Assembly (NCBI GenBank): GCA_950295325.1
Contig: OX485803.1
Coordinates: forward strand, 28,954,001 to 29,018,000
Source: Polytrichum commune
Taxonomy: Eukaryota > Streptophyta > Polytrichopsida > Polytrichales > Polytrichaceae
Reading direction: 5' to 3'
DNA length: 64,000 nt
Within the stretch, counting starts at the first letter, position 1. Each line of letters begins with the position of its first letter. The position numbers were made by a program, and so were the translations under genes. Below are positions 1-64,000 of this stretch, piece after piece. The notes under the pieces are model-generated. The model was given only the letters and a program-made list of their open reading frames with translations. It searched no databases and was not told where the DNA came from.

Positions 1-3
1 GAA

Positions 4-489
4 ATGAAGGGAAACATCTGCAAACATCAGATTAAAGTGCTCATGACACTCCACCCTAGCCTTGCAGAGGGAACCATTACACGTTACTGTGGGTCCCTTG
101 CAGGCACAACCGAGGGCGGCCGTGGTAACATGTTGGATCCGATTGTTCATTTCCCAGATGATTGTTACGATACCGGACCAAGTTTGATCACACCCACACC
201 AAATGCAGCTCAAGGCAGCCAATGTGTGACACCATCTGAGGAGGACATGGAAAAAAAAGTGCGGAACCTTGCAACAGAGTTCATGGACGCGGCCACAGGT
301 GACACTTTCCTGCTGCGACACCTCCTCGCTAACTTTCACGTCGTCCGGGGAAAACAACAGACATTGCTAGCTCAACTCAAACATGGGTTGGTGGAGCCAT
401 CCCAACCAGACTTGCATTTGTTGCCCAATGATGACGGCAGTAACATGTCCTTGAAGCACAGGAAGGACTTTTTGGAACGACGTCCCTAA
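4..489 (+). CDS. Uncharacterised ORF, possible 3' part of a gene entering from the left
   Basis: An open frame runs almost from the window edge to a TAA at 487-489. The first ATG (position 4) need not be the true start, so this may be a last exon. The C-terminal half (from about residue 80) is rich in charged and Leu residues and looks helical, with short motifs such as LLRHLLANF and QQTLLAQLKHG. The tail is hydrophilic and ends KHRKDFLERRP. I recognise no domain. The neighbouring DNA contains transposon pieces, so a transposon-derived origin is possible. Coding status rests only on ORF length and amino-acid texture. Confidence 0.3.
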   Translation: MKGNICKHQIKVLMTLHPSLAEGTITRYCGSLAGTTEGGRGNMLDPIVHFPDDCYDTGPSLITPTPNAAQGSQCVTPSEEDMEKKVRNLATEFMDAATGDTFLLRHLLANFHVVRGKQQTLLAQLKHGLVEPSQPDLHLLPNDDGSNMSLKHRKDFLERRP

Positions 490-540
490 ATAAACAATGA
501 CAGTCTGTATGTTACACGGTGCCCACATGTTACGGCACGC

Positions 541-580
541 CCCACATGTGGGATGACGTCGTCAGGTTTAGGGTATATAA
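541..580 (+). promoter_or_regulatory. Probable core promoter: palindrome, TGACG motif and TATA box
   Basis: A perfect 12-bp palindrome CCCACATGTGGG (541-552) is followed by TGACGTCGTCA (554-564), which resembles plant bZIP/as-1 type sites, and by a good TATA box, TATATAA, at 574-580. The next ATG in a fair context is at 706. The order and spacing fit a plant polymerase II promoter driving the 706-1032 ORF. This is motif reading only. Confidence 0.4.
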
Positions 581-705
581 GGTTCCCACTTGCCTTTTTC
601 TTTCATGTTTCCAGCGAGACGTCTTTCCTTCTTCTCCAATGTCTGCATAGGTTTTAGGGAACGGAACGCCATAGCAGTCTCTCGCAAGTTTTTATTCCCT
701 TTAGC

Positions 706-1032
706 ATGGCTCCTTTTGATGTGATACGGGTTAGCGCGGCTGTCTGGAAGTGGCTTTCTAGATGTCCAAATGCCATTGGACCCGTTGAAGACAGTTCGAG
801 CGACAACGAATTCTTCACTCCTCCAACAACTCCTGGGCGATGCAGCGAGGACCAGCATGTGTCCAACAATCCAGATTCCCCTTCGGCTGTCATATCCATA
901 GCAAGTGATGTTCCGCGGTTGCTATCGCCGGCGCAGACTGCCCGACTAAGGCGGCGACATGCAGAGGTTGTGCGGCAGCTCACAACCCCACCTCCAGTCG
1001 TGAGGCCCCCCCCTTCAAACGCGCCGCTGTAG
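706..1032 (+). CDS. Small uncharacterised protein (108 aa)
   Basis: ATG at 706 (context ttagcATGG) lies about 130 bp downstream of a convincing TATA box and the frame ends with TAG at 1030-1032. The product has an N-terminal stretch with a short hydrophobic/Trp segment (VWKWL), a Ser/Asp/Pro-rich middle (EDSSSDNE, TPPTTPG), an Arg-rich helix (QTARLRRRHAEVVRQL) and a Pro-rich tail. It looks like a small basic, partly disordered protein. I do not recognise a family. An inverted-repeat transposon begins only 73 bp downstream, so a longer original gene could have been cut, although the stop precedes the element. Confidence 0.4.
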   Translation: MAPFDVIRVSAAVWKWLSRCPNAIGPVEDSSSDNEFFTPPTTPGRCSEDQHVSNNPDSPSAVISIASDVPRLLSPAQTARLRRRHAEVVRQLTTPPPVVRPPPSNAPL

Positions 1033-1104
1033 GCATACCAGAAACCGATTAAAGTTTTCAGGCCAAGTTGGGCGCCGTAGGGTTCCATTGCGTGTTACAT
1101 AGTA

Positions 1105-1823
1105 AGGTAGAGGGTGCTAAAACCAACACCCCATCCAAAACCAACACCTATAAACGCCTCCCAATTGCCAACACTCTACAACCTTGAACCGTACCCGGCG
1201 GTGTAGGAGTGTTTGGGCCCACGAAGTGACGGTTTTAGGTGCCATAAGTGGTGCCACCTCATAGCGGCCTCAATGACCTTCATGTAGGGTATGTAACGGG
1301 CTCCACTCTATCTCGGGTTGGTTCAAGATGGGATTAGGGTGGCTTGTCAATGCCTATTCTAGTCATTCTATTCACAACGCCAAGGAGGTAGGCCCACAAA
1401 GCACAAAAGGGTCATTTCCCGGGATGCAAAGGGGATCGGTTCCCGGGATGCAAGGTGATGGTTTTGCAAGCGAACCAAGAGGGATCATGGAGGTAGCCGT
1501 GTGGCTTTGCATACCATTACTACTTGGGCTTTGATGTAGTTTGGGTCTAGTACCTAGCTATGTTGTGTTGGTTCTAGGCAATGAAGGTGGGGTCCTCATC
1601 ATATGCGAGGTTGCCATACACAGGGCCTATGGATTGGTATAAGGAAGCTAGTAGTTTTGACTTTGAATATTCATCAAATATTCAATTGAGACTAAAAATA
1701 TTTTTTCTTTCTTGATACCTATTTTTAGCCCAAAGGCTAATATGAATATATATTTTATATATCAACTACATAGCCATATGTATGTGCAATAGCTTAAAGT
1801 GTTGGTTTAAGCACCCTCTACCT
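1105..1823. mobile_element. Element E: non-autonomous terminal-inverted-repeat transposon, TA duplication
   Basis: The left end AGGTAGAGGGTGCTAAAACC (1105-1124) is matched in inverted orientation by the right end, which reads GGTTTAAGCACCCTCTACCT (1804-1823), with one mismatch over 20 bp. The similarity extends a few bases inward (CAACAC). The dinucleotide TA flanks both ends (1103-1104 and 1824-1825). The 719-bp interior has no convincing gene but holds a 14-bp unit TTCCCGGGATGCAA twice (about 1417 and 1440). TA duplication is typical of Tc1/mariner-type movers. A second end of the same family lies at about 58947. Confidence 0.7.
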
Positions 1824-2306
1824 TAGCATACTTACAGAGTCGCGTGTGCTCTGTATGACTGTAAGCATGTGAAGACTCCTCAAATGATGGCTAAGTAAAC
1901 ACCAAATATGGGTTATTTTCTCACTTGTATGTGCAGTAACATGTGTTGATCTGAATGCATGTTTGGTTATGCGAGTTGGCCGTTCTTACATGTCTCAAGT
2001 GTGCTTTGCAGAATGATATTAGCATTGCGAGGAATAAGGCATGTGCCTTTTCTGGAACATCAAATTCACAACTACAAGGACATAAACAAAACATAAACAA
2101 GTGCGTAAAGGCCAACTTTGTTACAATTTCATAAAGAATTTTAAAGATGTACATACAGATTGTTCAAACTTTTCCAACTATGTTGAACACACAGGCCCAT
2201 GTTACAACATGTTCATCCTTCTAGGTGAAAAGGAAGCTCCCATCCATGTTACAAATTGGACCAAAGTTTACAAGTCTGAACCCTGCATTGTAACAGTAAA
2301 CTGAAC

Positions 2307-2564
2307 CTATATTATAGAAACATGAGCATCAACCACGTCCGTTGTAGTTGGCAATGGTTCTGGCACTGGTGTGGATGGTTGCGGCATGACATCCCAGACG
2401 GCCTCCTCCGCGATTTGCGAAACTTCCACGAATGTGTCCATGCCCACTAATATTGGCTCCGCGACACTCCGGGGAGTGCCAACACCGTCCAACTCTCCAT
2501 CTAGGTTACGAGCTGCCATCAACAATGGTGTGGGCCCAGAAAGGTTACATTGGCCAATGTCCAA
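2307..2564 (-). pseudogene. C-terminal fragment related to the transposase-like gene at 39-45 kb
   Basis: The minus-strand frame includes the segment AARNLDGELDGVGTPRSV. The last exon of the minus-strand gene at 39.2-44.9 kb contains TARNLGEELDVVSTP, which aligns at most positions, so both derive from one family. Here the frame continues further (ILVGMDTFVEV, then a Pro/Thr-rich tail), giving sequence the second locus has lost. The left-hand part has no recognisable exons in this window, so I treat it as a remnant or an isolated exon. The function is unknown and presumably transposon-related. Confidence 0.4.
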
Positions 2565-2653
2565 CTAGGATTTTGGGCATAATCGGTCGAGATTCTATTG
2601 TTTCCAATATAGACTAGTTACTTGTTGACACCTCTTGGTTTTTCTTAATTAAA

Positions 2654-3005
2654 ATGCATAATACTTTGCAAATAATTAATTAACGGAGGTTTATTGGTTG
2701 ATGTATGGGTCCGAGCTAGGGCCGAGCCCATCGGATTAATTTATGGAGGATTAAATTAGATGGATGAGGCTTCTACCATTAACGGAGGTAGAATTAGATG
2801 CATAATGCTTTGCAAATAATTAATTAACGGAGGCTTCTGCCTGGTGGATGGATGAGGCTTCTACCACTCAAATAATATTGGGTGTCCTCATTAGAGAAGT
2901 AACCGAATAAGGGGTTGTGTACCCTTATGTACTAGAAACCTCGTCCCCTGTGGATATCGGATGAATTTCATCCATCCACCAGGCAGAAGCCTCATCCATC
3001 CCACC
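2654..3005. repeat. Small cluster of direct and inverted repeats
   Basis: A unit of about 40 bp (ctttgcaaataattaattaa with acggagg after it) occurs near 2654 and again near 2801. The words GGATGAGGCTTCTACCA also recur (about 2762 and 2850). The segment GGCTTCTGCCTGGTGGATGG (from about 2831) appears again in reverse complement at about 2975-2997, so the block can fold into a hairpin with a loop of about 115 bases. No gene or target duplication is visible. Confidence 0.5.
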
Positions 3006-5109
3006 CCACCCCTTCACCTTGGGTAAGAGAAACGCGAGAGAGGAGAGAGCTTGAAACAGCGTAGCCAGAAAACAGTTTCTTCCCATCTCCTCCGAGGCTC
3101 CGCCTGTTTTGCACTCTCTCTCCGCACGCACACAAATTGTGAAGAACCAATCGGCTTTTGTAGCAATGATTTGTGCCTGAGGTTTGGGAGTGAGAGGTGA
3201 GTTGGAGTGGAGGGCGATAATACCTACCTACGTGATGCTTGGGGGAGTCTGCTGGCATTATTCCAAGTGCTTGTAACATGAGGGTAGCAACAACGACCTT
3301 AACATTTAATGTTACAAAGAGCTGAGATCAAATGTTGAGTGAAATTGTGTGAATGAGTATGTGGGCAGGTCATGCTGTGCATGTTACAGACGCGGCCACT
3401 TTTTGCGGGCGTACCAACTTACCAAGCCTTCACAAGCATCAGTAAAAAGCAACCCTGTGTGAAGTTGACGTGTCTGTAGGGTTTCGATAGGGTTTCAAGT
3501 GTGCAGACTTGGACTTTGAGGTTGACGGTGGCGTGACAATTCAACAAAATAGGTTTGCCGACACTGCTAGAATGGGAACATCTTCGTACCTGACTCTCCG
3601 TCGCTCAAATTCTATTCCGAGAGAGCCGACTTCGAAAGCTTCAACTTCGTGCTCAAGAGTCAGTTTCCTCTTGTGAGATATTGTAAGGGGCTTGCTTAGT
3701 AGCTAGGGTGTCTGTAAAGGTCGAGTGATGGTTACAGTTATCTTATCATTCGAGTGAGAAGTGTAGAAATCATCACGACAAGTCGGTCACAGCCTCAACC
3801 CAGCAAGGTGTTTTTCCCTCTTCTTTTTTGGTTTTCTTTGGGTGGTTTGTCTTGATTCTGACATTTTTGTGAAGTTGAGATGAACTAACCAATCCTTTCA
3901 AATTTCCTCCGTGTGTGTGTTTCTGTCTATCCAGGCTCTACTTTGACCAGCTTGCCGAAACTCAGTCAACAAAGCGGCCACTTAGGTAGGTCTTCATTGT
4001 TCGATCTCTCATACATGTAAATCATCAGTTGAAAGAGGGTTAGAATTTAGACGACACCACATATACGAGTGTGTTTTATGGCACTCAAACTTCCCATCTT
4101 GCAGAACATCTATCTGTTGCAGTTCAATATCTGAACCTATGCTTTTAGAAAAAATTAATGTTTTTGGCGATCCCTTTTGTGAGTTGTTCTGGAGCTCTTG
4201 AATCCATGTACTTGTAGACTTCTGAGAATCGGTGCATACTAACCTCGAAGGTATTTTTCGTCTTATCTTTGTCCACCAGTGGAGGATACGTTTTCAAAGG
4301 AAGAGCAGTGTCCCTTTAGGAGTACACATAAGAATTATCAAGAGGTCAACACTCATTTCCATATCTTCGTTTCACATTGTAAACTTTAGGGTCCATTACA
4401 ATTTAGGTCCACTATACACACAGACCATGAACATGAATTTGTTAGGGCTCTTGAAACTCATCCAAAGGCCGCACTGTAGAATATTGAAATTCAATTTTGC
4501 ATGGTCACGTACAGGCCCTCAAGTGTGGTGTTAGACATACGTGACCAGGCTTGCAACCAAATGCTTTCATTCCTATAACACTATATTCGTTAAATTGAGA
4601 CTTTCTCTAGTCTCAAATTAATATATGGATCAAACAACATGAAGATGCCTGAAACTATATTGTCAACAATCTCAAATATATTAAATGTTCTAATATCCCA
4701 CACCTATGATGTGCGGACATAAGCACATATGGTAGAGCACTCAACACCAATTTCATCAACAAAAACACATTGGGTAGAGCATTCCAAACAAGTTTCACCC
4801 AAAAATATATATATAATGATTTCTATTATTAGCATGCTCCATAGAATATAGACATTGCAATATACAAAGTGCATGTAATAAATGCATATTTTTTCAATGG
4901 ACAATTTAGTCCCAAACTTAATAAAAAAATGAACTTCACATTTGTATTGAAATATAGTAAATGGATATTCATCCAATTCCAAAACAATATAGTATTCGTA
5001 AGTTCTACCCAAACTCTGCCCCAATTTTGAAGAGCACACATATGAGTAATATATGTTCGTAGAATTACTGTTTACACTATAATCATGCTAACACAATCCT
5101 ACCAACTTC
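3006..5109. other. Non-coding stretch, nothing recognised
   Basis: Both strands carry only short, compositionally unremarkable frames. The part from 4560 to 5100 is AT-rich. It ends at the stop codon of the minus-strand gene that starts at 8174, so its right end probably holds that gene's 3' UTR. Confidence 0.5.
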
Positions 5110-8100
5110 TCATTCAACGTGGGTTGCTTCTTCTGCGATCCGAGCAAGGTTGTCTTTTGCAAAAGTTATGTACTTTTGAGGGATGGACACTGATCCACTA
5201 TGATTTTTCCGTGGTTTCCATGCTATGAATATGGAATCTGTATCTACCCAAGATGGACCGTGCTCAGAATCCACCTTCCACCGAAAGTTAGGGTTTGTAT
5301 CCCAGCCTGTATAATGCCGAATCACATCTTCATTCCTTGCCGTCGGTCGGTAGTACTCCACTTGTATTTGTCGAAAATGAGGGCTGGAAGTTACAAAATT
5401 GGGTTTGGACAAAGCTCTTGCCACCCACATTGGCTTCACATATGTCTCGTCTCCAGGACGCAAAATGAGCATATATCCTTCATGACAATCCACTGCAATG
5501 CGGAAAGATGGTGGCGGACGACTACTAGCAGGCCCCACGTAATGGTCGTCCACATCAAACTCCTCTCGAACCTCTCCATTTCCCAAAAGACTAGCCTCTG
5601 AAGCTTGTACATCGACTCGTGTTTGTGGCCAAAATCCATGGCTCAAAGTATGAGGGCTATCTTGGTGGAGGTCTACCAAGGCGGCACGAACACGTGTCCA
5701 ATAATGTATCCAACTCCCATAACGATGCCAACATGATTTGCCAACATCCGCTAACTTCAAACTCTCCCAATATTGTATGAAGCCTGATATACCTTTCAAA
5801 ATATCCTCCAAATTCTTCATGGCTATTGGCTTACAAGGGCTAGGCTCCCCATCCGGTAACACGGTCTTCCCATCCGCATCCACGCGCCACACAAGAAGAC
5901 CCTCCGGCGGGCTCCAGTCTTGTGTCGTGCACAACAACTTGTATTGCATGGCCGGGACACCATCGTCACGCATGTAGAACCGGAATTGTTGTGCCTTCGT
6001 ATGCCCGATCAATCGGTGAGCTCCACTTCGAATATAAGGTTCTATAAATGCCTTGAAGTCTGGCACCTCCTCAATCATATGGGGGATGACGGGAACGTTC
6101 TCCAAATCCATGTACGACTTCATCAATAATGGGATTGTAGGAAAATCCTCCTCCCGCAACTTCATGCTCCACCGCCCAAAAGATGCATCAATATCATCGT
6201 GCGTGTGGCCTACCAATAGGAAGGACACAAAAACCTCCTTGAAAATGCCTTTCGCAACCAACAACGACCAATATGCAAATACATATTTGCTTTTATTGTC
6301 CTTGGCACAATTGTCCAATTGGACACGCAAAGTTGGAGGCAACTTCTTGGCAATCACGGGTTCATTGGGTGGCTCGGGCAACGAATGCAAGCATACATCT
6401 TTTCCATCCAACACCGCTACATATAAAGGTGTTGAACCCGTGTTCTCAAATAACAATCCTGAAGAATAGGCTGGTGGTTTATCTAAATCACGTAAAAACC
6501 TTGCAAATGATCCTATCGTGTGGTTTGAATCCGCTGGATACAAATCAAGAGCATAATAAGCAAACTTGACATCACCGTGTCCATGTGCAATCATTCCTGC
6601 AATGCCAACCCAACGTGATTAGCATCTATGTATGAATAAACCATTATGAAGGAATCCATGTTCTCCAGTACATCACGGAATAAAAAACCACAACATTTAG
6701 GGTATGTCATGACATTGTTTCGAAGTTCACCTGTAACCGATACAGGCAACTTAAAAAACCCATCCGTGGCCTTGATTCGATTTGCAAAACATGGGGAGGC
6801 TGTTTTGGCATGGTCCATTTTGTCATGGATGACCGTAAGAACCTCCAAGGGCCTGGAGATGGACAAAGCTCTATTTGTGTAGTAATCATTACGGTGTGCC
6901 TCTTGCATGTTTACGTGCTTGAAATAGTTCAATTGATGCGCTACATATGACTCGGTACCCATCGTGTGTGCATCCCGGAGGCGCTTCAACTTCTCGCAAT
7001 TAGAGCACCTGGCAAATTTTTCCCCTCGTCTTTTTATAATGTATTCGCTAAAGTTTTGTTTCTTGATTGCACTTAATTTTGACAATGAAATTGGCTCCAA
7101 CCCAATCTTCTCGCCAACTGCATTAACGTCCAACAATATGTCTTTCCATTTTGTGCCTGTGGGAAGAACTTTCTCCACAACCTTTTCACCGGTTGTGAGT
7201 GTGCGTGTTTTGTGCGGCATTGCATCAGCAAGGGGGACAATGATGGTTGCTAGAGTTGCCGTTGCTTGCCTTGTTGCTTCCCTAGGTTTCTTTAAACCCA
7301 CGTTCCCATGGTGACGGGACCGGCGGCCTTCCTTGGCATAAGCAGCTTGTCTATAGAAGTCCGCCTTCGACACACCGTAAATGGTGTACCATGCCTTACA
7401 ACACACGTCTATGCTTTCAATGGTGATTACCTTGCGACCCGTCCCATTCACATGTATTGCCCTATGGACATCAAGTTTTTTTATGGATCTTAGACGAAAA
7501 TCTCCAAGCCACATTTCTTCACGGATGGCCTTCAATTTATCCCTTGGAAACAATTGGCAACAACAATGCACACAACAATCCTTTGTGGCAACTTCTCTTA
7601 TGGACTCCTCCCCAAGTAGCCTTTGACGTTTACAATCAGTTGCAGATGGAGAAGGACGTGCCACAGTATCGTACTTTCTTTGACCCTTGCGTGGCCGCAT
7701 GTTTGATTGCATTTCCTTTTCGAGTTGCATGTGTCGTTGCTCATGTTCACGCAAGCTAACTCCATCAGTCGTGACATTCCTCAATGGCCACCTGCGGAGG
7801 GAGAACCTATGAGTGGGATCCACCTCAGAAGGAACGAGTGACTCCAATATGACAATCCCAACGTCCTCGGTGCCAAGCGGATTTTGATCAATGCAATCTT
7901 GTGGATGGGTGTTACGACAGATACCCTCCGCCACAACAACCCCATTGTCATTAAGAAGTAACACATCCAAATTCACCCATGAAGCTCTTGAAAGCACGGC
8001 ACACTCTGGAATGGGACAGTCCGGTACGGAACGCGAAGGTATATCGAAATGCTCTTCATCTGAACTCTCATCCATAGTAGCCTCCCCGACAATGTCTAGC

Positions 8101-8174
8101 TCTTCCTCAGATGCAGATGGCCAAGTGGCCATGTCTTCTCCAGACGAATACCCTCTTCCAGTATACCCATCCAT
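5110..8174 (-). CDS. Transposon-type RNase-H-like protein with QLDN and GHTHDDID motifs (DUF7869-like)
   Basis: There are two exons, 8174-6731 and 6596-5110, with a 134-bp intron having good borders. The splice joins ...PVSVTG to MIAHGHGD in frame, giving about 976 aa. The ATG at 8174 is the first after a likely splice acceptor (CAG-like TAG at 8180-8182), so an upstream leader exon is probable. Visible motifs, in order, are paired-Cys segments (DCCVHCCCQLF and RCSNCEKLK, possible zinc binding), HDKMDHAKT, VQLDNCAKDNKSKYVF and FLLVGHTHDDIDASFGRW. The spaced D/DN/D series resembles the RNase-H-fold core of a large transposon-derived family found in plants, algae and animals. The DUF7869 label is from memory and uncertain. 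The frame is uninterrupted, so it may be recently active or domesticated. A palindrome array lies just upstream. Confidence 0.7.
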
Positions 8175-8366
8175 TTTGCCTACACACATGAACATGGAAC
8201 CTTGTAAAGAATTGACAAAAGCTATAGGGTCCAATAGAAAAACACAAAAACCTTATCATAACAAATGTTGTATGAATATTATATCGATGGGTTCCAAAAA
8301 GATGGAGCGCACAACAGTTTATTCAGGATCCATCTATGCACATCCCCATTGTGTGCATGAGGGTGG

Positions 8367-8760
8367 GTTTGGGTCGAGCAACCCAAACCTCGTGATAGGA
8401 TGGGCCTGCTAATCCAGGCCCAACCCGTGACAGGGGTGGGTTTGGGTCGCTCGACCCAAACCTCACAATGGAGGTGGGCTTGGGTCGCTCGACCCAAACC
8501 TCACAATGGAGGTGGGTTTGGGTCGCTCGACCCAAACCTCACAATGGAGGTGTGTTTGGGTCGAGCGACCCAAACCTCGTTACAGGATGGGCCTGCTAAT
8601 CCAGGCCCAGCCCGTGAGAGGGGGTGGGTTTGGGTCGAGCGACCCAAACCTCGTGACAGGATGGGCTTGCTAATCCAGGCCCAGCCCGTGATAGGGGTGG
8701 GTTTGGGTCGCTCGACCCAAACCTCACTATGGGGGTGGGTTTGGGTCGAGCGACCCAAAC
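8367..8760. repeat. Palindrome array 1 (eight copies) upstream of the 5.1-8.2 kb gene
   Basis: There are eight copies of GTTTGGGTCG, two bases, CGACCCAAAC, with central CT in four and AG in four, plus minor arm changes in the first and third. They are spaced about 36-75 bp apart, separated by GGTGGG-rich linkers. Three linkers also contain a second hairpin with arms GGGCCTG and CAGGCCC around CTAATC (about 8404, 8587; a one-base variant near 8662). The array begins about 190 bp upstream of the minus-strand gene's ATG, in its probable promoter or leader. Confidence 0.9.
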
Positions 8761-9463
8761 ATTCCGCAAATTCCGCCTTAAATTGCGGTAATCTTCCATA
8801 TTCAGCTACGTGGATACTAATTGGAAGAATTCAGGCCGTGCATGGCTGTTGTAATTAGCTACTCATCAACGGATGCATACACGAACCTTGCACTCCACCA
8901 CTACTTGAGAGAGCTTGCAACCATTTCAGAATGGAGAGATGAGAAAAAAGGAGCAAAGTTTGGGGGGTTTGGTACTTTATACTACCCGCCTCCGCCTTGG
9001 CCTTCCTCTTTGGATCCCTTTCCCGCCCGAACGTAAACCCTAAACCTAAGTTCAAACCTTATGACAGAATTTCCCGCTTCTTGTTGGTAATAGAGCATCC
9101 ATATTTAGCTTGCCTCTTCGTGGCGCCAACCATCAAATGACCTTGGACAACTAACCTCCTAATTCCGCTATTAAATAACTACACAAAATATGATGTGTGG
9201 ATTTGATTATATGTAGTGTTGTTACCACCAGTGTCCGAAAAGTTATTGAAGTTATTGAGGTTAATTGCCTACCTCTTTAAAAGGGCATAGGCTATTTCCC
9301 TCATGGCATAGGTTGCATCCTACAATATCAAATTTTTGTAAGTTGAAAACCTTTTGAGTTTTTAAGTTACCTGCCAATTGCCTTTAAAACTAATTTTTAG
9401 TAGGTTAAAATCCTTCATATCTTTTAATGTTGTAGGCTTTAAATTCAAAATTTGAGTACTAAG

Positions 9464-9524
9464 TGGTATCCTTGGCAGGAATTGAACCTGGCTAAGCCCT
9501 TCACCACGTTTGAAGGCCAAGGAT
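9464..9524 (-). ncRNA. tRNA-like mini-structure (61 nt), possible SINE head or truncated tRNA
   Basis: On the minus strand a perfect 7-bp acceptor-like stem (ATCCTTG ... CAAGGAT) is followed by ACCA at the 3' end. Inside are a stem-loop (CCTTC ... GAAGG) and a T-arm-like hairpin containing GGTTCAATTCC, which matches the polymerase III B box. Only one arm remains where a normal tRNA has the D and anticodon arms, so this is not a standard tRNA gene. It could be a degenerate tRNA, a SINE head or chance. Confidence 0.35.
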
Positions 9525-10633
9525 TAACCAACTCCTTTTTAAAGAGTTGATTATAAGTTATGAAAGGTTGCTAAAATTCAAATGAGTTTAAGGGTGAAAG
9601 TCCTCACCATCTTCTGATTCAACCTCTATGCGGTGATGGGGCTTGGGCTGTGGTATTTGTAAAGATCGACGGGGAGGGAGTCAGGGCTATTATTGATATC
9701 CGCCTATGTGCCACTCAAGAGCCCCGAGTATTAGCCTAAAGATATGTACTTAGGCCAACTAATTTCCCAATTTGAAGAAGGATGAATGGCTAAAATCCGC
9801 TCTTTTAAAAACTTTGTAGGCAAAATTTCCTACATGTTTTTTACCACATAGGTTGATATCCTATGTTTTAAAATTGTCCATAGGCTCTTTGTCCTACACT
9901 TTCAAAATTTTATAGGCTAAGTCACAAATTTTGTAGGCTGCATTTACACTAGCCTTAGGCTCTTGGCGGACTATGGTTACCACCCTTACATGCTCAACAT
10001 TAATTTTCAATCCTATGACAGTTAGTGTTAGAAGTAAATGTGTTGCTACCTTCTACTCTCACGTATATTTCTTCTTTTCACATCCTTACTAACACTAAAT
10101 TCAAACATGTCAATGCCACATATTACTATAGCTTACATTTAATGTTTATTACTTTCATATGGTTATTGATATATTGTGTATTCACTTGTATTTAGTGTAT
10201 CAAACACTAAATATCATACTTATTGTAGTTGTGTTTTGTACCTATAGTTTTTATTGATTTGGCTTGCCAAAAAAAATGTAGTCAACTTTATTTGTTTTAA
10301 CAAATGTTTGATGAAAAATCTAAACATATATAGTTGTATCTATTCAATGCAAGTTGAGTAGAACATGTCCTTAAATACATGTTGGTGTGTTCTAGTGTCA
10401 CTACACTAAATAAGATATTTAGAGATTTATACACTAAATATGAACGCATCTACGACGTAACATAACATACATAACAAACATAACATGAAATGTAACCAAC
10501 GTTCATGTTCATGAATTAGACTATTGTGATATCTATATACATTTGTTTTTAGAACCACAAGCGACTTGGCCCCCTCATTTGACCTATGCGCCATTCATTT
10601 ATGGCTTCGAGTGCAACAAGACACATTTATATA

Positions 10634-10679
10634 CCCTAAACCCTAAACCCTAAACCCTACACCCTACACCCTACACCCT
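10634..10679. repeat. Interstitial telomeric repeat
   Basis: Several head-to-tail copies of the plant telomere unit CCCTAAA pass into variant units CCCTACA. Such short internal runs usually arise from repair of double-strand breaks or ancient end fusion. A hAT-type element starts 24 bp downstream. Confidence 0.85.
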
Positions 10680-10702
10680 CGTAGTTGTTCAGGGTTGCTT
10701 CC

Positions 10703-11251
10703 CACGGGTAGGTCACTTAGTGCATTTTAAAAACGACGTGCGGCATAATATAGAGAGGATTGAAATCATTTGAAATAAAAATTATAAAGGAATTCCAAAT
10801 AATGAAGGGGCCATTAAATGTAGACAATCCCATTATAAGTAAGTTAGATGGACATAAAATGTGGGCCATTATTTTTTTGTAAAATTAATATAGGGGCTGA
10901 AGATAAGGTTCCTAGAAGGTATGTTTAGTATAATGTTTGCTATGGTCTCCTATGTGTTTTCTTCATAACTTTGTTTGCAATGATATTATTGTTTGCACCC
11001 TTCTTTGTTTCCATGGTTTCCCTTAACAAGAAGTAGATTAGCTTTTATTACTTAAAAGGAATATAGAGTACAAAAAATTGCAGTGACTTGGACAATATAA
11101 GTAATGGAAGGGTGCAAACAAATGGGCCATTTTTGAAATTCAAGTAATTATAGGGAGGCTTTAATTCAACCCTTGAAGGTAAATAGCCCCAAAACAAAAA
11201 ACCCTGAGCCGCACGTGGTGCACAAAAATGCCTTAGAGTGACCTACCCGTG
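10703..11251. mobile_element. Element D1: hAT-type non-autonomous transposon
   Basis: The left end CACGGGTAGGTCACTTAG is inverted at the right end as GAGTGACCTACCCGTG. Flanking 8-bp sequences TTGCTTCC and TGGCTTCC match at seven of eight positions, which fits the 8-bp duplication of hAT elements. The 549-bp body has no gene. Subterminal sequence is shared with element D2 (45557-46819), including a GCGGC-like motif next to each end (cgtgcggc / gccgcacg). Confidence 0.75.
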
Positions 11252-12289
11252 TGGCTTCCATATAGAACACCATCTACTGTAATTTGTGCCTCATTTCCTA
11301 ATAAGATATGTTGTTTAATATATGTGGAGGGATCATCCAACAACAAAGTGATTGCTTAAATGGCTTCATATAATGTTGAACTCCACATATTAGTATTTGA
11401 TAGCTTCATATTTGTATACATGGTGCTTCTCTCATTTACTATCACTATATTCAATATTTGTAGACTTTATCTTGTCTCAACTAAATATATGAACAACAAC
11501 AACATTGTCTAATGTTTGGGTCGTCCTACCTAAACCATCTTCATATGAGTTCTTAATTGGGTTCTTCAGCAAAAACACCCGCTTCAATATATTTGTATCT
11601 CATAAATATGTAAACTTGTAAATAAGTATGTTAATGTTCCATCATGCTATAAATCAAACAACATCTTTGTTGCTTTTCGCAAACAACAATGATATTAAGT
11701 TGTCAACACTTAATATTGCATAATTCCATATTATAATGAATGACACTACATAAACTTGTATAATTAGATTTAGTTCAATGGTATGTGTTAACGGATCCAT
11801 CGTAGGCTATAGCATTGTCCTTTACCAACAACCTTCATAGATAATTACAATATATAACTCGAAACCATTCATTGTGTAAATGGTTACCATAGTTATATTA
11901 TTCCATTATGTAATTGCCTACGAGGATTGCAATATAATTATTAAATACTCCTCTTAGTCTAGTATCTATCATTCTCGATTCATGCATATGTGTAGATTAC
12001 TAAAATTACAAAACCAATACAGTTTCATTATTTGATATTAGCAAATCCATCGGGGGACCATTAAATTAAAAACCTTAGGCTATAAAGGTTTTTTAGTATC
12101 CTCAAGGATGGTATGGGATAGGTGGCTAAAGGATACCCACCTGCGAGGCCTATCGACCGTCGATGGGCCTGGGGCTCTCCAATGGCTCAGATTGTGTATT
12201 CGTTTGGGCCATGGAGCGCCCCATGACACGTGGCGGCCATGAGCCGAACGGACACGAAAGGCGCCGGCCCGAATGGGTCCCGCCCTTGA

Positions 12290-12540
12290 GTGACCTTCCC
12301 CCTTTCACTCTCCCCTCCGCACTTTCTCCTTCTCTCTCCTCCGCTCCAAGCTCCTCCTCCTTTGTACGTTCCTCATACTTTCTGGAGGCACCGCCGCTCT
12401 TGAAAGCGCCGCCTCCTCCCTTGCATTCTCTCTCTCCTTGTCGAACTCGCATTCCCTCTCTCCTTCCCTCTTCATCATTATCTCATTGTCTCTTTCACTC
12501 CTCCTCTTCTTTTGATCTATTTTGTTGTTCATTGAGTGCG
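12290..12540 (+). promoter_or_regulatory. CT-rich leader region, probable 5' UTR/promoter of the ParB-like gene
   Basis: A strongly pyrimidine-rich plus strand (tctctctcctt, tccctctctcctt) is a texture common in plant 5' leaders. A possible leader intron would run from a donor near 12982 (aag/gtgatt) to the acceptor ttgcag at 13816-13821, directly before the proposed ATG. The palindrome cluster at 13168-13797 would lie inside that intron. The transcription start is not resolved. Confidence 0.35.
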
Positions 12541-13167
12541 CATTGACCGAGTTCTGAGTGTAGTATGAGTTTAGGGTTTGTTTTTGTATTAAAGTCTATA
12601 CATTTTAGCCATTTCAGAACGTCTTTGTTGTTTTGGAGTGTGAGTGTTGTTTCAAAGTGGTTGTGTCAGTTCCTCCTGGTCTTAGAAACATTCATGTGTG
12701 AGTGTAGAGTGATTTCGGAATTAGAATGATTGTTCGAAAATCAGTGTGCATGTGTGGCCTTCAGATAGCTTTTTTGTTCATGTTTGTAAACACTTGTTAC
12801 ATTCAGAGTGAATGTTTGTGAGGGATTGTTTAATTCTGAGTGAATGTTTGTGAAAGCTTCTTCAATTCAGAGTGAATGTTTGTGAGGCGTTCTTAGTTTT
12901 CTGATATCCAATCCTTTCTAGAATCAGCTTCCAAGACTAGCTTGTTAGAACTGCTTCCAACAGCAGCTTGTTGTGTAGTTTGCAAAGCAAGGTGATTTCT
13001 TCAACTTCTTTATGTGTGTCAATTTCTTTAGAGTTTCGCAGCATCTACAATGCATAAGCATTGTATATGCTGCGTAAACACATTATAAAGGTCTCTGGAA
13101 TCAAAAGTGTTTCGAGAGACGACCCAAACTTCAATTTGAAACCCTAAAACACTAAACTCTGCAGCTG

Positions 13168-13797
13168 GTTTGGATCGTTCGACCCAAACTCTAAAGATGG
13201 TTTGGGTCGTGGGCGCCAATCCATCTGCAGAGTTTGGGTCGCTCGACCCAAACCATAAGCATTGTTTGGGTCTAGGGTTTAGCCAAACTCCGCATCAAAT
13301 GTTCATTTATAATTAATTTAATCATCATCTTGGGTGAATATCTAACCCTATCGACCCAATCCATCTGCAGAGTTTGGGTCGTTCGACCCAAACAGCACAT
13401 GAAATGGTAATTCATAATTTAGGTAATCATCATCTTGGGTATGATCTAAGGCCATAGCCGATCATTCCATACCGCTACAAAGTTTGGGTCGAACGACCCA
13501 AACTCTGCGTAAATTTTTACTGCTTACGAACAATACTTACACTTATAAACAACAACTCAAACACCCAAGCAATAATGAAATGACCCACAACTAGAACAGT
13601 AGCTCGTGATGATTGTTGTATCCATGAACTTAAAGATTGGTTTTCGTAGCCAAATAATATATTATTCATTAGCCATTGTAGGCACAGGTTTGGGTCGTTC
13701 GACCCAAACCTGTGAAAAGTAACCCCATATATAAATGTTACTAAACCCAGACATAAGCCTATATGATTTGAAAGAGTTTGGGTCGCCCGACCGAAAC
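13168..13797. repeat. Palindrome array 2 (six copies plus half sites) in the leader of the ParB-like gene
   Basis: Six copies, at about 13168, 13231, 13372, 13482, 13688 and 13776, have centres TT, CT, TT, AA, TT and CC. Two carry a single arm change (TTTGGATCG at 13168; ACCGAAAC at 13776). Single arms without a partner occur near 13120, 13200 and 13264. Unlike arrays 1, 3 and 4 the spacing is irregular and the intervening sequence is not repeated. Confidence 0.9.
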
Positions 13798-13821
13798 TAA
13801 CATATGTATTTCTACTTGCAG

Positions 13822-15150
13822 ATGCCCCCCAAGAAAAGACCTGGAGAACAATGGTTCAAGCCGGCACCAGACGTGATCTGGCAGGAGCACGAAACTCCTA
13901 AAAACCAATCCTACGTAGCAAAAGAAGACATTGTAATTGCATGGTCCTTTCTTGTAGTAAAGGCAGCTCAATTCAAAATCCTCCTTGTTTTGAAGGTTGG
14001 CACGGAGGAGCAACACACATGGGATGCTTTGACGGGATGGGAGGTGGCATCAGTTCATGCTCTAGGAGAGCACGTTGACGTCATCCTGGAAAACTCTTCT
14101 CTGGAAAATGTGCACATGTTCATGCATGAGCAAGCCGAGCCATTCGATCCGGTATACGTGAAGGAATCCTGCGCTGAGCCAGACATTGTTAAACCGGATA
14201 CAATCTTCATAGATGCGATCATTTCAAACACGAAGGTTGCAACCAGGTTCACTAAACTTAAGCAGGCAATCAACGCAATAAACAAGACCCAGCAAAGCAA
14301 GTCAAAATCTCAACAAGCTGTGAGGCGCAAGGGGACTGCTGAAGAGGGCGCAGGGTCGTCAAGACCTCAAACAGTGAGGAAGCCCCGACCGGTTCCAGCT
14401 GACTCGAGGAGAACAACACCTACGGCAACTCCTGCTGATAGTGAAACACCGACGCCATCACAAAGCCGGCAGACGACACCATCTAAGAGGCCGAGAGAGT
14501 CAGTATCTGCCATGACAGATGAGCCTGTTTCACCGGAGCTACGTATGCCCAAGCCCGGGGAAGGAGTGGAGCCATCGGAGATCCAGAAAATACTCAACAA
14601 TTTCGACACCAAGTGTTTACATTGTTTTTTCATGGGCAGAGAATTCAAGTTTGATGTCAACATCGCACAATGCCACCTAGCGCCACCAGAGAAGTGCGTT
14701 CGGGCAAAGGAAGATGCGTATGTTGATTGGTTAATCGCCCAGATGGTGAGCGACCAGTTTAAACATGATAGGCAGACTATTGTTGTCATGCCTCAGGGAC
14801 ACAAAAGAATGCCTACACCGGATATGTGGCCTTCTATAGAGAAAGGCGATTTTTGGCTGATTGACGGTCAGCACAGTGTTGAAGCTTCAAAGAAACTTCA
14901 ACTGATGACGGAGTGGAATGATCCTAATGGTCTAAAGGAAAAATTGAAGGTATGGAAGGCATTGGTCGTGTGGTCGGACGACGAAACCCGGCTGAGCGAT
15001 ATCTCCCGCTATTTCAACATGAATAACAAGAAGCGGGCATATCAAGCTTCTTGGATTAGGAACATCATGGCATCGCGGGATGTGTGGGAGTTCTACGGCC
15101 GGCCTCCCAAGGAAAGGGAGAATGCAAAAGACAAGAATCCAAAGTGGGAG
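13822..15150 (+). pseudogene. Composite gene, exon 1: ParB-like DGQH-motif domain
   Basis: The ATG at 13822 follows a splice-acceptor-like ttgcag, and the exon ends at a GTGAGC donor after 443 codons in phase 0. Residues 1-150 are of unknown fold. About 155-260 is a Ser/Thr/Pro/Arg-rich linker. About 265-440 carries a segment with FWLIDGQHSVEASKKL (Asp at residue 348), followed by SRYFNMNNKKRAYQASW. ParB/DndB-type domains typically show a hydrophobic strand, DGQHR and a following helix; here Arg is replaced by Ser. In bacteria and phages ParB-like domains are often joined to DNA methylases, and the next exon looks methylase-like. I infer DNA binding or modification, probably for a mobile element. 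The gene as a whole carries stops downstream. Confidence 0.6.
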
Positions 15151-15173
15151 GTGAGCATTGTTTCTCAAACAGA

Positions 15174-15395
15174 GTTTGGGTCGCTCGACCCAAACTTTGT
15201 GTTTCTTCATACAGTTTGGGTCGCTCGACCCAAACTTTGGGTTTCTTCATACAGTTTGGGTCGCTCGACCCAAACTTTGCGTTTCTTCATACAGTTTGGG
15301 TCGCTCGACCCAAACCTTGTGTTTCTTTATACAGTTTGGGTCGCTCGACCCAAACCTTGTGTTTCTTCATACAGTTTGGGTCGCTCGACCCAAAC
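15174..15395. repeat. Palindrome array 3 (six copies) inside intron 1
   Basis: Six copies, all with centre CT, recur every 39-41 bp with the same linker (a t/g-rich piece, then tttcttcatacag). The linker ends in a pyrimidine tract plus CAG, so every unit brings a splice-acceptor-like sequence directly before the palindrome. The actual acceptor used is inferred to be ttgtgcag at 15501-15503, because only it continues the frame in phase 0. Confidence 0.95.
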
Positions 15396-15503
15396 CTTGT
15401 GTTTTAGTTTGTGTTTGTCTACGCAGTTTGTTGTTCATCATTTTTCTTCTTTGTTTGGAAACAACATATTGAGAATTAACACGCATTCTATGCTCTTGTG
15501 CAG

Positions 15504-16835
15504 CTTTTCAAATACCAAATGATAAACAAGTTCTCCTCAATTAACAATTCAAGTCACAAGCAAAAGAAGTACAATGAGCTAAGAGGAGAGATCTACTTGA
15601 TTACATCATCCGACATGGTTTGGCAGAAGTGGAAGACAGTGTTTGAGAAACACGAGACAGGGGATCTCATGGATCCTGACACATGCAACCTCTTCAACTC
15701 GTCCTCTCGATTCAAGGCGATGAAGCCTCTCATGAGAGAATTCTTTAGAAGTCTGCAGGGTCTTTCGGAGGCGGAAATGGGGAAGGCGGCAACGCACATC
15801 TTGCACAACAACCCGACCCCTAAGAGATTTTGGGTGTACCCCAAAATAGTCTTCACCAAGCCGAAATCCTTTGTTCCTTCATGCTACACAATGAAGGAAT
15901 GGGCGGAGAATAGGAAGAAGAAAACAACGATCGTCCCGGAGCTGCAGAAGCTAATCCCGGAAAAGAACATTTTTGTCGATGACGAGGTGAACGAGGTGAA
16001 CTGGAGAGCGTTCAAGGCTGAATACAACTTCACTATTGCATCCATGGCAGCTCTGATCAGGGAGGCAGGAGAAGACTTCCTAAAGTCAAAACTGGTGAAG
16101 GGTGGGAAGAACCTGGCTCTTCCAGAACACTCGACGCGTGCCTTCTCAAACTTTATAAAGGAGAAGAAGATTGTAAGTTTTGAGGGGGATGCGCATTTCA
16201 ACCTTGTCACTTTTGACCCTATTAAAATCCAGGGATGGCCCGGCCTTGATTCCAAGAAAGAAATACGAGTAAGAGCAGCGGACCGGTTCCCCTTTGGTAT
16301 AATAGACTTCCGGAGCATTCCTGGGAGTACGTTTGAGGGCATAATGGGTACACCCTTCTACGAGCCCTTCATGTCGAAGTTCGTGGAGTATGCAAGCCCT
16401 AAGCTTAGGGAGGTCGATATGTGGCTGTGAATAGTAGAGGATAGGAGAGCAGAGCAGGTGTATGAAATTGTGAGGAAATTGCAGCCTGAGTATGCGGTGT
16501 CTAAGTCTCACTACATTGTTGCACCGGCGGAGGGGGTGTACACGACACTAAAGGACAAGAAAACCAAAGTCATGAATTTGTTGTGCTTGTACTTTGTGTT
16601 CAAAGCAACCTTGCTGAAGGTGGAGAACCACCCCATAACCCGGATGCAGAAACTATTCCAAGTTCCAGAAGGCCTGGGCGCAAGTAAGTCCCTCTACGAC
16701 GAGGCAAAATATGCCATATACCATTCGGACGAGTTGCGGATGGAATTCTATCTCCGAATAATGAGGGCCTTGACGAGAAGAGGGGACTGTATATTCAACG
16801 TCTTCGGCGGCACCAAGCCCGTCTTCGCTGGCATG
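15504..16835 (+). pseudogene. Composite gene, exon 2: degenerate DNA-methylase-like domain, with a TGA stop
   Basis: The exon is 444 codons, phase 0 at both ends (acceptor ttgtgcag, donor GTAAGC). Near its middle is FGIIDFRSIPG followed by EPFMSKFVEYASPKLRE. This has the look of motif IV and the next helix of a beta-class (permuted) DNA methylase, but the catalytic DPPY-type tetrapeptide is not there. At the 3' end, CIFNVFGGTKPVFAGM resembles the SAM-binding motif I of the same class and continues across the splice as MLGLNVYSYVDLND. The order motif IV then motif I fits permuted N6/N4 methylases. A TGA at 16428-16430 interrupts the frame (MWL-stop-IVEDRRAEQ), and the same frame then stays open. 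A CGA-to-TGA change is the simplest explanation. Probably catalytically inactive. Confidence 0.55.
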
Positions 16836-16864
16836 GTAAGCTCCTTACCATAATTGTTTTCATA

Positions 16865-17030
16865 GTTTGGGTCGAGCGACCCAAACTAACACCGATGCTA
16901 GTTTGGGTCGCTCGACCCAAACTAACACCGATGCTAGTTTGGGTCGCTCGACCCAAACTAACACCGATGCTAGTTTGGGTCGCTCGACCCAAACTAACAC
17001 CGATGCTAGTTTGGGTCGCTCGACCCAAAC
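16865..17030. repeat. Palindrome array 4 (five copies) inside intron 2
   Basis: Five copies repeat every 36 bp with the linker taacaccgatgcta. The first has centre AG and the other four CT. The intron runs from the GTAAGC donor at 16836 to ttctgcag ending at 17129 and joins codons in phase 0. Confidence 0.95.
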
Positions 17031-17129
17031 TATAACCTTTGCAATTGATATTAGGTCTTGTATGTACTTCCCCTTTTCGGTGGAATCACATGTTATGCCA
17101 TATAATAACATCTGGTGGGATTTCTGCAG

Positions 17130-18629
17130 ATGCTGGGGCTGAACGTGTACAGCTATGTAGACCTTAATGACATCCAATTCTACAAGGCCCAAAAATCATT
17201 GGCGAAGAAGATGGATATACTAGACTGGATCCCTGGGAGCTACGCCGAGGAGACTGTTGAAGGGGGTGAGAGCCCGCTGGATAAGGCGAGGCGTGTCAAC
17301 CCTGAAGAGTTGGCCATAAGGGTTCCAGTTGCTGTACCAGAGCCTCTGGTCCAAGTGCATCCAGGCACATCCTCTCGGCGACCGCGTGACGAGGAGGGGG
17401 AGGAGGAAGAGGAGGATGAGGAGGTGGAAGAGGAGGAAGAAGAGGCTAAAGTGGAGGGCGAGGTCGAAGAAGGGGGAACAGGTTTCACTCAGGAATCTGA
17501 AGCCCCTCAACGAAAGAAGGCAATGCGGGTAGCAACTCCACAAAGTAAGTTGGTGCCCGTCCTGACGGTTGATGATGCCCGCGACATGTACTCCAGGGAT
17601 GCGACTGCCGCGTTCAGGGAGAGGAGGAAACTAAAAGGCAAGAAACTCTATGGCGACTATGCCATCGAGGAGACAATTGCCATTAGCAGCGAAGACGAGG
17701 ACGACATGGAGCTCGCGAAACGGTTCAGGTCGGACCCTCCCTCTCCAGGTGCCTTCGCAGGGATGGTGAAGGTGAAGCCGGAAGTCCTCACCGTGCAAGA
17801 AGCCAACGAGAAGATGTTAAGGGACGAAGAACAACGCGTCCGCTTGCAAAAGGCCGCTGCTGAAGAACCCTCAGTGCGGAACGAAGTGGCAGAGCTAAGG
17901 GCTCTCTTATTGGAGCAAGAGCGACTGCGGGCATTGGCGCAACCTCCAACTAGTGCGGACTTGATCACGCAAGTGATTCGAGGCATGTGGGCGCAGGGTT
18001 TGGTGGTGGCTCCCCCGGGCTCATTTCCACACTTGCCCCCCGGCTTCCCTCCCTAGAACATTCCTCCGCAGCCCGTGCCGCAATCCTCCTTCAGCTTTCA
18101 GCACATGGTTCCCCCCCACGTCCGTCCGTATCCGCCGGTTCAACAAACGGATGACCCCAATATATGGCGCCTTCCCGGGTCTTCTAGACCTGTGACCCCC
18201 CCACCACTTCGGCCGCCCCTGGTGATCCCCCCGCCCCATCAGCAGGACGACCCCCACATGTTTGGGTCGTCCGACCCAAACCCGCCCCCCCTTACAGTGC
18301 AACAAGGCCAATCTCATGATGCACGAGAGTTTGGGTCGGCCGACCCAAACCCCGTTACCGCTCAGTCTTCAATGGACCAGCATGGGTCTGAAAGAGACAC
18401 ACCCATGCCTGATGTTGAAGGACCTCGAGGGCCTGGTGATACCTCTACTCCTATCCCAATCGATGAACCTATGCATGATGCACATGCGGAGGTTGGGTTA
18501 GGAGAAGGTCCTGACACTGAGCGCTTGCAGGAGAGGGGTGCTGACATCGTCGGAGAAGGCGGTGGCGAGAGAGAACGACAAGCGGAGGCGGTGGAGGCTT
18601 CCATGGCGTCCAGGCATGACCAGGGAGAG
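17130..18629 (+). pseudogene. Composite gene, exon 3: end of methylase-like domain, acidic and coiled-coil linker, Pro-rich part, with a TAG stop
   Basis: The exon is 500 codons, phase 0 at both ends. It starts with MLGLNVYSYVDLND, completing the methylase-like motif I region. Next come an acidic run (EEEEDEEVEEEEEE, codons from about 17391), a charged region, and a heptad-like coiled coil (EVAELRALLLEQERLRAL). The last third is very rich in Pro, Gln and His. A TAG at 18054-18056 lies in frame between GFPP and NIPPQPVPQ, so CAG-to-TAG is likely. Two copies of the palindrome are translated in this exon. The donor GTAATA at 18630 is followed by another palindrome in the intron. The low-complexity regions suggest flexible tethers between domains. 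Confidence 0.5.
18260..18350 (+). repeat. Two palindromes translated in frame
   Basis: Copies at 18260-18281 (centre TC) and 18329-18350 (centre GC) lie in the same reading frame of exon 3 and encode FGSSDPNP and FGSADPNP respectively. These centres occur nowhere else in the window, while the arms are unchanged. Confidence 0.9.
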
Positions 18630-18651
18630 GTAATACACTGAGACCTCCTCA

Positions 18652-18673
18652 GTTTGGGTCGCTCGACCCAAAC
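18652..18673. repeat. Single palindrome copy in intron 3
   Basis: A perfect copy with centre CT lies 23 bp after the proposed exon 3 donor. Further on the intron has a run of about 16 C residues (about 18764-18780). Confidence 0.9.
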
Positions 18674-19123
18674 TCCTGGTCTATTGTCTTGTTGCCGTGG
18701 TCGTGTCCCCCCTAGCTAGGAGGAACTGCCCCCACCCCGTCCATCCGCTCTCGCATCCCTTCAGCCCCCCCCCCCCCCCCGATGATCACTAACGTCGCCC
18801 GTCCCACGATTTTACTCGAACTTGGAGGCGTGCACACAATTTTGTAGATGTTGAATTAGGATAGTTTGAACGGATCGTTCAACGCGGCTTCGCACCCCTA
18901 GGCATTTTGTACATAGAGCATTGCAAACAATAAAATTATTAATTTGTGCCCTTATGTTTGTTTTCGTGTTCAAATGTATATTTTTTCCTCTTGCCCCCTC
19001 TTGCATTTGTATGGCCGCCTATGCATAGTGGTTCTTGTATTTTTCACAGAAAATATTGTATTCACTTTAAGTGGACATAGCATGACATAGTCTTCCCCCG
19101 CCTTATGTCGCTCGTCTCCACAG

Positions 19124-19936
19124 GGATCGGAGCATAGCGTCACGGCTCCCCGCCGGGCCTCTCCAAGAAGCGAGGAAGGTAGCGCGATGGTCCCCCCCAT
19201 TTTACCCGTTCCACCTTTGCCGCCTAAGACCCGGTTCCTGGTGTTAGACCTCAACGGGGTCCTCGTCCAATGCGTTCATTGCCCGAGGACCCCCACGGTG
19301 CCCTTTTGCAAGCCCGAGGACGCGAATTACGACGGGCCGCCCACGTTCATAAAGAGCAAGCTAGTTCACCTCCGCCCGTGGCTTCGGACCTTCCTCCAGA
19401 TCGCCCAACAACGATGGTGGGTGGTCGTGTGGAGCTCCATGAAGGCCGAGAACACCAATGCAGTCGTGGAGTTCATCTTCAAGGGCATCGAGCCCCCCTG
19501 CATGGTCCTAGCACAGGAAGCCTGTAGAATATTGTACACACCGGACGGCAAAGTCGTCAAAAAACCAAACAACCCCGCTTCCCCCCAATACCTCAAGGTC
19601 TTGAAGCCCATTTTTTGGGACCAGTGTCCGTCATTGATAGGTGTCCCCTACGACGTCCGTCCCACCCGGGAGAACACGCTCATGGTGGACGACAGCGCCG
19701 CAAAGAACATGTTGAACCCGACGGCCAACTTAATAGTTTGCCCTATGTGGACGGTCGAGAAGGTCCGGGACCGATTTTTGTTAGACCTTAGTAAATACCT
19801 CCAGGCGCTCAGGGGAAGCGGACTACCTGTAAACAATTTTGTTAGGAATAATCCGATAGGCGAGAGATACTTGGATCCACGAGACCATTTGTACAGAGAG
19901 TTGTTCTCTCACGCGAAATTTAACAAGCTCATTTGA
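19124..19936 (+). CDS. Composite gene, exon 4: FCP1/NIF-type HAD phosphatase domain
   Basis: The acceptor tccacag at 19117-19123 continues the exon 3 frame in phase 0 (QGE / GSEHSVTAPRR) into an uninterrupted frame ending TGA 19934-19936 (about 271 codons). An internal ATG at 19187 could start it as a separate gene. HAD motifs visible are FLVLDLNGVLVQ (motif I, second Asp replaced by Asn as in some plant NIF-like proteins), WWVVVWSSM (motif II with Ser), FWDQ near a preceding Lys, and NTLMVDDSAAKN (DD of the last motif). The family removes phosphate from proteins, classically the RNA polymerase II C-terminal domain. Whether this copy is active is unknown because the motif I Asn is not the usual DxDx(T/V). 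Confidence 0.7.
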   Translation, partial: GSEHSVTAPRRASPRSEEGSAMVPPILPVPPLPPKTRFLVLDLNGVLVQCVHCPRTPTVPFCKPEDANYDGPPTFIKSKLVHLRPWLRTFLQIAQQRWWVVVWSSMKAENTNAVVEFIFKGIEPPCMVLAQEACRILYTPDGKVVKKPNNPASPQYLKVLKPIFWDQCPSLIGVPYDVRPTRENTLMVDDSAAKNMLNPTANLIVCPMWTVEKVRDRFLLDLSKYLQALRGSGLPVNNFVRNNPIGERYLDPRDHLYRELFSHAKFNKLI

Positions 19937-19940
19937 GGCA

Positions 19941-19942
<2 letters not shown>

Positions 19943-19982
<40 letters not shown>
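19943..19982. repeat. (GT)n microsatellite
   Basis: About 18 GT repeats directly follow the stop codon of the phosphatase exon, ending in GCGCGC. It lies either in a 3' UTR or in an intron before the next exons. Confidence 0.95.
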
Positions 19983-19984
<2 letters not shown>

Positions 19985-20087
19985 CCGCCCACTTTGTGTA
20001 ATATATGCTTCATATGTATCTTGATTTTCACGTGCTCTAGCAAACCCTCTTCCTTTGGGTTTTGTTTCGTTTCATTTTTTGCGCCAG

Positions 20088-20894
20088 CGTTTGGAGCCCT
20101 CGATTGACATTGTCAGCGAGTCAGACTTGGGGAGCTTCTTCTACGAGACCGTTTATGACGCCGCGTCAACCATTGACTACTCCAAGGAGCCTATTGACGC
20201 CGGCGTCGTCGATAGCCCCCCACCCAAGCAAATCTTACGGCGATCTCCATCCCCGTCGCCGCTCAAGGGCATAAATCGCAAATGCATCCGGACATCCCCC
20301 TCTCGGCCCGGCGGAAGTATTACACCTCAACGGCGGTTGCGGATGGACGCACGGCCAACGAAGAGTGGAACCCTTCCTATTCCTTTGCGGGACGCCTTGC
20401 CCCTCCTTGCCAACTCCGATGGGAACGCCCCCGGTGACAAGGTGAACCCCCCCCCCCTCTCTAAAACATGGTTAACCGCGCATTACAATCATTTTGCACT
20501 TAAAAAATGATCGTGTGACACGTTTGGGTCTTCCTCCCTAAACTAACACATGTGGTCTTGCAATGACGCGTTGCAGGTTGCTCCCACCCGTAAACCTATG
20601 CGGTCTAGTGCGTCCATCGAGTTCGAGCGTATGTACGCCATGACCAGAAATGCGAGACAATCCACTTCATCGTATTCGAATTCTTCGACGTATATTTCGG
20701 GCGGCCGACGGACTCCAAAATGTCTTATGGATGGCGGTCACCCCAAGAATGGCTATAGTCGCGGGGCGGAGATTTTCAGGAATGTTGAAGCAATGCGAGC
20801 AAAAGAAGCCGCAGCAAAAGAAAAAGAGGCAAAAGAAAAAGAGGCAAAAGAAAAAAAAGCAAAAGAAAAAGAGGCAATCTCCGAGGCTAGATAG
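20088..20894 (+). CDS. Two further exons, probable 3' part of the composite gene or a separate small gene
   Basis: Exon 20088-20441 begins after ttgcgccag and ends at GTGAAC. Exon 20577-20894 begins after gttgcag and ends at TAG. Both junctions are phase 0. The first encodes a piece with DIVSESDLGSFFYETVYDAA and then a Ser/Pro/Arg-rich tail (RRSPSPSPLK). The second has SIEFERMYAMTRNARQ and ends in a 5-residue repeat (AKEKE, four or five times, from a 15-bp DNA repeat). No domain is recognised. I could not find a donor that links them cleanly to the phosphatase exon, so membership of the same gene is inference from strand, distance and phase. Confidence 0.4.
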
Positions 20895-21290
20895 GCCATA
20901 GTAGGCGTAGGGTTTTGGGCCATAGGCAACATCATTTTGGGTCGCACTATCCAATGTATGTGTGGTGTTAGCATGCTATGCATTTTACATGCCATACTTT
21001 GTATGTTTTTTTTGCAATAATATAAGTGTCACATGATTTCCCCTTCAATATGGTCCAAGGTTTGGATTGCCCTAACTAAACCATCACAAATATGAGTTTG
21101 GAATATTTTGTATGTTATATTATATTGGTTCACATAGTTCCCCTTCAATATGGTCTAAGGGTTTGGAGTGCCCTACCTAAAACATATTCATACAAGATCT
21201 CATATTTTGTGTGTGATAATATGAATGTTTTAAGATTTCCCCTTCAATTTGGCCTAAGGTTTGGATTGCTCATCCTAAACAATCCCAAAT
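20522..21290. repeat. Degenerate relatives of the palindrome
   Basis: Four sites keep one recognisable arm and a weakened partner: gtttgggtcttcctccctaaac (20522), ggtttggattgccctaactaaacc (about 21059), gggtttggagtgccctacctaaaa (about 21160) and ggtttggattgctcatcctaaac (about 21258). They recur about 100 bp apart with shared flanks (ttccccttcaatatggtct), so an older repeat is decaying here. Confidence 0.6.
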
Positions 21291-21299
21291 ATGAGTTAT

Positions 21300-22643
21300 T
21301 AATGGGGTTCTTGTTCTAAATACCCGACACAAAGTGTTCGCATCTTACAACTTTCTCCAATATGTGTTCCATTTATCCTTGTTCTTATTTATGTGAATGT
21401 CTCAAAATGCCCAAAAAGTCTCAATTTAACGAATATAGTGTTCTATCATTTGCAAGTGGGCCCTTGCATGCAATAATTCGTAATAAATCAAGGGTTCTGA
21501 GATTCCGAAGTGTCATGGTCTACCAGTTTTGTCACATGCTAATCAGTTGAAACCAATTCGGGGTCTCATCTTGTCCTCCAATGTCTCTATGTGGATGTAG
21601 GCTTCCCCGGCAGGAATTCTTTTAACATGTTGTTTTTTCTGAACTGCGTCGTGATAGAATACCGGGGTTATTGTTTTGGTGTGTTACAAAGAACTTCAAT
21701 AAAATGCCTTAAGTTACATTCTCCACAGAGGATGAAATGAGCCAACTCAGAGTAGCACTCTAGAAGGTTAATAGTGTGCGAGTTTGTGCAACAGTGGCAA
21801 AACATTTGTATAGCTTGGCTCTTCACCATTGTTTATACGAAAAGTGAAAGCAAGGAGAGCATTCGAAATCTGTGAGCTCTGTATTTGGCAAATTGGATTA
21901 TGGAGGATAATTGCTATTATGCGATGGATGCAAAATCTGGGATTCTGCATTCTTGTATGCCTTGCATGCCTTCTAGATTTCTGACAATTGCATTATTGTT
22001 GAATTTTGGATTTTTCTTGGAAGTTCAACCCTAAATTGGGCTACGGTTAATAGGGTCGCTCACTTTAGTTCACTATGCAAAGCTGGTTGAAGTTAACAGC
22101 TATCCACATTGTGAAGTTTCATCAATAGTGTCACAAAAGTGTTCAGTTTTCAACTGTCTGCAACAATAACTTTTGCCATGCATGCTTGAAATATGTTTGT
22201 TGAACTGTTATGGCATTTTCTTCACCTCAAGGATCTGATATCTTATAGACAATTTGTTGCTAGAGTCTGGTTTCCGAAGTTTAATCCTGCATAGGGCTTA
22301 TGGTTGTCAGGGTTCCCCACATTGGATGTGCTATTCCAACTGTGAGTGATTTAAAGAAACTTCTTTTGACAAATTTCAACCCTTTTCTTTTCAGACTTTT
22401 GGCAGTAAATGAAACGAATGGGCGCATCAATCCACTAGTTGTGATTCACAACTCAACTTGAATAAGAGCCAGGTACGAGAACAAACACTTTGACAAATAT
22501 AGCTAAGTTTGGCAAATAGTTCGATTGTGATCTCTCAGTGACGAAGCAGCATGTCAGATACTCATGTTACGGAACAGACCTCCTTTACCCATTGTACAAT
22601 TTGATGATTTCAGTGGAAGAACATAAGGTACGAGTAACAATGA
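21300..22643. other. No gene recognised
   Basis: The sequence is AT-rich with short frames only. It could hold 5' exons of the oxygenase-like gene that follows, but no exon can be defended. Confidence 0.5.
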
Positions 22644-23625
22644 GTGTGTCTAGGGATCAATCTTGCGTTCAACTTACAGTTGCTTAATCTTTCGACATCA
22701 AATCTATCTAATCGAATTCGTCATGTGATCTATGTATCTAAAAAGGTGGATTTTTTAGATGCCTTCACTGAAATCACTACTTCTGTAATTTTGGTTGAAA
22801 ATGAAAAAGTAGTGGCAATTATTGATTTCAATTTCTTTTCAAATGAATTGATAAACATATTGACCAATGAATGTAGTATATTATATACTGCAGGAGGAAT
22901 AGTAGAAAGGGGTAAGGAAAAGAGTGGTGGGGATATGGTTGTTTTTGGATGGAGAAATTGCGCCGCTGACGGATTTGGCATATATAAGAAAACTAATAGA
23001 AAAGGTAGGGAAAAAAATATGAAAATTTCAACTGTAGATTTAAACACACTAAGTGCACGAACAGTGAGTAGTGTATTCGACGTGTTGAATATTCAAATGT
23101 CATCTTGGATGGAAGATTTGGAAAATTTAGTTCCAAAAGAGTTGGGGGCACTGTGGGATCGTATTGGAAATACTCCATTCACAACGATAAGCGTGACAGA
23201 GAACTATTGGTCTCCTGACCATATAGATGACAAAGATGGAGGTTCCGGATTTATATTTTGGGTTCATGAAGGTAATTTTCAATCACAAAATTTATTTTAA
23301 AACTAGTATAAAACTATATCATCGTATGTTATACTAGAAGTTTTTAAAAAATTGTTGGATTCCCTAGTTTCTGATGTTGTAATTGAATTCAACATATTTT
23401 GCAGAGATTCCAGACCACTCTCGAACTGAACGGACACAATTCCGTATGAAAGACTATGAATTATTTTTTCGTCCGACGCGTGAGACTTTAATTTGTTTTG
23501 ATGCTTCAATAATAAACCATGGTACAACTGAAAATACGGGGTTTAAGCAATATGGAATTGCCCTCTTAGTAAAACCCATTGTTTTAAAAGCAGGTTTAAA
23601 AGCATTAATACAATTGGGATTTTAG
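22644..23625 (+). CDS. 2-oxoglutarate/Fe(II)-oxygenase-like protein, probably 5'-incomplete
   Basis: The frame from 22644 ends at a donor after 23271 (GAAG/GTAATT). A second exon runs 23405-23625 (ttgcag acceptor, stop TAG), joined in phase as HEG-EIPDH. The first Met is arbitrary; the start may lie in an upstream exon. The segment YWSPDHIDDKDGGSGF supplies an HxD pair. The second exon has FDASIINHGTTENTGFKQYGIALLVKP, with a distal His in INHGT followed by a basic residue region. This HxD...H pattern is what double-stranded beta-helix dioxygenases use to hold iron. The substrate is unknown. Plants and algae have transposon-linked and DNA-modifying members of this fold, so a role on nucleic acid is possible but not shown. 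Confidence 0.45.
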
Positions 23626-25656
23626 GTACTACTTGAAAAATACTAGACTTGGTATATGTGTAAATATCAAGAGGGTATCAATATAAGTTGTTGGCAAAGC
23701 AACATTGCGGACGTCTCTGTGATGACCGTAACTCTTCCGGGAAATTCAGTGGCCAGTAGGTATGGCATTTTTTTTGCAGAGTCCAGCACGACATTTCTAT
23801 ATGATATGTTTCTTAGACTTGTTGCAGATACGATCTGTCATACAAACTAACTGGTGGATGAGGTTGGTAACTGAGGAAGTTTCGTAAAACACTATGTGAA
23901 TAAGTGTACAAGTACTGTCATCTCAACTTCCTTTTTGTTCATCCACTGTTAGTTTCGTATATTTTGCATCCTAACATTCTGTAATAAAATATTATCATGG
24001 ATGATTGAAATTTGAGTGAAAAATAACTTAGTAAGTGATAGTAGTTGCAACATTTTTACTGTCATGTATGTGTCATGAATCAACAATGCTTTAACTATAA
24101 ATAAGGCAAAATGTGAAATTGTGGTAAAAGCATAGGGACATCACCTTGCCTTAACCCGAACGTCACTTGAATGTCTTATTTGGAAGGAGTTTCTACTCAG
24201 AGATTGAATTCTTTTGGAACTCTCGTATCTTAGATTTTATTTATCAACTCTGCCTATCCTTTGATGATGATGTCCATGAAGTCCATTGTTTTGAAGAGGG
24301 CCTGTGCTTGTTGACAGGAAGCAACAGATCCGCTGGAGAAAGCTGTGCTTGATGGACGCCAACTGGTTCTCAAGGTTTCTGCTTTACACCTTTCCCATAC
24401 CTTCTTGTGAAGGCAGACGTTGCTTATACTTATTGTCTGTTTTGTGAGACCAGGACAACTTCCTTATGTAAGAACTGAATAGGAAAGGGAACCTAGAATG
24501 GAATTGGTGTTACCGGCAAGAAAGATGCTAGAATAGGGGAACCAATTTCATCTTGTTGTGGTTTTTGGCAGGTGAGTGCAAATTCTGTGTATGTCTTTAT
24601 TGGTGCAACCATTGGGCAGTTGCCTTGTCTGGAAATATCTTCTAGTGTTACTAGCTATGGTAAGTTCACATTGGTGATACTTGGAGTGGCTACATGTGCA
24701 CAGTTTAACATGTTATTGTCAATTTGGTCTTTTTCCATGTTTCGTTTCTATCATATTTTCTTTGTGTTGCCAGTGAAGAGACCTTTTGCTCTTATCATAA
24801 TTGACTGTAGATATGGTGAATGCCAGGTTGAGTTCTTGACTTGGATGTTAATCTTAATGAGTAGAGTATAATGATGTAACCTTCTTGTATTTCAGTATAA
24901 GACCACTAAATGCTGATATGCATGAATGTTTCTGAAAAGATTAAAGTAGAGTGCAAATCAGAATTGCTGAGAGAAAATTGTGGACAGTTTGTTCTCTGAG
25001 GTGGACTATAGTCTTATAATCCCACTGAGACATTCATGTTTGTCTCTGACTTATTGATTGGTATACTTTCTATGGATATACTGCATTAGGCTGCATTAGC
25101 ATTTTGTGTCTATGATAAGTATCTTCATCATGTGTGCAGATATTATTAAGTATTCAAGCATGGGCCAGAAAATTTTCTAAGGGCAATTTGAAGAGCTTCT
25201 TTCTTTGTTAGCTAAATGCTTATAACATTTAGAGTTGCATTATTTCTGTGGGGGTGCTAATTTGTTGAATTGAGGCGTCTTAACAATGTCTGATACTCAA
25301 ATCTGCCACATGCTAAAAATTGATGTTTGTTGTATTGGATTATTTTCTGCACTTCCACATAAGGTCGTGGGCAAGGTGCAGTTAGAAATCTTCCATTTGT
25401 GTCCTAGTGAATTTCAAAAAGACCAGTAGTGTATGGTAGGCGATATTTGTTTTATCCCTGTGTCTGTGTCTGGCAGGATGGAGGACTACAAGGTTGCTTA
25501 TCCCTCCAGGTATGTATGAGTTGGATTAGGATTCCAGTTGTAGGAAGTGGAAGAAAGATTCACTGAAATTCAAGCAGGATCTCAGAGAGAGCTGGCAAAG
25601 AATAGTCACTTGTCACTCATCTTGTGGCTACTGAAATGCCAATTTTGTTTGTACAG

Positions 25657-28600
25657 GGGTGATCCAGAGGCAGTTGAAATTGTATTTTCAGATATTCAAC
25701 GGCTGGACCCGCTTGAGTTCTTGAATGATACAGTGATCAATTTTTATATCAAGTATGTGTGGCCCACTTCTTTTCAATTGAGCTCAGAATATTTGTTTCT
25801 AGTCTACACTTCTGCAATTTTCTTTCTAATCTGCACTTCTGTAATTTGCTTCTTGGAATTTGTAACTTGTTACTTGTATGTGGATGCACCCATGCATTTA
25901 TCATGTATATATGATAATGTTGCTGAGTTGAAATCTACTGGTAGGAATTTCCTGGATAGATAGCTTACATATAACTAGAGTTGTCACCACTTCCAGTGTG
26001 AAATGTTTCCTGCTTGAGAATGTCTATTATGTTGTGGTTTCAACTTGGGTTATGTACAGGTACATTCAGAGACCTGACTTCTTGGGTGCCAAAGAAAAGC
26101 ATCGATTTCACTTCTTCAATACCTTCTTTTATAAGAAATTATGCGAAGTGGTCTCCTCACAGGTGGGATTCAGGTGTATATAAGGCTAGTTGCATAGTAC
26201 ACACATAAGACAACTAACTGTCCTGTTGGTATGTTGTTTTCATTTACTTATTGTTTTCATTAGTCCCTTAATGGCTTTGTGATGACAGGATGTGATACTT
26301 GGTGGTCCTACAAACGGATTGATAATATGGCTTAGAAATCCTGGAGAATTGTTAATTACTATAGTGCTTACTGCAGTAGATTCTAATAGACACTCTATTG
26401 GTAAGAAAAGGAAGGGAGGTGCTGACTTCTCAAAACTCCGGAAATGGACCAGAGGGACAAATATATTTGAGAAAGATTATCTTTTTGTACCAATACACGA
26501 CAAGTAAGTGACATTTTGTTTGGCACGTTCCTCATTCAAGATGTAAGAGGTCTTGACGATTCCTCTATTAATGCTAGGACATATTTGGGATTGTACTGTT
26601 ATGCAGGTTGCATTGGAGTCTTGCAATTATTTGTTTTCCTGGTTTTGAATCTGACAAAGGAGCCAGCTGTGAGCGATGCATACTCCATCTTGATTCAATG
26701 AGACACGGTCACAATAGTCATGTGGTTTTCCGTCTACTCCGCAGGTCAGTTATTTGTCAATGCAATCAGTTTAAACACTGATCTCGTTGAATGTTTCAAC
26801 ACTAATTCACTTTTAGACATCCATACAGGTTTCAATGTGATAATATATCTGTGACCTTTTGCTTCTGCACAATAGTGATTTTTTTCTTTCCCTCAGGAGC
26901 AAGTTTGTATTGTGAGTGTCAATGTCTTTGCTCAGCAATCTTGAAATTGGATGATGTGGTCATGATCGAGCACCCCATAGTTGCAGTAGTTATCTGGAAG
27001 TATAGGTTCTAAGGTTGGGAATTATAAATCTTGGCAAGAACTATTTAGGTGAAAGACGCAATCATGAGAATTATGCAATGGTATTTGGTTTGCATGTAAC
27101 TTCAATTGAGCTCCATCAAGGGCTGAGTGTGGTTGCCCTGGCAGTTACCTTGTGTCAGAATGGAAGCATGGTGTGGAGGCACGTGAATTAGAAGGGGATG
27201 AGAGCAACCACACTCTGAAAAAAGTGACTGCTGATAACATCTTTTGTAAGAAAGTCCCGGTATGTCAATAAGCACAAAACATGTTCCCTGTGGGGCTTGT
27301 AGTCCGTAGTCATCAGAGCATAAGAGCTATGCAGAGCATGTTTCCTTTTCATATGTTCATGCAAATATAGTGATTGGAGATTTTTATGCAATTTCTTTTT
27401 CGTATGTTTTTCAATATTCTGCTCATATTGCAGACATATTTGGCAGAATTGACATATCATTTGTGGGAGTCTGGTGGATATTCTGGGTTTTGGGACCAAA
27501 ATTGCACTAATGTTCAAATCATCTGTAAACAGTGTCTGGTTTGAGAATTTGTAACACATACTGATTGTGAACCCTTTGAGTGGTCCACCACTCTGCGGGA
27601 TCACTTTTAGTTAGAATGTTAGCATTAAAAGTTAGAATTGATAGGGAATTTAGGGAAAATTAGTTCATTTAGCATTTAGCCTAGAAGAAGGAAGGTCAAA
27701 ATGAAACTAAGTAGTGCTAGAAGATAGCAAAGTAGAAAAAATATGCTAGCTAGTAAAAGCAACTAGCTAAGCAATATTAGTAAATGCTAGCTATTAAGCA
27801 AATGTTAGTAGATGCTAGCTAAGCAAGTGTTAGTTTATTAGTTAGTGTGAGGCACACAAGACTACCGTAGTTTAATAGCAGGTTCGGCACAAAATAATTC
27901 TAAAAGTAGATGCTTAAAATTTTGGAATATTATTGACATTTTTTGCTGAATATAAAATTAATTATTTTTCAAAATTACCGAAAAGTAAGAAATTTTTACT
28001 TCTCACCAGAGTTTTACTTACAATGGAAGCATATGTGAATTTTGAAGGAGAGAAGGTGCTCCTTTTGTAATCAAGCTCACTTACATTAGTCCACAAAGAA
28101 TATGGGTTAAGAAGTAGCAAGACTCTAGGTGAGGCTTTTCAAATGTGTTGTACACAAATTTTTGGAGTCCAATTGAGCATAGAAGATGAAGTTTTATAGA
28201 ATTTTGTCCAACTAAAAAAAGTTGAGAAATCAATCCTTCTTCCACCTCCAACAAGTTTTGTGTCAAAATAAGTCTTTATGCAAAAGATATGGACAAAACA
28301 TTGCAGCCGTGTAAAGATCAAAAAATTAAAATGCGTTCATAACAGTTTTTCGGAGCTCATTTGTGCATAGAAGATCAACTTTTTTGGAATTTTGTTGGTC
28401 TAAGAAAAGTTTAGAAATCAAGTAATCTTCCACCTCCAACAAATTTTATGTCATTTGAAGACTCTATGCAAAAGTTATGCGTGTTATAAAAATGAAGTTT
28501 AACTAGGTGCTTCATCTCAAAGTTTACATATCCCATATGCATTGTTGAACACAACTCCACTCTACTTGCATAAAGCACAGAGCATTCTCAACTCTTCACT

Positions 28601-31600
28601 CACATCTTACTTGTCATTTAATGCAAGAGAGATGTACAAGATATGAGCTTAAATAGAAAATTTAAAATGAATTTAAGCTGAATTTTAAAAAATTAAAAGA
28701 GAAAATTGCCGAAAATATGAATATACTATTTTTAGGTGCCGAACCTACTTTTTGAACTTTAATTAAATATTAGGCAGCAAGTTGCTGAACCTGCTAGTAA
28801 ACTACGGTATTGGAGGTGTTTTGCGTAAGAAGACAAAACCGGCTTGAAGACTTTTGAAGAAAATTAGAAAGAGAGCAAGGGGGCTACTTGCCCACTTGCC
28901 CCCTTGCCAACTCGATGGCGGAAAAATTAGAAAGATTTCTAAAGGTTTTTTGTCGGAGCCACCTCGGCGAGAGGGTGGCAACTTCAACCGGGAAAACCCC
29001 CGAGCCAAAATTTCGGGAAATGATTTGAAAATGGATCCGGTGAAGGAGGGGTCCAACCCTTTTGTGAGAGGGTTTAAAATCCCCTCCTTCCACCTTGTAG
29101 TTCTCTCTCTTCCTCTAATGTTTGGACGAAGCCCTGCGTCAATGTAGTTAAGAAAAAATCCTTTAGCATGCATTCTCAATGGCCTAAAAGAAAGGCTTGA
29201 GAACCTCCTCTACTCTCTCTCCTAGTTAGAATGTATGCTTATTAACACACCAACAAAATGATTCCTTCTTTTGTAGAGGTAGGTTGGATGGTAGAGTTTT
29301 GAGTGGAGGCATTGTAGACCTCATCTGCCAATGCCCTGAAGGCTAATTTCAGAAGCTAGAAAAAAATACTTGTCATTTTCTTCTTAGAGAGATTTTCTAT
29401 AGCTATCCATAGCCGTTTCCCATTTGTGATTTGGTTAAGATGACAATTAGTTATGGATTTTCAAAGATGGAGTAGAAAAAACTGGGTGGTCTTGTGGGTA
29501 GCGGCTGCTGGATCAGACCTGCAAGCCCAATAGGAATTTTAATTCCAAAAAGGTATATTTTTCCCAAGTAAAAATTTTGTGTAGCTTTCCAAAATGGCTT
29601 AGAACATTTGATTTGAGCATGATTTGAATTAGATATGAATTGTGCAAGATGGGACACATAGTTTGAGAACTTTTGGTTGACTGCTGCATTACAGAGGATC
29701 TACTGGATTCACTTCGGCTTACCTTTCTAATCACATATTTTTATCAAATACATCTTTTTAATGTCTCTCCAGGGTCATATAGAACGTTTGATTTGAGTAA
29801 GATGTGAATTAGATATGAATTGTTGAAGGCGAGATACATAGTTTAAGCCTTCTTGATAGACTGATGTGTTACAAGGAGTCTGCTGAATTTCTATTAGCTT
29901 AACCTGCTGATGTCATAATTTTCCTAGTTAGAACATATTCATAGCTTTCCAATGGTATAAGGAAAGCCTAGACCCAAGTAGTAAGGAATGTGCTATGAAT
30001 TTTTGAAGTTAGAAGTTAGATAGGTGGGTTGGAAGGGTCGGTTGAATCGACCTCACACTTCCAACCCTCATAACTTTTGTATTTCTTATCCGATTCAAAT
30101 GATTTTTAGATCATTGGAAAGATAATTAGGTGCACTAAGTATAAATATTATTCTTAGGATTAAATTACAGTGCAGAATAAATACTTTATATTTTAATTGT
30201 TAACTAAGGTACGTTTACTACCAAACTAGTTACAAAGAAGGAGGCAAGGTCGACGCTAGGGAAGTGGAACAAGGAAGGAGGTATCGGCTCGGCCTACATT
30301 GAGCCCAAATCAACCGAGGAGAATTGAGGTAAATTTACTAACACTAGCCTTCCATTTAGGGTTGGAGGGAGCGCGGCTAAGGTACGCATCTATAAATCAC
30401 TCACCTATCTCGTAAGGTCAAGTGGCTTGACCACTTGACCGCCAAGGGAATACCCAACTCCATTGTTTTCGGGGCCCTTTGTATGTTTTGTGGTAGTAGC
30501 TTTATTTATTAGCAAGTTTCGTGTGTGGTAAGTCGGATTAATCACCGACACGACCACTCTGAATGTTGTTGGTGGAAAGGTGGGGTTAATAACCCGTGAA
30601 TCCACTATTATGTTGTTGGTCCCATAGATTGGGAGTAATGGCCCCAATTTATGAAGATTGCGCAACAGGTTGAACCTACAGGTTGTCCGTCACCCTGGTC
30701 CTATTGAGTTGCATTTCGTGGTCTATCCAGTGTAAACACATTTAATAATTAAAATATACAAAATAAATCGTAAACCCTTGTTGACAAGAGACCCGAATCG
30801 GAAACTTAACTCGGTAGAGTGACACCACCCTTCGAACCATTGATGTCCGAAGGATTTGAGATGTTACTCGACCTTCAAAGGACCTGTACGAGGCCTTAGA
30901 AGGTTCCGAGGTAAGGGGTGCACCAACCAGGTAAGGGGTGATGCCTAATATGTTAATGTAGTGAGTTAGGACGTGCAAACAAAAGTAAGTAATTAAGAAG
31001 GAATTTATGTGAAGGATGGGACTTAGGCCAAATTCCCCCGCTTAGAAAATGTGGGAACACGCGAACACCAAAAGTTCCAGATTGGCATGTTTAAGTGCCT
31101 AATCCGGTTTTGTCCGGATGACCCTAGTATCGTCCAGGGATTCTGTGAAGTGTAGGAGGTCTAGAACTCTCCGTACCTACTTATTTCCTCTTTCTTAGCC
31201 AAATTTCCGGAAACCATAGTTTCCGGACTCTTGGTCTTTGTGGTCACTCTTAGCCTTTTTCCGGAGTGTGCCTTTCCGGATTGTACCTCTAGGTCCTAAT
31301 TATAATACTTACCCACCCCTTTACGTCTACCATCTAGAATAGGTGGTTTCTTCCGGTGAAGATGTCCTTGATAGGATTAGAATCCGGAAACTCCCTCACA
31401 ACCAATCCGGATTGATCAGGTCCGTCCTGGCAGGTCACGCAAAGAGATCCGGATTGTATCTTGGGACCACAGTGACCAGAAGAGTCTGGATTCCGACCGG
31501 AGATCCGACTCGACGGGATGAGTTGGTGACCCGTACCACTTTCCGGATTGTCCCGTCCACCGGTGATGAGACCCCTTCAGAAGATCAGATCAGTCCGGAA

Positions 31601-34600
31601 CCCTTCCGGACCTTTGCCTAATCCTCCCCACGGCTGTCTCACTGGGACGTTACCTAGACATCCAGAACAATGAGGATTTCTTCCTACTACACTCCGGAGG
31701 TGGCCTCCAACCCGGAATCCTTACTGATCCGGACCTCTCCTTCTCCGTCCGACGGATCTGTCCGGCTACCTCTACCTTGGATTCTACTCAATCTGAGCTA
31801 ACTGAGCAATCCGTACTACCAATCCGGATAGGTCCGTCTAAGGATGGTGGGACCTCTTCAGAAGATCAGATTGGTGTAAGTCCGGATCCCTTCCGGCTCT
31901 CACCCAATCTTCCCAGCGGCTATCCCACCTAGACGTTACCCAACCCACCGGATTAGTGAGGTTTCCCTCCCACTACACACAGAGAGGATCTACAAGGCGA
32001 TAACCGGATCTGATCCGGGTCTCCTTTCTCATGTCCTATCCGGAACTCCTATCCTTCATGCTCTCTCTCTTTCTTCCACTAACAATCTCCAGATCATTCA
32101 CGCAAACATCAATCAAGAGAAATCAAGGAGTGAGAAGCAAAGACATTTATTCAGAATAGGAGTAATCGCAATACAACAATTGAGAAGGAACCCTTCTCAA
32201 GCTCCCTATTCAGCCTTAAGTAGAGGCTCAAAAATCCCTAAACTGAGGGCGGCGGCCCAAGCGGCCGCCGCTTAAGAAAACCCTAACTACCCCCAGTCTC
32301 CCGGATATCCCGGATCCAGATCCGGGTTTTCCGCTGACACTACCAAGAGAAAATTTTATTACTCGACTTCAAAAACTCCTAAGTCCTACCTGCCTACCTC
32401 TATTCTGCCTAACTAATCTAGCTACTCTCCTAACTAAGAAGACCGGTGCTTCTTCGGAGCCGATCCCTCCTTTGAGTGACTCCCTAACCCGCTGACGGCG
32501 GATGAGCCCCTTGCCGGCGATGCCTTCTGCAGCCGCGTGAGCATCCTCCTCATGTTCGGAGACGGAGCAACCTCGTCCTCCGAATCCGCTGCCCTCTCGG
32601 TCCGTGGGGTAGCGGTCCCTGGTGTTCCGGAGACTGTCCCTGGGGTTCCGGAAGCTATCCCCATCCGGATGCTTCGGACTGGAGAAGGATCGCTTCCGGT
32701 GCCCTGCTCCGGATTCCATCCGCCCGAGATCGAAGCCGTCCGCGGATCCCTGTTGGAGGCTGCCCTTGAGGGTGGCGGAGGAAAGGGACTCACCATTTGG
32801 CAGTCCCGGGGAGACGATGGCGAGGCGTGGGTCATAGGGGCCTTGCCCGTACTCGGAGTTGCCTCCCGATCGGAAGTCTGGTGCCGGATCGGCGTCCTAG
32901 CCCTATCCGGAGTCCGGGACCTATCCGAGTTCCGCGGAACAGGGGACTGGCCTCTTCCGGATCGGACCGACCCGGTGCTCTTCCGCCTCACCTGGGGAGA
33001 ACGGACCCTTTCTGGAGCCCCTCCGGAACTACCAGGCCGAGAGCCGCCTCCCTGCTGGCTGGGTCCTGCAGAGGACGGCGGATTCTAAACCAGGGCTACT
33101 TCACCAACCACCTCGTAGAGGGTTCCGGTTGGTGACCTTGGTGGACCCGGATAGAGCACCCTCCGCGGTGTTCCGCTTGGCGGGACCACCCTCTGGATTT
33201 CCGCCAGGAGATCCTTCATCGTCCGTGAATACTTCACGAGGATGGGGAGGGTCTGCCTAGCGGAAGCGGGATCTCCGGACTCCATCATCCGGTCGTAGAG
33301 ATGTGCCTTGTTAACGATCTCTGCCGGATGACCCACCAGTTCCTGGATCCAGCTGAAGAGCACTGCCTGCTCCGCATGGTACTTCCGGATCTCCTCGCTC
33401 TTCTGACTCAGCTCCTGAGTCATGGCCGCTACCTGTGCGGTGAGGTGGGCGTTCTCCGTCTTGGCCTGCTCCAGCTCCTTCCGGTCCGCCCTCTTTGCCA
33501 ATTCCCGGAGAATGTTTCCGTGTCCGCAATCGTCCAGAGCATGGTTCGCCCCCCTGACGATGTGCTCCAGTCGGTAATACTGGGTCTTGAGGTCCTCCAT
33601 CCCCTCCTGGAACCGTTTGAACGGATTCTCCGGAAAGTCCCAAGCGGATAGATCCACATTCCGCCATGGGGTTTCCCGGCTGGGTCCGGCTTCCGGATGT
33701 TGGTGAGGGGGAGGAGGAGAGAGCGGCCTCGAGACGGTTGGCGGCGGGCTTCCGGGTGACGAGGGAGGTGCTTCCGGAAGAATAGGGTCGCTGGAGGTCT
33801 CCGTCTTGACGTCTCCGGCTTCCGGAAGCAGCTTGTAGGTGACCTCGTCCGCCGCTATTGTAAGCAGGTCCTCCTCCTCGGCCGTGATGCAGTCGAAATG
33901 CTGGTAGAGATGCAAAATGAAGGGGGAGAGGAAGGAGGGTTTCCGGCCAATATGGGGGAGGGCCCGCCCCACTATCTCCTGGATAATTAGCCCCCAGTTC
34001 ACAGGCCGGACTCCGGACTCCGGACATGGCACCGAACAGCGTGTTAGCCATGGTAAGGCTAATCCGCTTCGGCTTGTCCGGGTTAAGGATAGGCAGGAGG
34101 AATTCCAACACCCTCCTCTCTCTCAGGTTCCGGCAGTTCCCGGGATGGAAGCCGTCCTTCGGATCCGCGTCCCCTCTAAATTTTCCGGCGAACAAGCCGT
34201 CGCGGCGGCCGGCCCATCCTTCTGTAATCCCCCGAGGAAACCCGTAGACCCTGTTCCAAATATCCGGAGTCCAGTGTTCCGGATCTCTCCTCTTTGTCCC
34301 TAGCCACTGATTTCCTCTCTCAAACTTAAACTCTCGGAGAGTATCTTCAGCTCGGAGGTTCCAGGGTTTGGCTAGCAACCCCGCGCAACCCATAACCCGG
34401 AGATCCTCCGTGAGCTCCTGTAGCTCCCTATCCTCCCTCGGAATTGCAAGGATGAGGGCTTTGAGCGGAACCGGGATAGATTCCCTCTGATCCTCTTCCC
34501 GTGCTTCTGGCATTTTCCTCTTCCCTCAGTTTCCGGCTCGACCACGGAAACTCCCTCTCTCCCGGATCCCTTCCCTTCCGTTTAATTGCCACAGAGTCCT

Positions 34601-35766
34601 GGCAAGCCCACTGCCGGTGACTGAAAAGTGCAGAGTCCCAGCAATCCCACTGCTGGCGGCTCGAAAGAATTAACACCTCACCACTCGTTCTCTCAACAGG
34701 TTACCTTTTTCAGAAAAAAGTGGGAGGGAGAAGGAAGGGACCCTTAAATATCCTTCCTCCCTCTTCCTTCCCCTGTTACCGTTTGGTTTAACGGAAAACG
34801 GTTACCAACCGTTTTCCGGCGGTTCTCACCAACGGTTTTACTAACATTTTTACCAACGGCTTTCTTTTCCCCCAACCGTCATAAGGCCTGTTATAACCGC
34901 CACTTCCGGGCCGTTGGGTAATCTTGGCGCGTCCGTTACTTGGTCCGGACCAATGGTTTGGACCATGATTACATGGTCCGCCCATCCTATTTGACGGACC
35001 GGTCATAGTACTTATTTAAAGTCGTTTTATCGCACGAGGCGGGGTTAGAATACTCTATTTCCTGGTACAATTAATTTTGTCCTAAGAGACCTTATTATCT
35101 TCAGATAAGCAAGGTAAAATACGGAAATGGAATCCGTATTTCCGTATTTCCGTCGAATTTGGACTCCCACAGAAAACTAAATAGAACCAAATAAAGAAAT
35201 AGGAAGAATTGAATGGTCCATCAAATTGTCGTTATTCCGTTCGTTGAGTTAGGGTGGTATGAGTCCCACCCGGTTGGGTGTATCAGAACCATCCCAATTC
35301 ACAAATTAGGTTTGCTTTGGTTTCAAGGCTGGTGCGTCTGCGCGTAGAATAGGTTGTAGGTTAAGGTTAGAACTAGATATGAAATTGGTTAGTGGAGTTT
35401 AAAGCCACACTAGTAAAAAACTAAGGCCCAACCTCCGGAGGTACTACGACGCATATTTAATCTCCCTTAAAAATCTAACTACTCACGTTATACACCTATC
35501 ATCCGGGTTCGGCTTAGGCGCCTGCAAATGCAGGCCACCTTCACCGAAGGGCTTGTGTGATACTTTTAGGCTCCCTCGAAAGGGGGTGGCCCAAAAGTAC
35601 CACACTGATCCCTAAACATGATCTGTATTATTGTCAGGTTCCATTGCAAGAAAATGAGTCAGAATGTGGCTTATTTCTTCTGCATTACATTTATAAGTTT
35701 GTTGAAAGTGCTCCAAAAGCAATGAAAGCTAGCGACTTGGATGGAGATTTTGAAGACCTAGGCATG
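25657..35766 (+). CDS. Ulp1/SENP-family SUMO protease (C48), split by an 8-kb intronic TE nest
   Basis: Exons: 25657-25752, 26060-26162, about 26411-26503, 26607-26744, 27159-27259 and 35638-35766. In order they encode RLDPLEFLNDTVINFYIK, YIQRPDFLGAKEKHRFHFFN, WTRGTNIFEKDYLFVPIHDK, LHWSLAIICFPGFESD (catalytic His) with CILHLDSM (catalytic Asp), EWKHGVEARELEGDES, and VPLQENESECGLFLLHY (Gln and catalytic Cys). These are the full papain-like set of a plant Ulp1/ULP2-type enzyme that cleaves SUMO from proteins. Most junctions agree in phase. The link 26744 to 27159 does not, so a small exon is missed or altered there. The 5' exons and the segment after residue ...FEDLGM are not found. Element A1 (27566-35604) lies wholly in the last intron. 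Confidence 0.8.
27865..28807. mobile_element. Element C: inverted-repeat transposon in A1, TA duplication
   Basis: The ends CCGTAGTTTAATAGCAGGTT and, inverted, CCGTAGTTTACTAGCAGGTT are flanked by TA on each side. The empty site is preserved in A2 (gactattagagg). The 943-bp interior has no gene but includes a diverged internal duplication: about 28195-28260 and 28375-28445 share cttccacctccaacaa and neighbouring words. TA duplication and long ends suggest a Tc1/mariner-type non-autonomous element. Confidence 0.8.
31050..35171 (-). mobile_element. Element B: 4.1-kb TG...CA element nested in A1
   Basis: It begins TGTGGGAACACG and ends GGACTCCCACA, so both ends share the 7-bp inverted TGTGGGA. 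GAAAA is duplicated on both sides (31045-31049, 35172-35176), and A2 shows the single-copy empty site (41275-41279, as TTTTC). The body is strikingly rich in TCCGG/CCGGA words. Two related blocks (about 31566-31685 and 31845-31975, sharing cttcagaagatcagat and the later cactacac region) form an internal direct repeat. No LTR pair was found by eye. A gag-like gene lies on the minus strand. Confidence 0.8.
32434..34513 (-). pseudogene. Gag-like / plant transposon protein of element B, decayed
   Basis: From ATG at 34513 the frame encodes MPEAREEDQRESIPVPLKAL and about 160 residues ending near ISLTMANTLFGAM. A frameshift near 34030 moves it into a frame with VNWGLIIQEIVGRALPHIG, FILHLYQHFDC, a Pro-rich linker, and a coiled-coil segment (ADRKELEQAKTENAHLTAQV). 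A TAG at 33085-33087 follows VGEVALV, after which the same frame continues as NPPSSAGPSQQ into an Arg/Ser/Pro-rich basic tail ending at 32434. The architecture (globular N part, coiled coil, basic tail) resembles gag-type proteins of plant retroelements. There is no zinc knuckle and no pol. Confidence 0.55.
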
Positions 35767-36073
35767 GTATGCTTCAGCCAGTGACTCTGTAATCAGTCGG
35801 CTTCTTGTTAGCCATGCATCTTTCTTGAGGCCAGTAGTTTCATTTTTGGAGTTGATTTTCAAGAGGGAATGGCCTGCATTGTTTTATGACTTGTAGTCAT
35901 TTTGAAAATAACCTCCTGATGCTTTACTTCTTGTCTTCCAGGTCTAAAATACAACCTACAACTTCTGATTTTGATTTGGACTCCTTTTGTCCAGTCACTT
36001 GTAACCTTCTTGTATTTCAGTATTTACAACTTGAGCATTTAGTTTATTGAATTGTTCCTACCTTTGGGCACAG
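35767..36073. other. Gap between Ulp1 exon and membrane-protein fragment
   Basis: A donor GTATGC at 35767 opens an intron, but the expected last Ulp1 exon is not found before the next coding block. Sequence here is unremarkable AT-rich DNA. The 3' end of the protease gene is probably deleted or too diverged to see. Confidence 0.4.
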
Positions 36074-36925
36074 GTGGCACTACCGTGGGCATCATAGTTG
36101 GCGGATTACTCCTTGCAGTCCCAGGAGCCTTTCTTGCATCTGTAAATATATTTCTAATTTATGGAATTTACCTGGGAGCACTAATTCGATACAAGGAATT
36201 TCGTCAACCAGAAGCTCGAAGAGACGGTAACCTACAAATCAATCAACATCAAGGACTTTTAAAGGTTCTAACTGGCACAGGATATCCAGGCAAGTGGATT
36301 AGGAAAAGTCATCTTGGATACACATTTTTGCCAAGGTATGGATTACTTTTTGAGGATCGTAAAGGCCCTCCAAAAATTGTTATTTTAGAGACCTCGCCTA
36401 ATCACACTAATAGCAATCACAGAGCTGAAAGCACCACATGGAGTGTGAATTCTGATGACGACATAAGTGATGAGGTAGAGATATCTTCCCTCGCTCAGAT
36501 TCTCGGAGGTGCCTAGGCAGCATACTTCCTTGTAGACCATTCAAGAATAATCACTCTGGGATTAGTATTTGGAGCCTAGACAAGATCAGATCACTCCTGG
36601 AGCCAAGTAAGTATAGTACTGAGTTTCACAGTCATCCAGCTTCTCTATGTGGTCATAACAAAACCATTTAGAAGCAGAGGCGTGCAGTTGGTTGAGACCA
36701 TATCTCTTCTGTGTGAAGTGGGGATTTTTGGAGTAGCCATAGCTCTACTAGTCAAAGGTGATCCCACAAAAAACCATCTGGAAGTAGGAATTGTCATGCT
36801 CATGTTCCTTCTCATTAGTTTTGTGGCTCAGCTGGTTAATGAATGGTATGCCCTCATGGAGCAGCTGATGTGTCTCTCAATGGTCGGACAACCCTCTCTC
36901 AAGGAGGGACTCAAACGGCTGGCAG
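36074..36925 (+). pseudogene. Multi-pass membrane protein fragment with in-frame TAG
   Basis: An exon from about 36074 (gcacag acceptor) to about 36503 encodes two hydrophobic segments (TVGIIVGGLLLAVPGAFLAS and VNIFLIYGIYLGALI), then a cytosolic-type stretch. A second block (about 36541-36925) reads ITLGLVFGA, TAG, TRSDHSWSQVSIVLSF, then QLLYVVITKPFRSRGVQLVE and two more hydrophobic helices (LLCEVGIFGVAIALLV, VGIVMLMFLLISFVAQLV), ending at a donor after KRLAG. The stop may be CAG-to-TAG. It looks like the C-terminal membrane region of a large plant protein whose name I cannot give. Upstream and downstream parts are absent. Confidence 0.5.
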
Positions 36926-37158
36926 GTTTGCACCACTCCCCAATCCTGTTGTTTCAAATTGGTGTTTGTAACTAAACTTCATGACAACTGCAAACACCGA
37001 ACCTGCTTATATTCTTCTCTACGTTAAGTTTCAGTGACATATATGTCCTGATGAGTTCGTTGGGGGCATATTGTGGTAGACCTTAAGTCTTAGAATCTGA
37101 ATAATATTCAAACAATGATGCGATAATGTATCCACCATCTAGTTTGGGATATCATTTT

Positions 37159-37248
37159 ACCTCTAAGTATGTTTTTTGCAAAAACCGCTATTTATGTAAG
37201 TATATTTTACCTCTAAGTATGTTTCTAGCAAAAACCGCTATTTATGTT
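37159..37248. repeat. Two tandem copies of a 49-bp unit
   Basis: tttacctctaagtatgtttt and tttacctctaagtatgtttc each continue as gcaaaaaccgctatttatg. Two copies only, with a few differences. Confidence 0.8.
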
Positions 37249-37259
37249 ATTTTTCAAAA

Positions 37260-37563
37260 GTTCACATTCTCATATTTACAAATGGTATTAAACCTTAGGA
37301 ATTTTTTTTAAAATGAATGGATGAAAAACATGTTAAATCATCTCTAGAATATGGCCATGTTAAATCATGTTACAAATGTTACACATTTTACACACCATCT
37401 GTGCGGTTACATGGCTTGTAGTCACGAAAGCATGACCCCAAAATGCAAAGTTCATTTTGTAACATGTATCCCCCCCTTGACGTTCATCCTCTGTCCAGGT
37501 AGGGGCAACCTATGTAATCTATGCATTTGTAACTTATATGTAAACCTAAATTTATGCTGGTGT
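37260..37563. repeat. 0.3-kb direct repeat, copy 1
   Basis: Nearly identical to 38894-39213 in the same orientation, starting gttcacattctcata and ending gctggtgt. The second copy has an extra insert of about 15 bp (tgatgatcattccca). TG...CA borders and a target duplication are not evident, so an LTR reading is not secured. A segmental duplication is an alternative. Confidence 0.85.
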
Positions 37564-38893
37564 TTATAAATCTATACATCGCATCCTAATTACATATGGT
37601 TGATTATTAGTGCTCGATAATAGTTGCAATCCTATATGATACGGGTATGATGCGCATGACCTTGTTGTTTAATGACATGGCCACGTACAGGAAGGTGTTC
37701 AATGTCGTGTAGTCATACTTGCATAGATACATGAACACACGATACACATGTATCTGCAATGTCCCCATTGGCATTTATTCTCCACTGTAGCATGTGTTGT
37801 AATTGTTGTATTTTTCCCATCTGTTCCTATATGCTTGTAGTACGTGCATTTGGACTATGTCATGTTGTCTTGGAGTCATGAGTGATGGGGTAGGATTTGA
37901 ATTGCATGAAATTTGGATATGAGAATGTAACGAATGGATGTTTAAGATATGTACCAATAGTTGACATGATATATCACACTCGTGTTGATGGAGTTGGAAA
38001 CCAAGAATTATAGTTTAAATATCTTAACCCAAGGTTCATCTTACAAATTAAATACCTTGCCTTTGATCCACTTTCATTTTCAAATTTTTGGAATGCTTTT
38101 TCATCCATAGGATGTAGCTTGTGATAATTTGACCGTGCAACATCCCTTTTTCGAAGCTAGAAAACTAATAGCATCTAGATTTACCAACAAATGGTCGTTT
38201 AATTCATACGGCAAGCACAAAGATTGTCAGAAATTTCTCTAAACTCTACGATTGTGATTTGTACATCTACCTCTACTTTAGAATTCTCGATAGCCATTAT
38301 ATTTAGACAACAACAATTTATAATAAACAATAACTCCCCCTTCATATATTATGTATATCTTCGCCTTCAAGAATCCCCTTTTATACATTCATATTATTTG
38401 ATTTGTGATGTCCACAGAGCATGCTAACCCCACAAATTCATGTTAATGGGCAAGAATCCAACTCCCAAAGTTCATAATGGTTCTCATGGCCTTAGCAATG
38501 TTTTGTTGCTCATTAATAGGGCTCAAGTTAACCTTGTGTTGGCAATATCCAAAGTAGATGAAGACAATTCATTAGGCTAATTGCTCTTTGTTTGCATGTT
38601 ATTAACCATGTTTGGTATTCTTTATGCCAACACATTTTAGTTTTATTCTAATAAATTAGTGTTGGCATTTTTCTTTTGTTTAAATATAATGAGATACAAA
38701 TATTTAATCATATTGGAAGGACTAAAATTCTTTGAATATCTCAACTAGAAATTGTGTGGATGCAACAAAAAAAGAACCTATGAACATGTTATTTTTGCAG
38801 TCTCAGGGGAAGTTTCATATAATTGAGGTTGTAATCTCAACTTTAAAGAGCCATTGTTATAGGGATATTGACCTCGTTCCATTATCGAAGGTT
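37564..38893. other. AT-rich spacer between the direct repeats, no gene
   Basis: No coding frame of note, no primer-binding site or polypurine tract that I could defend. Confidence 0.5.
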
Positions 38894-39213
38894 GTTCACA
38901 TTCTCATATTTTGATGATCATTCCCATACAAATGGTATTAAACCTTAGGAAAAATTTTTAAAATGGATGGATGAAAAACATGTTGAATCATCTCTAGAAT
39001 ATGGCCATGTTAAATCATGTTACAAATGTTACACATTTTACACACCATCTGTGCGGTTACATGGCTTGTAGTCACGAAAGCATGACCCCAAAATGCAAAG
39101 TTCATTTTGTAACATGTATCCCCCCCTTGACGTTCATCCTCTGTCCAGGTAGGGGCAACCTATGTAATCTATGCATTTGTAACTTATATGTAAACCTAAA
39201 TCTTTGCTGGTGT
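38894..39213. repeat. 0.3-kb direct repeat, copy 2, truncating the minus-strand gene
   Basis: The copy ends exactly where the last exon of the minus-strand transposase-like gene loses similarity to its relative at 2307-2564 (after ELDVVSTP). The reading frame then runs into repeat sequence (AKI, stop). So this repeat, or the event that brought it, cut the gene's 3' end. Confidence 0.7.
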
Positions 39214-42200
39214 GCTCACGACGTCCAACTCCTCGCCCAAATTTCGAGCTGTAGTGGGCGCGGTGCTTGGACCAGGAGTCCCAGAATCTTGCCAGTCAAA
39301 ATCCATCTGGCTGGGCAAGTCTTCCAAAGATTTCTCTTGGGTCATGGGTATATGGAACACCGGGCCAACATGCGAGTCACCCTGTATGGAGGGAGAGACG
39401 TTTGCGGCTCCTGCATCCAGCGGTGGGTCGACGTCCTCCGAGTCCTCTGCGAGCTTGTAACTTTGTACACCTTCTGAATGTCTTGCGAAATGCACCTCCG
39501 AATGCTTGCAACGCTCTCTCACAATATTGTCAGCAATATTTCGAAGGTCGTACATGTACTCTGAACGCTCCAGCGAGGGCACCATGATATCTGCCAACGT
39601 CGGACACACATGTATTGTTATTAAGATGACATTGGGGAAGGCCGCTAAATGGATAGCTTGGGCAGATTCAAGTCACATGTTATGAGTGCAAGTTCATTAC
39701 CTGGGTTCAAAAGAACATAACCGATGTCAATGTCCTCCCGATGTTGTAACCAGTGATCGTAGCATGCAAGGGGGCGCACAGGTGCTGCGGGTTTATCACG
39801 AATGACCCAAGCATTCAGCCAGGATTGCTTGTCATGGAAAGCCATGTCCTGCAGTGCCCGAAACTGGATGGACTGGCACCATAATTGCAAGTCTGCCCAC
39901 CAATCAGGCGTTGGATTCTTCAAATCCAACCAAGCAACATCAACCTCTGCATGCCACTACTGTCTCGAATCCACTTCCCTGGCGCCAGCGAACACAAGGA
40001 ACCCTTCCTCTTTCAAGTACCTCCTCGCCAAATGCCACGCACGCCATCCATCTCCGTCTTCTTCTTCAACCAGCTACAGCCATTTCGTAACGTTGCCAAC
40101 GGTTCCACCACTAAAAGGGTGCGATATGAGGGGGGGCATTAGACTGTGATATTTAAGGAGACAACGCAGAAATAGGACTAACCATGGTACAGGGTAAACC
40201 CGTTGAATATGTGATTGTTCCAACACCATAAACTGCACATTTATCCCTTCTACAACTGAGTGGTACAGAGGGTATGCGGGTCTAAAGCTGGAGCAAAGGG
40301 GATTAGCCACGAACGACAAGTAAAAAGGGTGCCAACCCCATGTGGCTTCAAGCAAACTGGGGTAATGTTCGTCATCCCAGGTCTTCATTGCGTTTGCAAT
40401 AGCTGCGTTCACCTTAGACTGCCGGTCGTCGTCCCACTTCTTGCGCTGCGCTGTCACGTTACGCATGACGAACATGTGTTGGACGTAGTCGATCATTGCA
40501 TCAACCTCTTTCACGAGTGCAGGGTCATTCCCTACCTTGCTGATTGTGGCTACTACCATCTGAGTCATTGATGGTCTCACATCCGGTCTACCCTGCAACC
40601 TCAACCAGTGCACATGTTACGAGCCATCAACCTGCATTCAGACATGTTACAAACATTGCACACAAGGCAGATTGGCGAGGCATGTTCAATGCACCTTACA
40701 ATGAACCTGGGGTCACAAATTACGACATGGAATTCAAAACGTGAATGACCCCGAAAACACAATTCAATGCATGGATTATCAGATGAGGCACCTGATGCGG
40801 TGGTGCGTGGAATCTGCCATAAGCTGCAAAGAGCCTTGTGGTACTTTTGGGCCACCCCCTTTCGAGGGAGCCTAAAAGTATCACACAAGCCCTTCGGTGA
40901 AGGTGGCCTGCATTTGCAGGCGCCCAAGCCGAACCCGGATGATAGGTGTATAACGTGAGTAGTTAGATTTTTAAGGGAGATTAAATATGCGTCGTAGTAC
41001 CTCCGGAGGTTAGGCCTTAGTTTTTTACTAGTGTGGCTTTAAACTCCACTAACCAATTTCATATCTAGTTCTAACCTTAACCTACAACCTATTCTACGCG
41101 CAGACGCACCAGCCTTGAAACCAAGGCAATCCTAATTTGTGAATTGGGATGGTTCTGATACACCCAACCGGGTGTGACTCATACCACCCTAACTCAACGA
41201 ACGGAATAACGACAATTTGATGGACCATTCAATTCTTCCTATTTCTTTATTTAGTTCTATTTAGTTTTCTAAGCGGGGGAACTTGGCCTAAGTCCCACCC
41301 TTCACACAAATTCCTTCTTAATTACTTACTTTTGTTTGCACGTCCTAACTTACTACATTAACATATTAGGCATCACCCCTTACCTCGGGTCTCTTGCCAA
41401 CAAGGGTTTACGATTTATTTTGTATGTTTTGATTGTTAAATGTGTTTACACTGGATAGACCACGAAATGCAACTCAATGGGACCAGGGTGACGGGCGACT
41501 TGTAAGTTCAACCTGTTGCGCAATCTTCATAAATTGGGGCCATTACTCCCAATCTATGGGGCCAACAACATAATAGTGGATTCGCGGGTCATTAACCCCA
41601 CCTTTCCACCAACAACATTCAGAGTGGTCGTGTCGGTGATTAATCCGACTTACCACACACGAAACTTGCTAATAAATGAAGCTACTACCACAAAACATAC
41701 CAAGGGCCCCGAAAACAATGGAATTGGGTACTCCCTTGGCGGTCAAGTGGTCAAGCCACTTGACCTTACGAGATAGGTGAGTGGGTTTAGAGATGCGTAC
41801 CTTAGCCGTGCTCCCTCCAATCCTAAATGGAAGGCTTAAGGTTAGTTAATTTACCTCAATTTTCCTCGGTTGATTTGGGCTTGATGTAGGCCGAGCCGCT
41901 ACCTCCTTCCTTGCTCCACTTTCCGAGCGTCGACCTTGCCTCCTTCTTTGTAACTAGTTTGGTAGTAAGCGTACCTTAGTTAACAATTAAAATATAAAGT
42001 GTTATTCTGCCCTGTAATTTAATCCTAAGCATAATATTTATACTTAGTGCACCAAATTATCTTTCCAATGATCTAAAAATCACTCTAATCGGATAAGAAA
42101 TGCAAAAGTTATGAGGGTTGGAAGTGTGAGGTCGATTCAACCGACCCTTCCAACCCACCTATCTACCTTCTAACTTCAAAAATTCATAGCACATTCCTTA

Positions 42201-44884
42201 CTACTTGGATCTAGGCTTTCCTTATACCATTGGAAAGCTATGAACAAGTTCTAACTAGAAAAATTATGACATCAGCAGGTTAAGCTAATAGAAATTCAGC
42301 GGACTCCTTGTAACACAGCAGTCAATCAAGAAGGCTTAAACTATGTATCTCGCCTTCAACAATTCATATCTAATTCAAATCTTAGTCAAATCAAACGTTC
42401 TATATGACCCTGGAGAGATATTAAAAAAATGTATTTGATAAAAATATGTGATTAGAAAGGTAAGCCGAAGTGAACCCAGCAGGTCCTCTGTAATGCAGCA
42501 GTCAACCAAAAGTTCTCAAACTATGTGTCCCATCTTGCACAATTCATATCTAATTCAAATCATGCTCAAATAAAATGTTCTAAGCCATTTTGGAAAGCTA
42601 CACAAAAGTTCTACTTGGGAAAAATATAATTTCTTGGAATTAAAATTCCTATTGGGCTTGCAGGTCTGATCCAGCAGCCGCTACCCACAAGACCACCCAG
42701 TTTTTTCTACTCCATCTTTGAAAATCCATAACTAATTGTCATCTCAACCAAATCACAAATGGGAAACGGCTATGGATAGCTATATGAAATCTCTCTAAGA
42801 GAAAAATGATAAGTATCTTGTTCTAGCTTTTGAACTAAGCCTTCAGGGCATTGGCAGATGAGGTCTATAATGCCTCTACTCAAAACTCTACCATCCAACC
42901 TACCTCTACAAAAGAAGGAATAATTTTGTTGGTGTGTTAATAAACACACAACCTAACTAGGAGAGAGAGAGTAGAGGAGGTTCTCAAGCCTTTCTTTTAG
43001 ACCATTGAGAATACATGCTAAAGGATTTTTTCCTAACTACATTGAAGCAGGGCTTCGCCCAAAAACTAGAGAAAGAGAGAGAGCTACAAGGTGGAAGGAG
43101 GGGTTTTTAAACCCTCTCACAAAAGGGTTGGACCCCTCCTCCACCGGATCCATTTTTCAAACCCTTTCCCGAAATTTTGGCTCGGGGGTTTTCCCGGTTG
43201 AGGTTGCCACCCTCTCGCCGAGGTGGCTCCGACAAAAAACCTTTAGAAATCTTTCTAATTTTTCCGCCATCGAGTTGGCAAGGGGGCAAGTGGGCAAGTA
43301 GCCCCCTTGCTCTCTTTCTTTTTTGTCTTCAAAAGTCTTCAAGCCGATTTTATCTTCTTACCTAAACCACCTCTAATAGTCTTGTGTGCCTCACACTAAC
43401 TAATAAACTAACACTTGCTTAGCTAGCATTTACTAACATTTGCTTAATAGCTAGCATCTACTAACATTTGCTTAGCTAGTTGTTTTTACTAGCTAGCACA
43501 TTTTTTCTACTTTGCTATCTTCTAGCACTACTTAGTTTCATTTTGACCTTCCTTCTTCTAGGCTAAATGCTAAATGAACTAATTTTTCCTAAATTCCCTA
43601 TCAATTCTAACTTTTAATGCTAACATTCTAACTAAAAGTGATCCCGCAGAGTGGTGGACCACTCAAAGGGTTCACAAGCCTGTCCATGAATGTTGGATCG
43701 TTCCTCCAATTGTCAACCTCTTCCTGGAATGCCGGGAATGAGCCGGACTCCAAGTCAAATTTCAACAATCCACACTGCAACAAATGAAACAGACCTGGGG
43801 GTTGTACTGGAGGCCTCAAAGGAGGTTTGGGGATGTCCATCTTGACAGACGCACGTGCAGCACTTGCAGCCTTGAGGTAGAAGGCATGCCGATCATGTCG
43901 GAGCCTCGCAGCAACATCATCCTCACCGCTTGAAGTGTCGTTACGAGGGATGGGCGTCACAGCTGGCATTGGGGCGGGAGGTGGCACATGTGGAACGGGA
44001 GTCGGAGGAGCCAGAATTGCACCCCTCTCCGGTGAGGGGCTGCGAGTCTGGATGGGCTTCACTAGAAGAGGTTGGGGAGGGGGGCCTGGCGAGGGTCGTG
44101 ACGAGCGTGCAGGGTTCGCTTTCTGCCTTTCACCACTTCCACTTGGGCGGGAAGGCTCCGCGTTAGTTTTCTTCTGCAGACGCTTGAACTGCCTCGGAGA
44201 GTGGTAAACTCTGTGGCCTTCCTCCAATTGTGCATGACTACGCTTCTTGGGCTGCGGTATGGGGGGGTCGTCGTTAGGGCTATCTTCGAGGTCCACGAAT
44301 TCTGTTGCCGCGGCTGGTGCACTACGTGGCTTTGGAGGACGTTCAGGTCGCGGTTTGCACGGCGCACTCCCCCCTCCCGTGGCCTGGCAAGCTGTCAACC
44401 TGTCAAGAGTGGGCTCCATGAAGCGCCGCTGTTGCACTTTTGCTCCAGGTGGGGGGAAAATGGGCTCCCGTAGCTCGGGATTGAGGTCTAGCCAAATAGA
44501 GTTGTCCTGCAAGCTTTCCCATACTGAACCATCCCCTCGGTGCAGCGCTAGTTTAAGATCCTTACCTTGCTTAGCTGTCTTCAAATTCGGATAGACAGGA
44601 AGTTCCCATCTGCAGCCAGTGGAGTCCACTGGTCCACACGGGCAGCCCACCACCCGGTGGTCCGTCAACCTCAACTTACTTGGAAAAGAGGCCTTGCAGT
44701 ATAGGCAGACCCAGTCATCCCTCGCCTTGTGCACATCTCTCTTGCGATTTCGAGTGCACTCCAATTTCAGCTCGATGTAGACGCGCCTCTTCACGCACTG
44801 CTCCACCCATCCAGAAAAAACTCTGTTCACGTAGTATACGATTTCGTCTTCCACCCCCAAAGACGTGTGTGCAGCAAAATCCAT
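39196..44884 (-). pseudogene. Zinc-finger transposase-like gene, interrupted by element A2 and 3'-truncated
   Basis: ATG at 44884 follows a leader acceptor (ttcttgcag). Exon 1 runs to 43677, is split by A2, and resumes 40831-40792. Exon 2 is 40592-40200, exon 3 is 39944-39701, and exon 4 starts at 39590 and ends in repeat DNA. With A2 and one AGCCT copy removed, all junction phases agree (about 760 aa). Near residue 65 WVCLYCKASF...DHRVVGCPCG gives C-x2-C...H...C, a BED- or C2HC-like finger. A long Pro/Ser/Arg linker follows. Exon 2 has VNAAIANAMKTWDDEHYPSL and exon 3 has VAWLDLKNPTPDWWADLQLW. The PTPDWW position recalls the hAT C-terminal region, but the hallmark hAT motif is missing. A transposase origin is likely; hAT membership is only a suggestion. 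Confidence 0.5.
40837..43676. mobile_element. Element A2: inverted 2.8-kb copy of element A
   Basis: Reverse complement of A1 over its whole length, lacking B and C and about 125 bp near 41390 that A1 has between short gaggtaagggg repeats. It is flanked by AGCCT (40832-40836 and 43677-43681). It sits in exon 1 of the minus-strand gene, whose frame is restored by removing A2 and one AGCCT. Differences from A1 are scattered substitutions and small indels, so both are moderately old. Confidence 0.9.
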
Positions 44885-45192
44885 AGTCTGCAAGAAACAA
44901 TGCAAATCAATAGCAAGGAAGAGCGCAGTCTGAGGGGGGAGCATGAATGAGGGGGGGGTGTAATTCTGAAGCTGCAGGAGCGTGCATAAACATGCGAGGT
45001 GCACGGTTTTGCATCCGTCAGAGGGAGGGATCGCACCAACAGCCATGGCCACAAGAAACGCTAGAAGGAGCGAACCCAAAAACTTGTCTTGAAAACATGC
45101 AGCCAGGTCCCTAAACCTGCAAATCCCAAACTGCCACCTAAAAACAAGTGTTGAAGTAAACCTCCAGCAGAACCCAAAAGATTCATAACAAT

Positions 45193-45500
45193 GAAGACGT
45201 TCAGAATAGTGTAAGCATACTGCCGACTCCCCCAGACACTGCCACCCACAAGAAAGAACACTGATAAACAACCCAACCCCAACCTGTAAAACCCACACTG
45301 CCACCCACAAGAAAGAACACTGATAAACAACCCAACCCCAACCTGTAAATCCCACACTGCCACCCACAAGAAAGAACACTGATAAACAACCTAACCCCAA
45401 CCTGTAAATCCCAGACTGGCACCTCCAAGAAATAACACTCATGAACAACCCAACCCAGAACCTGTAAATCCCACACTGCCACCCACAAAGAAGTCATTCA
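45193..45500. repeat. Minisatellite, 60-bp unit
   Basis: About five tandem units containing actgataaacaacccaaccc and tgtaaatcccacactgccac. They lie in the 5' leader intron or upstream region of the minus-strand gene. The same units recur at 46828-47300 inside a longer repeat of about 210 bp. Confidence 0.9.
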
Positions 45501-45556
45501 CAAACCCTAAGCCATAACCCAAGAGAATGAAACACTTAAAGACTTTCGCAACAGTG

Positions 45557-46819
45557 CACGGGGAGGTCACTTAGTAGGATTTTTGTGTACCACGTGCGGC
45601 AGAGGGCTATTTGTTTAGGGGCTATTTACCTCCAAGGCACGAATTAAAAGCTCCCTATAATTACATAATATTCTAAAATGGCCTAATTTTTTGTACCCTA
45701 CCATTACTTATAATGCCCATGTCATTGAAATTTTTTGTAGTCTATATTCCTTTTAATTAAAAAAACTGAATTTAAGAATGTATGCAATGCAAAAGTGATG
45801 GGAAAAGCATGGCAACAAAAAAATATAAAAATTACGTACCATTGCAAAAACCAAGTATAAAAACTTAAAGTGAAAATACAAAAAGAAGACTTAGGATGGA
45901 ACACAACATGATTGAGTGTGTGTTTACAAACACAACAAGATTGTGTGTGTGTTCACAAACACAACACCCGCTCCATAAAAATCCTTTATTCAAAATCACT
46001 TTACATGCTAGTGAAGACCAAAACCATATAGTGTGAAACACTTTAAGCTTGGTCATGAATCTTATATAGTTCGTTCTGTCACAAACTTGGACAGTTGCTC
46101 TGAATCATTCCTATCAAGAGTGTACACCTCATTTGTAAAATTGTAGCTCATGGTTACCGTAGATATAATGTAATCTACATCAATCCATTTGCTATCTGTG
46201 TGATCATACTTAAATTTGTTACGGCCTGGATATTTTCTATAATATTGCAACATTACTTTGATGTGGGGATTATTAGGATTTCTCCTCCCTGATTCCTCCG
46301 TTCGAGCAAGGAGGTCAACCGCTTGCCTAAGTACTCCAAATTGTTTCCCATTGCGCCGCCGCATAGCCTGCACCCTACCCACCCACCATGAACTGGAACA
46401 ACGGTGAGGCTCAAATGTTGTGCACAAACGGGCGCCCTACAATCGGGTTGAAGAGTTTCAAAAGAGAAGGGGAGAAAAACCACCAAGAGAAGTCGGGCAT
46501 AGAGTTAGGCTTCCAATTTCATCCATTTTTGGGTGAACGATGAGTAATTTTTCATCCATCCCTCGTGAGTGCATGCGTACGAAATTGATTCTATTAAACA
46601 TATATCCTAAGATCCTTATTTTCAGCCCCTATATTATTTTTACTAAAAGGGAATGGCCCATATTTTATACCTATCTATTTTACTTGTAATGGGCTTATGT
46701 ACTTTTAATGGACCCTTCATTATTTGGAATTCTTTTATAATTTTTATGTCAAATGATTTTAATCCTCCCTATATTATGCCGCACGTCGTTTTTAAAATGC
46801 ACTAAGTGACCTCCCCGTG
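45557..46819. mobile_element. Element D2: hAT-type non-autonomous transposon with gene-like insert
   Basis: Ends CACGGGGAGGTCACTTAG and, inverted, CTAAGTGACCTCCCCGTG, with a perfect 8-bp duplication CAACAGTG (45549-45556 and 46820-46827). Subterminal regions match D1. The middle third (about 46062-46430) carries a minus-strand frame unrelated to D1, so D2 has gained sequence. It inserted into the minisatellite. Confidence 0.9.
46062..46427 (-). pseudogene. Captured gene fragment inside element D2
   Basis: A minus-strand frame reads RRRNGKQFGVLRQAVDLLAR, then HIKVMLQYYRKYPGRNKFKY, then WIDVDYIISTVTMSYNFTNE, and ends near SKFVTERTI. The texture is that of a real globular protein. It has no counterpart in D1. 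I do not recognise the family. A captured exon, or the remains of an encoded transposase, are both possible. Confidence 0.4.
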
Positions 46820-46827
46820 CAACAGTG

Positions 46828-47310
46828 TAAGCATACTGCCGACTCCCCGAGACACTGCCACCCACAAGAAAGGACACTCATAAACAACCCAACCCACAAC
46901 CTGTAAATCCCACACTGCCACTGTGCAAGAAAGAACACCCATAAACAACCCAACCCAGAACTTGTAAATCCCACAGTGCCACCCATAAACAAGTGATTCA
47001 GAAACCCTAAGCCATAACCCAAGAGAATCAAACACTTAAAGACTATCTTAACAGTGTAAGCATACTGCCGACTCCCCGAGACACTGCCACCCACAAGAAA
47101 GAACACTCATAAACAACCCAACCCAGAAGGAAGAACGATCATAAACAACCCAAGCCCAACCTGTAAATCCCACACTGCCACCCACAAAGACTTGATTCAC
47201 AAAACCTAAGCCAGAACCCAAGAGAATCAAAACCCTGCCCACCTTCGCAACAGTGTAAGCATACTGCCGACTCCCCGAGACACTACCACCCAAAAAAAAA
47301 GGATCATAAA
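46828..47310. repeat. Higher-order minisatellite, about 210-bp period
   Basis: Two full and one partial unit begin acagtgtaagcatactgccg and contain the 60-bp motif of the 45.2-kb array. A related partial unit lies just left of D2 (near 45530), showing that D2 split one array. Confidence 0.85.
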
Positions 47311-50300
47311 CAACCCATACCCAAGAATATTGTGCGTGGACGGATGTCGCAAACGGCGACGTCGTCGACACCGTAAACCCTGCACACTTTATGCAGACAG
47401 AATTGATGCGTGCCTGGACGAGCAGAGGAACGTGAAAGATCACACACAACGCCTAAGCATAAATGTAAATGCCCTAAACAGTGACAAACAAGTAAAAAAA
47501 CCCCCAAAAAAACCCAACCGACCACAGACGGCAGTATCCAGCCGTCCACAGTAGACAGAACGCCGACGCCGTCGCATACATGTAAATGGCCGAAAAGTAG
47601 CCAGCAAGAACCAAAGGTGAACCCAGGAAAAACCAGCAAGAACGGGCGATCCCCGAAATGTCCCTAAGCGCACTCCCCGAGGGGACCCTCAACGGCAACT
47701 AATGACTACAGTTCAGTGTACTGCGTACACAAACTTGGCGACCTACATACCGTAAACGCTCAAGCATACATGTGAATGCCATAAACGCGGCGACTCAGAC
47801 ACAAGAAGGGAAAAAAAAAACCCGGATGAACCGCCGTCTCACCAACAATGTAGGCATACTGCCGACTCACCAACAGTCTAAGCATACCCTCCACCCTAAC
47901 TAGTGTGTACAGAAAAGTGCACTGCTCTCACAAAACAATCGACCAATACAACACAAATACCGATGCCACTCACAAACATGAAGCGACCAAAAAAACCATA
48001 ACACAACACAAAAATGCCCCAAAAATATAGGAAAAGATGACAGGTTACAGAACTTACAGATAGTGCACGGCGCTCGGTGCTTGTAACCAAGGATTGCGGA
48101 CGTCCTCCTCATGTGGCGCTCATCGGTCTGTAACAAACTAGTAGACCTCCTTTCTCCTGATTGCAAGGAATACCTGCAACATCACCCATGAAGAACACAT
48201 CAGCACATATTATTGGCCAATCCAAACTACCCTCATGCAATTAAGTCATGTGTAACATGACTGCCATGACCAGTGTGGTTGATCATCCAAGTACACTCAT
48301 GGCGATACAAACCTGATGACAAGATCTTTCGCATCGCTCATCACCGCATCATTGTCCTAGCCTTGGTGCTAAACTATCACTTCATACCACCCACTCCAGT
48401 GCGTCGCAAACCCGGACTATGCTGCAATCGAGTAGGTTACAATCTGCCAGAAGTGATGGTTGATTGGGTCCATTGAAAAGAAATATGACAAGTGATGCGA
48501 CTCACTCTCATTGTACCCGACGTCCTACAAAACAAACACTCAACGAACATATGCCTTCACAACATCATTCTTGGCTTGGCATCACTACATGGAAGACACC
48601 CAAGTGGCGCCCTAAACCAGATTGTTTAGGAAATGCACATGTTATGATCAATCAGAATCACAAAAGCAAAGGAACATTGATACTCACGCTCAATGAGGAG
48701 GTCTTGTCCGTGTATGCTGACCGAATCATTGCTGAAATCGCATCACACCTTGAACTCACTCTAGTGCAACCGAAAGTTGGAGCCTCTACTGAATGAGCAG
48801 GTTACAGACAATCATCAAGGGTGGGTAGGTGCGCGTTTGAAAAGACACACTCCCCGAGGGCGGCATTCTTCCCCGCATGGATGGGTGAGTGAGGGCCATG
48901 GCCATGGGTGAGTGAAGGCCATGGTCATGGCACCGTGGCGGCATGGGCGGGGACATTGTGGACTTCCGGTGACAGGGTGGCCGCTGGTACAGCGTGGCCG
49001 GCGCCACGGTGGAGAACGCGACAGGCTGGCAGGGAGAGATGACAGCGTGGATGCTGGGAGCATCGGGATCACAAGCAGAACCGGGCGGGCCGCGTTGTGC
49101 AGGTTTCGAGGACTGACACGGGTCTGCTGCGCCTCGGAGTTCGGGCTGAAATTAAGACATTTGGGTTTCGTAATGTTAGGGAAAGCCAACCTCCCTGGGC
49201 CTCATAAGGACACTTATCAGACAATTATTAAGCTGCTTCACTCATTCCTTATGTGCTCCATCCAACTTCATGAGTTTTGTTCAGCCATGGCATACTCCGG
49301 AGAGGATGGCCACCGCATAGCACAACACTATTGGAATCTAGTGGATTTAATGTCATGTTCGTTTCTTAACTTTGTAACATTCTTAGTTCCCACAGAGAGA
49401 AAGTGCCATATTTGTGACATTATTGTGCTCAAAATGCATTAGTGCAATATCTTATGCAAGTCCATGACAAGGTTGAGTCTACCTTTTCTATCTTTTATCC
49501 ACTCTCGTATATTTTCGAAGCCATGGGTTGTCAATTTCATTGTTGATCAACTCACCAAACACATGTAGCACCTACATGTTCAGTACAAAGCTATTACATG
49601 TCTGCATTGATTCTCTAAATAGGGTAAGTGATTCCCGTGGTTGCATGTTGCTCTTCTCAAACAATATTGACTTATTTCCTGTGGTAGATGTTGGCATTCC
49701 CATCGGCATAGGTTTATTGCCCAATAACTTCACATTTTTTGTGTTCTTTTAATAAACTGCCTATATCCTACCAACATATTCGTAATTGATATGGGTAATG
49801 AATGGGCAATGTTTAGTAATCTCACGGTATTATGTTGTTACCATCACGCTCTCAATGACCCCCGCATTTAGATACGACAAAATATAGTTTGATTGAGACC
49901 TATATTATATCACTATTATTGAGGCCATTGTCGTTGTATCGATTATATAACTTTACTTGCAATTAATTGACAATGAACTAAAATGATTGATCATCAATAT
50001 ACAGGCTATAATCTATATGCTAAACAATGTAAATATGTAAGAAAATTTGCCTAGCTGAGTATGGTAGGTTGTCGTGTGCAATTTTGCCATCCGGTAACCA
50101 ATTAAAGAGTTTGATGCAGTATGAATCATCTAATTAGTGAGAGAGTGGATTCTATAGCTTGTGCTAAAGCATCGAGACCTTAATGAGAATGCTCAATGGA
50201 TTGAACTATAATTGAAGAAGGATCTCAGTTAGGTTGCTAATTGATGTATGTGAGAGATCAACGATTTGAAGACAAGAAATGGTGGATTATGTTGAATTAG

Positions 50301-51680
50301 AAGGAATGACTCAAAATTGAAAGATTGTGATAAGAGCAAGAAACTAATAATAAGCAAAAAAAAATTACCTTGAGTATTCAAGGGAAATGATTTATGAATA
50401 CGAGTCATACGAAAAATATAATTCTTCCTTGGTTTCAGTGCTAGAAGAATGACATAATAATCGAGGCAAATCCGGTTATCAAGAATGCCATGTTCTAATA
50501 ATTGAGGGAGTCTCAATTATTTTACATCATTAAAATATGTTGCAAGCTACCCATCATCTTTGGCAGATGGAGTTTCTTGAGCAAACAAATTTGAAAGTCA
50601 ATAACCTTGGGGAAGTTGAAGAGACGCTTCATTCATGTCATGGTCTTTCAAGAGACACCCAAAAAGGTCTTTAAAAGACAAAGAGATCCATAACCAGTCA
50701 AGCTCTAAAAGCTACTAAATTATTGAAATGTGGAATTGAATCCGCTTTCATTGAAAGTACTAGGCCATAATCTGAAGGATCAAAATGATCTAAAAGAATC
50801 CAAGTTAAGTAATAACTTTGGTCAAGTCAAAACTAAGAAGAAAAAAATTACCAAAATATATAATTAAAATCATATTTAATAAAAGGATAACTACACTGCA
50901 ATTTCGATTTGCATAAAAATAATTTAATTAATCCAGGACTATAGCCGATACCAAAATGGCCTTGGCTTTGGTAATAAGACTCAAGCGGGATACTTATGCA
51001 AGACTTTTGCCGATGGTTGTGCCTATACTTGTGCATTGCACTTGGTCCAAATAAAATGAAGTTATCACCAGACTGTAGCCTGGGTAATTAGTGTAAAGAT
51101 GAATGATTGCCACAAAATGCATGTATTATAATCTAGTGATTTTAGAATCATTATGTTAACTTGAGTGAATTGAGACTCTAAAACCTCAAATAACATGAAA
51201 TGATACTATGATTTTCCTAATAAAACTTATATGAGGCATCTAGATGATATATGAATCACCTTTTAAGTCTTCGCTAATTGTTTCTTTGCTTCTTGTGTAT
51301 TCAAAATCCTAATTACACATGCCCAAACAACTCTTTCCTTCCGGTATTTATCTCCCAAACCCGCATGCATAGCTCATTGAACAAGAGATGTTCATGTGTC
51401 TGGACACCACAAACATTGTCTTAAAAACATCTACATTGTCTTTTGCCATGTCATTATAGAATACATAGACCTCTCTAAAGCATACTTTGCATAGCAAAAT
51501 GTACGTTGACAAACAATACTGAGTACACTTTCAACAAATTCAACTTCAATAGACAACCACAAACAATTCACATGCTCTTTTTCAGATTTGAAAATTGGAT
51601 ATAATATTGCACAAACTTGTGCATATGTATGCAAATTTTCACATTAAATTAATGGTAAGAAAATATGTTGCAAAGCCAAA
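47311..51680. other. No gene recognised
   Basis: The first part (to about 48.2 kb) has diverged minisatellite words (gcatactgccgactc near 47853). 48.8-49.2 kb is GC-rich with ccatgg and gtgag repeats. From 49.4 kb the DNA is AT-rich and shows no convincing frame. Some unseen leader exon of the minus-strand gene at 39-45 kb could lie here. Confidence 0.45.
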
Positions 51681-51689
51681 TGAGAAACT

Positions 51690-52640
51690 ATATAGATAGT
51701 CACTTTTGTTCAAGTTGCCTACAAAATCTTTAGTAATTGGTCCAATAACGCCTACTCTTCAACACAACGTCAATTCTTTGTGACATGCTCTTATAAGGCG
51801 CCATGCAATCTCATTCATTGAAATTGGGATACACTAAACACACACACTCCCACAATTCTTGGATACCTCTTAGAGGTGTCATAAATTCTTTCAATCGCCG
51901 TTTGAGAAATGCCTAGAAGTGTTCAATGGGATTCAAATCTGAAGATTGTGCAAGCCATTGAAGGAGTTGAAATGGTTGTGATACCAACCATTCTTATACG
52001 ATCTTGCTCGTGTTCTTGGGATCATTATCCTATTGAAAAACCAACCTACTTGGATCCAAATTGTAATTTTGTATAGTGGATCACAAAAAAAATTCTAAAA
52101 AAAATTCTAATTTTTTTTTGTATAGATGCCTATCCATCCTACCTTTAATTTTGTACCATGCTCCCGGCCCAAAATCTATCATGCATCCCCAAATCATCAA
52201 CAAACTAGCACCATGATTCATAGTCCAATGGACATGTTCAAGTCCAAGCATGTTCTCCATCTCTAATCCAACACCACGACCTACCATCTGAGTTAAACTT
52301 ATTTATTTTTGTCTCATCATTGAAAATCACGCATTTCCAATCATCAATGGTCTAATTCTCATACGTTTGAGCAAACTTCAGGCGTGTGAGAATATGTTTA
52401 CGACTTAGAAACGGCTTTATTTGTTGCACTTCTGCATCCAATCCAACCTCTCTCAAAGCACGCCTCATACTGATGTCAAACAACAATTTACCTATTTCAT
52501 ATTGAAGCAAATGTAGTTTGAAGTCAACCTTCAGTAACAAAAATGACACAACACCTTTTCTCTTGGTCTGCAAGAAGCTTTGGATGCCCTCGTCTTTGTC
52601 TCTCAATCTCGCCCCCCTACATCCTTCCTTAGATGCGCTA
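51690..52640 (-). pseudogene. Tc1/mariner-type transposase, decayed
   Basis: Reading the minus strand, broken frames give REVGLDAEVQQIKPFLSRKH, WTIDDWKCVIFNDETKINKF (first catalytic Asp in NDET), a DNDPKNTSK block (second Asp) and SSDLNPIEHF (third acidic position). This is the DDE/D catalytic order of Tc1/mariner transposases with typical neighbouring residues. Stops interrupt it (for example FQ-stop-DNDPK where FQQDND is usual, and HF-stop where Trp is usual), and frameshifts occur. It is not functional. Terminal repeats were not found. Confidence 0.75.
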
Positions 52641-52759
52641 TAAAAGATTGGTTCATGCCCATTAAAGTGGCAACTACACAATGCACACAAAGATGTTGAT
52701 GTTGGAAGAGTGGCGGCGAACAAAAGAAAATTTTGTAACCCTAACCATTTTGACATTTC

Positions 52760-55700
52760 CTATTTTAGAAACCCTAAGCCCTTTTCACTTTTTGGTTTCA
52801 CATTTAGACACTTGATTACTTGGAGACTTGCTATGATCACTTCTTTTTTTGTTTTTTGATTTGAATTGACAAACAATGGGAGCCGAAGTTGAGTTTGTGT
52901 ACAACGTACTTACTTTGTTCGTAATTGTAAATACTTGTCAACAAAAATGAAAACATAGGTGCTAAGGGGGGTTGATGTACCTATTTGTAAATTTTAGATT
53001 GCAACTTTTTTTTGGCCCATGTTTTGGGGAGACTTATGTTGTTTGGTTTTGGCATCATCTCTTCGTTCCATAATTTAGTCTTCCGGTTGGACTCTACCCT
53101 GTGAGCATTTTTTAAAAACATAATAATGAATCTTGTGCAAGGTACCCATCACTTATACTACCCTCAAGGTGATTATTTTGATGGACCATTGATTTTAATG
53201 TTTTCATATATCTCTTTAGGAGATACAACCATCTACTATGCATTGGGCCTGCCAATTCTACCTCTTATGGACGATGGATTGAGATACCCTAATCTGGGCT
53301 AATTTTAGTACATCAACTATGAAATTGTATGATTATTACTCTATAACCAAACATCATATCCTGAAATTTAGGACTAAATGCATGATAATTTTGGATATTA
53401 ACCACAAGCATATATCATAGTCAATACCTTAATTATAATATGAATATAGACATATTTGTCAGTAATTCTAATGGTTAGGGTATTAATTGTAACATATGCT
53501 CTCGATTGATATCCTAACCCGTTAGTTTAAATCTAGTCGGATATCCTAACCTTAGAACCTAATAAAATATTCTAAATCTTAGAAGAGAGATGTTTGAGTA
53601 TAGAAGAGAGATCCGAGAGAGATGAAAGTTAAAAAGAGATATGATAGTGTTTCAAAAGTAGGACACTTTGAAAGATTGAAGAATGATTTCAAGATAATAG
53701 ATTAAGAAATATCACGAAGGTACTATTGTAAAAACAAATACAAAAGCTTCAATAATGCAAATGAAGGACCACAACTACTAAGAACACAAAACAAGAACTC
53801 ATTCAAAGCATAGTCTTATAGCCACAAACAACTCTGACAAAAATCAAGAGTTATACATATTCTACAAGCTGAAAAGCCACAACCACTGAGAGCCTCAAGA
53901 GGATAGACAAAAGAGGAAGAAGGGAGTGCTACAAAGGCCTTTTATGAAGTCCCTTTTAATTTGTGGGTGGGTGGGACTGGAAATGCTCATAGCCACCTTT
54001 ATTAAGATTTTAGTCTTGTTAGTTGTGGGTAGCTAACGATATAGACACAAAATCAACAACCTATAGGTCCAGATTTGAGTTATGATAAAAATAATCACCC
54101 TTAGAAAAGGGGTTGTCTTACACCAAATGATATTCTTAAAATCACATAAAAGAGACTATGTTTCACAAAGATGAAAGCCCGTTGCCTTGGACTTCAAGAT
54201 GAGAATACATAGACCTTGCGAAACCCAAGCCATCCAAAAAACGATGCAAGGGGCAAGGTAATCCCTGTGAGTTGCTTTCACACGGGCTGGGCAAAAATTT
54301 CGCAGAATGGGAAGCAAGACTACCATTTCGATGCACCGAAGACACCACCTGAAGCTTTGGCAAATGACAGTTTGCGGCAATAAATGGAAGGAATCCTTGC
54401 GAAAAGTGCTATGTGCTTGCAACTTGGGTTGATGAGCTCCACATTTGCATGGAGTGGTAAGTTCAAAGTGCACAAAAATGTTGGGCCAGTAGCGCTTTCG
54501 CAGTCACGTTCATAGATGACATACACAAATGACATGCATGTTCTCAACTTCCGAGGTAGCCAAAGGCACTACATTGTTTTGTCTAGTAATTAGTGTAGGC
54601 CACACTACGTCCCAATTACCCATATTATTTTTTGATTATAATTTGAAGCAACCCACTATAACTTCCCGTGTGAAAAGTTAAGTGTGGATTTTTTCGTCTA
54701 CATATTTGGATGAAAACTAAAGGCAAGGCAAGTACTATAAAATTAATGTGGACCACACTAAATTCCAACCCATATGAATTTCCCACACACTAATTAGACG
54801 AAATAATTGCACTCTTCGATCCGCAAAGCACAGAGCACGTAAACTTCTAAGATCCAAAGACGGGCGACACAAGTTATTGTATGGAGATCGCCGCTTTTGC
54901 TCGAGACGAATTCGAGTGTCAAGAGAAGGATCCAACGCACAGCTGCATTTGAGAAGGCCGAGAACGCAGCACGGGCATGGAAGAAGTATATATCAGAAGT
55001 TCGGTCGGGGAGGTGTTGCAGCTTTTTACCGAAACTTTGTAAGATATCCGAGCACTGCCCTATGAGATTTTTGATGATCAAGTTTTGGGCATAGTCTTGG
55101 TTGATTGCTACTGAATCACACAGGTTTTAGAATTGATGGATAAGGGTAATCTGAATGCGGGAGAAAAATGTGGGTGGTACGTTCACTTATAGTGCCTGTA
55201 CGTGAAGTAGCAAATCTCACATGACTGTCGTCTGCTTATCTGTCGGGAGGTATGTTGCTGTACCTGTTGAGTCCGTTTGACGAGCCTCAAGGTGTAACGG
55301 GATTGGACATGTTAAATCCTGCAGTGCCACATGCGGTTTTGGAGTTGCAGTTCTCTGATTTCAACGTAGCGATATCTGCATCGGAAACAGAGCTGGCGAA
55401 GTGGGAGGGTTATCCAGCCCTTGTCACCAAAATGCGAAGGGATGCAACTCTGGTTTCTCTCCACGAGGACGGAGAGGACTGTACGAACGCACAGGGAGAT
55501 ACTGAATCAGAGAGCAGTGATGCTGAAGTGCGCGTGGACTCCTCGAGGACATCGACACTGATGCTCCTGCGATAAGGTAAAGCGGCTCAACTACAGTGGC
55601 TGGTCCACAGTCAGTGGGTTGTGATTGCAGCATGAGTTAAGTTGAAGTGGGTTCCTGCTATGTGTTTGAAGGTTCTACCGCCTTCCGGTTAGTTTCGGCC

Positions 55701-57792
55701 TGCGTACGTAGGTATTAGAGAGAGTAAGTTCTAAACTCGTTGCGGAGAACTAAACAGGACGTTACGATTTATCCGTAGCAAACCTGTGAGTGCAGAGACG
55801 TACCTACACTCTTCAATGAGAGTGTACAATTAGAGATATTCAGAAACTTGAGAACTTGAGAACCGAATCGAATCGAATGTGTTGACTGTTGAAGTTTGAA
55901 TAGTTACAATTTGAATGGATGCATCACTCTGTGCTTCTGATATTAGTCCATATTGATTTGAATGCACATGATCCTTCCTCTCATGAACCCTTATAGCGTT
56001 CCATTTCTGCAAAATCTGATTTGAAACAGAAGAGGAAGCAATGTGGGAATAGTTGCTGAGGATTTCGACACGCTCATTAAAATTGCTGTGAGCATCGAAG
56101 GTCCAGAACTGCGTGTGAGCTTTGTAGTCATGAGCTATATATGTGGCTATATGAAGTGAGGTCAAATGAATGTGCAAAGTGAATTTCTGGAATGGTGAGA
56201 TGGATTGTTGAGCTGCGTCCTAATATTTCACAGCTATCGCTTCCCAAGACTGTGGAGTATATTGATCCTTGTAGATACAGAGTATAGTATTTGCCATTAT
56301 GTATTCCGGCTTCACTGAATGCAGATAAAGAAATTCACGAGATCCACTTGTTCATAAGCCAAAGACAAGCTTCCTGTAGGCAAGTGCACATTCTGAACTT
56401 CAGTGCTAATTGACTGTCCAGGAAGCTAGAGCGAACACATAGTGTTCAAGAAGGATCGAAGAAAAATTAACGCAGGAGCCGCAGCCACGGTGGTGTTCAT
56501 CGTTGAATGCATGGCTGAGATTAGATTACCATGACAGAGATAGAAATTAATCCCAGTTCAAGGAGAACCTGCGAGACAACGCTGGAGCTGGATATTCGAG
56601 CCCATGCATTTCGTATCCCCAGTGGATGCCGAAGACGGTGTAGGTTGGGTCACGAAGGATTATTAAAATCCAAGAAATTTGCTATGTAATGCTACTAAGT
56701 ACATTTTATTTTATCACATATTGTTTCTCCATTGGCCACATCATTTGTCACATAAAACTACGCTTAACGCACCCTATAATCAGCAGTTGGCAAGCTGCAA
56801 TTGGTGCCTGAAAACTCAGAGAGCGATCGTTTTGTTTGAGCACATCGAATGTCGATACGGCAAGTGGCACCCCCGTGACCCAGTAATTACTAAGATTTCA
56901 CCCGGCCCGGTATTGAGGACGTGCAAAACTACCCAAACAATATACGAGTGAAAGTAATAGACTTACCTTCGTGCGCCCTGTACCTGACAGACTGCCGATG
57001 AAGATGTCAAAACTGACGACCCTGATGCTTCAGAGGATTCTAGGCTCATCACTTTTGGGTAATGTCACATTGCAGGCATTCTTAAACACAGTGTCTTCAG
57101 ATTGTCTCGAGGCAGTCATTCTCAGCCAGCTGGCTCTCTCCTCGCCTAGTATGCGGAATGTCTCAAAACGGGGCATTAATATAGTAAAAACCCACTAGTG
57201 TTCCTTAGGATGCTCATACAAGGTGCAAATGTTGTTTAGAAGCATTCACCTCATGGATGGATCATTTTGGAGAAAATGCATTCAAATACAAACAATGATG
57301 CTTCATCCAATGAAATTTGCACTTTATTGCAACCATTGCACAACACTCAGGTAAATGCTGTACCTACTCATCTATTACACAACTCCCAACTGATGAAGCC
57401 ATCATTACACTAGTCCACAGCGCACATCTACTGTCACAGGAATGGAGACTTAAGTATCACGAGTACGTGACCCGTAATTAATTGCCGTAGAGGCTACCCT
57501 CTGTTAATCACACTCACCCATGCTCAATCAAACCTAAAATGTGACTTCGACAGGTGACTCACGAAGCAATTACAATCCAGTGGCTGCTAATTCCGCCCAT
57601 GTTTCAATCAATTTACACATTTTAAATTCCCGACCGTACGTGTCACTGGAACATGAGCGCGCAGCAGCAGCATCTGGGGTTGACTAATCAATGAATGTCT
57701 CATACTGTAATGGGGGTCGATTAATACAGGGCTCCATACAGAAGCTCTTAAAGAATATTGATCTTCGAAGATGATACAGTAGTACGTTGTAG
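52760..57792. other. Intergenic DNA, no defensible gene
   Basis: AT-rich sequence up to about 54.1 kb, then mixed composition. Short frames at 54897-55094 (RTAAFEKAENAARAWKKY) and 55252-55575 on the plus strand have protein-like texture, but I could not connect them by splice sites or name a family. The right end should include the 3' UTR of the remorin gene. Confidence 0.4.
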
Positions 57793-60700
57793 CTATGGTA
57801 CCAAGCAGGACATGAAGCAGCCAAGGGAAGTCGAGAATTCGCCACTTTGACGAATCTGGTCTGCACGTTGTCTGGCTTTTGCAGCCTGTTCCTCACAAAG
57901 TGCAGCGGCTGCAGCCCTCATTTCTTCAGCTTTTTGGTGGGCTGCAGCAACCTTCATGGACATCTTTTGATTCGCATTTGCCCGCATTCTCTCCAGCTTT
58001 ATCTGTAAACATCAACAAACACATGCATTAAGTGTGCATCAGTGACTATGTGTTTGATTTTGCAACAGTCGACTATTTGAGAGGTTGAGTACAGTCGATC
58101 AAACCATTAGACAAGGGTCATTTATGGCTAGGTCAAGATTTTATCAGCAAAATGTGTCTTGCAGATCTTATGTTGAGGTCCGCTGTGAATAAGACACTTT
58201 ATTGTCAACGTCGTATTTTCAATTGAGATACCATTGCAATGTTTTTCACAACCAGTACTGCAATATTGTTCTGCATCTTCAAAGCTTCCAAAAAGTCCAG
58301 TGTTCCCTTACTGAGATGTCTGTCATAATCCACAATATGGAGGTTTCCAAGCTTTCATGGATGGATGGTCTAATTAAGAGCAGACTCAGGAAGACAATGT
58401 CAGCTTAAACTTCAAGTTTCAACCTTTTTGGGTCGGCCTAACTTAATTATAGTTATGAGGATGGTGCACGAACCTCTACTTTCCTCATTTGAGCTTCGGC
58501 TTTTGCTTTCTGGAGTTCTTCCCAGGCGTGTATCCTAGCTTCCTCTTGCTGGAATCTGCACAATGCAACAAAAATCCGGCCGGATTTCTCACTTCACGGA
58601 AAGTCAAAGAGTTAGGAAGTCGAGAGTTTGCCAATTACTTGTTAGATTATATGTAGTCGTCTTTCCAATGATGTGGCACCTTTATAAAAATTTCTTTTTC
58701 TAAACAATTATAGGATATCGTTAAGGAGGTGAGTCCACTATTGGAAGTAATGGTGAGTGATACATAGAGGTGAATAACTTGACATGCATTTCTGCTGAGT
58801 ATTGTCTACTGCCAACTATGCACTTGGAGACCAACAGGAGACCAATGAGACTAATGGAGACCAACTGAGACTAATGGAGACCAACTGAGACCAATGGAGA
58901 CCAAATGGGCACCAATTGGAGACCAACAGAAGATCAACCGGTCTAAGGTTGAGGGTGCTAAAACCAACACCGTAAAATCTCGCCCAACAAGTACATATTG
59001 ATTCTGAGAATGTTCACCACTTTAACATCAAGCTCCCCTAATGGGTTTTGGGTAATCTACCAATAAAATTTAGAACCTCGTAATTTTGCATACGGAATTC
59101 AAAGAAGGCGTACTATGGTGCGCTAGATTACCCTTCCATTTGCTAACGAGAAAGACTTTATAATACCATCCATACTCAGCGCTTAAAGTAATGGTATTGT
59201 GAGCCCGGGATCCAGATGGCGTAGACCCAGAAAATCTACCTGGCTGTGTACTTGGCGCGTTCGGCATCCTCCCAAGCTAGAGCCCATGCAAGTAGGGCAC
59301 CATTTTCTTCCGGGTCCCCGCCATCAAGTCTTAAACAGGCGGCGCTTTCCTCCTCCTCTTCCTCCCGTGTACTCCAGTTTGAGTTTCTGTCGAGGGTGGA
59401 TCTTTGGCAATCAAGAGGGCGATGCCCTAGCTTCTCCAAATGAAAGCTGTGGAGCTCCAGCATGTCTACATTGGTTGCCCCTAACGACGTAGCCCGTCGG
59501 TTGGAGCGGGCAGGAGTGTTGTGCCTGGAGGGAGAGAGGTTGATGCCCGGGGTGGCACATCTAGAGTGCCGGAGGCTGGGGATTGGAGTCATCTGTGTGC
59601 CCATGTCCCTGTGACTCATGGAAGCTGGGGCTGTCAACAGGGAATCTGACCCAGACTCTCTTGCAGTCCTCGAGCGTCCGGAGTTTGTGATATTTGAATA
59701 TATGTCTGAACATCATGATGAGCACACTCTGGAGAGTTAGAGCGACCTTGACACTCCAGCAAAACAGTTAGCTTCTCATGAACAGATTGTAGAACAAAAG
59801 AAAGAAAAAGAGGACTCCAATGTGGCTGCCGGCATGAATTATGGTTGTTGCTTCATCTTCGAGTTGGTCTTATTTTATATGTAACTCCAAGATGGGTGTA
59901 ACAAATATTAGAGGGACCTTGAAGATTATTGCCTCTTTTCGAAATGAACACCTTGAACGGGCATGCCAGCCTGTAACTATCTCCTCCAAAGGCAAGCCCC
60001 TAAGTTTTACATGGTTAGTTAGAAATATCCCATACACTATAATCAGGTGGACCATAGTGGTAGGTGTATGGGAAATCAAGTGCTAAGGAAGTCACCCATT
60101 GTAGCACTATATCGACGGTGGGCGAATTATTTGACCCAAGGCTCTAAAGTTTGTTCTAAACATAACCATTTAAGTGGACGGCACGTCTAATGACTGTATT
60201 CTGCTTTTCAATCCATGCATACAACCTTTCATTCATAACCTTCTGACGCATGTAGTGGCAATCTGAGATTGGGGAAGAGGATGACTTTCCAAAGTATAAC
60301 CGTCATCCTCCTCCGTTCTCAATCTAAGGCTTAGATCTCCATGATCAGAGAGCTTAGAGAAAATGGCGCTCAAATGGTTATGTCTTGTAATTCCCTCGGA
60401 CCGTTACCCAGTCTACAACCTCATGTTTGTATCCATGAGCAGATCAGTTATGTCCCATAAAGGACTTGAGTAGATGGATGTCTAGCTGCTTTCACAGCTC
60501 GTCATCCAGTCTCCTCTCGCTGGTTATGTAATCCATTTGAGCCTTCTCCAGCAAACACTAGATTGAGTGCAAATCCCATTAGAATGGATACGCCTGGTAA
60601 CAGGTGCATATAAAGAGATACATACAGTTAACTTGATTAACCACAAGTGATTTATATTCGATTTGAATATACTTGCAGGCCGAGAAGAACACACCTTTTA

Positions 60701-62948
60701 CTGAAGCATGCGAGGTGGGCTCTGCGGACTCTGCGGACTCTGGCTGATCTTTCTCATTAGCACAGTCGAGATTTGCGAGTTGGGCAACAGGTGGCTCTAC
60801 TGAAGCCCTGAGGTTGGCATGACTAAAATCCTCCCACCTACGCCCAATGCCTGTGCGGCGTGCGAACGTACTTGGGGCATTTGTAGGCACTGTTTCTTCG
60901 ATTTGGTCGTTTGAAATTATCCCTGACAGAAGATCCGGAGGCTGTGCACATGAGGATGCATGACCTGCTCGAGCCACTTCAAACTTTTTGGAAAGGTCAC
61001 TCGACGATAGGACTTTCGTGTGAGAATGGTTAGCTAATTCCTCATGATCCTGGTTTCCTACCTGTACCGGCATAGCTGTGTTCTCATTGTTGTTCGGTGC
61101 TTCCGGGCAAGGCGTTGCATACTCGGGGCTGTCAACTCTATAGTATGCCTGCTGGCCCTGGCCAGTAAGAAAGTGCCGTTTACCTGTTAAGATGGATCAT
61201 CGATCATACACAAATCAGGTATGTGGTCTCAAATTATCAACTTCGAAGTGAGAGAGTTCATCTAATCACAGGGATGATGGACTCTGGAAACCAATTTCCA
61301 GGACTTCGAAAACATGGCTCCATGATTAAGCATTACAAAAGAGCATCATATGGATGGTGTTTATAGACACTTGTGGCTTTAGGGGTTTTGGTCATTATTC
61401 TCTGCCACAAGGAATCATTTGTCAATACGTGAATGAATGTATCCTACTTTCGCACCTGGTTGGGTCCATGGGCCTGGAGATAGCCCCTGACTGATGAGAC
61501 GAAAGCTTGGGGTGGCAGGGGAGTCATTGTGACTGGGGCTTGCAATCCACTTGTCAGCATCATCCCACTTAGAGGGAGGTACTTTTGAGGGTTTGGGTTT
61601 CATCGCCAGTCTTTGATGAGAGCGACCACCTATTTAATCGCCAAGGTTGAGCAATTTAGAGTCACTCTCTGCACCTCAGACATTGTCCATATATTGCGAG
61701 CACACTTCTAATCCTGATGTACTACTGACTTATGACTCCTTCGCACAAAATTGATTTCCAATTCTTCATTGAAGGCATAGTTGGAAGTCAGAACCTGGAG
61801 ATAAGGAGGGCATACTCTACCTGAAGCCTTAGTCGCTGCAGTGTGGGTGATACTAGTCCTCTCATACCCTGGGCTTCCCATGGCGATGCTTGCAGCTAGA
61901 GGATTCGTTTGTCCTCGTTGTGGAGTTCCCGGGTATGCAAATACACCCATACTTCCAGAATATGGACCCTGACCCGGACCTGCCTGCTTCTTCCTCAACT
62001 CATCCAATTTCTCTCCAAACGCATTGTACTCTGGTGACATACCCACATTTACCTTGTGATGCAAGAACTGGGCATCTCTGAAAGGATAGTCCTTCAATCG
62101 AGACAAGCTGGCCGCATCATTGTCCTCCACTGTTGGTCGATGAACGGGCCCTTCTAAATGCTGCCACTGACTATCTAACTTTTCATCATCTGCATGGTCC
62201 CCATCTTGCCTTGTTATAAACTGTAATCTAGAGCCATGAGTACTGCGGGCGTTCAAATCTGCCCACATTGGCACTGACCGTGGAGTTGACTGTCCTGCAC
62301 ATAAAAGAGTTCTGGTTCTGAATATGAGAAGCACATAAACCGACACTTTAGCCAACTTCTCTGTCAGCCCAATCGCTTGTATGTATCACGAGCAATTTAG
62401 AAAGTATCAAATTAGTTTTTCAGGTTTTGCAAGGGTGAGTTACACAATCAGAAACTCTTACAGCGGCAATTCGGATTCCATGAACATCCTAAATAACACT
62501 CGTGTGCAATCCACGATTTTTTCGGTTTTATTCTACTGATTGGGGTTCACAAAATGCACAGTTACGCGGCGAGTGTTAAGTTGACTTGGATGTGGCAGCT
62601 TGCTTGTACCTGGCCCTCTTAGGTTGGTGAAAGCCAGGTGACGCTCGACTTGGGTAGTGTATCCAGGACTGCCATAGCCATCAGGATTTAGTACAGAGTC
62701 TGGTTTCTCTCTGGAGCAAACAACTTTCTCTTGAAAACTTCCAACATCCTGTGGAGACGCGGATTCAAATCCAGAAAACAAGCGAGCATTCTTTCCCCCT
62801 TTGGCCAGGCTTGTCAGAAGCTCAGGGTCCAAGGAGAAATTCTGGCCGCCGCCATCGGTAGGTTGAATCTTGTCACTTGCCTGTAGGAAATTTCCATCCG
62901 AGAATTGCCCCTTATATTTGGTAGCAAGTAGTGGTTGCCGTCCCTCTC
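57793..62948 (-). CDS. Long remorin-family protein, seven exons visible, 5' end unresolved
   Basis: Exons on the minus strand: 62948-62610, 62294-61821, 61629-61456, 61183-60695, 59705-59240, 58555-58474 and 58002-57793, all with GT/AG borders and agreeing phases (about 745 codons). The C-terminal remorin domain is clear: WALAWEDAERAKYTAR, then FQQEEARIHAWEELQKAKAE, then RANANQKMSMKVAAAHQKAE, ending SLGCFMSCLVP, where the Cys residues could be acylated for membrane anchoring. Upstream, PPSKWDDADKWIASPS and SHRDMGTQMTPIPSL are motifs of the long, group-6-like plant remorins. The N-terminal 400 residues are Ser/Pro-rich with SPGY repeats. Remorins act at plasma-membrane nanodomains and plasmodesmata. 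The first exon lies further right; a candidate reads MLPENFKTVTKG near 63690. Confidence 0.85.
58827..58938. repeat. Short tandem repeat in a remorin intron
   Basis: Ten to eleven imperfect units of GGAGACCAA(C/T)(T)GA type lie between remorin exons 5 and 6. Confidence 0.85.
58946..58975. mobile_element. One end of an element E relative in a remorin intron
   Basis: AAGGTTGAGGGTGCTAAAAC, followed by CAACACC, matches the left end of element E (1105) with one difference. No matching right end was found, so this is a truncated or strongly diverged copy. Confidence 0.55.
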
Positions 62949-64000
62949 CTGCAAAGTCCAACCAATTTATTCAATACGTTGAGGGGGCGGGGTATTGCGA
63001 ACGTGCTTTGGATTCACAGGATAATTCACAACCAGGGACCTCATACATCCCAAAGTTTGCAGTCATGCGTACCATGGCCACGGCGAATGCCAACACCCCT
63101 TGTCAATTGTCCAGAACGTCAATACACAAGCCTGATTTCTAAGAACGAAGAATTTACATATAGTCACAGTCCACATGAAGAACTTGACCAGCAAATTCTT
63201 GAATGGGACTTGGGTTTAGAAATTATAACTGGACGGGAAAAAACCCTCCATTCGCAACTAGGATCATCAAGAAATTGATGCGCGTGTAGTCACGAGCCTG
63301 CTAGACGCCAGATCCATCTGCCAGCAAATTATCAACATATAATTAAGTCACAACTCAAAACCAACAGAACTAGGGGTCTTTTTGTCAACCTGGGATCAAT
63401 GTCATGAATAATGGACAGTGAGAAAACTCAACTCACGCTCCGTATTACACAAGCAAACATCCTCACAACTATCCCTTTGTTACTTAGCAGGTTCTTATGC
63501 AGAAACTTTGGAAAGATGCCATCCTGGCAGGCTGGGACGCCTAGATATCAGCACTAAATTTCCGAATGTGTGACTCAACAGTTGCACAACAGGCGGATGG
63601 CTCGATGCTATATATCTACTTTGTAAAATATCAAAATGAAAGACCTGAATGAAAAATTGCAAACACCCCTTTGTCACTGTCTTGAAATTTTCTGGCAGCA
63701 TATTCTCTGGCTCCCAGCCAACTGTTACCACAGCATGACTTCTCCAGCCGATATTCCAAGTGTCTATTCAGACTTCTGATACTTTATCGAGCCATATAGG
63801 ACTCGGAGGATTACAAGCTTTGAATGAGATCAGGCAAATGTTCTGATTTTGAAAAAAGAAAAAAGAAAAAAAAGACAGCAGAATTGACACTGAAACAGAG
63901 GTTAGCTTCCTTTTTGGCGAGATTGTGCGTTCCACGTAGACACATGGTGTTCTCCTTCTAGAAGAAAGAACCTTATGGTTAAACGAAAGATAAACTAAAA
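62949..64000. other. Upstream part of the remorin gene, exon(s) not resolved
   Basis: An acceptor (tttgcag) borders the 62948 exon, so transcription comes from the right. A minus-strand ATG near 63690 begins MLPENFKTVTKG and could be the first coding exon, but its donor phase does not fit well. Near 63840-63880 the sequence is A-rich (gaaaaaagaaaaaagaaaa). Confidence 0.4.

Follow-up and report, generated by a model that had tools for sequence, protein, structure and literature searches.

The 22-bp palindrome P1 (GTTTGGGTCG-NN-CGACCCAAAC; two 10-bp arms around a 2-nt center), which recurs within a large DNA transposon of the moss Polytrichum commune, may well be a family-specific site recognized by a DNA-binding protein that its own transposon encodes, gene A being the most probable source; arrays of such sites would serve to keep the element expressed. 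We assign this reading a probability of roughly 55%. In the window, i.e., the whole 64,000-nucleotide stretch of DNA that was analyzed, 29 copies of P1 were found at 8367-18673 with up to three mismatches allowed (24 exact, four with one mismatch, and one with two), and 100 dinucleotide-preserving shuffles gave a chance expectation of 0 matches.

The palindrome and its transposon

An earlier note on this DNA had described about 28 copies of a 22-bp spaced palindrome over 10 kb, in four clusters plus singles, with steady arms and free centers. Count and layout were both borne out (Table 1), and the centers (CT/AG, TT/AA, TC, GC, and CC) were far more variable than the arms. The linkers do differ between clusters, as had also been claimed; within three of the four clusters, however, they are near-copies, forming tandem repeats of 36, 38/74, and 40 bp with 93-98% matches, and tandem duplication therefore built those three arrays. 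The two genes to which the palindromes had been tied are actually parts of one transposon.

All P1 copies of the window lie inside this 16.9-kb DNA transposon (4577-21442), which is bounded by terminal inverted repeats of 28 bp and flanked by a target duplication of 4 bp. The first 25 bases of its left terminal inverted repeat have 333 + 343 exact copies genome-wide; among 100 listed ends, at least 39 neighboring convergent pairs were found, of which 24 of 39 span 14.4-18.5 kb. Exact 4-bp target duplications flank 10 of 10 further elements as well as TE2115, giving 12 of 12 elements in all. Sola DNA transposons, which have been reported from a moss, are likewise described as making 4-bp target duplications (PMC10741241); the likeness covers target duplication, terminal inverted repeats, and large size. 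A literature search for DUF7869 found no paper naming it. The 547-aa ORF has no Pfam match and is possibly the upstream part of the DUF7869 gene. Near the right end of four compared elements, a different but related 22-mer (GTTTGGATTGCCCTACCTAAAC-like) was observed.

Table 1. Features of the P1 transposon and its palindromes in the window
Feature	Position	Strand	Remarks
Left terminal inverted repeat	4577..4604	+	Target duplication CTAT at 4573-4576 on its left
DUF7869 ORF, putative transposase	5110..6594	-	Pfam PF25273, E 2.1e-41
547-aa ORF	6591..8234	-	From ORF list; overlaps DUF7869 ORF; conserved in three other copies
P1 cluster 1	8367..8760		8 palindromes; upstream of minus-strand ORFs; spacing 38/73-74 bp
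Single P1-like site	11514..11535		2 mismatches; TE1180 and TE2115 share its letters; not found in TE616
P1 cluster 2	13168..13797		6 palindromes; immediately 5' of gene A; irregular spacing
Gene A exon 1	13822..15150	+	Predicted PH-like domain, disordered linker, ParB/sulfiredoxin-fold domain with IDGQHS
P1 cluster 3	15174..15395		6 palindromes; intron 1 of gene A; 40-bp period
Gene A exon 2	15504..16835	+	Helical part and predicted N6/N4-methyltransferase fold (modelled on TE616 exon)
P1 cluster 4	16865..17030		5 palindromes; intron 2 of gene A; 36-bp period
Gene A exon 3	17130..18629	+	One in-frame stop (18054-18056) in window copy
P1 site in coding exon 3 of A	18260..18281		Peptide FGSSDPN; in 19/19 aligned copies, 0-2 mismatches
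P1 site in coding exon 3 of A	18329..18350		Peptide FGSADPN; 69 bp after 18260 site; 19/19 aligned copies
P1 site directly beyond exon 3 donor of A	18652..18673		Palindrome scan and copy alignment
NIF (FCP1/SCP-like) phosphatase ORF	19187..19936	+	Pfam PF03031, E 2.1e-15; 4/4 compared copies
Further conserved ORF	20055..20510	+	Conserved among compared copies; no Pfam match
Right terminal inverted repeat	21415..21442	-	Target duplication CTAT at 21443-21446

The genome holds 9,231 exact copies of P1, and 0 copies of a control pattern that was read backward and is also a palindrome. The genome scan for the arm pair that the earlier note had proposed revealed no even scatter: all 100 listed places, which come from the initial 2.2 Mb of a single contig, lie within two transposon types, the second being an unrelated Mutator-like transposon that likewise carries P1. 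The supposed link to two genes is in fact one to whole transposons. Diverged elements have P1 in corresponding introns, upstream regions, and coding-exon sites, while linkers, periods, and centers change; array periods across copies and places are 36, 38, 40, 57, 63-64, and 78 bp. A pattern scan of IMG/VR viral contigs found no P1.

This placement bears on a possible role in transposition. P1 as a terminal transposase site was rejected on account of its interior position and of the different, related 22-mer at the right end. It is also unlikely that P1 serves the DUF7869 ORF product as an internal binding site or transposition enhancer: one protein family might read both P1 and the right-end 22-mer, given their relatedness, but P1 occurs in introns and exons, kilobases away from the ends, and the Mutator-like element has P1 together with different gene pieces where the P1 transposon has its transposase.

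Constraint on the palindrome arms

The P1 arms in exon 3 of gene A are nearly invariant, third codon positions included, whereas neighboring third positions differ by 38-44% in four of five element pairs, the fifth pair being young. Eighteen exon-3 stretches were fetched for this comparison, and three of them (L052, L059, and L065), which missed the aligned sites, were dropped. Amino-acid selection alone (on FGSxDPN) was rejected because the arms are conserved at third codon positions too, and because copies in introns have the same letters. The substitution pattern lends good support to selection acting on a dimer-type site, which was one of two causes that the earlier note had offered; the other, spreading of the palindrome itself, is superfluous because the element's own transposition, together with tandem duplication, suffices.

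Selfish or neutral repeats, which no protein reads and which spread by replication slippage, gene conversion, or template switching, would be consistent with the three tandemly duplicated arrays and their near-identical linkers, as well as with the young 40-bp arrays, in which most linker positions vary no more than the arms do. We nevertheless regard this origin as very unlikely, given that isolated coding-exon copies hold their arms despite the divergence of the flanking third positions, and that a homogenized tract of 22 bp between unchanged flanks is hard for gene conversion to produce. Mean non-consensus in the 40-bp arrays was 0.006 for arms versus 0.052 for linkers, with two of 18 linker positions holding nearly all of the linker variation; the contrast being weak in these young arrays, they were left out of the constraint argument.

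Many P1 copies lie within gene A, be it in introns or in exons, and their 10-bp arms could pair, as would be expected of RNA-level hairpins that act in transcripts as splicing, small-RNA, or export signals. Among 614 P1 copies at up to four mismatches, however, 283 one-sided changes stood against five two-sided complementary changes, which indicates that sequence rather than pairing is kept, and a 2-nt loop forces at least one pair to open. RNA hairpins were rejected as the main reading because paired changes are so rare, and we judge them highly improbable.

Gene A and its product

Gene A comprises three exons on the plus strand, with limits deduced from ORFs and splice signals; exon 2 has one in-frame stop (16428-16430) in the window copy and is open in TE616. 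Relatives of the element with open A exons exist for both palindrome families. The predicted fold of the exon 1 product resembles ParB/Noc/KorB, and that of the exon 2 product resembles N6/N4 DNA methyltransferases. Foldseek returned one match at E <=0.001 for the exon 1 model and none at that threshold for the exon 2 model of TE616 (best, 0.005). Sequence-only searches gave nothing convincing for either predicted fold, and none of the five ORF pieces of A matched a Pfam family at E <=1.

ParB carries an arginine-bearing P motif. In 37 of 47 exon-1 homologues, IDGQHS, IDGQYS, or INGQHS is found (10 unmatched), at a position equated with the P motif by eye. The catalytic motif [DNS]PP[YFW] occurs in 0 of 70 exon-2 homologues, and A is therefore not claimed as an active enzyme. 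Alignment A1 took in 27 of the 47 homologues returned, and alignment A3 took in 26 of 70. Pfam and domain searches of A found no helix-turn-helix that could read the palindrome, and none was recognized among the structural matches.

Joint change of palindrome and protein

Distant homologues of gene A suggested a second palindrome, P2 (TTACGNACG-NN-CGTNCGTAA), of which the genome holds 5,113 copies. One fetched P2 element encodes an A protein that is 36% identical, and it contains 15 copies of P2 and none of P1, in the same gene parts as in the P1 element. The switch between P1 and P2 accompanies divergence of A, with P2 placement taken from this one element; DUF7869 and the remaining genes of the element may change along with the palindrome as well. 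No paper on the P1 or P2 palindromes was found, judged by the titles of the best matches.

These data also bear on host proteins as the readers, i.e., a recruited chromatin protein, insulator, or transcription factor of palindromic specificity, different families using different factors. A shared host factor would simply explain why two unrelated transposon types have P1 in common, but all 100 listed P1 places are in transposons, and a host factor alone gives no account of a palindrome that changes with A yet keeps its positions within the element. We therefore consider host proteins a rather unlikely explanation. On the other side, the Mutator-like element has P1 even though its plus-strand gene, in the part compared, showed no detectable kinship with A (hhalign probability 0.2%, over a DGNHR stretch); this, like the fold-search, motif, and helix-turn-helix results for A, counts against A as the reader of the sites.

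Proposed mechanism and known systems

In the reading that we favor, recognition by the element's own protein, A, with its predicted PH-like domain, ParB/sulfiredoxin fold, and degenerate N6/N4-methyltransferase fold, would bind the P1 or P2 sites, a dimer reading both 10-bp arms and tolerating any center. Tandem duplication would build arrays in introns and upstream regions as well as at a few coding sites, and through these arrays the protein could accumulate along its own element, most likely to keep it expressed despite silencing, while lineages would change protein and palindrome jointly. The mode of action may resemble ParB-parS or the VANC anti-silencing described for VANDAL transposons in Arabidopsis. 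More tentatively, self-recognition may be such that a ParB-fold/methyltransferase-fold fusion loads on family-specific 22-bp palindromes spread through the element and protects or activates it, that lineages escape each other by joint change, and that the Mutator-like transposon exploits the system with its own copies of the palindrome.

In VANDAL transposons, a short motif accumulates in the non-coding parts, whether intronic, intergenic, or upstream, often as tandem repeats differing between related copies, and both the target motif and the encoded VANC protein (family DUF1985/DUF287; 9-base motif YAGTATTAY) differ from family to family (PMC5735166). P1 is similarly placed in introns, intergenic, and upstream parts, with two additional sites in a coding exon; its tandem repeats also differ between related copies, and the motif varies with the encoded protein, as read at the DNA level from one P2 element. 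Here, in contrast, the motif is a 22-bp palindrome, A matches no Pfam family and has predicted folds like those of ParB and methyltransferases, and an anti-silencing role of the arrays is suggested by analogy. DUF1985/DUF287 was absent from the families listed at E 5 for 28 exon-1 and 27 exon-2 sequences.

ParB-parS, Noc, and KorB are bacterial CTPase DNA clamps with palindromic sites. The predicted ParB/sulfiredoxin fold of A and the many palindromic sites on its own element resemble these systems, but A sits on a eukaryotic-type transposon with introns, has IDGQHS at the presumed place of the usual P motif and no helix-turn-helix found, and is fused to a methyltransferase-like domain. Phage proteins in which a ParB-CTPase fold is fused to an N6/N4-methyltransferase have been described, with both domains in one mobile-element protein, in an article whose main text contains no words beginning with "plant" or "transpos" (PMC12704722). 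A likewise joins a predicted ParB fold and an amino-methyltransferase fold on a mobile element, and differs in being without the usual catalytic motif and in having palindromic arrays beside its gene.

To our knowledge, few transposon-encoded systems recognize their own DNA through a motif, and VANC, the best described of them, has a short motif that is not palindromic and a protein that Pfam places in a different family. If our reading is true, a second, independently built system would mean that motif-based self-recognition evolves repeatedly, and a bacterial-style clamp fold would enter transposon biology. P1 and P2 with the two A proteins would provide a ready pair for studying co-change of DNA-binding specificity and targets, and the switch at conserved places makes specificity directly testable.

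Two more palindromic arrays, CCTGTGCG...CGCACAGG and GTGTCTCG...CGAGACAC, were also observed, and their centers are mostly fixed.

P1 and the Transposon That Carries It

The palindrome P1 (GTTTGGGTCG-NN-CGACCCAAAC) consists of two 10-bp arms around a two-base centre. An earlier note had put about 28 copies in 10 kb, and the recount bore this out: 29 were found at 8367-18673 when up to 3 mismatches were allowed (none in shuffled sequence), 24 of them exact, 4 with one mismatch and 1 with two; spacing within the four clusters was 38/73-74 bp, irregular, 40 bp and 36 bp. Genome-wide (407.8 Mb in 64 contigs), 9,231 exact copies were found; P1 read backward, also a palindrome and of equal composition, had 0 copies in the whole source genome, and a pattern scan of IMG/VR viral contigs detected no P1. 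The source may be a plant and perhaps a moss, judging by its spliced genes, the seven large contigs represented in the places found and hits in metagenomes.

Comparison of the window with itself revealed inverted copies of a 31-bp repeat, near 4574 and near 21445, which mark both termini of a DNA transposon. Exact matches to the initial 25 bases of its 28-bp terminal repeat number 333 forward and 343 in reverse across the genome, and the 100 ends listed include 39 neighbouring convergent pairs, 24 spanning 14.4-18.5 kb and 38 less than 45 kb. Exact 4-bp target duplications flank 12/12 elements, namely the window element, TE2115 (ATAA/ATAA) and ten further pairs.

Locations of transposon features and P1 carriers
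Feature	Location	Strand	Remarks
Terminal repeats of the window element, 28 bp	4577-4604 and 21415-21442		CTAT on either side
Genes of the window element		minus	DUF7869 ORF (candidate transposase); 547-aa ORF
Genes of the window element		plus	three-exon gene A; NIF-type phosphatase; one further ORF
TE616	C1:616-626 kb		P1 element
TE1180	C1:1180-1191 kb		P1 element
TE2115	C1:2115-2126 kb		P1 element
Element read as Mutator-like, with P1 arrays	L046:2832-6734	minus	in C1:2150001-2170000
Element read as Mutator-like, with P1 arrays	L047:265-3731	plus	in C1:2150001-2170000

The limits of the A exons were inferred from ORFs and splice signals; in the window copy of A, exons 2 and 3 are each interrupted by a single in-frame stop, and exon 2 is open in TE616. 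In all four elements compared (A exons mostly 73-80% identical, one TE616 exon-3 piece 61%), P1 lies 5' of the minus-strand ORFs, 5' of A and just after exon 3, and also inside A, where it occurs in the first and second introns and at two sites of coding exon 3. Periods and linkers vary among the four elements despite this matching placement, and a distance of 69 bp separates the exon-3 pair in 19/19 aligned copies. Under a rival explanation the palindromes may serve the transposase.

A telomere-like ACCCTAA repeat lies within the transposon at 10633-10679. Near its right end (21060-21280), 22-mers like GTTTGGATTGCCCTACCTAAAC, kin to P1 yet distinct, were observed, and they are present in 3 other element copies compared.

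Constraint on the Arms

The claim that the arms are kept and the centres free was supported in exon 3 of 19 copies (the first four and 15 of 18 further stretches, which covered the P1 sites): arms had a mean pairwise diversity of 0.033, compared with 0.192 for flanks and 0.47 for centres, calculated among these related copies with kinship ignored. Restricted to third codon positions, kinship again ignored, the values were 0.069 for arms and 0.262 for flanks, and the real P1 position had the lowest diversity of 369 exon offsets, followed by the adjacent offset (0.041). Third-position differences in flanks and arms, respectively, were 131/300 and 0/16 for window-TE616, 117/308 and 0/16 for window-TE2115, 123/300 and 0/16 for TE616-TE2115, 119/308 and 1/16 for window-TE1180, and 16/308 and 1/16 for the young pair TE1180-TE2115. 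Exon-1 dS was saturated or above 2 in 5/6 pairs, with dN of 0.09-0.14; TE1180-TE2115 gave 0.23 and 0.04.

Among 614 P1 copies, one-sided changes numbered 283 versus 5 complementary two-sided ones, which argues that the sequence itself, not just pairing, is kept. In one subfamily (6/19 copies) the right arm has T in place of its innermost C at both exon sites, and hence, the P1 core may span nine bases in each arm. The arm-versus-linker contrast was weak in young 40-bp arrays.

P1 in a Second Transposon Type

P1 locations were examined at 100 listed places, all within the initial 2.2 Mb of a single contig. By hand count, 77 fell in TE616, TE1180 and TE2115, which have the terminal repeat of the window element (in TE1180 the right repeat shows 3 mismatches over 22 bases scanned). 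The remaining 23 belong to another transposon type, and none of the 100 lies outside these two types. Gene pieces of the two types showed no similarity to each other; one piece of the second type matched the SWIM zinc finger weakly (E 0.076, failing the cut-off), and we read the type as Mutator-like. Ten of the 23 places lie inside the stretch where this type was recognised, 4 in loci linked to it through DNA similarity, and 9 in L045, linked by an adjoining repeat common to L045 and the Mutator-like type.

In the Mutator-like element, P1 arrays were observed between the minus-strand ORFs, in what is probably an intron, and 5' of a plus-strand gene that has a DGNHR motif and a stretch read as methyltransferase-like. 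A profile comparison of part of this gene with A returned nothing significant. One rival explanation, that a host factor reads the palindromes, bears on this second carrier, where P1 may reflect hijacking, a common host factor or a distant A relative.

The same element contains a palindrome with a mostly fixed centre, CCTGTGCG-TTAA-CGCACAGG, repeated with a period of mostly 64 bp (L046:7776-9372); 543 exact copies were found genome-wide. Another palindrome, GTGTCTCG-GTAC-CGAGACAC, forms an array of units mostly about 139 bp long (L045:132-2085). The DUF7869 ORF of TE616 is broken by an insertion (L039, about 1533-3050), and sequence similar to it adjoins P1 copies in L045 and L001.

A Second Palindrome in Diverged Relatives

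Homologues of A read through into introns, so palindromes become visible there as peptides; for P1 these are FGSxDPN, WVxRPK or LGRxTQT. Such peptides were found in the tails of 15/47 exon-1 homologues of 33-95% identity (16/47 for whole proteins), and in exon-2 tails of 13/43 close and 0/27 far homologues. The far exon-2 tails contain LRTxVRK, TNxRS and YERxFV, three frames of a palindrome P2, TTACGAACG-NN-CGTTCGTAA, whose peptides occurred in 8/27 far exon-2, 0/47 exon-1 and 0/43 close exon-2 tails (shuffles, 0.03 or less); these counts are descriptive, as the patterns were derived from the same tails, and the genome search served as the test. The prediction held: a search with TTACGNACGNNCGTNCGTAA found 5,113 exact copies, with arrays among the places listed, and its control had 0 copies in the genome.

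In L069, a 5.25-kb stretch from one P2 element in which A exons 1 and 2 are 36% identical, 15 P2 sites were counted when 4 mismatches to the chosen 22-mer were allowed, and no P1 site at a limit of 3. At this one locus, P2 sites occupy the same gene parts as P1, namely the region 5' of A, its first and second introns and coding exon 3. Tails of the homologues P0101 and P0108 (69 and 67% identity) are readable at the peptide level as P1 with both arms changed alike, which suggests that the palindrome changes gradually.

Relation to Known Systems and Possible Module Exchange

By analogy, the P1 arrangement probably works as the VANC system does in Arabidopsis VANDAL elements, where the motif is described as non-coding in location, frequently in tandem repeats that vary among related copies, and different from family to family (PMC5735166). 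Gene A differs from VANC in that its protein falls outside the VANC family. VirB of Shigella, derived from ParB, is an anti-silencer. A published survey counts VirB among ParB homologues (PMC12704722).

Synonymous divergence between the window element and TE616 was saturated in A exon 1 and 0.15 in NIF, and with TE2115 it was 2.2 in A, 0.28 in DUF7869 and 0.63 in NIF. This mismatch suggests that modules have been exchanged between elements. Elsewhere in the window, an inverted duplication of about 2 kb (28808-30796 and 41385-43378, 94.6% identity) was observed, with more inverted pieces nearby.
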